Positions 1 to 64,000 of a stretch of 64,000 bases of DNA are shown one piece after another. Origin of the DNA: Phoenix dactylifera. Lineage: Eukaryota > Streptophyta > Magnoliopsida > Arecales > Arecaceae. The stretch spans positions 38,187,410 to 38,251,409 of the forward strand of contig NC_052392.1 in NCBI RefSeq assembly GCF_009389715.1, read 5' to 3'. Below the pieces are notes generated by a model. The model was not told where the DNA came from. It saw only the letters and a list, made by a program, of their open reading frames with translations, and made no database searches. A program made the translations under genes and the position numbers. Each line of letters opens with the position of its first letter. Position 1 is the first letter of the stretch.

Positions 1-395
1 AGACAGTTTTTCAAGTTATTGTGACTACTACTGTGCAAAATCGATCCTCATGCTGCCAAAGATACCAAGAGAGCTCATATCTAGTCTTGGCTTTAGGATA
101 CAAAACAAATGCATTCAAGTAGCATGCAGTGTCATAGTTTCCCCGGGCATAGCGGTGATATTCAATTCAGGATTACTGCATGAAAGCTTGAAATCTACTC
201 AAAGTTTGAAACTGTCAATTTTGTTTTCATTTGATGCATGAGTAAGAGAACTCAAAAATTCTCGATTTGTTGGTTTATAGCTATTTTATGTATTGCGGAT
301 CATGATAAACAATGCTGATTTTAATTTTAAGAGGCTATTAATGGATCTCTGCTAGGAAGCATTTAGATTGGTAAAATTGGAAGGAATTTAGCATG
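1..395. other. intergenic, no gene seen
   Basis: AT-rich DNA with only short ORFs that have no recognisable motif. Positions 384-395 are the left copy of the target duplication of the adjacent retroposon. Confidence 0.5.
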
Positions 396-414
396 CAAGC
401 TTTTTTTTTTTTCT

Positions 415-445
<31 letters not shown>

Positions 446-620
446 GGTGGGGGTGGGGGGATGAAAGGGGAGCACTAGCCCACCCGATTTATTAAAGAAA
501 GAATTTACAAACAGAAGGAAAGAAGAAAAAGGAAAAAAAGGAAAAACAGTAAAACTAAGGTGAAACAAGCAAAAGGATATAAGAGTTTCAGCAGAACAAG
601 ACCCATAGTCTTTGGCATTT
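396..620 (-). mobile_element. retroposon insertion (LINE-like 3' end) with poly-C/poly-A tail
   Basis: On the minus strand, a segment containing an AATAAA-like stretch (near 490) runs into a long C-rich tract (complement of about 425-462) and then an A-rich tail (complement of 401-424). The insert is bounded by a direct repeat GAATTTAGCATG at 384-395 and 621-632, as expected for target-primed reverse transcription. There is no ORF with reverse-transcriptase motifs, so it would be a 5'-truncated LINE or a SINE. The duplication and tail are seen; the family is inferred. Confidence 0.6.
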
Positions 621-632
621 GAATTTAGCATG

Positions 633-2689
633 TGAAGTTTACAACACTGATTCTGTTTCTTTGCAGAGCATTTTTCTTATTATAATTGCATGATGGTGCA
701 ATGAAATATATTTTAATACCAAAAGCATACTTAAAATATATGGATTTTGGTTGATGTATGTATAATTGCATTAGGGTTCAATTGCAATGGGACTTTATCT
801 CCATTGTAGTAAAACCGTGGCTAGAATATAAGGATTTAGATCCTCCAATTTGTTCACAACCATATGGTGAGATTCAGTGTGACCCTGTCTTAGTTCACTG
901 TCCCAAAACTAATCATCATACCAAAAATAGATTTGTATAGTCGGTAAAAATTGACAACGTTGCGAAATTCCATTAACTTGTTTTTTTGGCCAGGCATGTA
1001 GCTGTATGCATGTCAAGCATCGCATTGAACAAACCAAAAACCATGTAAATAGTTGACACAACCAGGAAAACAACTTATCTAACAGGCACCAAGAAACTAC
1101 AAGGTGTCTCACCAGGGCCATGTCAGTTTAAGGAGCTACAAGGTGACCTTGTTTCATTGCTTGTTTATACAAGATGATGGACGAAAAGATGACTCATGGA
1201 TAACAAGTTCTTGTTGGCTGACATGAACACCATGGGACTTCAGAAATATATGAAGTCAGAAAAAACATGGAGATAAATTGCAATGCGTTTCAGATCTGCT
1301 ACAAAAATGTATTATCAGATTATGGAATCGAACAATGCCGAACAATTTTTTTAATCCCATAGGCAAAGAGATTTGTAACTTCTTACCAAATATGGGTGAC
1401 CAGAAATAAGCTAGCATCTTCAAGGTGACATCTTAAGAATTACAAGTTGATGGGAAAGTCATTAAGATGAAGGTTACATCACGAAATATGCGAGTCACTA
1501 ATTGTTGTTTTGGATCAACTACCTTCTAATGTTAAGACCAATATAGTTTTCTGCACCTGTGCAATATTTTTATTATCCGTTCCTCTCCACAAGAAGAAAA
1601 CAGGCATTCCAGGGAGCACATCAGTCACAGAGATGGACTTGAACATGTAGCACACCTGATGGAAGCTGGACTCCGACTGCTAGTTACAGGAAGCTTTTGT
1701 AAACCTTACATTATGATCCTGCAATCAAATTTACAAAATAAAATGAACTTGAAGGCAAGGGGTAGAGCTAAGGTATTCATCATGTAATGTGATCTGTTCA
1801 GAATGTTGACAAGATAATTATATTGAGACAAGGCGAGTGATTTCCAAATTCTCTGATCCGATGCATCTGAATGTCAGTAAATTCCTTTCTTTAAAGCAAT
1901 GGAGATTTTATCATCTCATTGACCATCTCATGTAACTTATTTAAAAGATTTTTTATCACTTCCTCTGATGCTAAGATTTGCACATCTAGTGGTAAATAAA
2001 GCACCAGAATATATTTGATAGAAGGGAAGATGGAAAAGGCAACCATGCAGAATACAGGGCTGCGAACGATATACTAAATTTATTACCGACTCAAAAACTC
2101 TAGCTGGTTGCTACTGCCTCTTATGGGAATGGAATACAAGTTGACTCCTGTCCATTGGTTGGAATGCCTTGCATTCAGTCAGTGGACAAAAAGGCTTCCC
2201 ATATCCGTTCAGCCAAAGATTTTGTTCCACTGCTTACAGACATAGCTTCATTGACTAGTAGACATAATAGTTTGGCTTCATGAAACGATCCCATCGAAGT
2301 CACTATTTTAAATATAATCTCGTAACTGCTTAGAAAGAGTCTCTCTTATCTATTCTTCCGCATATTCCTCCACTGTCCCGGGGCAGGGTGCTGTGACAAT
2401 GAAGAGAGAAAACAAAGGCAAGTTTTCAATTTGATGATGAACCTGCTGCTATTATCGCTCTGTCTTGTGGTCAGCTTTCTTTTTTATGCAGCTCTTTAGT
2501 TAAATGTAGATGGTTTGCTCACCAAAGGCACCAAGGATAAATTGTCCTGTCTGGCCCTTTCAACACCTTGTAAACCCATTTACATGTTGATCTCTTTAGA
2601 TCTGGAGCACAGAGTTCCCACATCTCATTCTCATTCAAGGCACTCCTAGTCTTGGCCAAAAATTCTCCCACTTCTCATCTCCACTGGGC
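633..2689. other. intergenic, no gene seen
   Basis: AT-rich sequence downstream of the minus-strand adenylate kinase gene. ORFs are shorter than 75 codons and show no family motif. No repeat structure was recognised. Confidence 0.5.
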
Positions 2690-2815
2690 TACCAGAGGAG
2701 TTTATATGCCAGGCCTTAGCATTAGCTAGAAGGAGCTGCAACTGGCTAAGGAACTTGGGGTAGGGAAGATTCTGGTGCAAGGAGATTCCAAGGGGAGGCT
2801 AGTTCTTAAGTCCTG
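2690..2815 (+). pseudogene. possible RNase H remnant of a retrotransposon pol gene
   Basis: From 2733 the plus strand reads ELQLAKELGVGKILVQGDSK and then meets a stop at 2813. This resembles the helix and the conserved GDS of retrotransposon RNase H domains, where the family pattern is an LA-K-ELG stretch followed by a V-GDS segment. The upstream part has no continuous frame and no reverse transcriptase is recognisable nearby. It is a short match and could be chance. Confidence 0.3.
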
Positions 2816-3368
2816 ACATTATAGAAACTGATTTCCAGCCATTATCTCGGCTGCAACGAAAGCCATGCATAAAAGACCACCATTTGCAGGGAACGTTCAA
2901 GGTACTCTAGGGCCAGCTCCAGGGCCAATTACACCAGGAAAAAACACTTTCTGGCCAAAAAGAGACCAACAGATTCATCACAAGCAGACTAACAGTTCCA
3001 AAACCAAAGCAAGCATGACTAATAGACTGATCTTGAGACTGCTAGATAAAGAATTGTACCACCTTTGAATACATTCATTTTAAGAGGTGCTCCTGTATGT
3101 GATTGAATAAAATTGTTACATTTACATTAAGCGTCATATAAGAAAAGATTCTAAAACTCAAAATGTACAACTATGGAAAAATTGAAGTCTTCTTTAAACA
3201 AAACAACATGAGCTTTACATGCATAGAGCTGTTAAAGATTTTCTTTGATTGTAATCAACAGCAATGTAGAATGGGACCTTCATGCATGCACCAAATAAAT
3301 CAAAACGCACTGTGATGTCATGCCAATCATTCTGTCCTATCCATAATGACTGGGTGCTAGAAAAAAAT

Positions 3369-5569
3369 CTAATGAGTCATACCAGCAGCCATGGATGATG
3401 AATCTGTTTTTGATTTCTTCTCAAGAATTGAAGATAATGCTTTGTCTATTTCAGCAAATACATCTTCAATAGGGGCATCCCCATTGACCTGAAATGAATA
3501 GTTAAAAGAGTACATTGAACGTGAAAAAACTCAAGCTGCTCAAAATAAGATAACAAATTTGACCTCATGGTGATCGTTGTGTAAGAAGTTCTGCAGTTTG
3601 ACTCAGTACATATTTCCTTACATTTGCATGAGGAGTCAGAGAACGACAATTTATTCCAAAGGTCAAATTGTCATCCATCGAGATGGTTATAAGACAAGGA
3701 ACATATATTCACAATCTTGATACTTGATCCCATAATGGTATCATGCTGACAGAGTATCGGTACGCCCAATATGGGGATCAGTTCAGCGTACCAACTCTCA
3801 ATTCAGCAGCTGTATGGTACGGTATGCTCAGTAGATGGTGGTATGCACTGTAAAGCAAACCTTGCAAAGTATAGTTAAAAAGCACCAAGTCATTTTGACT
3901 ATTTGAATAGTAGGGCAAAAGTTCAACTTTTCTGGACACCTGGAATAGATAAACAATTCTCTTGTACCGTAACATACAGAAATACAAGATATATAAATAA
4001 ATAAATAAATAAGGGCAAGTGTTAGAGTCCCTGTTTACTAAAAAAATATGAAATGCTAAGTCTCATATTACCTATAGATGTTGGCACTGCAAATTACTGA
4101 GGTCAGGATTTTGACATTGCACTGCTTCATTAGGAGCAATTTTCTAGCAACCTAAAGTCGGTCAAGAACAGACGAATCAAAACCTTTCCAGTAAGACCCA
4201 AATTGAACCTACTCCAATACTCCAGTAGATATTAGAGGAACGTTAAAATTTCCATTCTAAGCAGGATTGTTGAGAAGGGGTTGTCTGAGAGGGTGAAGCA
4301 CCTTAGAGTGTGCATCTAAAACTACTGGGTTTTTGGCATGCTTGCTTAGGGTCATGTGTCTGAATTTGTATATAGGTTTCCGTTACGAGATAGCATGTAT
4401 AAGGTGTGGTAAAAATCGAGAATTCCCTTGCAACCCAAGCTTTACAGTTCAGACAGCATTTCCATTATGCCAAACTCCAATCCCCTACACACCAAATATG
4501 GGTCTCCTTACCACCTTCTTTTTTAACTTCTCTCCCAAATATAAGCCAAGCATTTGTGGCATAGGGATGGCTTTTCTTAACACCAGACCAGCCTACGATC
4601 TGTAGTTGGATTATAAAGAAGCATGCTCCTGTGTTTAACTACATCCCTCCAGAGATTTGTTCTGGACAAGTCAGAAACTTAGTTTAGCCAAATTCTACTT
4701 TGTTTTTAACTTTCTTAGAGCATCTTTTAATGCTTTTGCTTTTGATTGTAGTCACCAAGAACTAGTGCTCTTCCTGCTCTTTCTTTATTCCTTGTTAGTG
4801 ATACTAAATAGAGGAGGAAATCTTTCTTGTATTCATATACCAATAGAATAAATTGATAACAAAGGAAGTTGCAAATGTTCCCTAACCACAAGCAACAAGC
4901 CTTGCACCCACTACTTGGCTTCCGTTTGAATCCTTCTTCACTTGATTAAAAATATCAAAGTTAAAGAAATTTACCCTTTTTTGACATTTTCTAATTGGAT
5001 GCACATGCAAGGTCATAGGTCTTCAAACCATTGCATTACTCTCCACTTTCGGTTCTTAATTTTTGGCGGCCCATGAAATCTCCTCTCTTCTTTACCACAC
5101 ACCACATGATCTATTTTGCTTGTTGTGATCAAGCAGATATAAGCGAAGCAGGGTTCACAAATAGAGTTGTCCTTCTAAATTTCATAGGCAGCACCATAAA
5201 AAGGGTGGCTTAGTACACGAGGCTCCCGCTACTGCAGGGTCTAGGGAGGGATAGACTTAAGCAGCCTTACACCCACCTGCAGAGAGGATAGGCAGCACTA
5301 TACGAACTGCAATAATAACCTTACCACTATAAATTGCATTATCTATGATATATTATATATACCCACAAATATTCAAGTGACCATCAGTAAAGAGGAAAAA
5401 AATAGATCTGCACACAAGGCCTGCCTTTTCTGTTCCATCAAAAGGGCCATGTGATGTTCGACAGATATATGAATTGCATTGCCTGTAGTATTTATCAGTA
5501 TTTCCGCATATAAATTTTCATTTGATCTTCAGGGTGAGTGAGTTCGTGTGTCTGTGTATATGTGTGTAT

Positions 5570-5607
<38 letters not shown>

Positions 5608-8600
5608 TCACATACCTTGAGCATGACATCTTTATATATTGAAAGGACAGCTTCAACATTCTGATGGTGAGTCTTCAATCGCAACTTTACCTTCAGAAAG
5701 GAAAAGAGAAAAATGGCAAAATGTCGCATGTTAGAGATGCCTCTGAAGTGAACATTTCTTTTGTTCTTCTGGTTATCTATCTGTATATAATGATGCATGG
5801 AAGCAAATGGTTCAGGTGGCTCAATCAGAGTTTGAACAATCAAAGAGGGAAATTAAGTCAATGACCTGGCATAAGGGGTACCTTTTCTTCCGTGTCATCA
5901 AACCGTTGGATAAGTCTTGCAGCAATTTCGTCATTCTCAGGAGGAGAGTACTTCAAATGGTATATTTTTCCAGTAAGAGGATCAAGCCTTCTACCAACCA
6001 CTCTCTCAATAAGTATCCCTTCAGAAACCTGCAAAAGAAATTAGTTATAAGGACAATAAAACTTCTCATCTAGTCTCTTGATCTATAGAAATTGGCATTA
6101 CATTGCAATTATATGATGCTTTCAACAGAAGTTGATGCTAAAAGCTTAACGAGGAAATAAAGGTAGAAAAGTTAATCTTTCCTTTAAGAGGCATGCTTTA
6201 CATAAGTTACAAATTTTATCCCCTGTTCTTTGTTAGATCAAAACAGCAGATATGTTCAAGACCAGGCAAGGAAGGAGGAACGAACAGCATGCTTGTAACT
6301 ATGTTGACTAATTTTAGTAGAGATACTAGAATTAAGTCATTTGGGTATGGGAAAGCAATGTGATTTGTGTTGCAAATTGTCTTTTTAGCTTATAATTTGA
6401 ATCTTGGTGGTGCATATGTGGGTATATTTTGTTTCTTGCATCAATTTTTGCTTTCTTTCCTCTTTGTCTAGAATCTTGATTAGTCCAATGGAACATTACA
6501 TAGCAAGGTCGGAGGAACCGGTACCGGGCACCGTACCAGTTCTCCGGCGGCATAAGCCGGTATGGGACGTGCCGGGCCCATACTGACAGGCGAGGGCACG
6601 GTACCGTGGGAGAGAGGAAAAGAGAGAGAGAATGGGGAGAGAGGGAGGGTGGCGGAGGCCGCGGCCGGTTCTCTTATTTCGAACGAAACAAAGGTCCGGT
6701 CGAGGCTTAAAAAATTTTGCGATTTTTAAGTGAAGTTTGCACAGATCAACGAGAACCGCCAGGTTCAGGATGGTTCTGCCAACCTTGTCGCATAGTTTTC
6801 TTTGGGTGCACAAGCCTGAATTGGGTAACAATGAGGTACGTTTCTTAATATTTATTTCACATATTTATGTTGGCTAAGAATTCAATTCATTAGTAGGTTG
6901 ATATATAAATGTTCTTAGACAGTGATAAATCTTAATCCATAGAGTGAGACTGAACTGATTGGAGTAAGAATTTAGGATGTAAAGAGAAACAAACAACCTA
7001 TAGAAAATAAGAATAAATCAGTAGTATTATGCTATCACTAAGAGCATGCATCAAATGTGACATCAGTTTGACAAAGTAATAATTTTAGTAAAATGAAGAG
7101 CTCACATCCAGGAGAATGAAAAGGTCAGGTCGGATTCCCAGATCTTCTAAAGCAGTTGCCTGAGATAAGCTTCTTGGGTATCCATCTAAAAGCCAGCCAT
7201 TTTCTTGAGCGTCTGGTTGCAGAAGACGTTCCTTTACCATCTGATATTCACAAGTCACAACACTCCAGTAAGAGCCATGATAATAGGGAAAGGAGGAGAA
7301 AGCATCAGATCAGGAGATCAATATACCGTGACAACAATTTCATCAGGAACCAACATTCCCTTCTCCATATATTCTTTGGCACGCTTCCCGTTCTCAGTTG
7401 CAGCTGCAATTTCTGCTCTTAGCAAATCTCCAGCAGCAATATGAACCAGCCCATACTGCATATATCAGCACCATTTGATTCAATCTGTCTTTCCCAAGGG
7501 GAAATTCGAGCATGTGGAATTAATCATGTGCAAATGAGTTATAAATTACATCTACCACAAAATATGGTGATAACACAACAATTCAAAACAAATACCATTA
7601 TTATCACCAAATATTACTTGGACAATGGGTATCTAGAACAAACAGGAACTTCATAAACTTATGAAGATGATTTTTTGATCAGCAATGAAATAATCAAACT
7701 TGAAATAGAAATTCTGATAAAAGAAAAAAAAACTTTTCAGATAGTATTGACTACCTAAAGCAGATGAATTGCGGCAGTAAATGCTTTTTAATACATATTA
7801 AACTGAAACATGCCCAAGAAAAAGAATTACAGAATTGGAGTGACCAAAATTAATTTACTCGATCACACTTGTTAAAAGATTTCAGTTCATAATGCACAAG
7901 CACAAGTATGATTACAATGAGTAAGTGTTTTACTCGTCGATGAGTTATTGTGTGCAGAAGAACAGATTCAAGCAGGAGCACAAACTTAATAGCGCAATAT
8001 TAAATATTTAACTTACTTTCTTTTTGATGAGCTCACATTGTGTTCCCTTGCCAGATGCAGGAGCCCCTGAAATGATAATCTTCAGGGGCTCTGGTTTCGC
8101 AACTGCTACAACCTAAAATTTGCAAACACACACACACACACAAACAGAGTCAAGAACTAACAACAGCTAGAGAGAAACTGATGTTAAAAAGACTGTTTTT
8201 CTTCTTTTTCCAAAGTATTGGCCCCCCTTATCAATTCCAAGACTGCCTTTCTTCTTTCTGCTCCAAAGTACTCGTCCAGATAGAGAGAACAAATCTAATT
8301 TTTAGTTGGAATCAAGCTCATGAGCAAACCAAGCACCCGCAGACAAAATTCCAATTTCAAAAAACCCACACTATCTTTCAATTAGAAAAAGCAAAATTTA
8401 TGAAATTAAAACTGATATAGCCATCAAAAAGAATAAACTCCAACCAAATCTAAGGAATGGAGACAAAAACATCGAAATCCGGAACACTAACCGGGCCTGA
8501 ACGGGTGGCGGCCGACATCTTCCACCGCAATTCGGCGGGTAAACGGCGATGACAGCTGATTTCAAGACAGAAAGAAGCCCTTGAAGTCTCCAAAGAGTCA

Positions 8601-8719
8601 GAAGAGTGGAGAGAGGCAGAATACTTGTTGTTGGAGAGAGGAACGGAAGGAAAAGAGGCCAGCGATGGCGTTGGCCTCGCCGCCGCCATAGACGACAAGG
8701 CGAGACCCAACGAACCCAT
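3369..8719 (-). CDS. AMK2: adenylate kinase, chloroplast type (AMK2-like)
   Basis: Catalyses ATP + AMP = 2 ADP, likely in the plastid stroma. Seven minus-strand exons, all phase 0: 8719-8492, 8112-8017, 7455-7327, 7240-7106, 6028-5882, 5690-5616 and 3488-3369, giving 309 aa. Residues 1 to about 80 are Ser/Ala/Arg-rich with few acidic residues, which suggests a transit peptide. The P-loop GAPASGKGTQ is at 92-101, the AMP-site HIAAGDLLR at 113-121, DGYPRS at 170-175, and the LID region GRRLDPLTGKIYHLKYSPP begins near 208 without zinc cysteines. RFDDTEE follows at about 238. The start at 8719 has a good context (G at -3 and +4); an upstream extension to 8848 is in frame but does not look like a plastid leader. 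The plastid AMK2 assignment rests on family resemblance. Intron 6 is 2.1 kb and intron 4 carries a GC-rich repeat. Confidence 0.93.
5211..5310 (-). mobile_element. Au-like SINE fragment
   Basis: The plus strand contains GAGGCTCCCGCTACTGCAGG, then a GGGTCTAGGGAGGG-like block and AAGCAGCCTTACACCC. These correspond in order to the reverse complement of the conserved 3' half of Au SINEs (the AAGGCTGC... and ...CCCCGC...GGGAGC blocks). It lies in intron 6 of the adenylate kinase gene, in the same direction as the gene. Identified from memory of the consensus. Confidence 0.5.
5572..5605. repeat. (GA)n microsatellite beside a 5' splice site
   Basis: About 17 GA units. On the minus strand they read as (CT)n starting about 11 nt inside intron 6 of the adenylate kinase gene, just after the exon 6 donor at 5615. 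Confidence 0.9.
6507..6800. repeat. GC-rich repeat insertion in intron 4 of the adenylate kinase gene
   Basis: A GC-rich island in otherwise AT-rich intron DNA. It carries recurring GGTACCGG/GGTACCGTG and CCGGTATGGG-type blocks in both orientations (6518-6610), then a GA-rich stretch and a CCGCGGCC block. A degraded relative with GGTACG blocks is visible at about 3745-3870 in intron 6. This looks like a non-autonomous dispersed repeat; no clear TIR or TSD was found and the class is unknown. Confidence 0.45.
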
Positions 8720-8900
8720 CGCCCCTCTCTCTCTCTCTCTCTCTCGCTCGCTCTCGGGCCCTTCATGGGGCCTCGGATCCGACGGTGAGGAATCAAGGGC
8801 AGGCGGGAGCCGGGATCCCGTCACCGGCCCATGAGGAGAACACGGCACCCAGACTGATTTGGGCCCAACATAGGGGTGGAATTCTATTCAATACCCATTT
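8720..8900 (-). promoter_or_regulatory. probable 5' UTR and core promoter of the adenylate kinase gene
   Basis: The 130 bp upstream of the start codon are GC-rich and include a (CT)n run at about 8728-8752, which is GA-rich on the gene strand. No TATA box is apparent. CT/GA-rich leaders are common in plant housekeeping promoters; the transcription start is inferred, not seen. Confidence 0.35.
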
Positions 8901-10793
8901 TATGTCGGGCTTTGGGCCAGGCTTACTTAAATTTAACATTTTTTAATGCTCCCCATGATCAGCGCTAGGTGGATGTCCGTTCAGGGCCTACCTCGGCCTA
9001 CAGGCGTCGAGATGGGGCCATGCGAGAAGGTAGCTGGATCTCTTATACCTTTTAGTTCAATAGGACCCGGGCTGGGTTCGCTCGCAAAAATTATATCCAA
9101 CACCGCATGCACTATATCATGGTGCACCATACCAATCACAAACGCTCATTTCTATAGCCTTCATTCATCAAATCATAGAAAATAATTAGTATTGTGCACT
9201 GCCGTATGGTACACGTAGTGTTTTTAGGTCATAGACTAGTGCAGATGATTTTTTTTTTTTTGTTGCTGTTGCTATCGTCGTGGCCTTCTGCTTCTTTATT
9301 TTTATTTTTTTTAGAGCCCATCAAACTGCGGATGTCGATGATCTGTAGGCTAACACAGCTTGTTAGTGTTCTTCAATCTGCTAGGACCAGAGAGCTAAGC
9401 AATGTTGGTCATGTCTTTAACTTCCATCTCCATACCTTGCGCATACTTCTTATAAAAATTGGATTCACTTTCGCATATATTTCATCCAACTTCATCTCAT
9501 CAGTACTTTAATAGTGATGCAGTTGAAACTCAAGGCACAGACTCTGAGTACTCAATGGTCCTGAGCTTTTTGATTTTGGTCTCTACCTTGGAAATATTAT
9601 TTATGAACTTCCATAATGTTTCATCGGTTGGAACATTTATTTTTGTTCATGAAAGATTTTTAGATCACTGGAGCACAGTGCAACAGTGTCATTATTTTCT
9701 TCTTCTTCTTCTTTTTATGATAATAAGGGAGGTTTGAGGCCACCCACTTCGATCTGGGCAGTCATTATTGAGATCCTGATGTCTGAAACTCTTGAGGGCA
9801 AAAGAAAAGACATTTAGTTAAATTAGAAGATTTTTAGAGAAGGCAATAAATTTGTTATTGATGCCGTGCTAAATTACATCAGATTAATGAGGCTGCTGAA
9901 ATGACTAACTTTTAGTTCTGCAGGAACGGCCGAGCTCGGATTAATTTTAAACTAGTTTCTTACTGCTTGATCATGAATATTTATGACAGGCAGGATACTA
10001 TATGATATCAGGAAATCTTGGAAAGACTGAAGAAAATTACTGCATGCTGAGATAATTATGGGTTTGAGATGATGTAAATTAGCATGATTCTGTTGCAGCT
10101 GTTAGAATTCTCAAGACAAGTAGATGCATTGATATGCTAAGCAATTCAGAGGAATTTGACTGGTGGTTCTTTTTTCCTTTTTCGATCAGCTTTTTAAGAT
10201 TAGCGCTCCTAGTAATGCAATTTAACAACGTATTATTCTTTCGATCGAAAGGGATAAACCTGGACTAACTAGTTAGCCTATGGGGTTGATTCTGTTTGCT
10301 GCTAAAACTTTTTTGAAAGTGTTATCAAGTGTGGCAGTGTGGGATTTTTGCATGCCTCAATGAAGAGAATTTAACATTTGTGATGGAATCTAGATGTTGC
10401 TTTGCATTTGCATGATGTGTTTATGTTGATCATCCTGAGCTGACACGAATATGTTGGTGTTTCTTTGCCTCCAACTGACTTCTGAAATCATTCCATGTTT
10501 TAAGTAGAGTATGACGCTTTAGAATCTCTCTTTCATTATCTAATGCACGAAGAAAAGGTTCGCAGTGATAATTATCCATAGAGTGATGCTCGTGGCATAA
10601 TAATTAGGGATGCATAAAGGGATTCATCCATTTCAAGACAACAGAAAATCCCAACTTCTTAAATAACAGAAGATCAAGATAGAACATAGTGGAAAATGAA
10701 CCTAACAGCTTAACACAAGTCTAGAAAGGCTTAGACTTACACTCCAGGGGGACACTAGTATTAGATCATATTCATAAGATACATAGCTAAGAG
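8901..10793. other. intergenic, no gene seen
   Basis: No coding signal. T-rich tracts near 9248 and 9697 precede short segments resembling the LINE-like 3' end seen at 396-620 (for example GGGAGG...CCACCCAC at about 9728-9748). These are too decayed to call separately. Confidence 0.45.
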
Positions 10794-10930
10794 TATGAAG
10801 ACCCATGCAGGCGTGTGTTTACTCCCACATAGGTTATTCGTCGAGAAGATTTTGGATATTTATACAGGACTAAGAAACCTAAAAAATATCTTCCGGCTAG
10901 TTTTTTTGGGTAAGATTCTGGGTTGTGACA
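10794..10930 (+). mobile_element. TRIM solo LTR (family 1)
   Basis: 137 bp homologous along its whole length to the LTRs of the complete element at 56240-56678, including GCAGGCGTGTGTTTA, GGTTATTCG, TCTTCCGGCTAG and the GGGTTGTGACA end. Its start has changed from TGTGAGG to TATGAAG. A perfect 5-bp direct repeat AAGAG lies on both sides (10789-10793 and 10931-10935), so it is a solo LTR left after LTR-LTR recombination. Confidence 0.85.
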
Positions 10931-13900
10931 AAGAGAGCCTTGATCCATGCCTCACGTGTTTTTTTGTTGTCATCATCAAAATGTGATCTTCTTCATCACT
11001 TAATAACAAAAAAGAAAGTTATGTCCAGCAATTACATTTTGCGAGGCCCTCTCAATTATGGCCATCACACAATATGTGGATTGCCATGATTGAGAGACAA
11101 GCTTCTTTTATATTTGGAGCCTTTTAACATGTGGATTGAATCCCTTCACCTTTCTTTTTGGCTAAGCTTCTTTATTTTTGATCCGTGTCTCGAACCGCTG
11201 CGCAGCTTCTTTTTTTTTATGTCACTGCTCCTTTCTTCATGAAGCATGCCTTACTACTTTGCAAATGATAGAAACAACTCACACTCACACACATATCAGA
11301 GAAAAAAGAAGAAAAGCCCTCAATAAAATGGTATTTTAGCTTTATAATCTGTAGAAGCGCAGTTTTTTTTAAATTATTTTATGCAGCTCCATGGTGAAAT
11401 TTGGAAGACATTCAAAATCAGAGCGTGAAAAATTGTCGAGATTTGCGTGTTAAAAATGTGTGGCTTTATTCTTCAAGCCGTCCAAGCATTCCTACAATTG
11501 AATAGAAAATATGCTCCTTATTCTTTTTATTTTTGAGAAAAAGGAAAGGGAACCTACCCAACTTCAGTTTATTATTATTATTATTATTAGATACCCAACT
11601 TCATTAAAATAATCAAGAAAAACATTAATGCTCCTAGTTCAACATTTGAGTTATCATCCCTGATTGCAGAGACCTTCATAGTCAAAATTATGCATCCATT
11701 TATTACTGGCCTTATTTTCTTTCCTTTCTCTTCATCTTCCTCTCCCTTTTTTTTTTCTTGAGGAAAATTTTTGGCCCCGTTCTTTTCTCACAGTATTTTT
11801 AATTTTTCTGTTGTGGGATGCTAATGATACCAGAGCATCCTTTTAATTTTTTGTTATGGAGCCTAGATAAATTTGATCTTGTGCTAGACTTATCTCAAGT
11901 TTAGACTTTAATCTTTAACATGCTCAGTTCTCATGTGTGTTATAGACTCATAGGTACATAGCAGAGATTTCCATGTACTGCAATGTAATTGCCAGTTTTT
12001 TGTGATGATCTTTGGTGACTCAAGATGATTGGCAAGTTAGTTGACCAGCTACTCTTTTGTTACCCCTGGCTTATCACATGCCAATCAATTCATGCATGTC
12101 AGTTGTCGACTAGGCTTTTCTATCAACAATTGAGAAGTTGTAGAAATTCTGTACTAGATGGAAATGATGACAGCAACTTGGAGGGCTTCCATTATGGAAG
12201 TCAACCCACTGTCTCCCAAAGAAGACTTTTGAGTTTGCAGAAGATTTTGGAGCACTGTACCTATCAAGTCAATGTTCATGATCTCAACACTGGAGTGCAT
12301 TGCTTTCGTTTTATGTATATTTTAACTACCTCAAAAGAATGTCGCTTCAGTTCTAAAAAAAATAAAAAAAAAAAGAAAGAATGAATGTTGTTACAATCTT
12401 TTCTCGAAAAAAGAAAAAGGGGAAGGAAATACAGTCTCATAGAAAATTTTGTAGCAGAAGCAGTACAACTAGATCAGTGGTAATGTATGATGAGGAAATT
12501 TAGCTTGTTCTTCCATCTCTTTCCAATTACAAGCTCAATTTATCATTCCTTCCCCATAGAGCCAAAGAGTGTCTGCATTCTACATCTACATATGGTTCTG
12601 TTCTTCATTTTTCTTCTTACTTTTTTTTTTTTTGAATGACTTCTAATTCTTCGACTTTATATTGTCATAAGCTGAAATGCGGTATGAGTTGAAAGAGAAG
12701 GCTGCACTGTGAAGAGACCAAGGGAGAAGAACACAATAAAGCAGAAGATAAGCCTCCCCCACAAGTCAAGGATAGACAAGAAAAGCCCATCATTTGTGCC
12801 AAGAGGGGTGCCATAGTGCCTTTGATGAAGACCTTGCACGAGCCAAAAGTGCATATCTTTTCTCCTTTTATGTTGGCTGAAATGATGGCTCTTTCTTGGC
12901 AACAGGCTCTTGCCCACTCTTGTGCTCTTCCCATTGGGGTGACACTAAGATTTCCCATCAAGCAGGATCTAGCTTCACGCCCCAAGCTTGGTCTCTCCTT
13001 TGGTGAATGTGGGTCCATGACAAAGTACTTCAATCATTTTTTACTGAGATCCCCCACAGGTGATAGTTCACTGCATATTGCCCTGAGGTTGGGGGCTTGG
13101 TTTCTCAGTGGTTCCTAGTTACTAAGAACCACATATGTTGCATGAAACAGAAGGAAGCACCCAAGTGAAATGAAGATGGAGTGGGTGGTTCCATAGTAGT
13201 ATGTAGTTCTATAAATAATTTGTATGAGGGTCTTAGATATATGTAAGTTGATTATGGCTTAATGTTCTTGAAGAGCATGCCATCTTAATTGGCAAGCATA
13301 ACTGGCACTATAAAGCGCGATCCAGACTTGACTCATTTGCAATTCTATGGTTCAGGACCTGTTACTTGCTCAAGAGTGTTCAGGTGCAGATGAGCACGGT
13401 TTGGGCTCAATCCAGTGGCAGTTCAGGAAGGACGACCTTCCATTGCTTGGTCTGCCAGTCTCTGGTCTTCCAGCTTCCCGAAAAGATTCTCTTTCATTTG
13501 AGACTGAACTTAGATTTGGTGAATCTCATATGCTTCATATTTTTCCGACTCTCGACAATATCAAACTGAGAGGCCAATGATGTTTATTTGGATCTAGTAA
13601 AAGTGAATGCAGCACAAAATGAGAAACCAATAAGTATATGAAATCTATATGGTTGATTCCAGATTAATTTTCTTCAAGTCTTCTATATGTAACCTGCCTC
13701 TCTTATTGGTCCCTTTTAAGGCAAATCAATTTGATTCAACTTTTTTCTCTGCCCACCAGAAAAAAAAAACAAAAAAAAAAAAAAAAAAACAAAGAAAGAG
13801 AATATCAGGATGTTGCATGCCCTCAAGAGTGTTGAGCAGCAGACCTTTCCATACTGCAAAAAGAGTATTTTTCTTAGAAGTTGCATTGTTGTCTTAGAAG

Positions 13901-16343
13901 TTGGCTTGTGAGGAAACAAAGGTGGGCATCATCTTTGAAAACTGGATGAGGATCCACACTTGATCCGTGATGATTGTTGTAGGGTGGTTCAGATGCATCC
14001 TACCTATATGCCATCATGACTCACCTTTGCACTTTAGCATTTCCATCATATCATCTCACCTTTATTATCCACCAAGAAGGCTTCTTTCAACTTAAAAGTG
14101 ATTCTTGTTTTTTCAGAGGGCCTTTCAATCTAGGTAAGAAAGCCGAAGGAAAAGTTTGGCACTCTTACACCTGTGAGGGGCGTATGGAGCAAAGTCTATT
14201 TATTCCTTGTCTGAACCTTACCACTTTGCTCTGGGCCATATGACAAGGCTACTACTTGATGGCTGCCACTTAGCCTTTTGGAATGTCTTTTAATCTATAG
14301 TAGCCATCCAGAGTGGAACTCATGGTATCTCTTTTGTCAACCAAATGGGCTTCCAAGAAACAAATAATTTGCATTTCTTTGTTTTTTTCTCCTCTTTCAC
14401 TACCAGATATGGCTATTTGTGTGTGAGTTGTAGAGAGAGAGAGAAAGAGAGCACAAAGTAGAATTGGGTGATCTATGTAAGTGGAAGGAAGACAAAATCT
14501 TTGAAGAGCTTTGCTTTCACATGCAATTCTATCCCTGCCATTAGGTCTGCCATTTAATCAATCCCTGCGGAGACTTGTGAGGTTGGGTCTCTAAAGTCAG
14601 ACCAGAGATAGACAATGAGAAGATCCCCATAGCAAGATGAGTTCTCATTTGTTACATTAACCATATAGCTCTGCAGCAGCAGTAACTGAATTGGAATCTG
14701 TATCCAAAGTCTAAATGTTCTCCTTCATACTTCAGAAATACTGGCTGGCCAACTTAGTCAACCAAGTCAACTAGAGGACCAAGATTGTAATTCATCTTTC
14801 AGGACTATTCAATCGTCGTCGAATCAATATTTGCTTCAATAGTATGCATCGACATTATGATGCTACCTTTCATGAACCACAGTTTGTTGTCTATTTATCA
14901 ACCCTGAAGCTGGCATGTGTCTCCAATGATCCAGAAGGGAGACAAGCAACTAGTTTCTTAAGCTTTCTCAGACACCTGACAGTAACTGGAAATGATGCAG
15001 GATTGGATGTGATTCACAGGAGGCAGATATTCTACTGAGTTGATTGCATCTCTAACACCATCACTCTGTAATTCCAATCATTTTTTCCGTCCCAAGTCCT
15101 GCATCAATCACATTGAATTGCATCTCTAACACTATTCGATGTCTTTATATCTCTCTGCTCTGTTGTATAAATTCCAAGATAAATCAAATGAGTATGCTAC
15201 TGCAATTTAATGGGGCCTTATTGTTCCACATCTAATCTAGCATTTTATATACTAGAGCAATGCTAGATTGACAGAAAAATCTCTCAAAGATAGCCACTCA
15301 AGTGTCTTGCACCTTCCACTTTGCTCCATTCTATAGCACAAATAACAATGCCATTTCAAAGGAAGTAAAAGGATTGCAACACATCAGCTCGGCGATTAGT
15401 GAGATGACTTGAGACTTTAAATTAAGGATCAAATGATTTAAATTGGAATTGCCTATTCCGTCAAAGTAATTAGCGAGATGACTTCTTGTTGAAACGTTTG
15501 CTTAGGGTAAATGCTTCTGATTTTGTAATCTCTGGCCATGAATGGAAGCTAGGTTTGATGCTCTATTTGATGATTAAGTACTCCTTCATGAATTTCTTAA
15601 CTGGGAATCCATAATTGCTTGTGTCATACCATCTGATTAATTCATACCATGCTTGATGAGACCTGGTCATACATCACCATGAGCTCGCCCTCCTTAATTA
15701 AACGATAAATATGTTGTGATTACCTCACATATTTTACGAGATTAGGAGGGGCTACTGTTGTGGATTTCATGCACACAAATCAAGAAAACTTGCAAAAAAT
15801 GATATATGTAAGTAAATTTGGGTAGGCTTACTTTCTTAAGGATAATTATTTTTCCACTGTACAGGTAGACTTTGTGGAAATTATTATCCCTAGGTCCGCA
15901 CACTTTCTACACTTCAGGCTTCGCCCCAAAGTATAGCATACTGATATCCACACTTGTTAATCTATAAGAGAGAGTATGGTTGTAAGGGAGAGAAAGAGTA
16001 TAATTGTAATAATGAAGAGAAGGAAAAGTTATTTAGATCTCCCAAAGTACATTGTATTTATAAAACTGGAAAGAAGTGACTCTTCATAAAAAAATGTGGC
16101 CGGTTAAAGTTTCTAACTTCCTCTTGGTTAAGAAATCAAATGATTTATGTTTCAAAATAAAACTATTTCCAACGGATAAGAAGAGAAGATGTTAGTTTGA
16201 AAATAAAACTCTCCCATCCCACCCTCTCAAGGGCTGACTCTAACTAAACCCCCACCTCCTTGCTGGGGCAGGCAAGGGGTGTCAGATTCTCAACAAGCAC
16301 TCCATAGTAATTACGCTAAATATGATCTGCCATTAACTATGAG
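10931..16343. other. intergenic; possible non-coding transcription unit, no gene recognised
   Basis: The longest ORFs (for example 12025-12384, 119 codons, and 13347-13580) have no recognisable domain, end in A-rich runs, and are not joined by convincing splice sites. Poly-A/poly-T tracts occur at 12354-12380 and 13759-13796. Stretches around 12660-13100 and 13340-13580 are less AT-biased than their flanks and could be exons of a long non-coding RNA or a decayed gene, but nothing in the sequence decides this. Confidence 0.35.
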
Positions 16344-16480
16344 TGTAAGGATTCGTGCGGACGTGTATCTAGTTCCACATCGGTTATTCGCTGGGTAGAT
16401 ATTGGATACTTATAAAGGATTAAGGAACCCTAATAATACTTTCCGGCTAGCCATTTTGGGTGAAGTCGTGGATTGTTACA
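16344..16480 (+). mobile_element. TRIM solo LTR (family 1)
   Basis: 137 bp running from TGTAAGGATTCGTGCGG to GGATTGTTACA and closely matching the LTRs at 56240 and 56542. It is flanked by a perfect 5-bp target duplication ATGAG (16339-16343 and 16481-16485). No internal region or second LTR is present. Confidence 0.9.
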
Positions 16481-18394
16481 ATGAGACAATTAATAAAAAT
16501 CACAACTAAAAGGAACAAACTTTGGGCTAAACTAGCCATTTAAAATTCATGAGATGCATTACTTAATAGAGTGCTAAAGATTTGCTTTGGTTGTATACTC
16601 TGAATTGTGATTTCTTTCACACTCTAATGAGCACACTTGTCGTAATGGTAGAACATCGAACTTAGGTTAGGATTATAGGTATACATTCCATGGCATTAAC
16701 AAATCCTTAATCCATCCATAATTGATGTTCAGGATAAAGTTGACCATAAGCAACTGAATTATAACGCCTGATTGATCAAAAGATGTTCTTTTTCATGGAA
16801 TGACATGTCTGCTTTTCTTTTAAAAAAAGGCCTTCATGTAAAGCAGAGATTCTTTGTATCAGAGGACACCATGAAGGAATGATGATAGCATTCCTACCAG
16901 GAGCCGCAAATCTAAGTAAAGCAATCCATAATATCTAAAGAGATCAAGGCTTATAAAATAGGAAATTGGATGAAGACCAGTAGCCACGAATCGCTTATAT
17001 AGAGTATGATACCATAACTTGGTAGTAATACACTGACATCATTTAATCATGTGGTCTGGTGATACTTTTTAGTACAATTACAGAGTAAGCATGGATTGCC
17101 TCAGTTGGCTGGGTTGTTATACATTGGGGTAGCTTTGCTTATAAAGTAAACAGGCTTTATTAATCTAGAAGAAGGCAGATGAACTTTTGAACCAACTTTG
17201 GAGCTAGCTTTTGTAGTGAGTAAAATGTCATGTTTGTGTATAAACATCTTCACCATCAGCAAGAAAGTCAGCCGGAGATTAAATAAAAAAATATTACTTC
17301 TTAGCTAGCTCTTGGTAATTGTCATAACTCCCATTCTTGTGATTATAGTGTGATAGGACCAATGTGTTGTTCTTACTCATATACTATAGTGTATTTTTGT
17401 CGGACAAATCATGACATGAGGCTAGAGGTTTAAAGAGGCAATGATTCTAGGACTAGAGGGGGATAAACATTCAAGTCGACCAATGACAGGCAAACAACTA
17501 ACTTATTTAGTACCTGACTGTTAGGGTTAAAAAGAAAGAGCCTTGCTGAAATTATTGGCTTTCTTCCCAACTCTATAAGAATATACGTACATATTTACGT
17601 AGATGTTATGTATATATGATCGTAACGACGAATGGATTCTTTCCAATAGATTTGGCAATTATGACCTAAGTGTTACTTCAGTAGTCATAACCCCCTTCCA
17701 TTTACAAATAGGAGGGCATTTATCTCTCAAAATTTCATCCCAAGCAATACTCATAGAAGACTGCGCCAGTAATTAGGTAGCGCTGGGACTCCCTCCTATG
17801 ACAGAGAGAGAGAGAGTGAGAGAGACAGAGTTTGATGACTCTGACTGGGCAACCTCAGTAACTCTGGTCCCATTGCAAATGAGTTGAGTGCACATCTTTT
17901 CCCAACTTCCTCCAGCGATAAGTTCCATATACTATTATATTATATCAATCACCAATTGGTTATTTAACTGTCCATTTAGATTTTCTCCAAAACGCTGTGC
18001 AAAATGACTACCTTTATGTTGGGAGATGATTTGAATCATGCCTAGGTAGGTGCAGGGTAGTTAAGTACACCATTACACCAATAAGATTGGTTGTATAAAG
18101 TTGGAAGGAAACAACTTTGGCAACCTCCACTTAGATTTTTTTTTTTTTTTTTTTTGATAACTCAAAAGGATAAGGGTGTGGATTAGAAGTAAAAAAAAAG
18201 ATAAGAAGGTGTGGCTTCTCTCCAAGTCCCCACAAAGCAAGCCCTGCCCTTCACAGTTCCCACACTCTTGGTCCCACCACTCCACTTCAGTGGCCTCCAC
18301 AGTCTACAGTCCCCACAAAGCCTCCCTCCTTTTCATCTACGCCCACCCTTTATTCCCCCACATTTTCCTCACCCCTAAAAAGGCCGCGACCCTC
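16481..18394. other. intergenic, upstream region of the Aux/IAA gene
   Basis: No gene seen. It contains a short GA-rich run at 17801-17830 and a long T tract at 18137-18159. The last 200 bp are CT-rich and form the promoter side of the Aux/IAA gene. Confidence 0.5.
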
Positions 18395-18402
18395 CATAAA
18401 AG
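18395..18402 (+). promoter_or_regulatory. TATA-like element of the Aux/IAA gene
   Basis: CATAAAAG lies about 85 bp before the start codon, in a CT-rich promoter. This implies a transcription start near 18425 and a 5' UTR of about 55-60 nt. Position and sequence fit a plant TATA box, but the match is not exact. Confidence 0.4.
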
Positions 18403-18482
18403 AGAAGTCCTGCACCCTCTCCTTCCCTCCTCACACTCTAACCAAAGCTCTCTCTTTTCCATCTCAACAAGAAGCAAAGCCC

Positions 18483-18870
18483 ATGAAGGCTACACTGCTT
18501 GAGAAATCACCACCCAAAGAGGAGGAAGGTGGTGAAGGGGGAGGGGGAGAAAGGGTTCATGAAGATAGAGCTAAGGAAACAGCTAATGGATTCCAAAGCC
18601 ACTTGGAGCTAAGGCTTGGTTTCTCCTTGAACAATGGGTTTGAGCCTGGTGAAGGGGAAGGTGGTGGTGGTGGTGGAGGCCGAAGCACAACGTTCCGAGC
18701 CCCTCAAGATGGACATGGCACACACCAGAGGAGTGGTATGGGGATTGGAGGTTCCAAGAGATGTTTCTCCGAGACTACTAGTGGTTTTGTCCACCCTTGG
18801 AGTCTGGCAGCCCGGCAAGAGAAGGCAGCTCTCGAGCAAGCCCATAAAAAGACTAGTGTCCTAAGGTTTG

Positions 18871-18907
<37 letters not shown>

Positions 18908-21856
18908 CCTCCCTCTCTCTTCTGTCCTTGGCGACCTGTGATCATAGATGTCCTTGGACATATATATACTTTCTGAAAGTTTTTGTTTTTTCATATACTT
19001 TTCCTTCATATCTCACCAACCAATCTTAGCTTAGCATCCTGATTCAACAATCTAAAAAAAAAAAATCCCTCGAATCTCAAGTGCCTTTTTGTTTTAGGGT
19101 CCGGCTTGTATCTTTCGCACGAAAAAATGATCATTTTTTTTTTTTCAGTATAAACGGTTAGATTGTACCATGTGTAGATCTCGAAACACTCCAAATTTTT
19201 TTATTTATCTGTCTGTATAAATTTTAAAATAATTATTAAGTGATCCACCGATAGATTTGGGCAAAAAAAATATTAATCTTTTTTTTTTTCCGCTAGATAC
19301 ACCTCCAACTCTTTGTTTTATCTCGAGATTCGAGCTTTTTTTTTTTTTTGTAACTACATGCTCTAGCTCTAAACTATAGTTTTCTCCTAAATATGGAAGA
19401 AGAGGTTTTATTTTTTGTTTTTTCTTTAAAGAAAACAGGATATTTCTAATACATTAGAGTCTTGTTGGGAGAATCATTGTTGCCTCAGGCACAGCAGCCA
19501 TACCATAAGTTTCTTTTATATTTGTTCCTTTCGATGGCTATAACAACAAGAATATACTTGGGCATGTGAGCAAATCCATTTGCTACCTAGGAGAGATTTC
19601 GATGGCATCCATGGGATTTTCATGAGAGGATTGTGACAATATGTGCATGATAATGAAAAAGTATCGGCTGCAGGGAATGGTGGGGTACGTTTTTGAAATG
19701 TGACGAATAGTCCTTGTCATGTGGTGGGTCCAGCAGACAGTATATGAGCCACGCGTTGCCGTCTTTCTTCTCCTCGTCTTTTTATTTTTGACCTCTTTTC
19801 TAAAAATTTGTTTGGATAATCGGACTGAATATCATATGAAATTCGTCGGTTCGGCCAATACAACCAGCAAAATATAGAATTATAGATGGAGCAAGGCTGC
19901 ATTCATAAATACCCAAAAATAGCTTTTGAATGAGCCGACTCGAATAAAAAGATCTACTAGTATTTATGAATATAGGTCTAATACAGCCTATAATTTTATG
20001 ATTTTGCTTGTTGTACTGGCCTAACTCACGAATTTCATAGAATTTTCAGCTTAATCATCCAAACAGATCCTATATAAGACAACAATAGCCCAAAACTTCT
20101 ATATATATATATATTATATTTTAAGTGTGATAAGCTTGCCTGGATTGTACTACAAAAATATAAGGCCACAATACTAGAGCCCAAACTAGAAGAGGGTTAT
20201 CATTGTTCCAAGTTGATCCCGATTTAGGTCTAAAATGAGCTCAGAGATAGCCCAAAATTTTTGTGTTTCCTATCTATCTTGGGTCGAGACCATATCTTGG
20301 TATAACAATAAGGTTGTTCTACTGCAACTAATATGTCACGAGTTTGAAATATGGAAACAACCTCTCCGTACATAGAGATAAGGCTGCTTATATCTGGCTC
20401 TCTCTAGACCCCAAACTAGTAGAAGCCCCATATATTGGGATGCCTTTTTTAGTATATCTTGGGCTTAGCCGTTTTAAGGGTTCAAATTGAGCCCAGCCAA
20501 TTTACTACTTGGACCATGTAGCCCCTCGCCATATACAAATTATGAACCATAACATTTTGTAGCAGCTGCATCTTCTCCATCTTTTAGTCTTTTATGCTAA
20601 ACAATGTTAGTTGGGGTTTTTCTACTGAGTTCTATCATGATTCTGATGATTATACTTGTTAAATGTAATTAGGGCTACAAATCCTTCACCATCAGTTGTA
20701 GGCTGGCCTCCAATTCGCGCATTTAGGAGGAATTTGGGGCTTCCACAAGCATCAAAGTCTGCTATGGATTCAGAAAAGGATACCAAGAAAATGAAACCAG
20801 TGGAGGGAGAGAACACGAGCAACGAGCCTGTAGCAAGGCAAACAATGTTTGTGAAGGTGAATATGGAAGGCTATGCAGTTGGAAGAAAAATTGACTTAAA
20901 GGTTCATGATAGCTATGAATCGCTCTCTCAAGCCCTTCAGAAAATGTTTCATAACTTTTTGATGGGTTAGTGAGTTCTAATCCAAGTCAAATTTTTAAAT
21001 TTTTGCCAATGTTGCATCCTCTCACTGCTTGTTGATTAATACTAAATTGCAATAATGCAAATGCATTTTTTTTTTTTGGTGTTTCTTTTGTTTGATAGAT
21101 TCATCTTTGATCTTTCTACATTTGTTCTGTTAAAAACATTTAGGCATGTTGTTTCATCACATTAATTGTTCCAATCTCTAGTCTTGTTCTGATGATTTTG
21201 TTAATGCATAAGCATTGATCCTATGCAAATGATATCTCTTGTGGTGCTCTAGCTTTAAAGCCTATTAAATCTCCATTGTGAATAGGCAATAGGCTAATAA
21301 AGCTGGTTTTATTTTCTATCCAGCTGATTACTCGAAGAAATCAAAGGAAGATGGAGAAGAAGAGATTGTTACTCCTAGTTATATTCTTCTTTATGAGGAC
21401 AATGAAGGAGATCGAATGCTTGTGGGCGATGTACCTTGGGAGTATGTCTTTTGCATCCATTTTTCAAGTTTTCGTGCAATTTTCGAAAAAAAAAAACATC
21501 ATACATTTTTGTTTCATAGGGATATGTTTGTTATCCATATAAAATCTAATGTTAAAAATTTTGCAGGATGTTCATCAATACAGTGAAAAGGCTATATATT
21601 GCACAAGATCCTAGGACACAAAAATGTGGTATGTTAATACTATTCTTTCCCTACAAACTTCAAGCAAGATAGAATTTTAAAATTGTAACTTCACAATCAT
21701 GCACATCTCTAATTAAGCTTCCTTTTTATCATTAATTGATATAGGGGTGATTGTTGTGCAGGTCGAGTACATTTGAACCTTCTGGAGAAAACAACTAAAG
21801 AGGGGATGACTTGTCTGATCAAAGAGACCAGGGAGAGAAGTTGCTTATGGAATTAG
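18483..21856 (+). CDS. Aux/IAA auxin-response repressor (IAA26/IAA18-like)
   Basis: Short-lived nuclear repressor that binds ARF factors and is degraded through TIR1/AFB when auxin is present. Five exons: 18483-18865, 20673-20965, 21324-21441, 21567-21628 and 21762-21856; 316 aa with matching phases. Domain I has the EAR-type LELRL at 41-45. A basic GSKR motif precedes the degron VVGWPPIRAFRRN (136-148). Domain III starts at FVKVNMEGYAVGRK (187-200) with the PB1 lysine K189. Domain IV includes YEDNEGDRMLVGDVPWE (249-265), the acidic OPCA motif, and VKRL. All four domains are intact, so auxin-dependent turnover is expected. The 12 or so Gly/Glu-rich stretches in the N-terminus are variable in the family. 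The C-terminus after VKRLYIAQD is longer than usual, and the last exon is the least certain. The RAFRRNL context suggests the IAA18/26 group (inferred). Confidence 0.92.
18872..18920. repeat. (CT)n microsatellite at the start of Aux/IAA intron 1
   Basis: A CT-repeat and CCCT run beginning about 7 nt after the exon 1 donor at 18866. Confidence 0.9.
19806..20068. mobile_element. fold-back MITE in Aux/IAA intron 1
   Basis: 263 bp with long imperfect terminal inverted repeats. The left end ATTTGTTTGGATAATCGG... pairs with the reverse complement of the right end, ATCTGTTTGGATGATTAAG..., and similarity continues inward for about 100 bp (shared ATGAAATTCG, GGCC and AGCAAAAT blocks). No coding capacity. 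The target duplication is unclear, so the superfamily is not assigned. Confidence 0.7.
20300..20446 (+). mobile_element. Au-like SINE in Aux/IAA intron 1
   Basis: The order of blocks AAGGTTGTTC..., TCACGAGTTTGAA (like a tRNA B-box GGTTCGAA), GGAAACAACCTCT, GATAAGGCTGC, CTAGACCCC and GTAGAAGCCCCATA...TTGGGATGCC matches the Au SINE consensus along its length with substitutions. It has the same direction as the gene and sits in intron 1. The A/B boxes are mutated, so Pol III activity is unlikely. Confidence 0.65.
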
Positions 21857-24239
21857 TTGATAAGGAGATGTTGCATCCTTCCTACCTCTAGGGTGGTTGA
21901 TTACAAGAGAACAGTGATAAATAGAGTTTACAATTGAATGTGATGTTGATGTAAGATATTTTCTTATGTCATGGCAGTGTAATTTATATGGCTTCTTCAA
22001 TGTAGAGTAACTAAAAGAACCATGAGCTAATGTTTTGGAAGTTAATATGGTTTCTAGATCTTCTTTTTTTTTTTTAATAAAAAAAGTTCTTTTTTTTAAA
22101 AAAAGAAATAATGAACATTTATATTTAAGATCAGTTGCTAGTTGATTTTCCAAAGTTCTAAATACTCGAGTTATAGTTTGTCAAAAAGCTTTAGGTTGGA
22201 ATAATATTTACTTGAAGCAAGCTCCTATTTCAATGTTGTCTATTTGAAATTTACTTGAGTCATGTTGGGTAGTATAAGTTTAGCTTAGATTGGTGTTAGT
22301 TATTACTTAGCTAAGATAGTTTGTTTGTCTTAATATTACAAGAAAATAACGTTACTAAGTTGGATAAAACTGGCCACTACTCAGAATACAATATATTTTT
22401 GAGAAATAACATGTACATCATTTTTATGTTATCTGATTTTGAATTGATTTAAAATCAGGACACATGCATCAATTGGGGTGGCAACAAGTTGTCTTCAGGT
22501 TATGCATCTCTGGATCCAAATTATGTGTTACACTTAGAATCCAATCTCACAATTTTAATGGATCCAAAAATAATTGGGTGATCATCAGGTTTTAGGTTGT
22601 TATATATATATATTGGTTTAATTTGGGCCTTTTCTTGACTAAAAGGTCATGCCAAGGGTCGAATTAAGACCAAAACATATAAATGAGGTGGCATCGGGAA
22701 AAAACTAAAAAATTATGAATTATTGTCTTTTCCTTCAATGTACCAATAGGTTTAAGTGCCGTTCTTGCTGTAAGCTGAGAGAAAAGCAAAGCCTTTTTTT
22801 TTAACAAAAAAGTTCAAACCCATTATCAGCCGAGTTCAGTAAATAAATTAAAAAAAGCTATTATATATATATATATAATTTTTTTTCTAATACAAACACC
22901 AGACATTATTATAAACCCAAAGGCTTTGCATACTTTAATTTTAACTTTTTCCCATCATCCCTTAAAAGAACATAACAATAATTTTTTTGAAGTAAAAATA
23001 AAATTCTTCCATGCGCCTTATCTTCAAAATATTTCTTCTATATACAGGCGGCAATCGAGCCGGACTGCATCGAATATGAGTCAGGTTAGATATGGATAGC
23101 GTTATAAAAATCGTAACTTTGAATCTGACCTATCTATTAGATAGATTAGGATTTTGAAATATGGACCAATTTGTTTAATAAGCGGTTAATCCCACTTGAC
23201 TTGCTTAAACTATTTTAAGTCATATGCTTAACTTGTTTATATTTAACTTGGTTAACATGATTAACATAGTTAATCACAACCTCAGCAAATAATTTGTCCA
23301 TTAAAAATGCAAGCCAAGGCTCGACATTGATCCCATGATCAATTATTGTATAGTTCGATGACAAAACATAAAGAAACAATCAACAAATACTAGGTTGTTG
23401 AAATTGATTGAGGAAGTGCAAGGCACCAGGCCTTTCGAAAGACAACAGGTATAATATCTATCTCAAGATTCCGGAAAGCTATTGGTCAGATCAGCGAATA
23501 CACAACAAGAGTCAACAGTTTATGTTTATAACAAGACGATCAGAAAAATTCATATATACTACTTCTACTCCATTGAACACAAAGAGCAGCTCGGTGTAGC
23601 CTGAGAATGACAAAGGCAAGTAACCATTTACAAGCTTCTTGGTTCCAAGCATAGCTTGAAAGAAAACCATCAAAAAAGAAAAAAATCTGGCAAAATATGT
23701 TTGGTGTACTTTGTCCCAAAACAACTTCATTGGAAGACTAATAAGAGAAAGCAAATCTGATTAATGTACCTCATGGAAAAGTGGTATTAGTATGACACAG
23801 CATAATTTGATCAAAAATCAAAATAGGCTTTCAAAAGGCTGCAGACTGGGTCGCTTTTCATGCTGCGCAACACTTCGAAGAGGTCCTTTAGCCACACCAG
23901 GAGGCCCTTCCTTGTAGTTGTGCCAGATTGTAGCTCTTGACTCTGCTGGCTACACTTATGCTAGAATAGGATGAGCAGCCGTTGTACTATATACAAAGAA
24001 GACTAGGTCAAGAGGAATAAAGTATCTAAACTCGGACTAGTCTTCCTCGGAAGAATGAGGTTTTGAGAGGGATAATGCCACCGAACCTAAAACTTAGCCC
24101 CTAGGGCCTAATTTTCATATCAACATGCAAAATCCTTGAATTTTGATTCGAGTCTGACTTGGCCCACAATTTTACTATCACGTGCAGTGCACGTGACACC
24201 TCTTGTATATATTTAATAAACTATATTCCAGGGAACCGA
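21857..24239. other. intergenic, no gene seen
   Basis: 3' flank of the Aux/IAA gene followed by AT-rich DNA. It holds a T-run/A-run palindrome at about 22060-22105, a (TA)n stretch at 22863-22876, and a segment at about 23045-23280 of short TTAA/GGTTA motifs that resembles decayed transposon DNA. No ORF looks like a real gene. Confidence 0.5.
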
Positions 24240-24400
24240 CTCCCAAATTCCCAAATCGTAATCTCCAATCGGCTCGGCTCGTCCCGGGCCCGACCGGACC
24301 GAATCCCCTTCACCCCCTCTCCCACCTCGCGCCGCCGCCTCGATCTCTTCCTTTCACCGCGGTAGTCTCCCGCAATCCAGGGGAACTTGGGTGACATCTC
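24240..24400 (+). promoter_or_regulatory. probable promoter and non-coding first exon of the bromodomain gene
   Basis: A sharp GC-rich, CT-rich island (24250-24400) in AT-rich surroundings, with a plausible splice donor GGTGACATC at about 24389. The first good start codon of the gene is 2.1 kb downstream, so a leader intron holding the MITE at 25728 is inferred. Confidence 0.35.
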
Positions 24401-25727
24401 TTCTCCTCTTCTCTTCTTCTTTCTAAAACAGATTGAAACCCTACTCTTTTTTTTTCGCGTAGAACCATGGATCCATGGTTAGGTTTTCTTGTTCCGATCG
24501 ATAGCCCTGCCAACTGCGGGGTGGAGTTTGATCGATTCTTGAACTTTAGAATAGTTATTGTTTCCTTTTCTTAGACTGGGTGTCATGTAATGGTAGTTTT
24601 AACATGACTATTTTCAAGAAGTCAGGTGCGTCTGATAAGAAATTCGTGGGATTAGTTCTCAATTGTCTCGAGGTCATTCCGACTGTCGATGCATGCGGTG
24701 AAAGTTTTGGTTTTGGAGGTTAAGCTGTTGATATGAACCATCTGGTCGCTGTTTTAGAGATCTGATTTTTGTTTTAATTGGTGTTTTGGTTCTTCAAGTA
24801 CCAATTAGGTCGTTCAATTATGTAATTTTCTTCTTTTAGAGTGGCATATAACTGTTATGGGCTTGTTACATGATACAGAATGGTTGGTTGGTCTTTGATC
24901 ATATGTTGGTTGAATCCTGGAAGTGATCTTGTGTGTTTTTAACTTGCTCGGATTTTTGATAGAAATTATATGATTATCTATCAGAAAATTATCTAGAATA
25001 TCAAAGCTAGATTCTTTTTTTTTTTTTTTAAATTGAAAATTTTTGTATTTGTTGGGTTGGCTAACATAGTATTTTTGCTGATCACCTTGTATATCAATCC
25101 ACTTTCACAGCGAAGTGTTGCGTTTTCTACAGCATGATTTACCATTAATCTGTGCAGGGATGTGCTGCAACAAAAACAAGTTATCAATTTATATGTCGGC
25201 AGAAGTCGTCTACTATTTTAAGACCTCATATTTTGTCTAATTTGCTTGTCTCTTTAGACTTTCTGATGTATTCATTTCATTATTTCGTTAGTATATACTA
25301 CAAACATCTATCTGTCGCTCTGCAGCTGTAGCTTGCCACATCCTTCGGTAATTTGGGAGTTGTTTATCATCATATTTGTGGAATGATCAGTTCACCCTTT
25401 CTTAGCAGTTGCATTCATCATAAGTCTGTATTTCCTGATTTTTTTTTAAAAGCTCGAGAGGAGTGTAGGAATGAAATTAGGGGAATGTGTTTATTAGCTC
25501 CCTGAAACTTGGGGCATGCATTGCAGGTGCACTGTTTGGTGGGTTCCTCTATGAGATTGTTTCAAATTCATTTACTGTTTTAGATTTTTATCCAAACTAA
25601 TCATCTGAGTATAGGGAGTTGTTTTTGTTAACATGATACTTTAGGTTGCAGCAGTGTGATCAGACATTGATCAGTGTTCAAAGTCAAGTTTATTGTATTT
25701 GATAAAGTCTGTAATACACAGCTCTTA

Positions 25728-26023
25728 GGCTGCGTTTGGTTGTAGAATATGTTAACTTGGTGTAAATGGGTTGGTTTACTCCTAACCCACTTTTCTCTGG
25801 AATAAACTACTTCAAGTCTTCAACCTGCATGGTAGAATAGTTCACTTATCATTAGGTAGAAAAGTAGCTCTACCAGTTTGGCAATATACCCACTTTACCC
25901 TCAGAATGAATTAGTTGTTTTTGTAGTTTTCTAGCATTTGGTGCGATAAAGTGGAATAAATAGAGTAATGGGGCCTTTGTTTGTTCCACTTAACCCTCCT
26001 TTATTCCACAACCAAATGGAGAC
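25728..26023. mobile_element. Tourist-like (PIF/Harbinger-type) MITE
   Basis: 296 bp. The left end GGCTGCGTTTGGTTGTAGAAT pairs with the reverse complement of the right end, AGTCTCCATTTGGTTGTGGAAT. TTA is duplicated on both flanks (25725-25727 and 26024-26026), which is the signature of PIF/Harbinger insertion. Located in the inferred leader intron of the bromodomain gene; no ORF. Confidence 0.7.
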
Positions 26024-26478
26024 TTAAAGTATATTTTGCAAATTTTGGCTGATGCATATCGATTGGTTGAGATGGTTCTTCGACAACTTTTTCCATCAGT
26101 TAGATAAATGTGGAACAATAGAAAAGTTGTCATAATTTGATAAATGTTTCAGAGAAGGTTGCTTGAAATATCATGAGATTCTTCCATGTTTTAGATTTAG
26201 GAAACCTATCACCAAAAGAACATGTCTTTATGTTAAAAAAGGCCTCAAGTGAGAAAAATGCATGATCACATGAGAGATCTGAGGCATATCCAGGATTCAA
26301 GTTACTATGTTGTAATTGCTTTAGCCTTTCTTGTTGAGGAATAATGTCATTAAGCAGATTTCTGTCTTCTAATGCTATTTAATTACCTGGTTGCTGTACT
26401 GCTCTGTTGACTAGTTGCATGTTGCTCTCTAAAAGGTGTGATTATCATGGGAACATCATTCATTGTGATTTTTGCTGG

Positions 26479-29400
26479 GTTATGGAGAAGCGTGTGCTGA
26501 AAATCAAGCTAAAGGCTTTGGGTACAAGAATAGCTACTGATAGTGCTCCAGACAGAGGAACTTCTGGTCTACTGCTCCAAGATGCTGCATTTACTGGCTT
26601 AGCATCATCATCTGAAGAGAATATTCCTACAAATTATAGGAAAGACATGAAACGCAAGCGCAGACCTAGAGCAGGTCATAAGAAAGGGAAAAAGAAGAGT
26701 TTGGTGAATAATCCAACCTTGTCTCCAGTACGTGTAAACACAGAAGATGATATTTTGAATCAGGCTGATGATGGTCAGCTTAATTCTGAAATGGATAATG
26801 AATCACCTTCCCTTGGATCGGATAAGCTTAGCACCATGTCAAGTATTGGTGCTGATATGCCAAATGACAAATCAACGGGTAAAACAGGGCCCAGTCGGGT
26901 TAAGGTAAAACTCAGATCCTCGAGAGTATTGGAACCTCATCGAAGTTATTCGGATGCACAAACACCAAGTAATACAGATAAGAGTAATCCACGAGTGGCC
27001 TTGGAAAAGGAGGATAGTACTTATTCTGATGGACAGACATCAGAAAAGCAGAATGCTGTTTCAGAACAATTACCAAGAAAAAGTGGCAGCATCAAGATTA
27101 AATCTTCAAGGGGCTTAGGTCTGTCGAATGAAATCATGCCAGACAAAAATGTCAATAAGCTAAATGGTCCACAGATACTGGGTCAGAGAAATTTGGTTCT
27201 TGCAGATGATGAAAAACATGTGGGTCCATCAATGCCCAGGAATTTGAAACAAGGGGAAATAACACTGCCTTCTAGGGACCCTCGTTACAAGGCGAAAGAG
27301 TTGAATGCTGCACTGGTGGTATGTAGAATGTTTGTTTGAATTTCTGAAATTATCAAAGACCTATGCGATTTATTTTGGTTCTTTTTTTGTTATGTTTCAG
27401 GTGATTAAAAAAGTCATGAAAATGGAAGCAGCTGTGCCCTTCAATGCCCCTGTCAATCCTGATGCTCTGGGGATACCTGTAAGTATTATCAGATACTTCA
27501 GATATGGAGGATGTATCCTCTTTCGAGATGCATAAAGAAGAAAGAATTGGGGACGGGGTTTTTGGGAGGCTATTAGGGGCACTTCGAACCATTTCTTTGT
27601 GTTCTCCTTCACTTTATCTTGCAGCTACTGTTGCTAGTGCAATTTGTCTAATGACAATCAGTCTTTCTCATTCAAGAATATATTGCCCTAAATTTCATGG
27701 TTCCATTCACGCCATGGTTGCAGATCTCTGCAAGTCTGCAACATCACATTTTGCCATATTCATTTCAAAATTTTATTTCTCAAGTCTATCAGCTCGATGT
27801 TTGAAGTTGCCCTGGCCGAATCTCTTAACTAATAGTTTCGGGCTCTGGACCTTGGAAATTTCAGTCTGATTAGCTATTGAGTAACAATAGTTCTCTCAAT
27901 TACCTCTAATTGATGTTTCTGTTTAATTAGCGGATTTGAAATGTGCATGCTAGACTTGAACCCTACCAGACCATTTGCCTCGCCAGATGCATTCTTGCAT
28001 GCATGTATACATATATAATAGATATCTTTTTATACTCTTTAATTGAATTAACCAATGCTAACTTATCTGTTTCAGGATTATTTTGATATTATAGACACTC
28101 CAATGGATTTTGGCACTATTTGTCATGAGCTAGAACGTGGCCATAAATACTTGAACTCAGAGGATGTTTATAAAGATGTGCAATATATATGGGAAAACTG
28201 CTATAAGTACAACAACAAGGGTGATTATATTTTGGACCTTATGAAACGGGTGAAAAAGAATTTCATGAAGTACTGGTTGGCAGCTGGGTTGTATTCTGAT
28301 ATGCCAAGTAGTGGTGAGTATGAGACATGAATTTTGGCTAATAATAATACTCACTATCTGTTGTTATTGTATATGAAAATGGCTTTCCTCCTTTATTACT
28401 TATAACAATTTTAATTGTAGTTTAATAGTTCTATTTTTGTATTCAATCATTCATGATAGCAGTTGGGCTTCTATGACTTTGGCTTAATTTTATGTGTGAG
28501 TTTTTGTCCCCCCACCTCTCTCTCAATTGAAGCTATTTAACATTGAATGGAACAATGGAGTTGCTTAAATATAGATAGTCTTCTCAACAGATGCAAATTC
28601 AGTTAAAGGATTGAGTACGTTGTGTGTTAAACATGGTCATATCTTTTAAGGTTTTGAATGACAAATGGTCCTCTCAATGTTCAATGAATAGGAACCAAGA
28701 GCAAACATTAGTAGATTAACCTCTAATCAAAGATTAGAAGTTAAATGAGAAAGGAAGTGGTGGCTGTCCATGCATATGGAGGAAATTATTTTTGACTAAC
28801 AGGACCTCATGTGTATGAAGGCAAGATAAATAAAAGATCTTTGAAGTTTCAGCATTTCTCATTCTCAAGCAACAAAAATGGTATGAAAATCGTTCATAAG
28901 CTAGAAAGCTGTTTCTAGAAAGCTCAGTCATCACCCAATTTTTTCCCATGTTTTGAGTTCCTATGATAAAGGCAGAATAAATGCTTGCAAATCTTTTTCA
29001 TAATATTTATCATATTCTCAAGTGATAACCCATATATAGTACAGTGGATCTCATACATGATAGTTACATGTTCAATCAAAATAATGACTGAAACATGACA
29101 TAGAGAGATATTTACCACATGCGGAAAAGAAATTGCTAGCGTGCTCTAGAACCTCAAATTAAGAGGTTTTGCCTAAAATTATCTCCCCGTTCTTTCATAC
29201 TTTCCAATTTTTCTTTAATGTTGAACATTTTCCTTTTCAGTTTCTCCATACTTTGTGACCAAAATTGATGTATTTCTGATAGGGCCAAAATGAATTTGTA
29301 AATCAGATCTCAGGGAGCTAGGGGCTTTGTTTGTTTGCGTGAGAAGAGTAGAAAGAAATACTTGGAAATAGCAAAGAGCAAAGAGAAGGTAATTCTGAAT

Positions 29401-32400
29401 TTTATGTTGTTTGGTCACATTAAGCTAGAAGAGGATATGAGACAAAGTGAAGTCTGCAACAGTAATGGTGGTGATGGATGTTGTGGGATGATGGCTAAAA
29501 TGGCAGTAGAAGTGGTAGTGATGACGGTGGTGACAACAATGATGGACTTGATGGTGGCTTCTTAAAGTTGGAGAGTCTTTTGAAATAGAAATACTGAAGG
29601 CTAATGTTTTTCTCCTTTGCATAACTTTATTTCGATTTATATCCATGCTCCTAATTTTACCTTCTGAAAGTCTAGAGATGTGATACTCGCTGTTTTCTCC
29701 ATGCCTTTTCCTTGTGGAGGGGCTTTAGTTTCTTCTTTACTACCAAGCCGAGTAAAATAGGTTTCTCTCTAGGTATATTATGTGCTTCTTTTATGCAAGC
29801 AAATGAATCTTGGGTTAAAACTGGGTCCTTGGAAGATGCTGACTGATTAGGACCATTTGATGCGCATGTTAGCTGGTAATGAACTGTTGAATTAACATTG
29901 TACTGCATTTTGTCTTTATTATTTTGGAATTTGAGAAACGGTGTGGTGTAAATTGCTGAACAATCATGGTAGAGAAAAATCTAAAGATATCTGCAATAAT
30001 ATACTCTGATCAAAATCTTGTTATTCGGTTAAATGTTGGGGTTTGTGCTGTGTAATCTGATTGTTTACGTTTTGATGCCTTTTTTGGGCATTGTCACCCA
30101 TATTAGCTTGACTGCAGAGGCAGCTGGTTGGTCGACCTTTTTGTTTTCAGAATTGTTGTGTATAAATATTTGCAGTTGGCTCTTAAATTTTAATTATGAA
30201 GCTTGTGAACATCTTATCTACTTCTATAATAATGCATTAATATAGTCTTTTGTAATAATGTAGTAGAGTAAAAAGTCTTTCTTCTAAAAAATCAAACAAT
30301 GATATGATTTCTTTTTTCTTTTAGGTGCCACTGAAAGTACTCAGATTGAGGATGTTACATGTTCAGGTCAGGAAAAGTTGCATCCAAAAAGCAAGACAAA
30401 GCATAAGCGTCGACGTTATGGGTAAGTTGCTTGTCCAGCTTTAATGAGAGGAGACATTTTAATTCGGTCATTCATTAATTCTGCTAGGAGGATTATGGCT
30501 ACCCCTTGATTAGTCCGATCTTTTAAGAATAGAATGATCAAGCGATCTCTAACACTATTGGGCATAATCAAGATTGTCAATGAACCCTAGAGCAAGTAAG
30601 GTTATCATTGTTTTAGTCTTATTTATCTTCTTCTTCTTCTTACTTTTTTCCAGTAAGAAATGAAGAAGAGGAAGAAAGTAAAGTGGGCAAGTTGAAATTG
30701 AGGGTGAAATGTGAAAGAAGAAGAAATGACTGATGGCAATGATGAGATAAAAAAGAATGTAACCAACTGCAAAGGAAAACATTTTGTATTCAATGATGAA
30801 TTTTTATATTACAAAATTGTAATTTCCATAGAGCTTTATGTACAAAGAAACCTAGTCTTAGCCCTCCACCATCCATATTTACATTTCCTGAGTATATCAA
30901 TTTTTCAACAAGCAGCCTAATTGACAAATAATTGCAAGTTCAAAAGGCTGTAACATCTTTGATTTATCTCTCGGTGACCCTTTTAGAGGCCTTGATTTTA
31001 ATGGAGGGCCTGAGACACCTTTGTAGGAGCTTCTCCCAGATTATACTACAGGGTGTTAACGAAAGTTCCTCTGCAAAGCATCCCAACCTTCATAACAAAT
31101 AGATTAGTATTACATAGAGAAATTGACACCAAGAGGATGGAGACTAGTAACAACAGTAATACCATCATTATGTTGTTTTAAAATAATCAAGAAAGTTTTT
31201 ACCTTGCCTTCTGCTGGAGGATGAATTTCAAATTGGCAAATCTTGATTCGCTATTCGCAACATGTAAATCTTCTACTGACTGCTTCATGAGAGCAATTCT
31301 CTCTCTCTCTCTCTCTCTCTCATCAGTAGTTATTTCCAGAGGATTTTTTACTCTCTTGGTCAAACATATGATATGATTAAGATTGTGGAAATTTATTGTT
31401 TTTTCAAATTAAAAGGTCCAAGGATCAGAGGTTTCAAGGTTCTTCTCTTTGTGGTTCTTTATGTAATTGTATATAGAATCGCAGAAATTTCAATTTTAAA
31501 ACTGAATAAGTTTTTCTAATGCAGGATTGATCGCCACAAAAGCGACTGCCTATGTGCTGTCTGTGTTGTTAGGCGTCGTAGGAAGGAACGTGAAGAAAGT
31601 TCAGCAGTTCTGGAGAGCCAAATGGCAATAAGCAATCCTAATCTTCCCCAAGAGTTCAGGATTGAGGTTGGTACATACTGCTTCCTGACATTTGTTCATA
31701 ATCTAGCATTTGATGGATTTCATAATAATTATTTGTGTTAATATGAAATTATATTCAGAGCTTTAGATGCCCTTTAGAACTCATTAATAGATGAAAGAAC
31801 CTAGAAAGATATAACAGTATAGTTTCTGTCAAGAATTAACTTAGTTATAAATCTCATATTATGACAAATTTATAGAGCTTTTGTGAAGTATTAAATACAG
31901 AGAAAGAAATTTTAATATGTCTTATGTTGTTTGGATATTGTTTTAAATAACAAATAGGTATCAATAGGAAGTCATCTTCATGGAGGTGTTGTTAAGCTTA
32001 TCTTGATAAATGGGTTAACTTCCAAATTTTTTTCTCCTTATATATATCATGGACTTTACATTAATATCCAGTCAAGTCCTTTTAGTATCAGATACATGGT
32101 GAGAGATGCTAAAAGTTAAGCTCTCTTCTAACGTCTATCAGAAAATAACTTTTGAAATTTTGTCTGGTTAAACATACCTTAAGGTATACTACAATTTGTT
32201 TGGTTTGCTTTTAAGGCTACTAAAGTAATCAAGTTTTCAAGGAAATTTTTCTGGTCTTGGCCAGAGACCAGATTTTAATGTGCATTTTTCTCATTTGTTA
32301 GCATGAACTTGATTTTTTTTTCAAAGATCTATAAATGGTTGCAGTTTGTTCTAGTATTAGTGTAGGGAGAAGAGCAGTATCCAGTTATTTTGATGGCGCT

Positions 32401-35400
32401 GGCAGATAGGCTTTACCCTTTCATCTTTTGAATAGTATGCTGACCTTATTTTGTGGAAGATTAATGGATTATCTCATTGGAAAATAGAAGAGTTGAAGCC
32501 CTTTTGTTGTAGGCTCTGAATTTTAAAGAAGGATCCATTATCTTGGAAGGAGATGCTAGTTTATCATTTTCAAAACTTATGTGAGTTTCTATTCTTTAAT
32601 ATGAAGTGTCAGAAACGTACTTTTGGAGGTTCAGATGCATGTTCTTGTTTATGACAAAGTATGACTTAGCACATATGTTTGAAAGCAACCATCTGGTACC
32701 AGAAAACGAAGAAAAGTTGCCATATAAGTCAGAAGAGTTGGCCACAATCCCATGACATTGCATAGCGAAAAGACATGAGTCATAAATTATAACCTTGGTT
32801 ATAATAGACAAGCTTTCTTGTAATTATACCAGTCTGGCTTTATGAATCTTTCTGCCATGCATTTTGGTCAAATGAAAGAAAAATATTCACAAACTGCACT
32901 GGAACACTCAATGTTGTCGTGATTGGGATTGTCATAAAATGTAGAGGGGTTATCTTGGATCGCATTGTGGACCAAATTGTGGATTGAAAGTTATTTTGAT
33001 TCTTTTAAAATTTAAGAAATGTAAAAGAATTTGAAATTTGAAAAAAATAAGTCAACTATAGGGTAGATGAATGGATAATATGAGTTCAGTTTCCGCATGA
33101 TAAATCCATATGTAGCATGTCCAATGAGGCTAAGGTCGTACCGAATTAGTCAAGGTATCTATTTGCAGCCTATCATTCAATTATCATTTTACATAGAATA
33201 TTTTGAAAAATAACAATTTTATTATATGGTTGTTCCAAATAAAAACAGCCTCTTGCATTTAACTCCATGAACCTGAAATAATAGGCTTGCTAACTTTACA
33301 TAAGCAATGCTTATTAGTTGGAAGCCATATATCACATATTATAATATTTTGTCAAAAAAATTAAGTCCTATAGTCTAAGGGCTTGTATAGTTTTATAAGA
33401 TGGATCTAAATCGTATGTTCCTAACTAATCCTGATTTAAGGATGAGATCCTTATTTTTTGGGCCTCTTTCCTTGTCACGCCCCCGCTTCTGCGGAGCACG
33501 TGAGGCACCCAGTGCCCACGTGGGGGCCACATGAGGGGGGACCGCGGGGCTCCCCTGCCAGATATTGTCCGGTTCCGGGGCTTCACGCAAGCGTCCTTCA
33601 CCCCTCTCCGGTTTTATTTTCCACCCAAAACGCGTCTGCAGGATTAGGAGACACCCGCCTTATATGCCCAGGCTCTGGAACGAGTCTTTCCGATGTGGGA
33701 CTATTGGGCCTCACACCCTTCCCACCATCGGACAAGAGCCGTCCTCGGCTCTGATACCAAATGTCATGCCCCCGCTTCTGCGGAGCACGTGAGGCACCCA
33801 GTGCCCACGTGGGGGCCACATGAGGGGGGACCGCGGGGCTCCCCTGCCAGATATTGTCCGGTTCCGGGGCTTCACGCAAGCGTTCTTCACCCGAGGGGAA
33901 CACGGGGCTCTCCTGCCAGATATTGTCCGGTTCTGGGGCTTCACGCAAGCGTCCTTCACCCCTCCCCGGTTTTGTTTTCCACCCAAAACGCGTCTGCAGG
34001 ATTACGAGACACCCGCCTCATATGCCCAGGCTCTGGAACGAGTCTTTCCGATGTGGGACTATTGGGCCTCACATTCCTGATCGTAAGATCTAGAATGTGA
34101 ACCATTGAATTTTAGCAACTACATTATTATTAGCTGACCAAGCCAGTTACCACCCTAAACTGACCCACAAACAGCCTTATATCATGGCTGCCAGTGTATG
34201 GTCAGGATGTCAAATTTGTAATTGTGGGATTAAATGATGTTTGTCAGGATATATTCTGTAATTGTGGACCATATGGATTTTTAAGGAAATTTTGGCCCTC
34301 TCTTTTTTTTTTTTTGAAGGTAAAGGTGGAAGGAAATTTTGGTCCTCATGCTGAAAATATAGGGAAAGGAGTCTTATCTCACCAAACCTGTGACAAGCTC
34401 GGAAACAGCACAGTCTAAATTTTTAATTTCTCAATTTGTTTGACACGACTTTGTAGTTGGGTTATAATGTGAATCTTGATGCAGGCCAATCAAAAAGCAC
34501 TTTTAGGGCCTGTTTGGGAGCTCTTCGCATGATCTGGCAGGATAGCCCAGGAATGGAATGTGTGGGCAGGGAGGGAGAAAACCAGAGAGTGGGAGAGGAA
34601 AAGAGCCTGGGGGTCTTATGGCCCACTTCCAGTGGGAATAATAAAAACCTAGGGAGGTCTTTTTTTTTTTTTTCAAATACTGTTGTGAGGGAGGCACTGG
34701 CATCGACGTTGTCACTTCCTCTCACACTCGCTCCCTCCCTTCACAGGGCTCTCTGATCCTGGCCTATCCTGCTGGGTTTTAACCAAACAGGCCCTTAAAG
34801 TTTTCTGTTAATGGTGAGAATTCTTGTTTCATATGCTGCTTTTAGTTTCTATTAATAGTGTGATTTTCTCCTGATGTTGCTCGATCTATTTTACTTCCTA
34901 AATGCTTAATGTGGTTATAAGTAACCACATTACGAAAAATAATCAGAATTCTCATGTTTCAAAATGCTGAAATCAATAACATTACCATTTATCCATGGAG
35001 TGTAATAGAAATGTCTTAGTTTAATCTTCAAGGCCTTATTATGTTTCTTGTTTTGCTTGATATCTGCATGCCAATTTGATTTATCATACGTTGCAGGAAG
35101 CCTCTCCTGTAGATAACCCTTGCAGTGAGGATGCTACCTCGAGCTTGGACCGCTCTCCAGAGACTGATGCCAATGTGGATATGGAAGACGTTGAAAATGA
35201 ACTGACGATTGAGACCCCTGAGCTGATGGACATTCAAGAAAAGGAGACAGTAGAAAGTGAAATGGAACTAGATCACGACCCAAGTGGCAGAACCGGACCT
35301 CACCATTCATTGCCAATTGAAAATGGAACAGAGGATTCTAATCCACTGTCTCAAGAAGAAATGGAGGCAACGCAACCTGGAGACCAGACGGTTGACACAG

Positions 35401-35929
35401 TTGTGCGGCAGAAGGAAGCAGCAGTTGCCCATCATCATCCAGAGGAGGCGCAAAAGAAACCAGGGGTAAGTTTTGAATGCTTTTGCTCCCCCTCCCACCT
35501 CCTCTCTCTCTTTTTTTAAGATTTAAAAACAATTGCGTGGATCACATTAACAAGCTTGCCGGTATACCCATGCATCACAAATGAACACAGGGGGCATGTA
35601 CTTCTGAATGCCATCATGCATGAACTTTTTTTTTTTTTTTTTGGTAGGGGGGGGGATGTGCCTCTGAATGTATACGAGTCGGTGGATATTGCATGTGTTT
35701 TGATATTAGCACTGATTGGCTGCAGGAACCTTCAGTGAGGAATCAGCTGATCAAGATGCAAGAGAATATTGTGCAAGAAGAAAACCATTCAATCTTGTGG
35801 TTATGCAGGAGCCTTTTTCCGAGCAACGTTAGGTCTGCATGGAATGGACCCCATTCTTTAACCCGGCGACATGTTTCGGTACGAGATAGCCCCATCCACG
35901 CTGCATTGGCAACATTCATGAAACCATAA
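26479..35929 (+). CDS. bromodomain-containing nuclear protein
   Basis: Likely a chromatin reader of acetylated histones. Seven coding exons: 26479-27318, 27401-27478, 28076-28313, 30325-30421, 31525-31666, 35097-35465 and 35726-35929; 655 aa with consistent phases. Residues 1-270 are low-complexity with basic tracts (KRKRRPR; KKGKKK), which suggests nuclear import. The bromodomain spans about 272-375, with the ZA-loop FNAPVNPDALGIPDYFDII, then PMDFGTI, and NCYKYNN, where N352 is the acetyl-lysine-binding Asn. Next come a basic KHKRRRYG and an HxxxCxCxxC motif (422-431) followed by RRRRKEREE, then an acidic Glu-rich region (about 470-560). It resembles a plant single-bromodomain group annotated as DNA-binding bromodomain proteins; the partners are unknown. 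The start at 26479 has G at -3 and +4; an in-frame ATG at 26419 has poor context. Intron 5 (3.4 kb) holds an LTR element and a MITE. Confidence 0.88.
31297..31320. repeat. (CT)n microsatellite in bromodomain-gene intron 4
   Basis: Twelve CT units, about 200 bp before exon 5. Confidence 0.85.
33473..34073 (-). mobile_element. miniature LTR retrotransposon (SMART-like, family 2), copy A
   Basis: Inserted antisense in intron 5 of the bromodomain gene. Read on the minus strand: a 5' LTR (34073-33762, 312 bp) beginning TGTGAGGCCC and ending TGACA; a 46-bp internal region (33761-33716) with primer-binding site TGGTATCAGAGC, matching the initiator Met-tRNA 3' end, and a purine tract GGTGGGAAGGG; then the 3' LTR (33715-33473, 243 bp). 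A perfect 5-bp duplication TTCCT flanks it (33468-33472 and 34074-34078). The 5' LTR is longer because of a 69-bp tandem duplication (second unit at 33893-33961). There is no coding capacity, so it needed trans-acting proteins. ORFs running through it are LTR sequence, not genes. Confidence 0.9.
34506..34794. mobile_element. Tourist-like MITE in bromodomain-gene intron 5
   Basis: 289 bp with terminal inverted repeats GGGCCTGTTTGG and CCAAACAGGCCC and flanking TTA duplications (34503-34505 and 34795-34797). This combination is typical of PIF/Harbinger-derived Tourist MITEs. No ORF of interest. Confidence 0.8.
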
Positions 35930-38051
35930 AGTTTTGACCCCTGGGGCTTGTGTACTCATTCATATAAGACAGTATGTGCTCGGTCATTGAGGCAAAAATT
36001 TTTACATGTTATTTGTATTGTATCTTGGATATGGAGAATGATGCATCAATCTACCGCAAGAGAATGATGTCGTAACAGTGTCTGACATAGATTCTTTTTC
36101 ACATTTTTAACATATTTTTCTTTTCCAATCAGATTGCATATCTGTAATTTACTGTAGTGGGGTTTTCTGGCCTCCATTATGAGCATGTTCCATTCTCGAC
36201 GCAAGGACTAGGTTAACTACAAATGATTTTTACTTTTTATGTTTTATTGGTAATTTTGCAAAAGAAGCCTCCATTCCTCTGTCTTTGCAGATTCAGGTTA
36301 CTTTTGTTTTTTTGGCATAAATGGTTCATTTTTCAAATGTTTAGATCCTTTCATCTGCGGCTTCTGGTATATAAAAATATTTTCACTTAACATTTGATAA
36401 AAATATGCATTCACTGTTATAAAAATTTGAAGTTGAATTAATTGTTTTGGAAATAGTGTAACTTTGACTTACTTTCACAGGGATCCAGAAAAAAAGGATT
36501 TTGATCTAGAAAAAGCAAAGAAATATGTATGCTTCTTGCTGCTCTAGATCATGGGTAACGAGTTTTAAAAGACATTTGTTTTATGTATAAAATTTTTAGA
36601 CTTTTGTCATCCTGGTGGATACTATGGATCTTGCCTCTCCCTGCCTCCTATTTTAACTAGTTTTTGGTTTTTTGAGCAATTGCCATCCAACCGGTGGAAC
36701 TGATAGCTATGGGCAACTAAACATTGTTACTAATAAGACCTAAGCATACCCTTTTTGACAAAGTATCACGATTCGGAAAGGTCATTTCAGAATATGTTCT
36801 GGAGAGCAACGTAAGCTAATGCCATGAGCAATATATCAAAGTGGCAAAAGGGGCCCTATGAGTGGGAATCCTCTGTTGGGAGCCACTGGGGATTATCTTG
36901 GACTTTGATAGAGAAACAAGGCTTCCTTATTTGTACTTACCATGTAGAAAGAGCCCTAGAAACGTGTCCCTTGCACCGAGATGGGCGGTTTGATCGGCAC
37001 GTAACAACCCACCTCTAAAAAAAATAAATAAGAATCATAAAAATCCAAGAATAAAACATAATATTTAAATAATATATTTTATTATCTATCTAAGGTCAAA
37101 TAAAACATTATAGCTGACGATGTAAATTAAGAAGAGAGGGAGAAGATATAGATAGAAAAAGGAATAAACAGGAGAACACAATGAGAAGGAAAAAAGGGGG
37201 ACTAAAAATAAGAGGATTTTTTTTTTAATTTGGTAAATATGAGAAAGAAGCCTGGAAATGAGACGGAAAAAAGAGAAAGGTGAGAGGAAAATAAGGGAAA
37301 AGAAGGGAAGAAGTGAAAGCTTACACGGAAATATTTCAGATCCCTCCTTTTTATGAAAGCCTATGAGCGGTCGGTTGGCTCCCAATGATGGCCTAGGGAA
37401 ACAGACAGCTTTTAGCTGGTGGTGAGCTACAATGGAACATGATTTTTTTTTTTGCCCCCAGGAGTTTTGAATGAAGAATTTTAATGGAATTATAGATTTC
37501 ATTTTGGTTTTTCACGAATCGAACCCAAAACGGAGATGAGGAGGGGGGAGAAGAAAGATTTTTGCTTTGCGCCGTCAAATTAATCGAACAAATATGGCAG
37601 CGAGCAATTGCGATGCCACGCAAGCTGTCCCTCTCTTTCTTGGGTTCCACTAGCAATTCCCATAGCCTCGTTTTCCGCAAAAGCAAAAATAGAAAGGAGA
37701 GAAAACTAGCCAATTCCTTGTCCGCTCTAAACCAGCCACCTTTATTACGTGCCCACAGCTTCGCCCCGTGGCCCCTTCTTCCATTAGTAATTTCTCGCTA
37801 GTTATTTTAGATGAGATCCTAAATTATTACAAATAATATCAGAACGAACTTGACTTATAGACTATGTGAACTAGAAGATACTGAACCACAAATTAATAAA
37901 GGCTGATCATGAATTTATCATAGTGCATATGGTTAGATTTAAGTGAATTTAAACTCTCAATTTTCGATGGGATCCTGTTACACCTTTCCTATGGACGAAT
38001 ATGGTGTGCTTAACTGGATAGGTACAAACTTCTCTTGAGGTGGCTGAAAGA
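35930..38051. other. bromodomain 3' flank and AAP-A upstream region
   Basis: 3' UTR and flank of the bromodomain gene, then AT-rich DNA. A purine-rich stretch at 37120-37320 gives long minus-strand ORFs of low complexity that I do not regard as genes. No recognisable element was found. Confidence 0.5.
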
Positions 38052-38057
38052 TATAAA
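38052..38057 (+). promoter_or_regulatory. TATA box of AAP-A
   Basis: TATAAA within GATATAAAGAGC, 104 bp before the AAP-A start codon. It predicts transcription from about 38085 and a 5' UTR of about 75 nt. Confidence 0.55.
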
Positions 38058-38160
38058 GAGCTCAACTTCCAGAGTTCCTTTCCTGCCCATAGCGACGAGA
38101 CACACACAAGCACAGAAGAGAGAGGAGGGGGGTTGATCCGGAGCTAGAAGAAGAGCGAAT

Positions 38161-39645
38161 ATGGAGTCGGTGAATGATGATGGCCGCATAAGAACAGGTA
38201 TTTTCTCCAAACCTCTAACAAAATCTAGCCAGATATTAGATGCCGGTCATGGTTTCCATCTAATCCAAAATCGAGCCTCCCGATAATATTGGTGTCTACC
38301 AGCTTGCTCTCGTTATCTCGGCGGATATACAGAACTGGTATAAGATATTTCAAGCTATCAGCCCATATGATGTAATACATCGCTCTAGATGTTTTTTTTT
38401 TTTGGGCTTGTCAAGAACAGAACATAAAGTTCATAGAAAGGTAGCTAATACTAGTTTAATTATATTAGCTGATTTTTGCTATCTTGCTTGTTATCTTAAC
38501 TCTCATACATATATATATATACATATTGATGGCTTATCCATCTTCAACTGATATTTTGATTCATTTGAGTTGTCAGCCAGATGATTGAGATGTGTCGAAC
38601 CTTAGATGTTGGAAATGCTAGCTCCATTCTAGGTTGACTCACGTTCTAATTCTAAATTATTTCATATCAAAAGTGTTCTTTGGGTATCATTTGTTATATG
38701 TAATGATAACGTATCGCCCATTTACACTAGGTTGACAAAACAATAGCGGTGGTGGAGCCCGAGGATGCCATTGGCCGGCTTGGATACCATGAGAATAAAT
38801 AACTGTGGTCTAAGAAAATTTAGAGCTTAATAAAAGAGACTGCCATTGGCTCGGATACCATGAAAAGCAATAACATTGGGTTGAGAAAAAGAAGAGCTTA
38901 AGGTATCAGAATGAAGAGATTGTGATATGCTAAAGGCACCCACCACCCGTTGTGAAGTGAGATATATTATACATTATATAAAAGTTTTACCAGAGACCAA
39001 GATACCGGTTACGCAATTATAGGTACACTTATAGTGATATAGTGAAAATATACTATAATTACAAAAATTGGTCAGCTATACAACATCATAAGAAGATATA
39101 CACCATGATTTATTTTCTTATATGCCATTATTTGCTTCCTTCATTATAAGAAGATATATGTCATGATTTGTTTCCCATTATTTATTTTCTTCATCATAAG
39201 AAAATATATATCATGATCTGTTTTCCTTAGAATAAAAGTAAATCTCAGTGGAGTTGATATGTTATCATATATATACATGAGTCCATAAATACATAATTAG
39301 TTGCTATAACCTTCTGCACCATCTAGATGTGCAATGGATCATCGTTGTTGTCATCATCATCATCATCTCTCTCTTTATCTCTCTTCTCCTTGGTTATCCG
39401 AACTCATGTGTATAGATATGTATCTGTATATGTGGTGCTTGCATGCTTCATCCATGCATGCCAAATTGCCAATGTGTCGCGACCATATTCTTAGTTTCTC
39501 ATAACAATTTTAATTTAAGTTGCATAGGATAACATAAAGGCCTTTTTTCCAAGTTTGTTTTTTAAGTTTTCCTTTTTCACATATGTTTATGGCTGTGTGC
39601 TTAAATATGCTGTGTGCAACCTTTATCTATGAGACACACCATTCC

Positions 39646-39714
<69 letters not shown>

Positions 39715-42700
39715 ATTACATGCCACTGGGAGTGTACAATTAAAGTTGAGGGGCCGTCCAAGCACCATTTAGTGGAACGAACTGCACATCCTATTCCATC
39801 ATCACCAATCCCATACTATGTGAGTTGGCAAACACTCAATGTATATATCCTCATATATTGTAGAACCATTATTGCTCTCATTGGGTTGTCAAGATCAAAC
39901 TTTACACTGCTTTAGTTCATGAAGCCATTGTAGCCTGTGTTTAATCTACCTTAATGGTGAGAGGATACCAAGCATTCGAAAAAATGGGGAGCTGTTCATT
40001 GATTACCACCAGGCACAAGTGTCTCATATATTAAAGTAGGCGGGATAGTATGTTCTCCATAGTATAAGGTGGACTCTCCACCTCGTTTGAGGAACCTTTT
40101 TGGTTTTAAAATGGAGTCCTTTTTTTGGACTACCATCCAACATGATGTATATGGCAGCCTAGTGGATACATCAGCTGCCTTTTTTGATCTTATGGTTATC
40201 CATCAGTCGGTCTACCATTTAATAAGAAACAGTTCTGAAGAACTGATGTGTTCTGAGTGGATTTTATATTGCTACCTTATCTTGGCTTGATGATTGGTTA
40301 TATGAATTGACTGTGGTCAAGTGTCACTTTGGGGATCACCATGCTATGGGTACTTTATAGATTTATAGTCCAATAGGCTATTAAAGTGTGCTTTATTATG
40401 CATACCTTTAACTTTTCACTCGGCTTCTGTAACTCTAAAATCAATATATGATTTCTCTATCAAAGTCTGGTGACACATTAATTCTAAAGGCATTAGTAGT
40501 TACCGGGCAGGTGTGACACTATTAGGCTCACATCATGCTTTTAATCTTGTATACCTTTAGCATTTCCTCACAGGCCATGGAATTGGTGTTGAACTTGGAT
40601 TGGTCTCCTGAAGTGGACCAGGCACAGGCCACATGATGCAATCCAACAATGCCACCTAACAAATTAAAGCTACGTTGTGCATTAGCCAAGTTTTTGGAGT
40701 CTGATTTGGTCTTATTTGGGCAGGAGTTGTTGATAAGAGGAGAAATATTGAAATTGTTAATACTTGGTAAAAGTCTATTTGGATCACCATGCTATGGGTA
40801 CGTAGAGATCAATATGCCGAGGATTAATACTTCAGTTGTTCAGCTTGATATACTTTCTCGTTCTCTTTTGAGTAGGAAACTTGATACACATTTGAACCTA
40901 ACTTATTAATGATGCAGAATGAATCAATCAAATGCATAGATTAGAGATTTTATTTTCGGTTGAAAAGATCAAATATCTCCACGCTTCCTAATTCTGTCGA
41001 GGCTTTTCTGAAGTATATTTGAAAGCAACATAAGAAATACAAAATGTTAATATTTCAGTTTCTTATCTGACAAGAAGTGATCCATCTTTGAGCGAAAACA
41101 ATTGAAAACTTTGGCATGTTTCTGAAAATATGGGGTCTCACATGACACTCTCACGTCATAGCCTTTTCCCCTCACTAATCTCTCAAGAAATCATGCAGGA
41201 ACTGTGTGGACAGCAACAACGCATGCAATTACTGCTGTCATAGGATCAGGTGTACTGGCGTTGCCATGGAGTGTAGCACAACTGGGCTGGATCATTGGCC
41301 CTCTTGCTCTCATTGCTTGTGCCTATGTGACTTACTACACTGCCATTCTACTTTGTGACTGCTATCGAGCTCCTGATCCAGTCCATGGAAGGAGAAACTA
41401 CACATACATGGATGTCGTGCGATCATGCCTCGGTAATTGATTTGTATAGAGCCTCCTTTATATGGTATCACCAAACATTTAGTTACTGTTCCACTGGTTT
41501 GTTTCGTACTATCTAATTTTACTGAACTCTGCTGTTTAGGGCCCAGAGATGTATTTATATGTGGTCTTGCGCAGTATGCGATGCTTTGGGGAACTATGAT
41601 TGGGTACACAATAATTTCTGCAATGAGCATAGTGTGAGTCATTTCATTCACTAGCAATGTATGTTTCTTTCAGAGGACTTAAGTTTTAGCTAACTTACTA
41701 TGTGCTGTCTCTAGTAGTTTTCTTCTACTTTCCTGGATATTATACTTGCACACTCTGAATCCTAGCAAAACTTATCTTCATTCTTTCGTTGAAAGTTTGT
41801 TCCCTTCAACTTTCAACTATTCTTATGAATAATTCAACAATGGAGAGTATCTTGTAGATCATTCTGAGAACTTTACAATCTTTGTTATATCTGAGGCTGA
41901 GCTATTTATATCTGCAATGAGATGTTACACTAGATTTCTCTTACGTTATTCCAAGCTTTTTCCCTTAACTAATTCATCTGCACTGACTATGATCTGAACA
42001 AGACAGAGCTGTTGCGCGTTCAAACTGCTTCCATCGCAAGGGGCATGATGCAAGTTGCCATGCATCAGGAACCTCATATATGATCGTATTTGGCTCGGTT
42101 GAAATTGTGCTATCCCAATTCCCAAACTTGGAGAAGATTACCTTAATTTCGGTGGTCGCCGCCATAATGTCGTTTGCATACTTGTTTATCGGGTTGTTCT
42201 TATGCATATCAAAGCTTGCTTCTCACGGTTCAGTTGGAGGTACGATTTTGGGAGTTAAGGTTGGGATTGATGGTGTCTCTGCAACAACCAAGACATGGGA
42301 CTCATTACAAGCTCTTGGAAATATAGCTTTCGCATACACTTACGCCATGCTTCTTGTAGAAATCCAGGTACCTCAATTCTGGGTTACACTAGCAACTGTT
42401 ATCACATATCTACTTTGTCAGCTTGTGAATAATCCTTCACCAATTTTCATTAGGTAGAAATTTATTAAAATGATAGAAGTCCAACACTAACATGCAAAAT
42501 TGAAGTGTGTTTCCTGTATCAAACTTCTCTCTTAACGCATACTCGAACACGAGAATTCTTTTTCATTGTTTATAATTGACCATTAAGAAAACAATCACAA
42601 TGTGGAATTGAATTGTCAGTACAACTAAATTTTATAGCACTGGTTATATGCATGTGTATTATTTTCTCTCCTTGTATTTTGTTTTTTCTAAGTTGATTTA

Positions 42701-43491
42701 ATAGATGCATTCAGTCCAGACTTGTTGCTCTTTGTGAAGGACACTGTGAAATCTCCCCCACCTGAGAACCAGACAATGAGGAGAGCAAGCTTGTACGCAA
42801 TTGGAGTGACGGCAGCCTTATATATTTCACTTGGTTGCATAGGGTATGCAGCCTTAGGCAATGGCACTCCTGGAAACATCCTCACTGGATTCTATGAGCC
42901 CTTTTGGCTGGTGGACATTGGCAACATTGCAGTCGTCATTCATCTAGTTGGAGCCTATCAGGTCATTCACATCTTAAGCCTCCTTTTGTAATCTTCTCTA
43001 TATAAGTGAATGCTATCTAGATAAAACAAATAGTGATGAGTTCTGGTTGATCGTTTCAGGTGTATGGGCAACCGATCTTTGCCAAGTATGAGGAATGGCT
43101 TGCGAAGAAATGGCCAGAATCAGCCTTCTTCCACAATGTGTACACAATACCTCTATCCTTCTCCAAAGGCTGGACCTTTCGGTTCACACCGTGCAAGCTC
43201 GTCCTTCGATCGGGCTTTGTCGTGTTAACAACGTTGATAGCACTGATGCTGCCCTTCTTCAATGCAATTGTTGGACTGCTTGGTGCAATTTCCTTCTGGC
43301 CACTGACAGTGTACTACCCGGCGACTTGTTACATGGCTCAAGCCAAGATCAAGCGAGGAGAACTGAAGTGGGTGGTGCTCCAGTGCATGAGCATGGTTGC
43401 ACTCCTTGTCTCGCTCCTCGCCGCCGTCGGGTCGGTCGCAGACATTGCTCAACGTCTCAAGCATGTAACATTGTTTAAGGCCGAGTTGTAG
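38161..43491 (+). CDS. amino acid permease, AAP family (AAP-A of a tandem array)
   Basis: Proton-coupled amino acid importer of the plasma membrane (Aa_trans/AAAP superfamily). Six exons: 38161-38197, 41199-41432, 41540-41633, 42007-42367, 42740-42961 and 43060-43491, with intron phases 1,1,2,0,0; 459 aa. A short hydrophilic N-terminus ends in DDGRIRTG, the usual AAP lead-in. It is followed by TVWTATTHAITAVIGSGVLALPWSVAQLGW (helix 1), CYRAPDP and RRNYTYMD, the family SPPPENQTM stretch, PGNILTGFYEPFW and IHLVGAYQV, and a C-terminal half with FFNAIVGLLGAISFWPLTVYYP. About ten to eleven hydrophobic segments are evident. The FYEPFW region lacks two residues of the usual GFGFYEPFW, shared with AAP-B. 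Exon 1 is separated by a 3-kb intron. Substrate range cannot be read from sequence. Confidence 0.93.
39085..39230. repeat. degenerate short tandem repeat
   Basis: Three imperfect copies of a unit of about 45-55 bp containing CATAAGAAGATATA, TCATGATTTGTTT and CCATTATTT, in intron 1 of AAP-A. Confidence 0.6.
39648..39711. repeat. (TA)n microsatellite
   Basis: About 32 uninterrupted TA units in AAP-A intron 1. The sequence can cruciform and is probably length-polymorphic. Confidence 0.95.
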
Positions 43492-44530
43492 GTGGCATTA
43501 TGCTGAATATACTAAGTCATGGATCTCAATTTCACTGGAGTTTGTATGAGGACTCTGGTTGTAAGAAAGTGCTGGTGTAGGCTCGGCAATTTCGATCAGT
43601 ATCTAGACCGCAGAAGATGGTAATTTTAAATGAAAAAAGATAAATATATCTAGATGATTTTTCTTCTTTTTTATTTTTTCTTTTGAGCAGAAGTGATGTG
43701 TTAACCACCTAATTTGTAAAGGAAATAACAGACCTATGAATTTATTCTAGATTTTATTTTTCTTTTTTTGACTCTCACGATCGGTCGCATACCCACTCAA
43801 GGTCGAATTAGATATACAACTTGGAATTGTCTAAAATGCACTCTTAATGGATGTGCATGCAAATTTAGAAAGAATGATGTGTTTCCTGAATTCTAGTTGT
43901 TAACAAGCTTGATGTCCCTACTGTCAGACCTTTTCCACAGCCTCCATTTATTGGTGCAACAGAAATACTGACCACTGCATCTACCCAGTCAAACCTTCGA
44001 CTGGTGGATATTGTGATGGCCACAACTAGATGTAGAACAGGAATAAAACAGGCGAATCCATGATGAACACCTGAATTAGGATAACAGGGATAAGATAGTC
44101 GTTCCCTATCCTTGGTTAACTTAAATCAGGGACCATAGATAGTTATTCAAGGCGATGCGAGACTAACAGAAGGACTTTCTTGCAAAGAAAAATGATTTCC
44201 GATGGATCAATTTATAAATAGGGATAAGAAAAAGGTGTTGCATGCAGTCTGAATAAAATCCCAATGAAGACGGACGGATGATGCTAAAAATCTGCCACCT
44301 TCTCTTCTAACGAAACCACGTCGCTAACCACAAAAGGTTGTTCATCTCCTTCGCATTTATTCTCTCGAGGATCGAAATCTCTAAGCTGACAAGTGTCACT
44401 CCCTGCCTGTGAATAGTCAACAAATGACGGCCGCGCCTGCCGCTGCCTTGCAGGATAAGAGAGGGTGGAGATGGCTTTTTATTAGATGTCATCTTCCCCT
44501 CAACTCTCTCATTCTCAAGTGCACACAAAG
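43492..44530. other. AAP-A / AAP-B intergenic region
   Basis: About 1 kb holding the AAP-A 3' flank and the AAP-B promoter. TTTATAAATA at 44211-44220 is a possible TATA box but lies 311 bp from the start codon. No gene seen. Confidence 0.5.
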
Positions 44531-47500
44531 ATGGAGATGCAGCAGGGTGGAGATGATGACCGCATTAGAACAGGTAGTCTACTTGGCCTTAAACACCTTT
44601 AAAATTTTCATAATAGAGGTGCTAAAAATATAATTTTTTTGGTGGGTGTCCACCTTTTGAAGTGCTGATGCTAGTTCACTTTCCTCTTTATTTTTCAAAT
44701 CATTGGTGCATAATGCAAATGTTTAGAGGACCCGCCATCATTTCTTTACTATGCATAAAGAAAAAGCAATTGAAAAGCATGGAAAATTCCACACACACAC
44801 ACACACAAAAAGAATGGAAATCTTGTTCTTCTCCTTTCTCTGTTTTTTATTTTTATTTTTTTTTTTGGTTTTGTAATGAAGAGGAAAGGTTACTTTAGCC
44901 TCTGCATGTATGAATGGCTCAATGCATCTAGCTGAAGCACCAAAGGTAACTGATTATTACATGAAAGCATGAAAGCCTATAAGTTTTGTTCCTTTTGGCC
45001 AAGTATTCCTACTTGGGAATTATGTAACAACTAAAATAGTCTGCACAAGGCTTGATGGTTATAACCATAATCTAATCATGAGATAACAAGTGTTACCATT
45101 TTGAAGTGCACCTTTATTTAAAAGATTTCGTATGCTGTCTTTGCTAAATCAAGCACTTCATTTCTACTGATGCTAGCTAGGAGAGTATAGATAATATTTA
45201 TGAGAAAATGGGCATTATTTCGATATAGATTAAAAGATGATGATGTCTACATTTTAATTTTAGACCTTCATTTAGCGCCATCTTCCTTCATTGTAGAATT
45301 TTTCTTAGGTATCTTTTTCCCCTTCAAAATGCACCTGTCTGCAGCTAAACTCACTAACAAATCGAATGTGAGAAACACACCATGGAATAATGATTGGTTG
45401 TGTATTTATGCATGCATAAGATGATCATACTATTTTTATCATGGGCTTTCACACCCCTGGCCATCCATTAGGCATTCCTGATTTCCGATAATTGTAACCA
45501 AGCTGACACTCAAGCAGTGTTGTGAAATCTTTGGAGATCAGTTCGAGATCAACTTATTATAGGTGGCTTCACAACATTTTCATATTAACAAACTGACAAC
45601 ACATGGAAAGTTAAAAGAGATTTTTGATCATTCAACACAATGTTAGTCTTTCTTTGGCAAAGATGGAAGCCCCCACAAGACGTTTAATTAATTATAACAT
45701 GGCATTATTAAAGATGACATGAACAAAAGCAACAACCCTGCAACTGATTATATAAATACAGTCAAGGATGGATAGAAAAGCCTAACAGAAACGTAACAAG
45801 CTTTGTCTGGAAGGATAAAACACTGCATAGATAGGGACACAACAAGCAAGAGCACAGAAGCATCACAAAGTAAAAGACTGAAACTACCATTCCTCCTTCA
45901 GAGGTCTCAATATTATGTGCTCCTGTTATCCCAACATTCCCTCGATAGTTCCTATTCAGCCAACAATCAGAGCCTTCATCCTGCACCAACATTTGTGTTA
46001 CAGAGCAATCAGTTTCTTATACTACCCTGGGATTTCAATTGTCCATTGTCCACTGAAGAAGATGGAATAGCTTAACACTTACAGAGCAGAGTTTTCCTTC
46101 AAAGGGATGAAAATAATAACTAATAACAATATGAATTTTACCAAGTACTGACACTTAGTTTTACTTCAAATTGTTCGAACAATCCATTCAGTTCATGCAA
46201 TTTTAGCAGGATGTAGCTAGAGTCTTTCATTTCAAACCTTTTTCCCTTGAAAAACTTGTTTTGAGTCATCCAATTCAATCACATCACAAATTGCATGCCC
46301 AAATTTTTCTTAGCATTCTCTAAATTGTGTAATTCATCACTTTACAACTTAATAGATCTAGTTAACAATACAATATGCATAAGGCATTTCTCTACTTAAA
46401 AACTCCGAAAATTAATTCTTAAAAATTTGCATGCAAGCATCATTCAGTTCGATGAGGTACGAAAAAAAGAAAAACAGTAAAAGAAAAATGTCAGAGTAGA
46501 AACAATAATGAAAAGACTCCAACCACATCTCTGACCTCCAGTCTGATCAAGGCAATTCAAGTTTCCTTCAGGCCAAGAAGGCTTTTGATGCCTTACTAGA
46601 ATGTCCTAGATGCCAGATGTATTAGGAGTGAAAATGCTGATGTTTCACCATCCCTGAGACGCATAACACCTGCCACCATTACTTTTCTCCTCCTAGGATT
46701 GTCTCCAATTAAGATCTTGTCGTCTGTACGCAGTGGCATAAAATACTAGCCCTTCCCTAAGTTTGAAAATTGTGTGCATGCATGCATGTGTGCATGTGCA
46801 TGGGTATGCATGTGCATGTGTGTCTCTGTGTGTGTCTGCATGCACATGCATGTTCATGTGCATGTGTTTGATCCAAAAATCTCTACTTATCCAGTTTAAC
46901 CCACTTTCTAGGGAGAAGCTTCACAGAAGGTGACTGCTTACATTCAGAACCTGGAATTACTACTTGCAAAATAACTTTTAGATAAACATCAGATTAAGCA
47001 AGTTTTAAGGCTTCACTTGGCTGGACTTAAAGAAATATTGCAAGGTTTTCATTTTATGGAAAAAATACAAACAAGTAAAGAACCACTTATCAAAATAAGT
47101 ACAAATTTATGAGATTTTGCAATGTGTTTTTTTTCTTTTTCGCAATCATGTCTCTTTTATTAATAGCACACTAATCATTTTTACTTGTTTTGACTTGACC
47201 ATGTAGGGGATGTGTGGACAGCTACAGCACATGTAATTACAGCACTTGTGGGATCTGGTGTACTGACACTGCCATGGAGTCTTGCTCAACTAGGCTGGGT
47301 ATTGGGTCCCTTTGTTCTAGTTTTCTTTGCATTCGTTACCTATTACACTGCCATTCTCCTAGCAGACTGTTACCGATCTCCTGACCCAATCAGTGGAAGA
47401 CGAAACTACACATATATGAATGTGATAAAAGCATTTCGAGGTTAGCATTCTGACTTGGAATTTATAGCCCATATGGAAAAAAAAATTTCTTGATTTTGAC

Positions 47501-49999
47501 CTAAAACTCATCTATAATACTTGAGCATCTATTTCCTAACAACTGTTTAATGAATCTTTCTGAGTGATAGAAAATGCATGCTCAGTTTCAGGAAAATTTG
47601 GCTAGAACAAAGACTGTAAGGAGTCACAGAAAATTTTCCAAAAAAAATTAAATTGAGAAAGATGAAAAGCATTTAATATCATGCAGAAAAACGATAAGCA
47701 ATGATAAGTCATTAAGGTCAAACAATTCAAACAATAAATATTACTACAAACATTAAAAAAAAACAACAAGCATCTCATGCATGTCCATAGAAGATATTTG
47801 GTATTCATTAATAACCAGAGTAACTCAAATAATTAGGGGCAATTTACTGAATGATCCGAGTAGCAACACATTACTGAATGTCCAGAGTGAAAATGAACTT
47901 GTTATCATGGGTGTAAATAAGCAAACATTTCACTCAGTCCATACATACAGGTACATCATAATCAATAATGACCATGTGTAGATTTAATTTCATCAACTAA
48001 TAATAAATTCTAAATAACTATTGAAACAAAAACACAGTACCAAATTATAGTTGTATTGTTGTATCCGGTTTCTTTTTCAGGTGAGAAAGATGTATTAATA
48101 TGCGGAATCACCCAGTATGCTATACTATGGGGAACTATGGTGGGATATACAATCACTGGTGCTATGAGTATGATGTGAGCGATTTTCTTCATGTAGTTTT
48201 CATTTGCCAGTGCTTCATTTCAATTCATTTCATATTTATATCTTAGTCTTAGTAGAAGTTTACCCTCTAACTATTTGGTCTAACTTTGTGTAAGGGCCAT
48301 TAAGCGATCAGGTTGCTTCCATGAGAAGGGTCACGATGCTAAATGCGAAGTTTCTGGAACCTTATATGCTGTAATCTTTGGTATAATGGAAATTGTATTA
48401 TCTCAACTCCCAAATTTAGAGAAGATTTCGTTTGTTTCATACATTGCAGCAGCAATGTCGGTTGCATACTCCTTTACTGGGTTATGCTTGTGCTCGTTGG
48501 AGTTTTCTTCCCACCCTGAGATCAGAGGAACTTTATTTGGAGTTGAGATAGGGAGTGGACATATCACATTATCTACAAAGATTTGGCGTTCTTTTCAAGC
48601 ACTTGGCAACATTGCTTTTGCATACACTTTTGCCATGCTTCTAATAGAGATCGAGGTAACAAATGTAATCTTTATCTATGTTGCACAGTATGCTTATATC
48701 TGAATCATTTTATGTTGTTCTATGGTCTGCTTAGATAAAACAAATCCCTTCTCTAATTCAATCTTAATATTATTTTCAAATTGTCCCCTAGAATAACTTA
48801 TCATTCTAAATATATTATAAATGTACTTGTTTTAGACTACTCTCATACTAAGAATTGCATGCATATATGACTATTTATCTACTCAACCAAATCACTAATG
48901 ACTGTATGGTTCCAAGGATACTCTGAGAGCACCACCACCTGAAAACAAAACGATCAATAAAGCAAGTGCATATGGCATTGGAGCAACTACATTGTTCTAC
49001 ATCTCCCTCGGTTGTGTGGGATATGCAGCCTTTGGAAATGATGCACCTGGGAACATTCTTACCGGATTTTATGAACCATTCTGGCTTATCGACATTGCAA
49101 ATGTTGCTGTCCTCATCCATCTTGTTGGAGCATATCAGGTATCTTATACACATAATGCATATATATGTATGTATGTTTTTTGATATATTTGTGCATGTAG
49201 ACAGATGCGTATTAAAAAAATAAAATAAAATGATGGAGGGGCATAATATGAAAGTCATGAGAAAGGACTGGGAATATTTGGTCGCATTAGAAACTTTAGA
49301 TCCCCCTAGGAACAAATGACAACAGAAATAATAAAATAACCCACATTATTGCAAAAGAGACTCATTAGTGCAAGATATACATATAAATTATTTTGTAAAG
49401 AATGCAGCAATGTGCTGACCTTGCCAAATTAAAAGAGCTCAGAAGGTTTAGGTATACCATGTATATTCAAATAATGCTGATATTTTCTTCAAGTTCCTCA
49501 AATTCACCATCCCTAGTTGAGAACTTAGGCCCTAAACTTGACATATGATTATCTTATCTTGTTTCAGATATTTGCACAACCATTCTTCGCCTTCTATGAG
49601 CAGTGGCTAGCTACAAGATGGCCCAATGTAGGCTTCTTTCACAGGGATTACACAATAGGAGTGCCTTTTACCAAATCAGTAACTCTAAAATTCACACTCT
49701 GCAAACTTCTCCTGCGAACACTCATGGTAGTTTTTACAACAGTGGTAGCAATGCTGGTGCCATTCTTTAATGCAGTTGTAAGCTTGCTTGGTTCTCTGGG
49801 ATTCTGGCCATTGACGGTATATTATCCTGTGTCAATGTATATAAGCCAAGCGAAAATCAAGAGGGGACAGCTAAAGTGGGTAATGTTGCAGATCATAAGC
49901 ATACTCAGTCTGCTTGTTACCGTAGTTGCCATCATTGGATCAATCGCAGACATCATTCAGCATCTCAATCATGTCGAACTCTTCAAAATTGAACTATAA
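44531..49999 (+). CDS. amino acid permease, AAP family (AAP-B)
   Basis: Second gene of the array, predicted plasma-membrane H+/amino acid symporter. Exons: 44531-44573, 47207-47440, 48081-48174, 48295-48655, 48917-49138 and 49568-49999; phases 1,1,2,0,0; 461 aa. The N-terminus MEMQQGGDDDRIRTG joins DVWTATAHVITALVGSGVLTLPWSLAQLGW (helix 1). CYRSPDP, RRNYTYM, PPPENKT, PGNILTGFYEPFW and HLVGAYQ are all present. The exon 4 end encodes IEIE where AAPs usually have IEIQ. It shares with AAP-A the two-residue gap before YEPFW. Exons 2-6 match AAP-A almost codon for codon in length, which points to tandem duplication. Intron 1 (2.6 kb) holds a CA microsatellite (44787-44806) and an RY-repeat tract. 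Confidence 0.93.
46771..46868. repeat. alternating purine-pyrimidine (TG/CA, CATGCA) tract
   Basis: About 100 bp of almost strictly alternating R/Y, with repeated TGCATG/CATGCA and GTGTGT units. It has Z-DNA-forming potential and many copies of the CATGCA core of the RY/Sph element bound by B3 factors. It lies in AAP-B intron 1, about 340 bp before exon 2. Confidence 0.75.
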
Positions 50000-51149
50000 T
50001 TCAATAGACTGCTTACCCACGACAATCTATCACATGGTTGTGAAGTGGAGTTAAAGTCGTGTCATTTAGTTGGTCATTGCTAAAGCTAAGCTGTTGCTTT
50101 ACTGCTGTTTATGGTTCAAACATTCGATAAGTTCCTATGAAGTTGCCCTTATTTAAAGTTCATATTATTCATCTTTGTTGATTAATTCACTTTTAGATAT
50201 GATGCCACAATTTCTTCAAACTAGAATGCCTATTTGATCTGAAGCTCTTAATTTTTAATAGCATGTTAAAGCATGTGCAGAACCCTGTTTTTCTGATCTT
50301 TCTATATTTTTTTAAACCAAAGAACACAGTATAGCATGCTAGTGATCTCAAAGGAGATTAAAAAGGAAAAGTTGGCTACACTAATTCTAAGACTAGTACC
50401 GACCAAATGGCAGCAAATGTTTGTTATTTCTTGATGTGGGACTGATTGAGTGAGTGGTGGTGGTGGTGGAAGCAATGGAACTGGCAATGGAGGTGATGGA
50501 TGTGCTGGTGTCCACGACCAAACAGACGGCATAAAGGGATGTTCATGGCACACTACAACAAGGCTAACAATCTCTTATGATATCGAATATTTGGCAATAC
50601 GTTTTCTTAGTTTAAACTTTTGCAGCTGTGCCAACCAGAAAGATCCCTATGGTTTTATAAGGTTTATATTGCACTGTATCTTAGACGATACATTAGATGC
50701 TACTTAGCAATTGTATGAAAGGCCATATTCACTGCAAAACTAAAACATTCATAGAGAGGTCTGCAGGTACATGCAGGGGTTCCAACAACTAAAAGGTATT
50801 AAAAGAAAGAGATGAAAAAAATTTCATTTCTTTTCCGTTTTCTCCAGTGTGAAAGTATTAGCAGTCACAGTGCAGCTTTACGATACAGAAAAATCATAAT
50901 CAAGTACACCAAGAGATCATATTTGAGGAAAGGCTTTCAAAGACACAGAGAGTGCTTTCAACTAGAAGCTGCATTACAATCATGCAGTACCTTTAAAGTG
51001 AGTTTGGATCCTTCTAAATAGACTCTTGAGAAAATGCATCTGAAATAAGTAGTCCATTACTTGAAAGCTCCAAATGGAGATCAAAAAACATATCCTACAC
51101 TCTTTTTTTCTTTGTTCAAAAATAAAAACACATAAAATCTAAAATAGAT

Positions 51150-51199
<50 letters not shown>

Positions 51200-52303
51200 A
51201 TATCTGTTTTGAAGTATAGAAAAGCTGTGAATTGTGAATGGCGTAAAATATTCAAAATGAGCACATGCCAACGATGACTGTGAATATATAGGGCATGCAA
51301 GATCCATATATTAGGTTGTATGATGATGGTCATAATTTTGCTGAGATAAATTATGTCTAGGTAAAGTGAAGGAAAAAGATCAAACATAGTTTACAGACAT
51401 ATAATATTTGTGATGATAGATGTTCCCTTGGGCATTGGCTACAGCAGAACTATGGAACATTGTTTCCAAAGAAATTTTCCAGTGATTGCAGATGCAGGAG
51501 AAATATCTGCATGCTTACATGTTTATTTGGTTTTGTAACAATTGCTAAAGTTCGGATATCAGATGGTTCTTAATTCAGTCTTCATTGATAATTGTAATTA
51601 TAAACTAGGGTCTGACTTCTTTCTTTTCAATGAATGTATATATCCAATGAAATATTTGTTGATCCAATAGTAAAGAAAAATAATTCTTTAGCTAGTGGAA
51701 ATGCCTACTCATTCAGCATAAATGAAAACAGCCTTGCGTTACAAGCAACAAAACCAACAAACATATTTTCATCAAGCAACATAGAGCATATGCAATGTGG
51801 TTGCCAATTTACAGAATTACTCAATAAGAAAGCATGAGTTGTAGCAAATTAAAGTTATTCCAGGAGTACTTACCAAATTTAATGCATAAGATGAATACTT
51901 CTACTCTACTAAGAATGACATGGTGACAGCGACTGATCCAGAGATCTTTGAGGTAATCTAAGACTTTTAAACTTTAAGGGATGTAAATTTGTCATATATG
52001 GCTAAAGAAACATCACAAAGGACCTCATAAGCACCCCTACTTATTAACCAAGGCTACAAGGAGAAGGACGCTTAGAAAACCTACTCAAACTTGATGTTCC
52101 ACCTAAAGAACATGGATTTTACTCCATTAAGCAATCCATTTGAAGGACCAAACTAAGCGGCCCCATAGAAACATGATCATTATCTCTTGTGCAGCTCCAT
52201 GATTCCTAAGCCCCAGTTGAATCCCTTCCATCATCTCCTCTTTCAATTTCTAAAATTAAACATAAATAAATGTTGAAAAAAAATATTATTACAAAACTAT
52301 AGG
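50000..52303. other. AAP-B 3' flank and intergenic DNA
   Basis: No gene seen. It contains a (GA)n microsatellite at about 51151-51195. The plus-strand ORF at 50450-50707 begins in a GGTGGTGG repeat and is not gene-like. Confidence 0.5.
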
Positions 52304-52789
52304 GCTTGTTTGGTTTGCAGGAAAAGAACGGAAAAAAGTGTGGTCAACGGAAAAGTAAAGAGATGCGTCTTGTTTGGTTGGAATTTTCAAAAAAGAGAGA
52401 CGAAAAAGTTGTATTCCCGTGGGAATATGATTCCCACGTTTCATGGAAAGTCTTTCCCATAAGAAACATGAAAAAGTTACTTTTCCATGATCCGAGAATC
52501 AAAACATTTTTATATTTTTCCAAAAAGGCCCATCAGCATCAAATCAAGGATCCTTATTTGATCCAAAGTATTAAAGATCTAATTTTTATTATGGGTATAA
52601 TAGGAATTATACATAGCTTTTTCTGGAAAATGGATGGTCAACTAAACATAAGCACTCTGAAAATCTGTCACTTTTCTATGGTCAACCAAACATGCCAAAA
52701 GTACTTTTGCAGACATCCTCTTTCTAGGAATCTGCTTCCCAGAAATTATATTCCTATGAGGAAAAATGCTTTCCGCGAACCAAACGAGC
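52304..52789. mobile_element. fold-back MITE
   Basis: 486 bp. The left end GCTTGTTTGGTTTGCAGGAAAA pairs with the reverse complement of the right end, GCTCGTTTGGTTCGCGGAAAGC. A direct repeat CTATAGG flanks it (52297-52303 and 52790-52796). Internal inverted motifs include TGGTCAAC with GGTCAACC and repeated TTTTCC/GGAAAA blocks. A 7-8 bp duplication would suit an hAT-type origin. The ORF of 178 codons across it is element sequence. Confidence 0.65.
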
Positions 52790-53005
52790 CTATAGGGTTC
52801 CAAGTATGGAGAGCTATGAATTGGCGTAATTTGAAAACTTGAACACATCAGAGGAAGGAAAAAGAAAAGAAATTCTTTTGTTTCTGGACAAACACAACAA
52901 GAGTACAAGAGGGTTGTAGTTTACAATGGTATCAACTAGAAACAAATTTATTAGTTGAAATCATGGCCTCAATTGTGAAGAAGAAAAAACCCTTGCTTAG
53001 TTCGA

Positions 53006-53524
53006 GAGCCCATATCGGAAAGACTCGTTCCAGAGCCTGGGCATATGAGGCGGATGTCTCCAAATCCTGCAGACGCGTTTTGGGTGGAAAACAAAACCGG
53101 GGAGGGGTGAAGGACGCTTGCGTGAAGCCCCAGAACCAGACAATATCTGGCAAGGGAGCCTCGTGTTCCCCCCTCATGTGGCCCCCACGTGGGCACTAGG
53201 TGCCTCACGTGCCTCGCAGAGGCGGAAGCGTGACATTTGGTATCAGAGCCGAGGACGGCTCTTGTCCGATGGTGGGAAGGGTGTGAAGCCCAATAGTCCC
53301 ACATCGGAAAGACTTGTTCCAGAGCCTGGGCATATGAGGCGGGTGACTCCAAATCCTGCAGACGCATTTTGGAAGGAAAACAAAACCGGGGAGGGGTGAA
53401 GGACGCTTGCGTGAAGCTCCAGAATCGGATAATATCTGGCAGGGGAGCCCCGTGTTCCCCCCTCATGTGGCCCCCACGTGGGCACTAGGTGCCTCACGTG
53501 CCTCGCAGAGGCGGGGGCGTGACA
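53006..53524 (+). mobile_element. miniature LTR retrotransposon (SMART-like, family 2), copy B
   Basis: Same family as 33473-34073, in the opposite orientation. The 5' LTR at about 53006-53235 lacks about 13 bp near its start. The 46-bp internal region at 53236-53281 has TGGTATCAGAGC (53239-53250) and GGTGGGAAGGG next to the 3' LTR. The 3' LTR is 53282-53524 (243 bp, TGTGA...TGACA). The flanks TTCGA (53001-53005) and TTCGC (53525-53529) are probably a mutated target duplication. Each LTR has two CACGTG boxes. No coding capacity. Confidence 0.85.
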
Positions 53525-54429
53525 TTCGCTACAAATCATATCCTATTGTCGTATTGGAAACATTTGACTTAAACATATAACCCAGATTAAAAGAGTCAAA
53601 AATAAAAACTGGTGTCTATGTGAATATGGCCCACATCTGCATGGGATCCAATCATACCAGATCCAGCATAAAAGTACTATTAAAATTAGTTTAGTATTTA
53701 TTTATTAAAAGTTTTTAAAACACTTAAACAATTGAAAATCTCAATCAATATATTAAAGTTAAAAAAAAAACACCATAATGGTGGGTGCAGTATACTAATA
53801 ATACTGATCTGTCACTGAAAATGAAAACCTTTGAAACATGGTGAAATTGATGTAGGATTCTTTTGATCGCCAGCAAAAGTTTGAAGTAGAGGTGAGAGAC
53901 AATGAAAACTAATAATGACTATAAAATCTCCCTAAGGAAGGAGGTACGATGGGGGAAAAATAGAAAAAAAAAAGAGAGGAAATGTCCAAAGACAATTGTG
54001 TTTAAGCTTAGTATAATTCAATATATCTAATTGCATTGGCTTGGGCTCATAATGGTCTAAGATTTTTTTTTTCAATAATATTATGCGTCCGAAATTGGTT
54101 CCCGTCCAACATTTCACCTTCAAAGGAAACATCCACAGGGAAGTCAATTCAACCTCCCAGTGCCATTTATTTGTGTTTTACCCTTCCTTTTCATGTTGCA
54201 CAGGAAGGTTTGGTACTTGTTTGCCATAATTTGTCCTTCTCCAAAATCCAAACCCATACCCATGCATGCGAGACCTTCTTAGATGGCAAAAGACCTTGTG
54301 GAACCACACCCAAATCGCATCCAATCATGCAAGGCCACCCTGACCTAAATTTTGCTAAACCAAGCTAACTTGTGTCTGTTTGAGTCAAACTGCCAACACC
54401 CACTTAAATAACAATTAGAATTCGCACCA
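53525..54429. other. intergenic, no gene seen
   Basis: AT-rich DNA with A-runs at 53760 and 53970. No ORF or repeat is recognised. Confidence 0.45.
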
Positions 54430-54603
54430 TAGAGTGTGGTACATCCTGGGATGGCTGCTACCAAGAGATGGATGACCAGCAAACTACAAGCATCGTGTAT
54501 GACACAGCATATGCTCATAGACTATCTTGTATGATGGCTGCTGATCTCTTGATGGTGGCTATCTATGACTACACAGCACTGTACAACACCGTGCATGCAT
54601 TAC
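54430..54603. repeat. hairpin-forming MITE-like sequence
   Basis: GATGGCTGCTACCAAGAGATGG near 54452-54474 pairs imperfectly with CTGATCTCTTGATGGTGGCTATC near 54541-54563. The right flank GTACAACACCGTGC resembles the flank of the similar hairpin at 59751-59880. Imperfect; a low-grade call. Confidence 0.35.
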
Positions 54604-54657
54604 AAAGGACCGTAGAGGATATGTGCTCCTCTAATACGTCACTGTGCTGGATATGTT

Positions 54658-54798
54658 TGTGAGGATTCGTGCGGGCATGTGTTTAATCCCACATTAGTTA
54701 TTCGTCGTGAAGATCTTAAGTACTTATACAAAACTAATTAGAAGACTAAAAAAATATCTTTCGGCTGGCCATTTTGAATGATTCCTTGGGTTGTTACA
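54658..54798 (+). mobile_element. TRIM solo LTR (family 1)
   Basis: 141 bp from TGTGAGGATTCGTGCGG to GGGTTGTTACA, homologous to the LTRs at 56240 and 56542. It has a perfect 5-bp target duplication ATGTT (54653-54657 and 54799-54803). Confidence 0.9.
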
Positions 54799-54944
54799 AT
54801 GTTGAAATGCTCCACACCCTTTTCCATCCTCATAACAAAGCCATGCAGATGTATAACTACATCAGCAGTGCAATCGATAGGTCCAATATCTTGTTGTTGA
54901 CATCTCTCTCTTTCTGTCTCTTCCTTTTCTTTTCCAAAAAATGG

Positions 54945-55121
54945 TGTAACAATCCAGGATCTCATCTAAAATGGCTAGCTGGAAGGTATTATTAAAGTTT
55001 TTTGATCCTGTATAAGTACCTAAGATCTACCAAGTGAATAACCAATGTGGAACTAAACACACGCCCACACGGATGCTCATATACTTCTTCCGTTTAAGCT
55101 CTAACATCCTCGTCAGGCTAA
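54945..55121 (-). mobile_element. TRIM family 1 fragment: 3' LTR plus the end of the internal region
   Basis: Minus-strand LTR at 54945-55081, preceded on that strand by about 40 bp (55121-55082) matching the end of the internal region of the complete element (TAGCTTGACGAGGATGT-like and the purine tract). The remainder and the 5' LTR are missing, and no target duplication is visible. It lies in inverted orientation 146 bp from the solo LTR at 54658-54798. Confidence 0.75.
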
Positions 55122-56055
55122 AAAAATTGTCCACAATAACACAAAGAAAGGAAGATACCACTAAGTGTCACTCTCTAGATCCGAGAGCATGACATAGTCG
55201 TGCTACCGTAGAGAATTGCTCACAATAACATAATGCCCATGATAACACTTCATATAGCATGATAAAAAAAAAAATCTAATATCATTTGCTAAACAAAAAG
55301 AGGCAGGAGCATCTAAATTCAATATTTAAATTTTTTCGACTACATAACTAAATTTTATAGTCAGAACTACACTTATTACTAGCTTGCAACTATGCTTCAA
55401 GCTTTATTCTTTCATCATTCATTCGTTTATTATTCTCTGCTTCTATCAACCTTAATTATCTGAAACAAAAAAAAAATATAAAGAGACAAATGAGCTTTGC
55501 GCCTTAGTAAGTAAACATACACTACCTTATCGGATCAAACATAAATTTTTACATGATTCAATGCATCATTTAGAAAGTAAAATTATACTGTAAAATAAAA
55601 CTTTCATAAACATAATAACAAATTGTCGTAGCAAACCAATCATGTATGCACAAATCATATAATTTCATAAAGTTGAAGGTGCTTTTTAAAATATCCATAA
55701 TCGTCAAATATTTGCCATTTATCTATACTTTTAATCAAAACAATGCTCATAGATTTTCACGTTATGGTCACTATAACCTGTGACAGAGATATCTTCATAA
55801 TCGACAAGATTTTATAGTTCATATTCGTTACCAACTTTAACCCGTTAGCAGATCCATTTTTAGAGACGGTTACAGCTATATAAGAGCTCGTAAAATATTT
55901 CATATTTTTCATAAATCATACCTTTATAAATAGGTTGGAAATGCTAAATGGCATCGCAAAAGTTTTAAATATATAATCATGCCACAAAAATTATTTATAA
56001 TAAAATAATCATCATAAGGATGATATTTGGCCAAAAACATGGAACATCCCGCACA
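55122..56055. other. intergenic, no gene seen
   Basis: Very AT-rich sequence without gene-like ORFs or recognised repeats. Confidence 0.5.
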
Positions 56056-56232
56056 GACAAACGTTCCACATCCAAAAATCTGGTTAATTTCGGCAATTAC
56101 GACGCACAACCAAAATGGAAAGTCAGCACTTGCCATCCTGCATGTACAGACGTTCGGCACCTAAAAATCTGCCTAATTTCGGCAATTACGATTTGCAGCC
56201 AAGATGGAAAGCCCGCACCCAAAAATCTGGCT
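56056..56232. repeat. two-copy tandem repeat, about 90 bp unit
   Basis: The blocks CAGAC..CGTTC, AAAAATCTG, TAATTTCGGCAATTACGA and ATGGAAAG..GCAC occur twice in the same order (from 56056 and from 56148). A third partial AAAAATCTGG lies at 56221. The TRIM element is inserted directly after it. Confidence 0.6.
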
Positions 56233-56239
56233 GGGGTTT

Positions 56240-56678
56240 TGTGACGGCCCATGCGGGCGTATGTTTAGTCCCACATCGGTTATTCGCTGGATAGATCTTG
56301 GGTACTTTTACAGGATCAAGGAACCCAAATAATACCTTCCGGCTAACCATTTTGGATGAGGTACTGGATTGTTACAAATGGTATCAGAGCGGACCCGGCC
56401 CATAACCTATGTGGACTAGGGGACACTGCAGCATGGATCCAGTGGGGCTGACCACGAGCCAATCATGGTGTTTGTGATTAGATTTGAATAGATATGAACC
56501 CTTAGCTTGACGAGGATGTCAGGACTTGAACGAGGGGAGTATGTGAGGATCCGTGCGGGCGTGTGTTTAGTCATACATCGGTTATTCGCTGGGTAAATCT
56601 TGGATACTTATACAGGATCAAGGAACCTAAATAATGCCTTCCGTCTAGCCATTTTGGATGAGGTCCTGGATTGTTACA
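56240..56678 (+). mobile_element. complete TRIM (terminal-repeat retrotransposon in miniature), family 1
   Basis: 439 bp. 5' LTR 56240-56376 and 3' LTR 56542-56678 (137 bp each), starting TGTGA and ending GTTACA. Primer-binding site TGGTATCAGAGC at 56379-56390, complementary to the initiator Met-tRNA 3' end. The 165-bp internal region ends in a purine-rich GAACGAGGGGAGTA just before the 3' LTR. A perfect 5-bp target duplication GGTTT lies at 56235-56239 and 56679-56683. The LTRs differ at about ten or more positions, so the copy is not brand new. It encodes nothing and would have relied on another element's proteins. Confidence 0.95.
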
Positions 56679-56683
56679 GGTTT

Positions 56684-57208
56684 CTTCCTTTCTTTCTCTC
56701 TTTTTTTTTTTTTTGTCCACATATTACGGCGACCAACCAAGATACACATGGGGGAACATGTGATTGTCCACGGGACCATAGTTTGGTCCCTCCCGGTCAC
56801 AAGGCCAAAAGTTTTCAAAAGATAAAGATGATAAGAAAGAAGAGATTTCTTGTGCGAGATGTTAAAGATATATATATATTGCCGACCCATACTGCCTGCT
56901 TCCACATCCAATCCACATGTGCAACTGAAACTGTTAGCATCCCTCATCCAGAAAGACATCTCGTTCAATATGAAACACTGAGGCAACAACCACTTTGTTA
57001 AAGAGAAGCAGTTGCACCGGAAGGAATGGCTTTATTGTGGCGTCTGGTTTTGAAACTCTAGACCAAAGTTCTCACTTGAGACTTAGTAGGTCAGCTGAAT
57101 GAGTTTTCGTCTGGTCCTAAAAAAGAGGTCAATTAATTTGGAGATCCAATTGTGGCATCCCTCGCAGAATTGAGTGGAGATTGGAATGAATTCTCCTACT
57201 GCTGCATA
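56684..57208. other. intergenic, no gene seen
   Basis: Holds a CTTT/T-rich tract at 56685-56714. ORFs on both strands start inside the TRIM and are not gene-like. Confidence 0.45.
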
Positions 57209-57338
57209 TTCTAACAATTAAGACTTCATCTGAAATGGCTAGTAAGAAGATATTATTTGAGTTTCTTAATCTTGTATAAGTATCCAAAATATACTCAACC
57301 GATGTGGGAATAAACATTCGCCCGCATGATTTGTCACA
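57209..57338 (-). mobile_element. decayed TRIM LTR (family 1)
   Basis: The minus strand reads TGTGACAAATCATGCGGGCG...CCACATCGGTTGAG...CTTGTATAAG-like blocks in LTR order, ending TTGTTAG. It is more diverged than the other copies and no target duplication is visible. Confidence 0.65.
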
Positions 57339-58461
57339 CAGAGTTGGTGACGTAGCTATCTTCTGGTTCATGTGAATGTTGTGGTTTCAGAAGCCCTAAT
57401 GGCACTAATTGATGCACAATGAAATGATGTGTTCCACTACCATTAGGCTCCGGCTTACCAAAGAATCCAACCACAGAAGGTTGTCGGAAACTTTGGGCGC
57501 ACAAAGTAATTCCAGCAAAGTTATTAAAGCAGTCCCTTCGATACGTTTCATAAAGAACAGAGAACTTTTCAGAGGGCTCATTTTCGCTAGCAAACAAGCT
57601 TGGAATAAAGAAGTTGGTGGACTAAACTGTAGCAGAAGGTGAGTCCTACGTAGATTGCACCATGAGGTAAAGGGTGACAAGAGGGGTGATTTTTTGAACC
57701 TGTACTCATTGCCAGCCATGCGAAAACAGCTAAGTTTATCCATACATGATATTTGCTGCCTCGCTAGACTAGCACTTGATATTGATGCTTCCATCACTCT
57801 TCCAAGTCTTTAGATTAGGCTCTTTTCCATCTAGCATTGGCTCCTTTATATATACCTCTATATATTATTTGCAATGAGGACATTATTTTGTGTGTTCTTT
57901 GGCAAGCTATTAGAAATATTTCAGGTGCTTTTCCAAGGTATTATCATGGATGTTGTCATGGTGCCACTTTAGGTAGGATGTGGGATTTGAGCATGATCAG
58001 GATGCGCATTAAGTTCCCTTTGATAAAGGGTCCACTAGCAAAAGGTGGGAGTCATAGATCAGTCTGTGCACAAGTTTCTTTGTCTCCGAGACAACTTTGT
58101 GCATGCGTTGCACGCAAACACAACATATTTACTTCAAATTGCTATCCTAGTAGTGGGTGCCTAGCTCCTTAAGGGACTGGAGATCCGGTCCCAAATTTGG
58201 CAGGGCATTGAATTGAGCTTTGTTTTGTTTTTTCAGTTCTCATATTATAACAGGTTTAGGTTCTCATAGCTTTTATTTTAAATTTCTTTTGAGTGTACGT
58301 CATTGCCACAAAAGCAAGTAAAGTGAGAAAAGTTCAGCATACGAACGGAAATGCACAACCACCCTCTTTCTTTTCTTTTCATTTGATTTTTTTCTTCTCA
58401 TTGTTTATGACAAGGATGAGCACTTATATCCAATCCTGTGAGAGAAATCAATGGCACACTA
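57339..58461. other. upstream region of AAP-C, no gene seen
   Basis: Contains minus-strand ORFs (57405-57797) and a plus-strand ORF (57837-58172) with no recognisable domain. These could be decayed retroelement or gene fragments. The last 100 bp form the AAP-C promoter. Confidence 0.4.
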
Positions 58462-58469
58462 TATATAAA
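58462..58469 (+). promoter_or_regulatory. TATA box of AAP-C
   Basis: TATATAAA 102 bp upstream of the AAP-C start codon. The expected transcription start (about 58492-58500) coincides with the left edge of the inverted-repeat arm at 58496. Confidence 0.6.
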
Positions 58470-58495
58470 CATCCTAAGACCATTCCTCTATTGCA

Positions 58496-58952
58496 GCTCC
58501 TCTATCACTGTCTCACATGTGAACCGTGGAGGCCGTCAGGATTAAGGACAGTGCGAGGAGAGAATTATATATGGATCAGAAAAGAACCATAGAAGACATT
58601 GACGGGGGTGATCACGCAAGACAAGGTAAGTGCCCATAATACTACTTTTATTAACTCATCCACCTATGTTTGATCTGCTGAGTTCACTTCAGAAACATGA
58701 TGTAACTTGTTAATTTTTTATGCTAAAGGTGATGAGCATGGTCATGGCTTTTCTTTTCTACTTGTATTATGTTACTCGAGACAGATTATCTTTTCTTTTC
58801 TACTTGTATTATGGGCACTTACCTTGTCTCGTATGATCACCCCCCTCAATGTCTTCTATGGTTCTTTTCTGATCCATATATAATTCTCTCCTCGCACTGT
58901 CCTTAATCCTGACGGCCTCCACGGTTCACATGCGAGACAGTGATAGAGGAGC
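58496..58952. repeat. inverted duplication of AAP-C 5' UTR, exon 1 and splice donor
   Basis: Arm 1 at 58496-58642 and arm 2 at 58806-58952, 147 bp each, match as reverse complements with five mismatches (about 97%) and no gaps, around a 163-nt spacer. Arm 1 comprises the 5' UTR, all 55 nt of exon 1 and 17 nt of intron 1. Arm 2 is therefore an antisense copy inside intron 1. The spacer ends with a direct repeat of TTTTCTTTTCTACTTGTATT (about 58748-58767 and 58790-58809), the second overlapping arm 2. Confidence 0.93.
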
Positions 58953-61900
58953 CGGATAGAGAGTTAGCTGGGATGGGCGGCATGGATTGGGCCGGATAAA
59001 TCTATAAAAATCAATTTTATTTGCATACAAATAATTTTTTTTTTTAATCTCGTAAAGAAAATTTGTGAAGAGTTATATAGGTCGGTTTGGGGTGGGTTTT
59101 TTTCTTTCCTGTATCTGCTACAAGTCGGGTAAAACCAGCTACGTTAAGATCGGGTCGGATCAGGTATCCGATAGGATGGAATAAATTGCCAATCCTGCTG
59201 ATAGACCCGTCATAAATTCATTGCGGATGTATATAATAGATGTGGATGCAACTCCAAAGAAATCTACATGGAGAATATATATTTTGAAGATAGAGAACTC
59301 TGCGAGTAATGTTAGTTTCTCTTTGAAGTTATATCCTCTGTAACTTGTTGTGGCTCTTCTGAATGCGTTGCAATAGAGTTGTCCAAGGACAGCCCACATG
59401 AGCAGAGATACTGGGCCTGAGCCTGTACTTATTCTACTGGCCTATGTTTAACAGGCACTTGTTGGGCCTCTTAAACAACAGCATGCCATAAAGAGGATGT
59501 GGCTTCGAACTTCCGAGTCTACCTAGCTTTTCCCGGTCGTCATCACAACCAGTCTAATAGCGCTATTAGTTAAGGTTCCATTTCCTTATTCTCATCAGAG
59601 TCAACATTAATGATCTTGCTTTAATCTGCCACTTGCGTGACGTCAATGCTTTCCTTCTTCCTCTCTTTCTACCCCCATCAGATCCCAAACATTAATTCTC
59701 CAGCACGGCTCCTTTGCGGTTTACACCTTATTCGTGCCGTGAAGTATCTGATGGTCGTCGCTATCAGAAGATGGATAGCTATCAAATAAAATGGCGTGAC
59801 ATACTATATGCGGTACATTACTGTTGATAGCCATCTATCTCCTGATGGTAGATGTCGGCCCTACAGTATTCTGCAGTGCAAATCGTGCACGAAAGAAAAT
59901 TCTGGTTCTCCGTGCTCACACCCGCGTCAGCCACAACCAACTAAATTAATTGGGTGGGGCATATAAGCTGTCTGGATCATGGATGCTCAAAATAGATATG
60001 GTCAACCAACAACAAGCCATGTTTCACTTATCTTCGCTTTTGCTTGTTATATGTAAAATTAATTTTTCCTAAACTGAGTTGAATGGAGAAAAAGGATTCA
60101 TACAGCTAGCCGACTCCAACTAATTTGGAATTAGGGTGCCTTAGCTGTGTTCAGATGAGTTGAGTTTATGGGAAATCAGTTTTAATTAGGGTATTTTGCT
60201 TTTAAATGAATACTTGTTGTATGTTGAGTAGTTGGATGGTGTCATTAAGAGGCAGGAAAGTTATGCTTAAAGGCGGAGTAAAGTGATAAATGAACCGTCT
60301 GGTATGGGCTAGAGGCATCAGGTGAAAACTAAGAGGAGTTGTTAATTTGCTTCAAAGGTTAAGAATGAGAGTAGCAAGTTGCTTCTAATGAAAAGTGTTG
60401 GCACATGCACAACCTGTTTGAGGTCAATGCCTTGCTCCTAATGGCTGGCATTTTCGAACCCTTTCATGGAACCCTGTATTGAATTGGACTCGACCAATGT
60501 ATGCAGGAACCTTATGGTCTGCTACAGCGCATATTGTTACCGCGGTCATCGGCTCGGGGGTGCTAGCCCTGGCATGGAGTGTTGCACAATTAGGCTGGAT
60601 TGCAGGACCGCTCGCTCTCTTCGGCTTCTCCGGCGTAACCTATTATACTTCCACCCTCTTAGCCAATTCCTATCGATCACCCGATCCAATCATCGGAGAA
60701 AGAAATCGAACATATATGGAAGCAGTCAGATCATACTTAGGTGACCTAACTGCTCCTTGGTCTGAATTTTACATGTGTGCCATCTTCCAACTTCTGCTCA
60801 TTAACAAAATTGCATTGCTTCTCCTCAAGGCCCCAAGGAAGTATTCATGTGTGGAGTTGCTCAGTATGTAAATTTATGGGGGACTATGGTGGGCTACACT
60901 ATAACAGCTACAACCAGCATGATGTGAGTAATCTCTATCTAATAGATCAGCATGAAAGATTTTTGTTAGCTAAATGAGATTTCTTTGTTCCTCTTGTGTG
61001 GCACCCTAAGCGCGATAAGGCGATCGGACTGCTTTCATCGAAACGGGCACGGCGCAAGGTGTGAGGCCTCCGGGACCGTGCTCATGGTAGTGTTTGGGTT
61101 AATTCAAGTTGTGCTCTCTCAATTTCCAAGCTTGGAGAACATAACATGGCTGTCAGTGGTGGCAGCTGTGATGTCATTTGCTTACTCCTTCATAGGGCTT
61201 GGTCTGTGCATAGCACAATGGGCTTCTAATGGTGGAATCAGAGGGGGGCTGGCCAGTTCCAGTGCGGTGTCATCGAGCAAGAGAGCATGGAATTCACTAC
61301 TAGCATTGGGGAACATAGCTTTTGCTTACACTTTTGCTGAGGTCCTGATTGAAATCCAGGTACTAATTTTCTTGGTCATTTTCTAGTTCTTCAACAACCC
61401 TTTTTTCTGTTTTTTTTTACACCATCAGAATATGATTACATCCATTATTGCATCGTTATGATAAAACATATAGTCTAGCCCTTCCTTGGTGGCTCATTAA
61501 TTTATGTGTAGATGCATCTTTGAATGAATGCAAGATGGTTGGAAAGAATTTTAAAAAATCTTACAAGGATTGAATGAAAAAAGATTCCATAGAACTAACC
61601 AACATGTTGGACAAGGCTTGTTGGCCTTATTAGTAGGGGAAAGCTTGTGAGTTTGCGTCTAAGAATTGTGAGGTTCCATAGAATCATTCTAGACTACTCT
61701 AGACTGATTCCATATATATTCTAGTTGACCTTGATGATTCTGGTGATCTTGTACATTTTTGATTAGGACTTTAATTGATTTGTGATTGATTATATTACCA
61801 AACTTAGTCAGTCTCAGTACTATATAAAGGCTGCTCTTGTACATTATATTAGACACAGACAGAAATACAATTCTTATCTCATTCTTCTATTCTCAACATA

Positions 61901-62758
61901 CAATTCTCTTATCTCATTTTTCTATTCTCAACATACAATTCTTTTCTCTCATTCTTCTATTCTCAATATGCAGGATACATTGAAGTCCCCTCCACCAGAA
62001 AACAAAACAATGAAGAAGGCAGCCATGTATGGAATAGGGGTCACCACAATCTTCTACCTTTCTCTTGGCTGCATCGGATACGCAGCTTTCGGGGATGATG
62101 CTCCTGGAAACATTCTCGCTGGTTTCGGAATCTACGAGCCCTTTTGGCTCATCGACGTTGGAAATATATGCCTCATCCTTCATCTAGTGGGAGCATACCA
62201 GGTCTCTCTCTATATATATACATATACATTCATCAAGCAATGACTAGCATCTAAGCTACATTACTGCTGAAGGCCAGTATCATGAACAAAACCACTGACT
62301 AGCTTCCACGTACATTATACTTTCAGGTCTATGCACAACCAGTCTTTGCCACTATAGAGAGACGGATCGCCTCACAGTGGCCAGAAGCCAAGTTCATCCA
62401 CAGGACCTACACTGTAAGAGTGCCCCTCATGGAGGGCGGCCCCTTAAGCTTCACGCTTTCGAAGCTTCTCCTCCGATCGGTCTTCGTCCTCCTCACGACA
62501 TTGGTGGCAATGCTGGTGCCATTCTTCAATGCTGTCTTGGGCCTTCTTGGTGCATTGAGCTTTTGGCCGCTGACCGTCTTCTTTCCAGTGAGCATGCACA
62601 TAGCTCAGAGGGGGATTGGGTGGGGAGCTCCTAAGTGGGTGTTGCTGCAGAGTTTGAGCATGCTGTGTCTTCTGATTTCAGTTGCAGCCAGCATTGGTTC
62701 TGTGGCTGACATTGTGGATAGCTTAAAGCTCGCCACCCCTTTCAAAATTGTGAGCTGA
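58571..62758 (+). CDS. amino acid permease, AAP family (AAP-C)
   Basis: Third array member, predicted H+/amino acid importer of the plasma membrane. Exons: 58571-58625, 60507-60740, 60830-60923, 61011-61359, 61974-62201 and 62327-62758; phases 1,1,2,0,0; 463 aa. The hydrophilic N-terminus (MDQKRTIEDIDGGDHARQG) differs from the others and lacks their GRIRTG. Helix 1 reads SATAHIVTAVIGSGVLALAW, nearer the canonical AAP pattern than the LPW of A and B. It has the full GFGIYEPFW, without the gap of A and B. The loop before TM6-7 is four residues shorter (SSSAVSSSKRAW). The end QRGIGWGAPKWVLLQ replaces the family's KIKRG..KWV, losing several basic residues. An inverted copy of exon 1 lies in intron 1, so expression may be unusual. 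AAP-C is the most diverged of the three. Confidence 0.92.
59751..59880. repeat. hairpin-forming MITE-like sequence
   Basis: CTATCAGAAGATGGATAGCT (about 59760-59779) and a few following bases pair with TGATAGCCATCTATCTCCTG (about 59824-59843) with about four mismatches, around a spacer of about 40 nt. Located in AAP-C intron 1. It resembles the hairpin at 54430-54603 in its core and in its flanking GTGC motifs; no target duplication found. Confidence 0.4.
61868..61973 (+). repeat. three-copy tandem repeat forming the acceptor of AAP-C intron 4
   Basis: Three units of 33-38 bp, each CAATTCT..T.TCTCATT.TTCTATTCTCAA.AT, at 61868-61900, 61901-61935 and 61936-61973. Only the last ends in GCAG, the splice acceptor of exon 5. 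The units supply a long polypyrimidine tract. Confidence 0.8.
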
Positions 62759-63201
62759 AGGTGGTGTTCATATAGCTCCGAACTGCTGAAGTTTGTGCAC
62801 AACTAAATCAGAGTTAGGAGTCTGATGCATGCTGAAATAATTTACATTGTGATCCTGGGAGAAACCAAGATGAGAGTTCTATGTGCAGACAGTCCTAAAT
62901 GAGAAGATTTTGCCTCTGTCTTGTGTCAATTTTGGACTCTGTCATGGCATATGGAAATCCAAAGAAAGACTTGTCGTGGGCTCACATATCTAAACTAATC
63001 AAGTTGGAATATTTGCTAGGCTTACTGAAATTTGTTTGATGCTAGCACTTGGAAAGCTGCCTAAAACATGCCTTCATTGACCTATCAAATTGGCATTCCC
63101 TCTATCAGACTTTTTGGGCATGTAGGAAGTTTGAGACAACATTATTCTTATATTCTCTGGGACACAATTGCATCAGGGCTAGGCTTAGGTTGTCGATGTC
63201 T
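62759..63201. other. AAP-C 3' flank
   Basis: 3' UTR and flank; no gene or repeat recognised. Confidence 0.5.
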
Positions 63202-63845
63202 GGATTAGTTAGTTGCTAATGCCCAAAGTCTAACGTTATTAAATTGCCGATCGATATGGACAATAATGAAGATAATAATCAATGGCGACTCTCTTTTTAT
63301 CGCCCTATTACAATATTTTATCGGTCAATTACTAATGTTAATTTTTTGACCAATTTGATGGTAATGTGCCACCAAAAGGGACTGATCCATGGACAACTCC
63401 TAAGAACAATAATGGAGCATTTGGATTAGCTAGTTGCTAATTCCCAAAGTCTAATATTCTTAAATTGCCGACATGGACACTAATGAAGGCAATAATCAAT
63501 GGTGACTCTCTTTTTATTGCCCTATTCAGTCTATTGTTAATGTTAATTTTTTGACAATATGATGGTAATGTGCCACCGAAAGGGACTGATCTATGGACAA
63601 CTCCTAAGAACAAGAAAGGGGTATTTGGATTAGCTAGTCTAATATTCTCCAAAGCCTAATATTCTTGAATTGCCGACGTGGATAATAATGAAGGCAGTAA
63701 TCAAAGATGACCCTCCTCTTTTTTTTCCATTTTATCATTTCATCAATCCATCATTAATGTTATTTTTTGACCAATATCATGGTAATGCGCCACTAGAAGG
63801 GACCGAACGATGGACCACCCCTAAGAACAACAAAGGGGTGCCAAA
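63202..63845. repeat. minisatellite, three copies of about 205-225 bp
   Basis: Each copy begins GGATTAG(T/C)TAGT and contains, in order, CCAAAG.CTAA, AAATTGCCGA..TGGA, AATGAAG..A.TAATCAA, TTAATGTTA.TTTTTTGAC, ATGGTAATG.GCCAC and GGAC..CTCCTAAGAACAA-like blocks. Copies start at 63202, 63423 and 63627. The third is the most diverged. ORFs here repeat with the unit and are not genes. Confidence 0.85.
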
Positions 63846-64000
63846 CATTGGATCCAAGTCCGGGGCTTACCATTAGTCTTATCCTTGCACATCTATCTCC
63901 CAACCAAGATAGAGCTCAAATTGGTCCAACAAATACCTGCTAGCAGCACAAAAATATCCAATTAATTTTGGAACTATTATTGGGTATGGATGTAACTCAT
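63846..64000. other. window end, nothing recognised
   Basis: AT-rich flank of the minisatellite; any further copies beyond the window cannot be seen. Confidence 0.4.

Follow-up and report, generated by a model that had tools for sequence, protein, structure and literature searches.

A young inverted copy of exon 1 in the first intron of an amino-acid permease gene, probably born of break repair and predicted to pair with its source

New silencing loci may start out as inverted copies of genes, and young MIRNA genes are said, following Allen et al. (2004), to come from inverted duplication of their target genes. The sirtrons of Chen et al. (2011) reportedly have both arms within an intron. MIRNA birth by inverted duplication is also described in excerpts of PMC3237417 and PMC11706861. 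According to an excerpt of PMC5545994, an intron hairpin RNA can be the source of plant intron-derived siRNAs ('sirtrons') that act on the host gene, while the miR838 hairpin in intron 14 of DCL1 is processed in a way that gives nonproductive fragments of the host transcript (excerpt of PMC12825306). For the inverted gene pairs VIM4-VIM2, in Arabidopsis Cvi-0, and PAI, both siRNAs and methylation have been measured (excerpt of PMC13213937). Turning to how such copies arise, at breaks in yeast, microhomology beside the break primes foldback inversions whose length ranges from 2 to about 150 bp, most being shorter than 14 bp (excerpt of PMC11724301). Here we describe an inverted copy of exon 1 in intron 1 of AAP-C, a gene within a 64-kb stretch of DNA (the window; C1:38187410-38251409). 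What sets it apart from the known cases is that the inverted piece lies within an intron of the very gene from which it was copied, and takes in the predicted start (to within one base), exon 1 and the splice donor. We consider it probable that this is a young, repair-born templated inverted insertion in a working AAP gene, with a weak effect or none. Among the matches listed in the open-licence literature, there was no report of the AAP-C locus or of an inverted copy of exon 1 in its own intron.

AAP-C is an amino-acid permease (transporter) gene. Six exons joined through GT-AG sites give an intact open reading frame of 463 codons ending at 62758, whose product is a near full-length match to Aa_trans (PF01490; E 6.7e-104, profile positions 2-407 of 410). 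Coordinates of the gene and of the inverted pair are collected in Table 1. The predicted transcription start lies 35 nt past the first T of the TATA box and one base outside arm 1, and in the alignment the paralogs C10 and C14 have TATATAA at a roughly corresponding position. Retention of intron 1 would bring in a stop codon at 58637, after 22 codons. There are two further AAP genes, A, with exons 2-5 at 41198-42961, and B, at 47206-49138; in both, exon 2 is preceded by an AG acceptor in the corresponding position. The ATG used by AAP-C is six codons upstream of the apparent start of the paralogs. The latter (MKDIEGG.../MKDVEGG...) aligns to ATA at 58589-58591 in both arms of the inverted pair, so the shift of the start predates the inverted copy.

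Table 1. Features of AAP-C and of its inverted exon 1 copy (positions in the window)
Feature	Position	Strand	Remarks
Predicted TATA box	58460-58469	+	TATATATAAA; TATATA at 58460
Predicted transcription start	58495	+	A of the CA initiator 58494-58495; a prediction only
Arm 1	58496-58642	+	Runs from the AAP-C 5' UTR through exon 1 and the splice donor; includes the first 17 nt of intron 1
Exon 1, coding part	58571-58625	+	MDQKRTIEDIDGGDHARQ + 1 base; 18 codons plus one base
Intron 1	58626-60506	+	1881 nt, phase 1; donor GTAAGT at 58626, acceptor AG ends at 60506
Loop	58643-58805	+	Between the arms
24-nt direct repeat, first copy	58748-58771	+	Exact; ends in GTATTATG
Spacer between direct copies	58772-58789	+	18 nt; holds CGAGACAG
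24-nt direct repeat, second copy	58790-58813	+	Runs into arm 2
Arm 2	58806-58952	-	Inverted copy of arm 1, inside intron 1; minus strand encodes MDQKRTIEDIEGGDHTRQ
Old dispersed-repeat fragment	58952-59206	+	Starts mid-element at the end of arm 2
AAP-C exons 2-6	60507-60740, 60830-60923, 61011-61359, 61974-62201, 62327-62758	+	Intact ORF

The inverted pair is real. A repeat search found two arms of 147 nt each around a loop of 163 nt, 97% complementary with mismatches at five sites (58515, 58603, 58615, 58616 and 58618), and BLAST inside the window gave the pair an E of 6e-67. These searches bear out the arms and the five differences reported by the first-pass annotation, and with the gene model its placing of arm 1 over the 5' UTR, exon 1 and donor, and of arm 2 antisense in intron 1, also holds. 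Six ungapped inverted pairs of at least 40 nt and no more than 5 kb apart were listed for the window, of which the AAP-C pair alone exceeds 90% identity; the other five are 79-86% identical, four of them inside a cluster of dispersed repeats. At 19806-20068, two inverted arms of 68 nt (79%) are separated by 127 nt and are possibly the remnant of a MITE. Gapped BLAST widened the AAP-C pair to 58486/58961 at 94.9%. This extension was not adopted, as the dispersed repeat's own consensus explains the extra match equally well; because the bases to the right of arm 2 fit that consensus, we took 58496/58952 as the outer limit.

A search of arm 1 against its own genome (773,078,369 bases in 2,391 contigs), which scored the best candidates only and skipped very common words, gave two matches, both at the AAP-C locus, and a query of 58600-58825 matched only itself and arm 2. 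No third copy that could have served as the source of the arms was found in the window or in the genome. A MITE or transposon insertion is not supported, since the arm sequence, with its two matches in 773 Mb, is not multicopy, and a viral origin was rejected since one exact 36-mer common to both arms had no exact match in viral_contigs. No direct repeats of at least 20 nt that might be a target-site duplication were found around the whole insert; shorter ones were checked by eye. Arm 2 has the donor in unspliced form together with 17 nt of intron sequence, with no poly-A seen by eye, which excludes a processed retrocopy and agrees with the earlier view that the copy did not come from spliced mRNA.

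We compared AAP-C with two closer relatives, which lie on C14 (at 8.808 Mb) and C10 (at 3.582 Mb) and are called by these names; their proteins are 77-78% identical to that of AAP-C over 293 shared codons. Three AAP loci were taken with their upstream DNA: those of C14 (L027) and C10 (L028), and one more distant AAP (L029). A homologue of exon 1 was located in C10 (peptide E 7.6e-5) and, as a weak match, in C14 (E 0.001), and neither of these two paralogs carries an inverted copy of it (8.0 and 8.2 kb searched). L027 has no inverted pair, and L029, where exon 1 was not located, has a 34-nt palindrome. L028 has an unrelated 104-nt inverted pair (86%) at L028:395-878, which precedes the C10 exon 1 by about 2.6 kb.

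The paralogs also allowed four of the five arm differences to be polarised. Arm 1 is derived at 58603, where the change alters E to D, and at 58615; at these two sites arm 2 agrees with C10 and C14. The reverse holds at 58616 and 58618, where arm 1 agrees with both paralogs and the derived base is in arm 2. Position 58515 was left unpolarised, as the 5' UTR there aligns poorly. With two derived bases in each arm, both arms have aged since the event. These data bear on the worry that the pair is an assembly artefact, a fold-back read or chimeric join, which a single examined assembly leaves room for. The five differences, with paralog-matching bases found twice in arm 2 only and twice in arm 1 only, speak against it, and the loop, the duplicated 24-mer and the repeat junction are unlike the product of a fold-back read. 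The worry is therefore answered in part, by the split of the differences over the arms and by the 24-mer at the junction, with the single assembly still on the other side, and we consider an artefact extremely unlikely.

The divergence between the arms is 0.034 (5/147), and the number of events falls to three if the cluster 58615-58618 is counted as one. Since synonymous divergence is 0.376 between C10 and C14 and about 1.4, near saturation, between each of them and AAP-C, the inverted copy appears to postdate both gene splits by a wide margin. At assumed rates of 1.3e-8, 6.5e-9 and 2.6e-9 substitutions per site per year, the five differences correspond to 1.3, 2.6 or 6.5 My and the three events to 0.8, 1.6 or 3.9 My. 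Gene conversion between the arms could make the inverted copy seem younger than it is.

The junctions of arm 2 suggest how it was made. On the inner side, arm 2 opens with the last 8 nt of the second 24-mer, GTATTATG, which are complementary to the inner end of arm 1 (58635-58642), giving a junction microhomology of 8 nt (GTATTATG/CATAATAC). On the + strand of the window, CATAATAC occurs once and GTATTATG three times, two of them at this junction. A nearby inverted copy and a priming microhomology, by which templated insertions are recognised, are thus both present. The 8-mer CGAGACAG of the spacer, at 58777-58784, has a single further occurrence on the two strands of the window, in arm 2 (58933-58940), where it includes arm 2's own variant base; in the spacer it could be templated filler or chance.

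At its outer end, arm 2 meets the old dispersed-repeat fragment, which nhmmer placed on positions 138-403 of a 460-position model that includes some flank; several other copies of the repeat share sequence further left. With intron 1 as query, 23 of the 39 non-self matches listed (best 40 of 99 candidates) cover this fragment, at 68-83% identity; overall, the fragment is about 66-83% like other copies in the genome. Capture by a transposon was rejected, because the repeat beside arm 2 is old and begins mid-element at the junction, and its missing left part was not found in the loop. Three of eight repeat copies (L037, L038 and L040) align by BLAST 2-11 nt further into arm 2, which we took as gapped spill-over. 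A dispersed repeat of about 130 nt is present in five copies, in both orientations, at 54652-57329, just upstream of AAP-C, and in two further copies in the window at 10791-10932 and 16338-16483.

From this anatomy we infer that the copy was produced when a break in intron 1 of the working permease gene was repaired by foldback or template switching. A broken 3' end in GTATTATG would have annealed, by foldback or template switch, to CATAATAC just downstream of exon 1, and the primed end would have copied about 139 nt backwards through the donor, exon 1 and the 5' UTR. The new end would then have been joined further on, into the older intron repeat, with the loss of some sequence, leaving a young inverted copy of exon 1 in its own transcription unit. 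The scheme covers all features of the junctions except the 24-nt duplication; as the 24-mer is duplicated with 18 nt between the copies, at least one additional slip would be needed, or a duplication that was already in place. A copied length of 139 nt would also be near the upper limit of the yeast inversions, given how short most of those are (excerpt of PMC11724301).

Alternatively, the broken end may have primed reverse transcription on nascent unspliced AAP-C RNA, proceeding to its capped 5' end. The outer end of arm 2 (equivalent to 58496) is one base inside the predicted start, as run-off would give, and the intron sequence in the copy would require the template to be unspliced. However, 58495 is a prediction, a single agreement to within a few bases carries little weight, all other features are accounted for by a DNA template, and there is neither poly-A nor, by eye, an evident target-site duplication; we regard an RNA template as improbable. 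GC skew switches from -0.19 to +0.18 around 58500. The limit of the arm at the start may reflect run-off reverse transcription, copying of a strand exposed in an R-loop, or chance, and because the start is predicted only we hold the first two at low probability. It is very unlikely that an RNA-written antisense exon 1 forms a self-limiting hairpin whose folding competes with splicing and so sets AAP-C output. The origin of the AAP-C copy is unusually legible: the copy is young, its junctions are readable, and the likely priming microhomology, the capture site and paralogs without the arm are all visible.

We then considered what the copy may do at the level of RNA. Folding of 58490-58960, proposed by the first-pass annotation as a check, gave -304.9 kcal/mol compared with -116.3 +/- 5.9 for 100 shuffles (z -31.8) and predicted the long hairpin. 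In a series of growing transcripts, the mean unpaired probability of the donor dropped from 0.295 with the transcript end at 58820 to 0.001 at 58840 and remained at that value. The donor was mostly paired even before arm 2 (0.22-0.30 unpaired for transcript ends 58700-58820), and with arm 2 shuffled its unpaired probability averaged 0.22 (range 0.04-0.27 in 20 mononucleotide shuffles). The start codon was unpaired at 0.001 with arm 2 versus 0.35 with arm 2 shuffled, in thermodynamic folding that leaves out U1, proteins and co-transcriptional kinetics. Unspliced AAP-C RNA is therefore predicted to be able to form a 147-bp hairpin that buries the donor. The suggestion that this hairpin hides both donor and start codon is upheld, as a prediction, for unspliced RNA; it fails for the start codon of spliced mRNA, since the mature message has no arm 2.

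As to the fate of the RNA and the size of any effect, we infer that most AAP-C transcripts are probably spliced normally, with loss of arm 2, and that a minority may fold, remain unspliced and be diced or decayed, resulting in mild self-dampening at most. A regulatory effect appears possible; the indirect evidence makes a weak one more likely than a strong one. The stronger view is that AAP-C is a self-silencing locus, its hairpin being diced as a matter of routine and the resulting siRNAs cleaving AAP-C mRNA and/or guiding methylation of the promoter-proximal region, with a substantial lowering of expression. The duplex is 147 bp long and near-perfect, with a mismatch-free run of 87 nt, the antisense arm 2 perfectly matches 67 of the 110 possible 21-mers of 58496-58625 (5' UTR and exon 1), and inverted gene copies do act in this way at VIM4-VIM2 in Arabidopsis Cvi-0 (excerpt of PMC13213937). 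Set against this, splicing removes arm 2, only one of the four polarised arm changes is of the C-to-T type, and the CpG observed/expected ratio of the arms is 0.63-0.65 compared with 0.44 for the window. Three CpGs are common to both arms. Arm 1 has two of its own, both gained there, and so does arm 2, where one was gained and the other, at 58514, reflects either a gain in arm 2 or a loss from arm 1; a CpG lost from arm 1 is thus one possible reading of the unpolarised change at 58514-58515. With CpGs shared by the arms and a ratio above that of the window, there is no clear footprint of deamination. Targeting of the neighbouring genes AAP-A or AAP-B was rejected, as the only further match of arm 1 in the window (E up to 1), at 19876, spans 18 nt and has two mismatches.

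Self-silencing is further opposed by the state of the gene: its frame is intact, it is under constraint, and its rate of evolution does not exceed that of C10 or C14. We obtained dN/dS of about 0.10 against each of C10 and C14 (dN 0.138 and 0.140; dS 1.433 and 1.397), although most of that branch predates the event, leaving little power for the last few My. In Tajima relative-rate comparisons on the 293 of 445 codons shared by all six genes, the rest being dropped, unique amino-acid changes were fewer in AAP-C than in the paralog (C10 or C14) in four out of four, with a chi-square of 4.6 for the C14 comparison using outgroup A and 0.9-1.6 for the others; relaxed selection on AAP-C is accordingly not seen. 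By a rough estimate, the neutral chance of the AAP-C frame staying intact over the divergence of the arms is 0.01-0.24, depending on the assumptions. The intact, constrained gene thus argues weakly against full silencing, and taking both sides together we consider self-silencing unlikely.

At the other extreme, the copy may be a pure passenger, with splicing winning or another start being used, so that the hairpin is never measurable and has no effect. The constraint on the gene is consistent with this, as are the two arm 1 changes, one of them E to D, that have no matching change in arm 2 and so, few as these changes are, give no sign of selection for pairing. On the other hand, going downstream from the donor, arm 2 is reached at 180-326 nt and the acceptor at about 1.9 kb, so the hairpin can be completed before the acceptor is transcribed. 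Use of another start would need another first exon, since the next methionine in the AAP-C frame is codon 89. We regard a pure passenger as a possibility to be taken seriously, if a somewhat doubtful one. AAP-C makes it possible to ask whether a young exon-intron hairpin lowers the expression of its host, and whether such a hairpin is tolerated, tuned or lost.

With regard to the class of the locus, Rfam 15 gave no match in the window at gathering score, and a known RNA family for the hairpin was rejected on this basis. A match to a known miRNA family is supporting but not essential evidence for a young MIRNA locus. The parallel with MIRNA birth drawn by the first-pass annotation is sound as far as an inverted gene piece is concerned and loose otherwise, the 147-bp near-perfect duplex being inside the target's own unit. 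As a candidate, the AAP-C duplex resembles the substrate of long hairpin siRNAs more than a miRNA foldback: a long near-perfect repeat and a predicted fold are present, and transcription through both arms would follow from the gene model.

Compared with sirtrons, one AAP-C arm is mostly exon. The miR838 hairpin of DCL1 is likewise formed in a pre-mRNA, but is an intronic miRNA hairpin processed by DCL1, whereas the long, near-perfect AAP-C duplex would pair exon 1 and the donor with the intron (excerpt of PMC12825306). VIM4-VIM2 and PAI share with AAP-C inverted gene copies able to form long dsRNA matching the gene, while in AAP-C a single 147-nt piece lies in its source gene's intron (excerpt of PMC13213937). 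The yeast foldback inversions are alike in being short, local inverted duplications that start at a microhomology and have their other end captured by end joining; AAP-C differs as a natural case in a plant intron, of 139-147 nt, with an extra 24-nt duplication and a mechanism read from its anatomy (excerpt of PMC11724301). Young MIRNA genes are similar in their inverted gene piece, whereas the AAP-C duplicate is inside the target gene itself and not at a separate locus. Overall, we would class the AAP-C locus as a templated inverted insertion, and its product as a candidate long-hairpin locus rather than a MIRNA gene.
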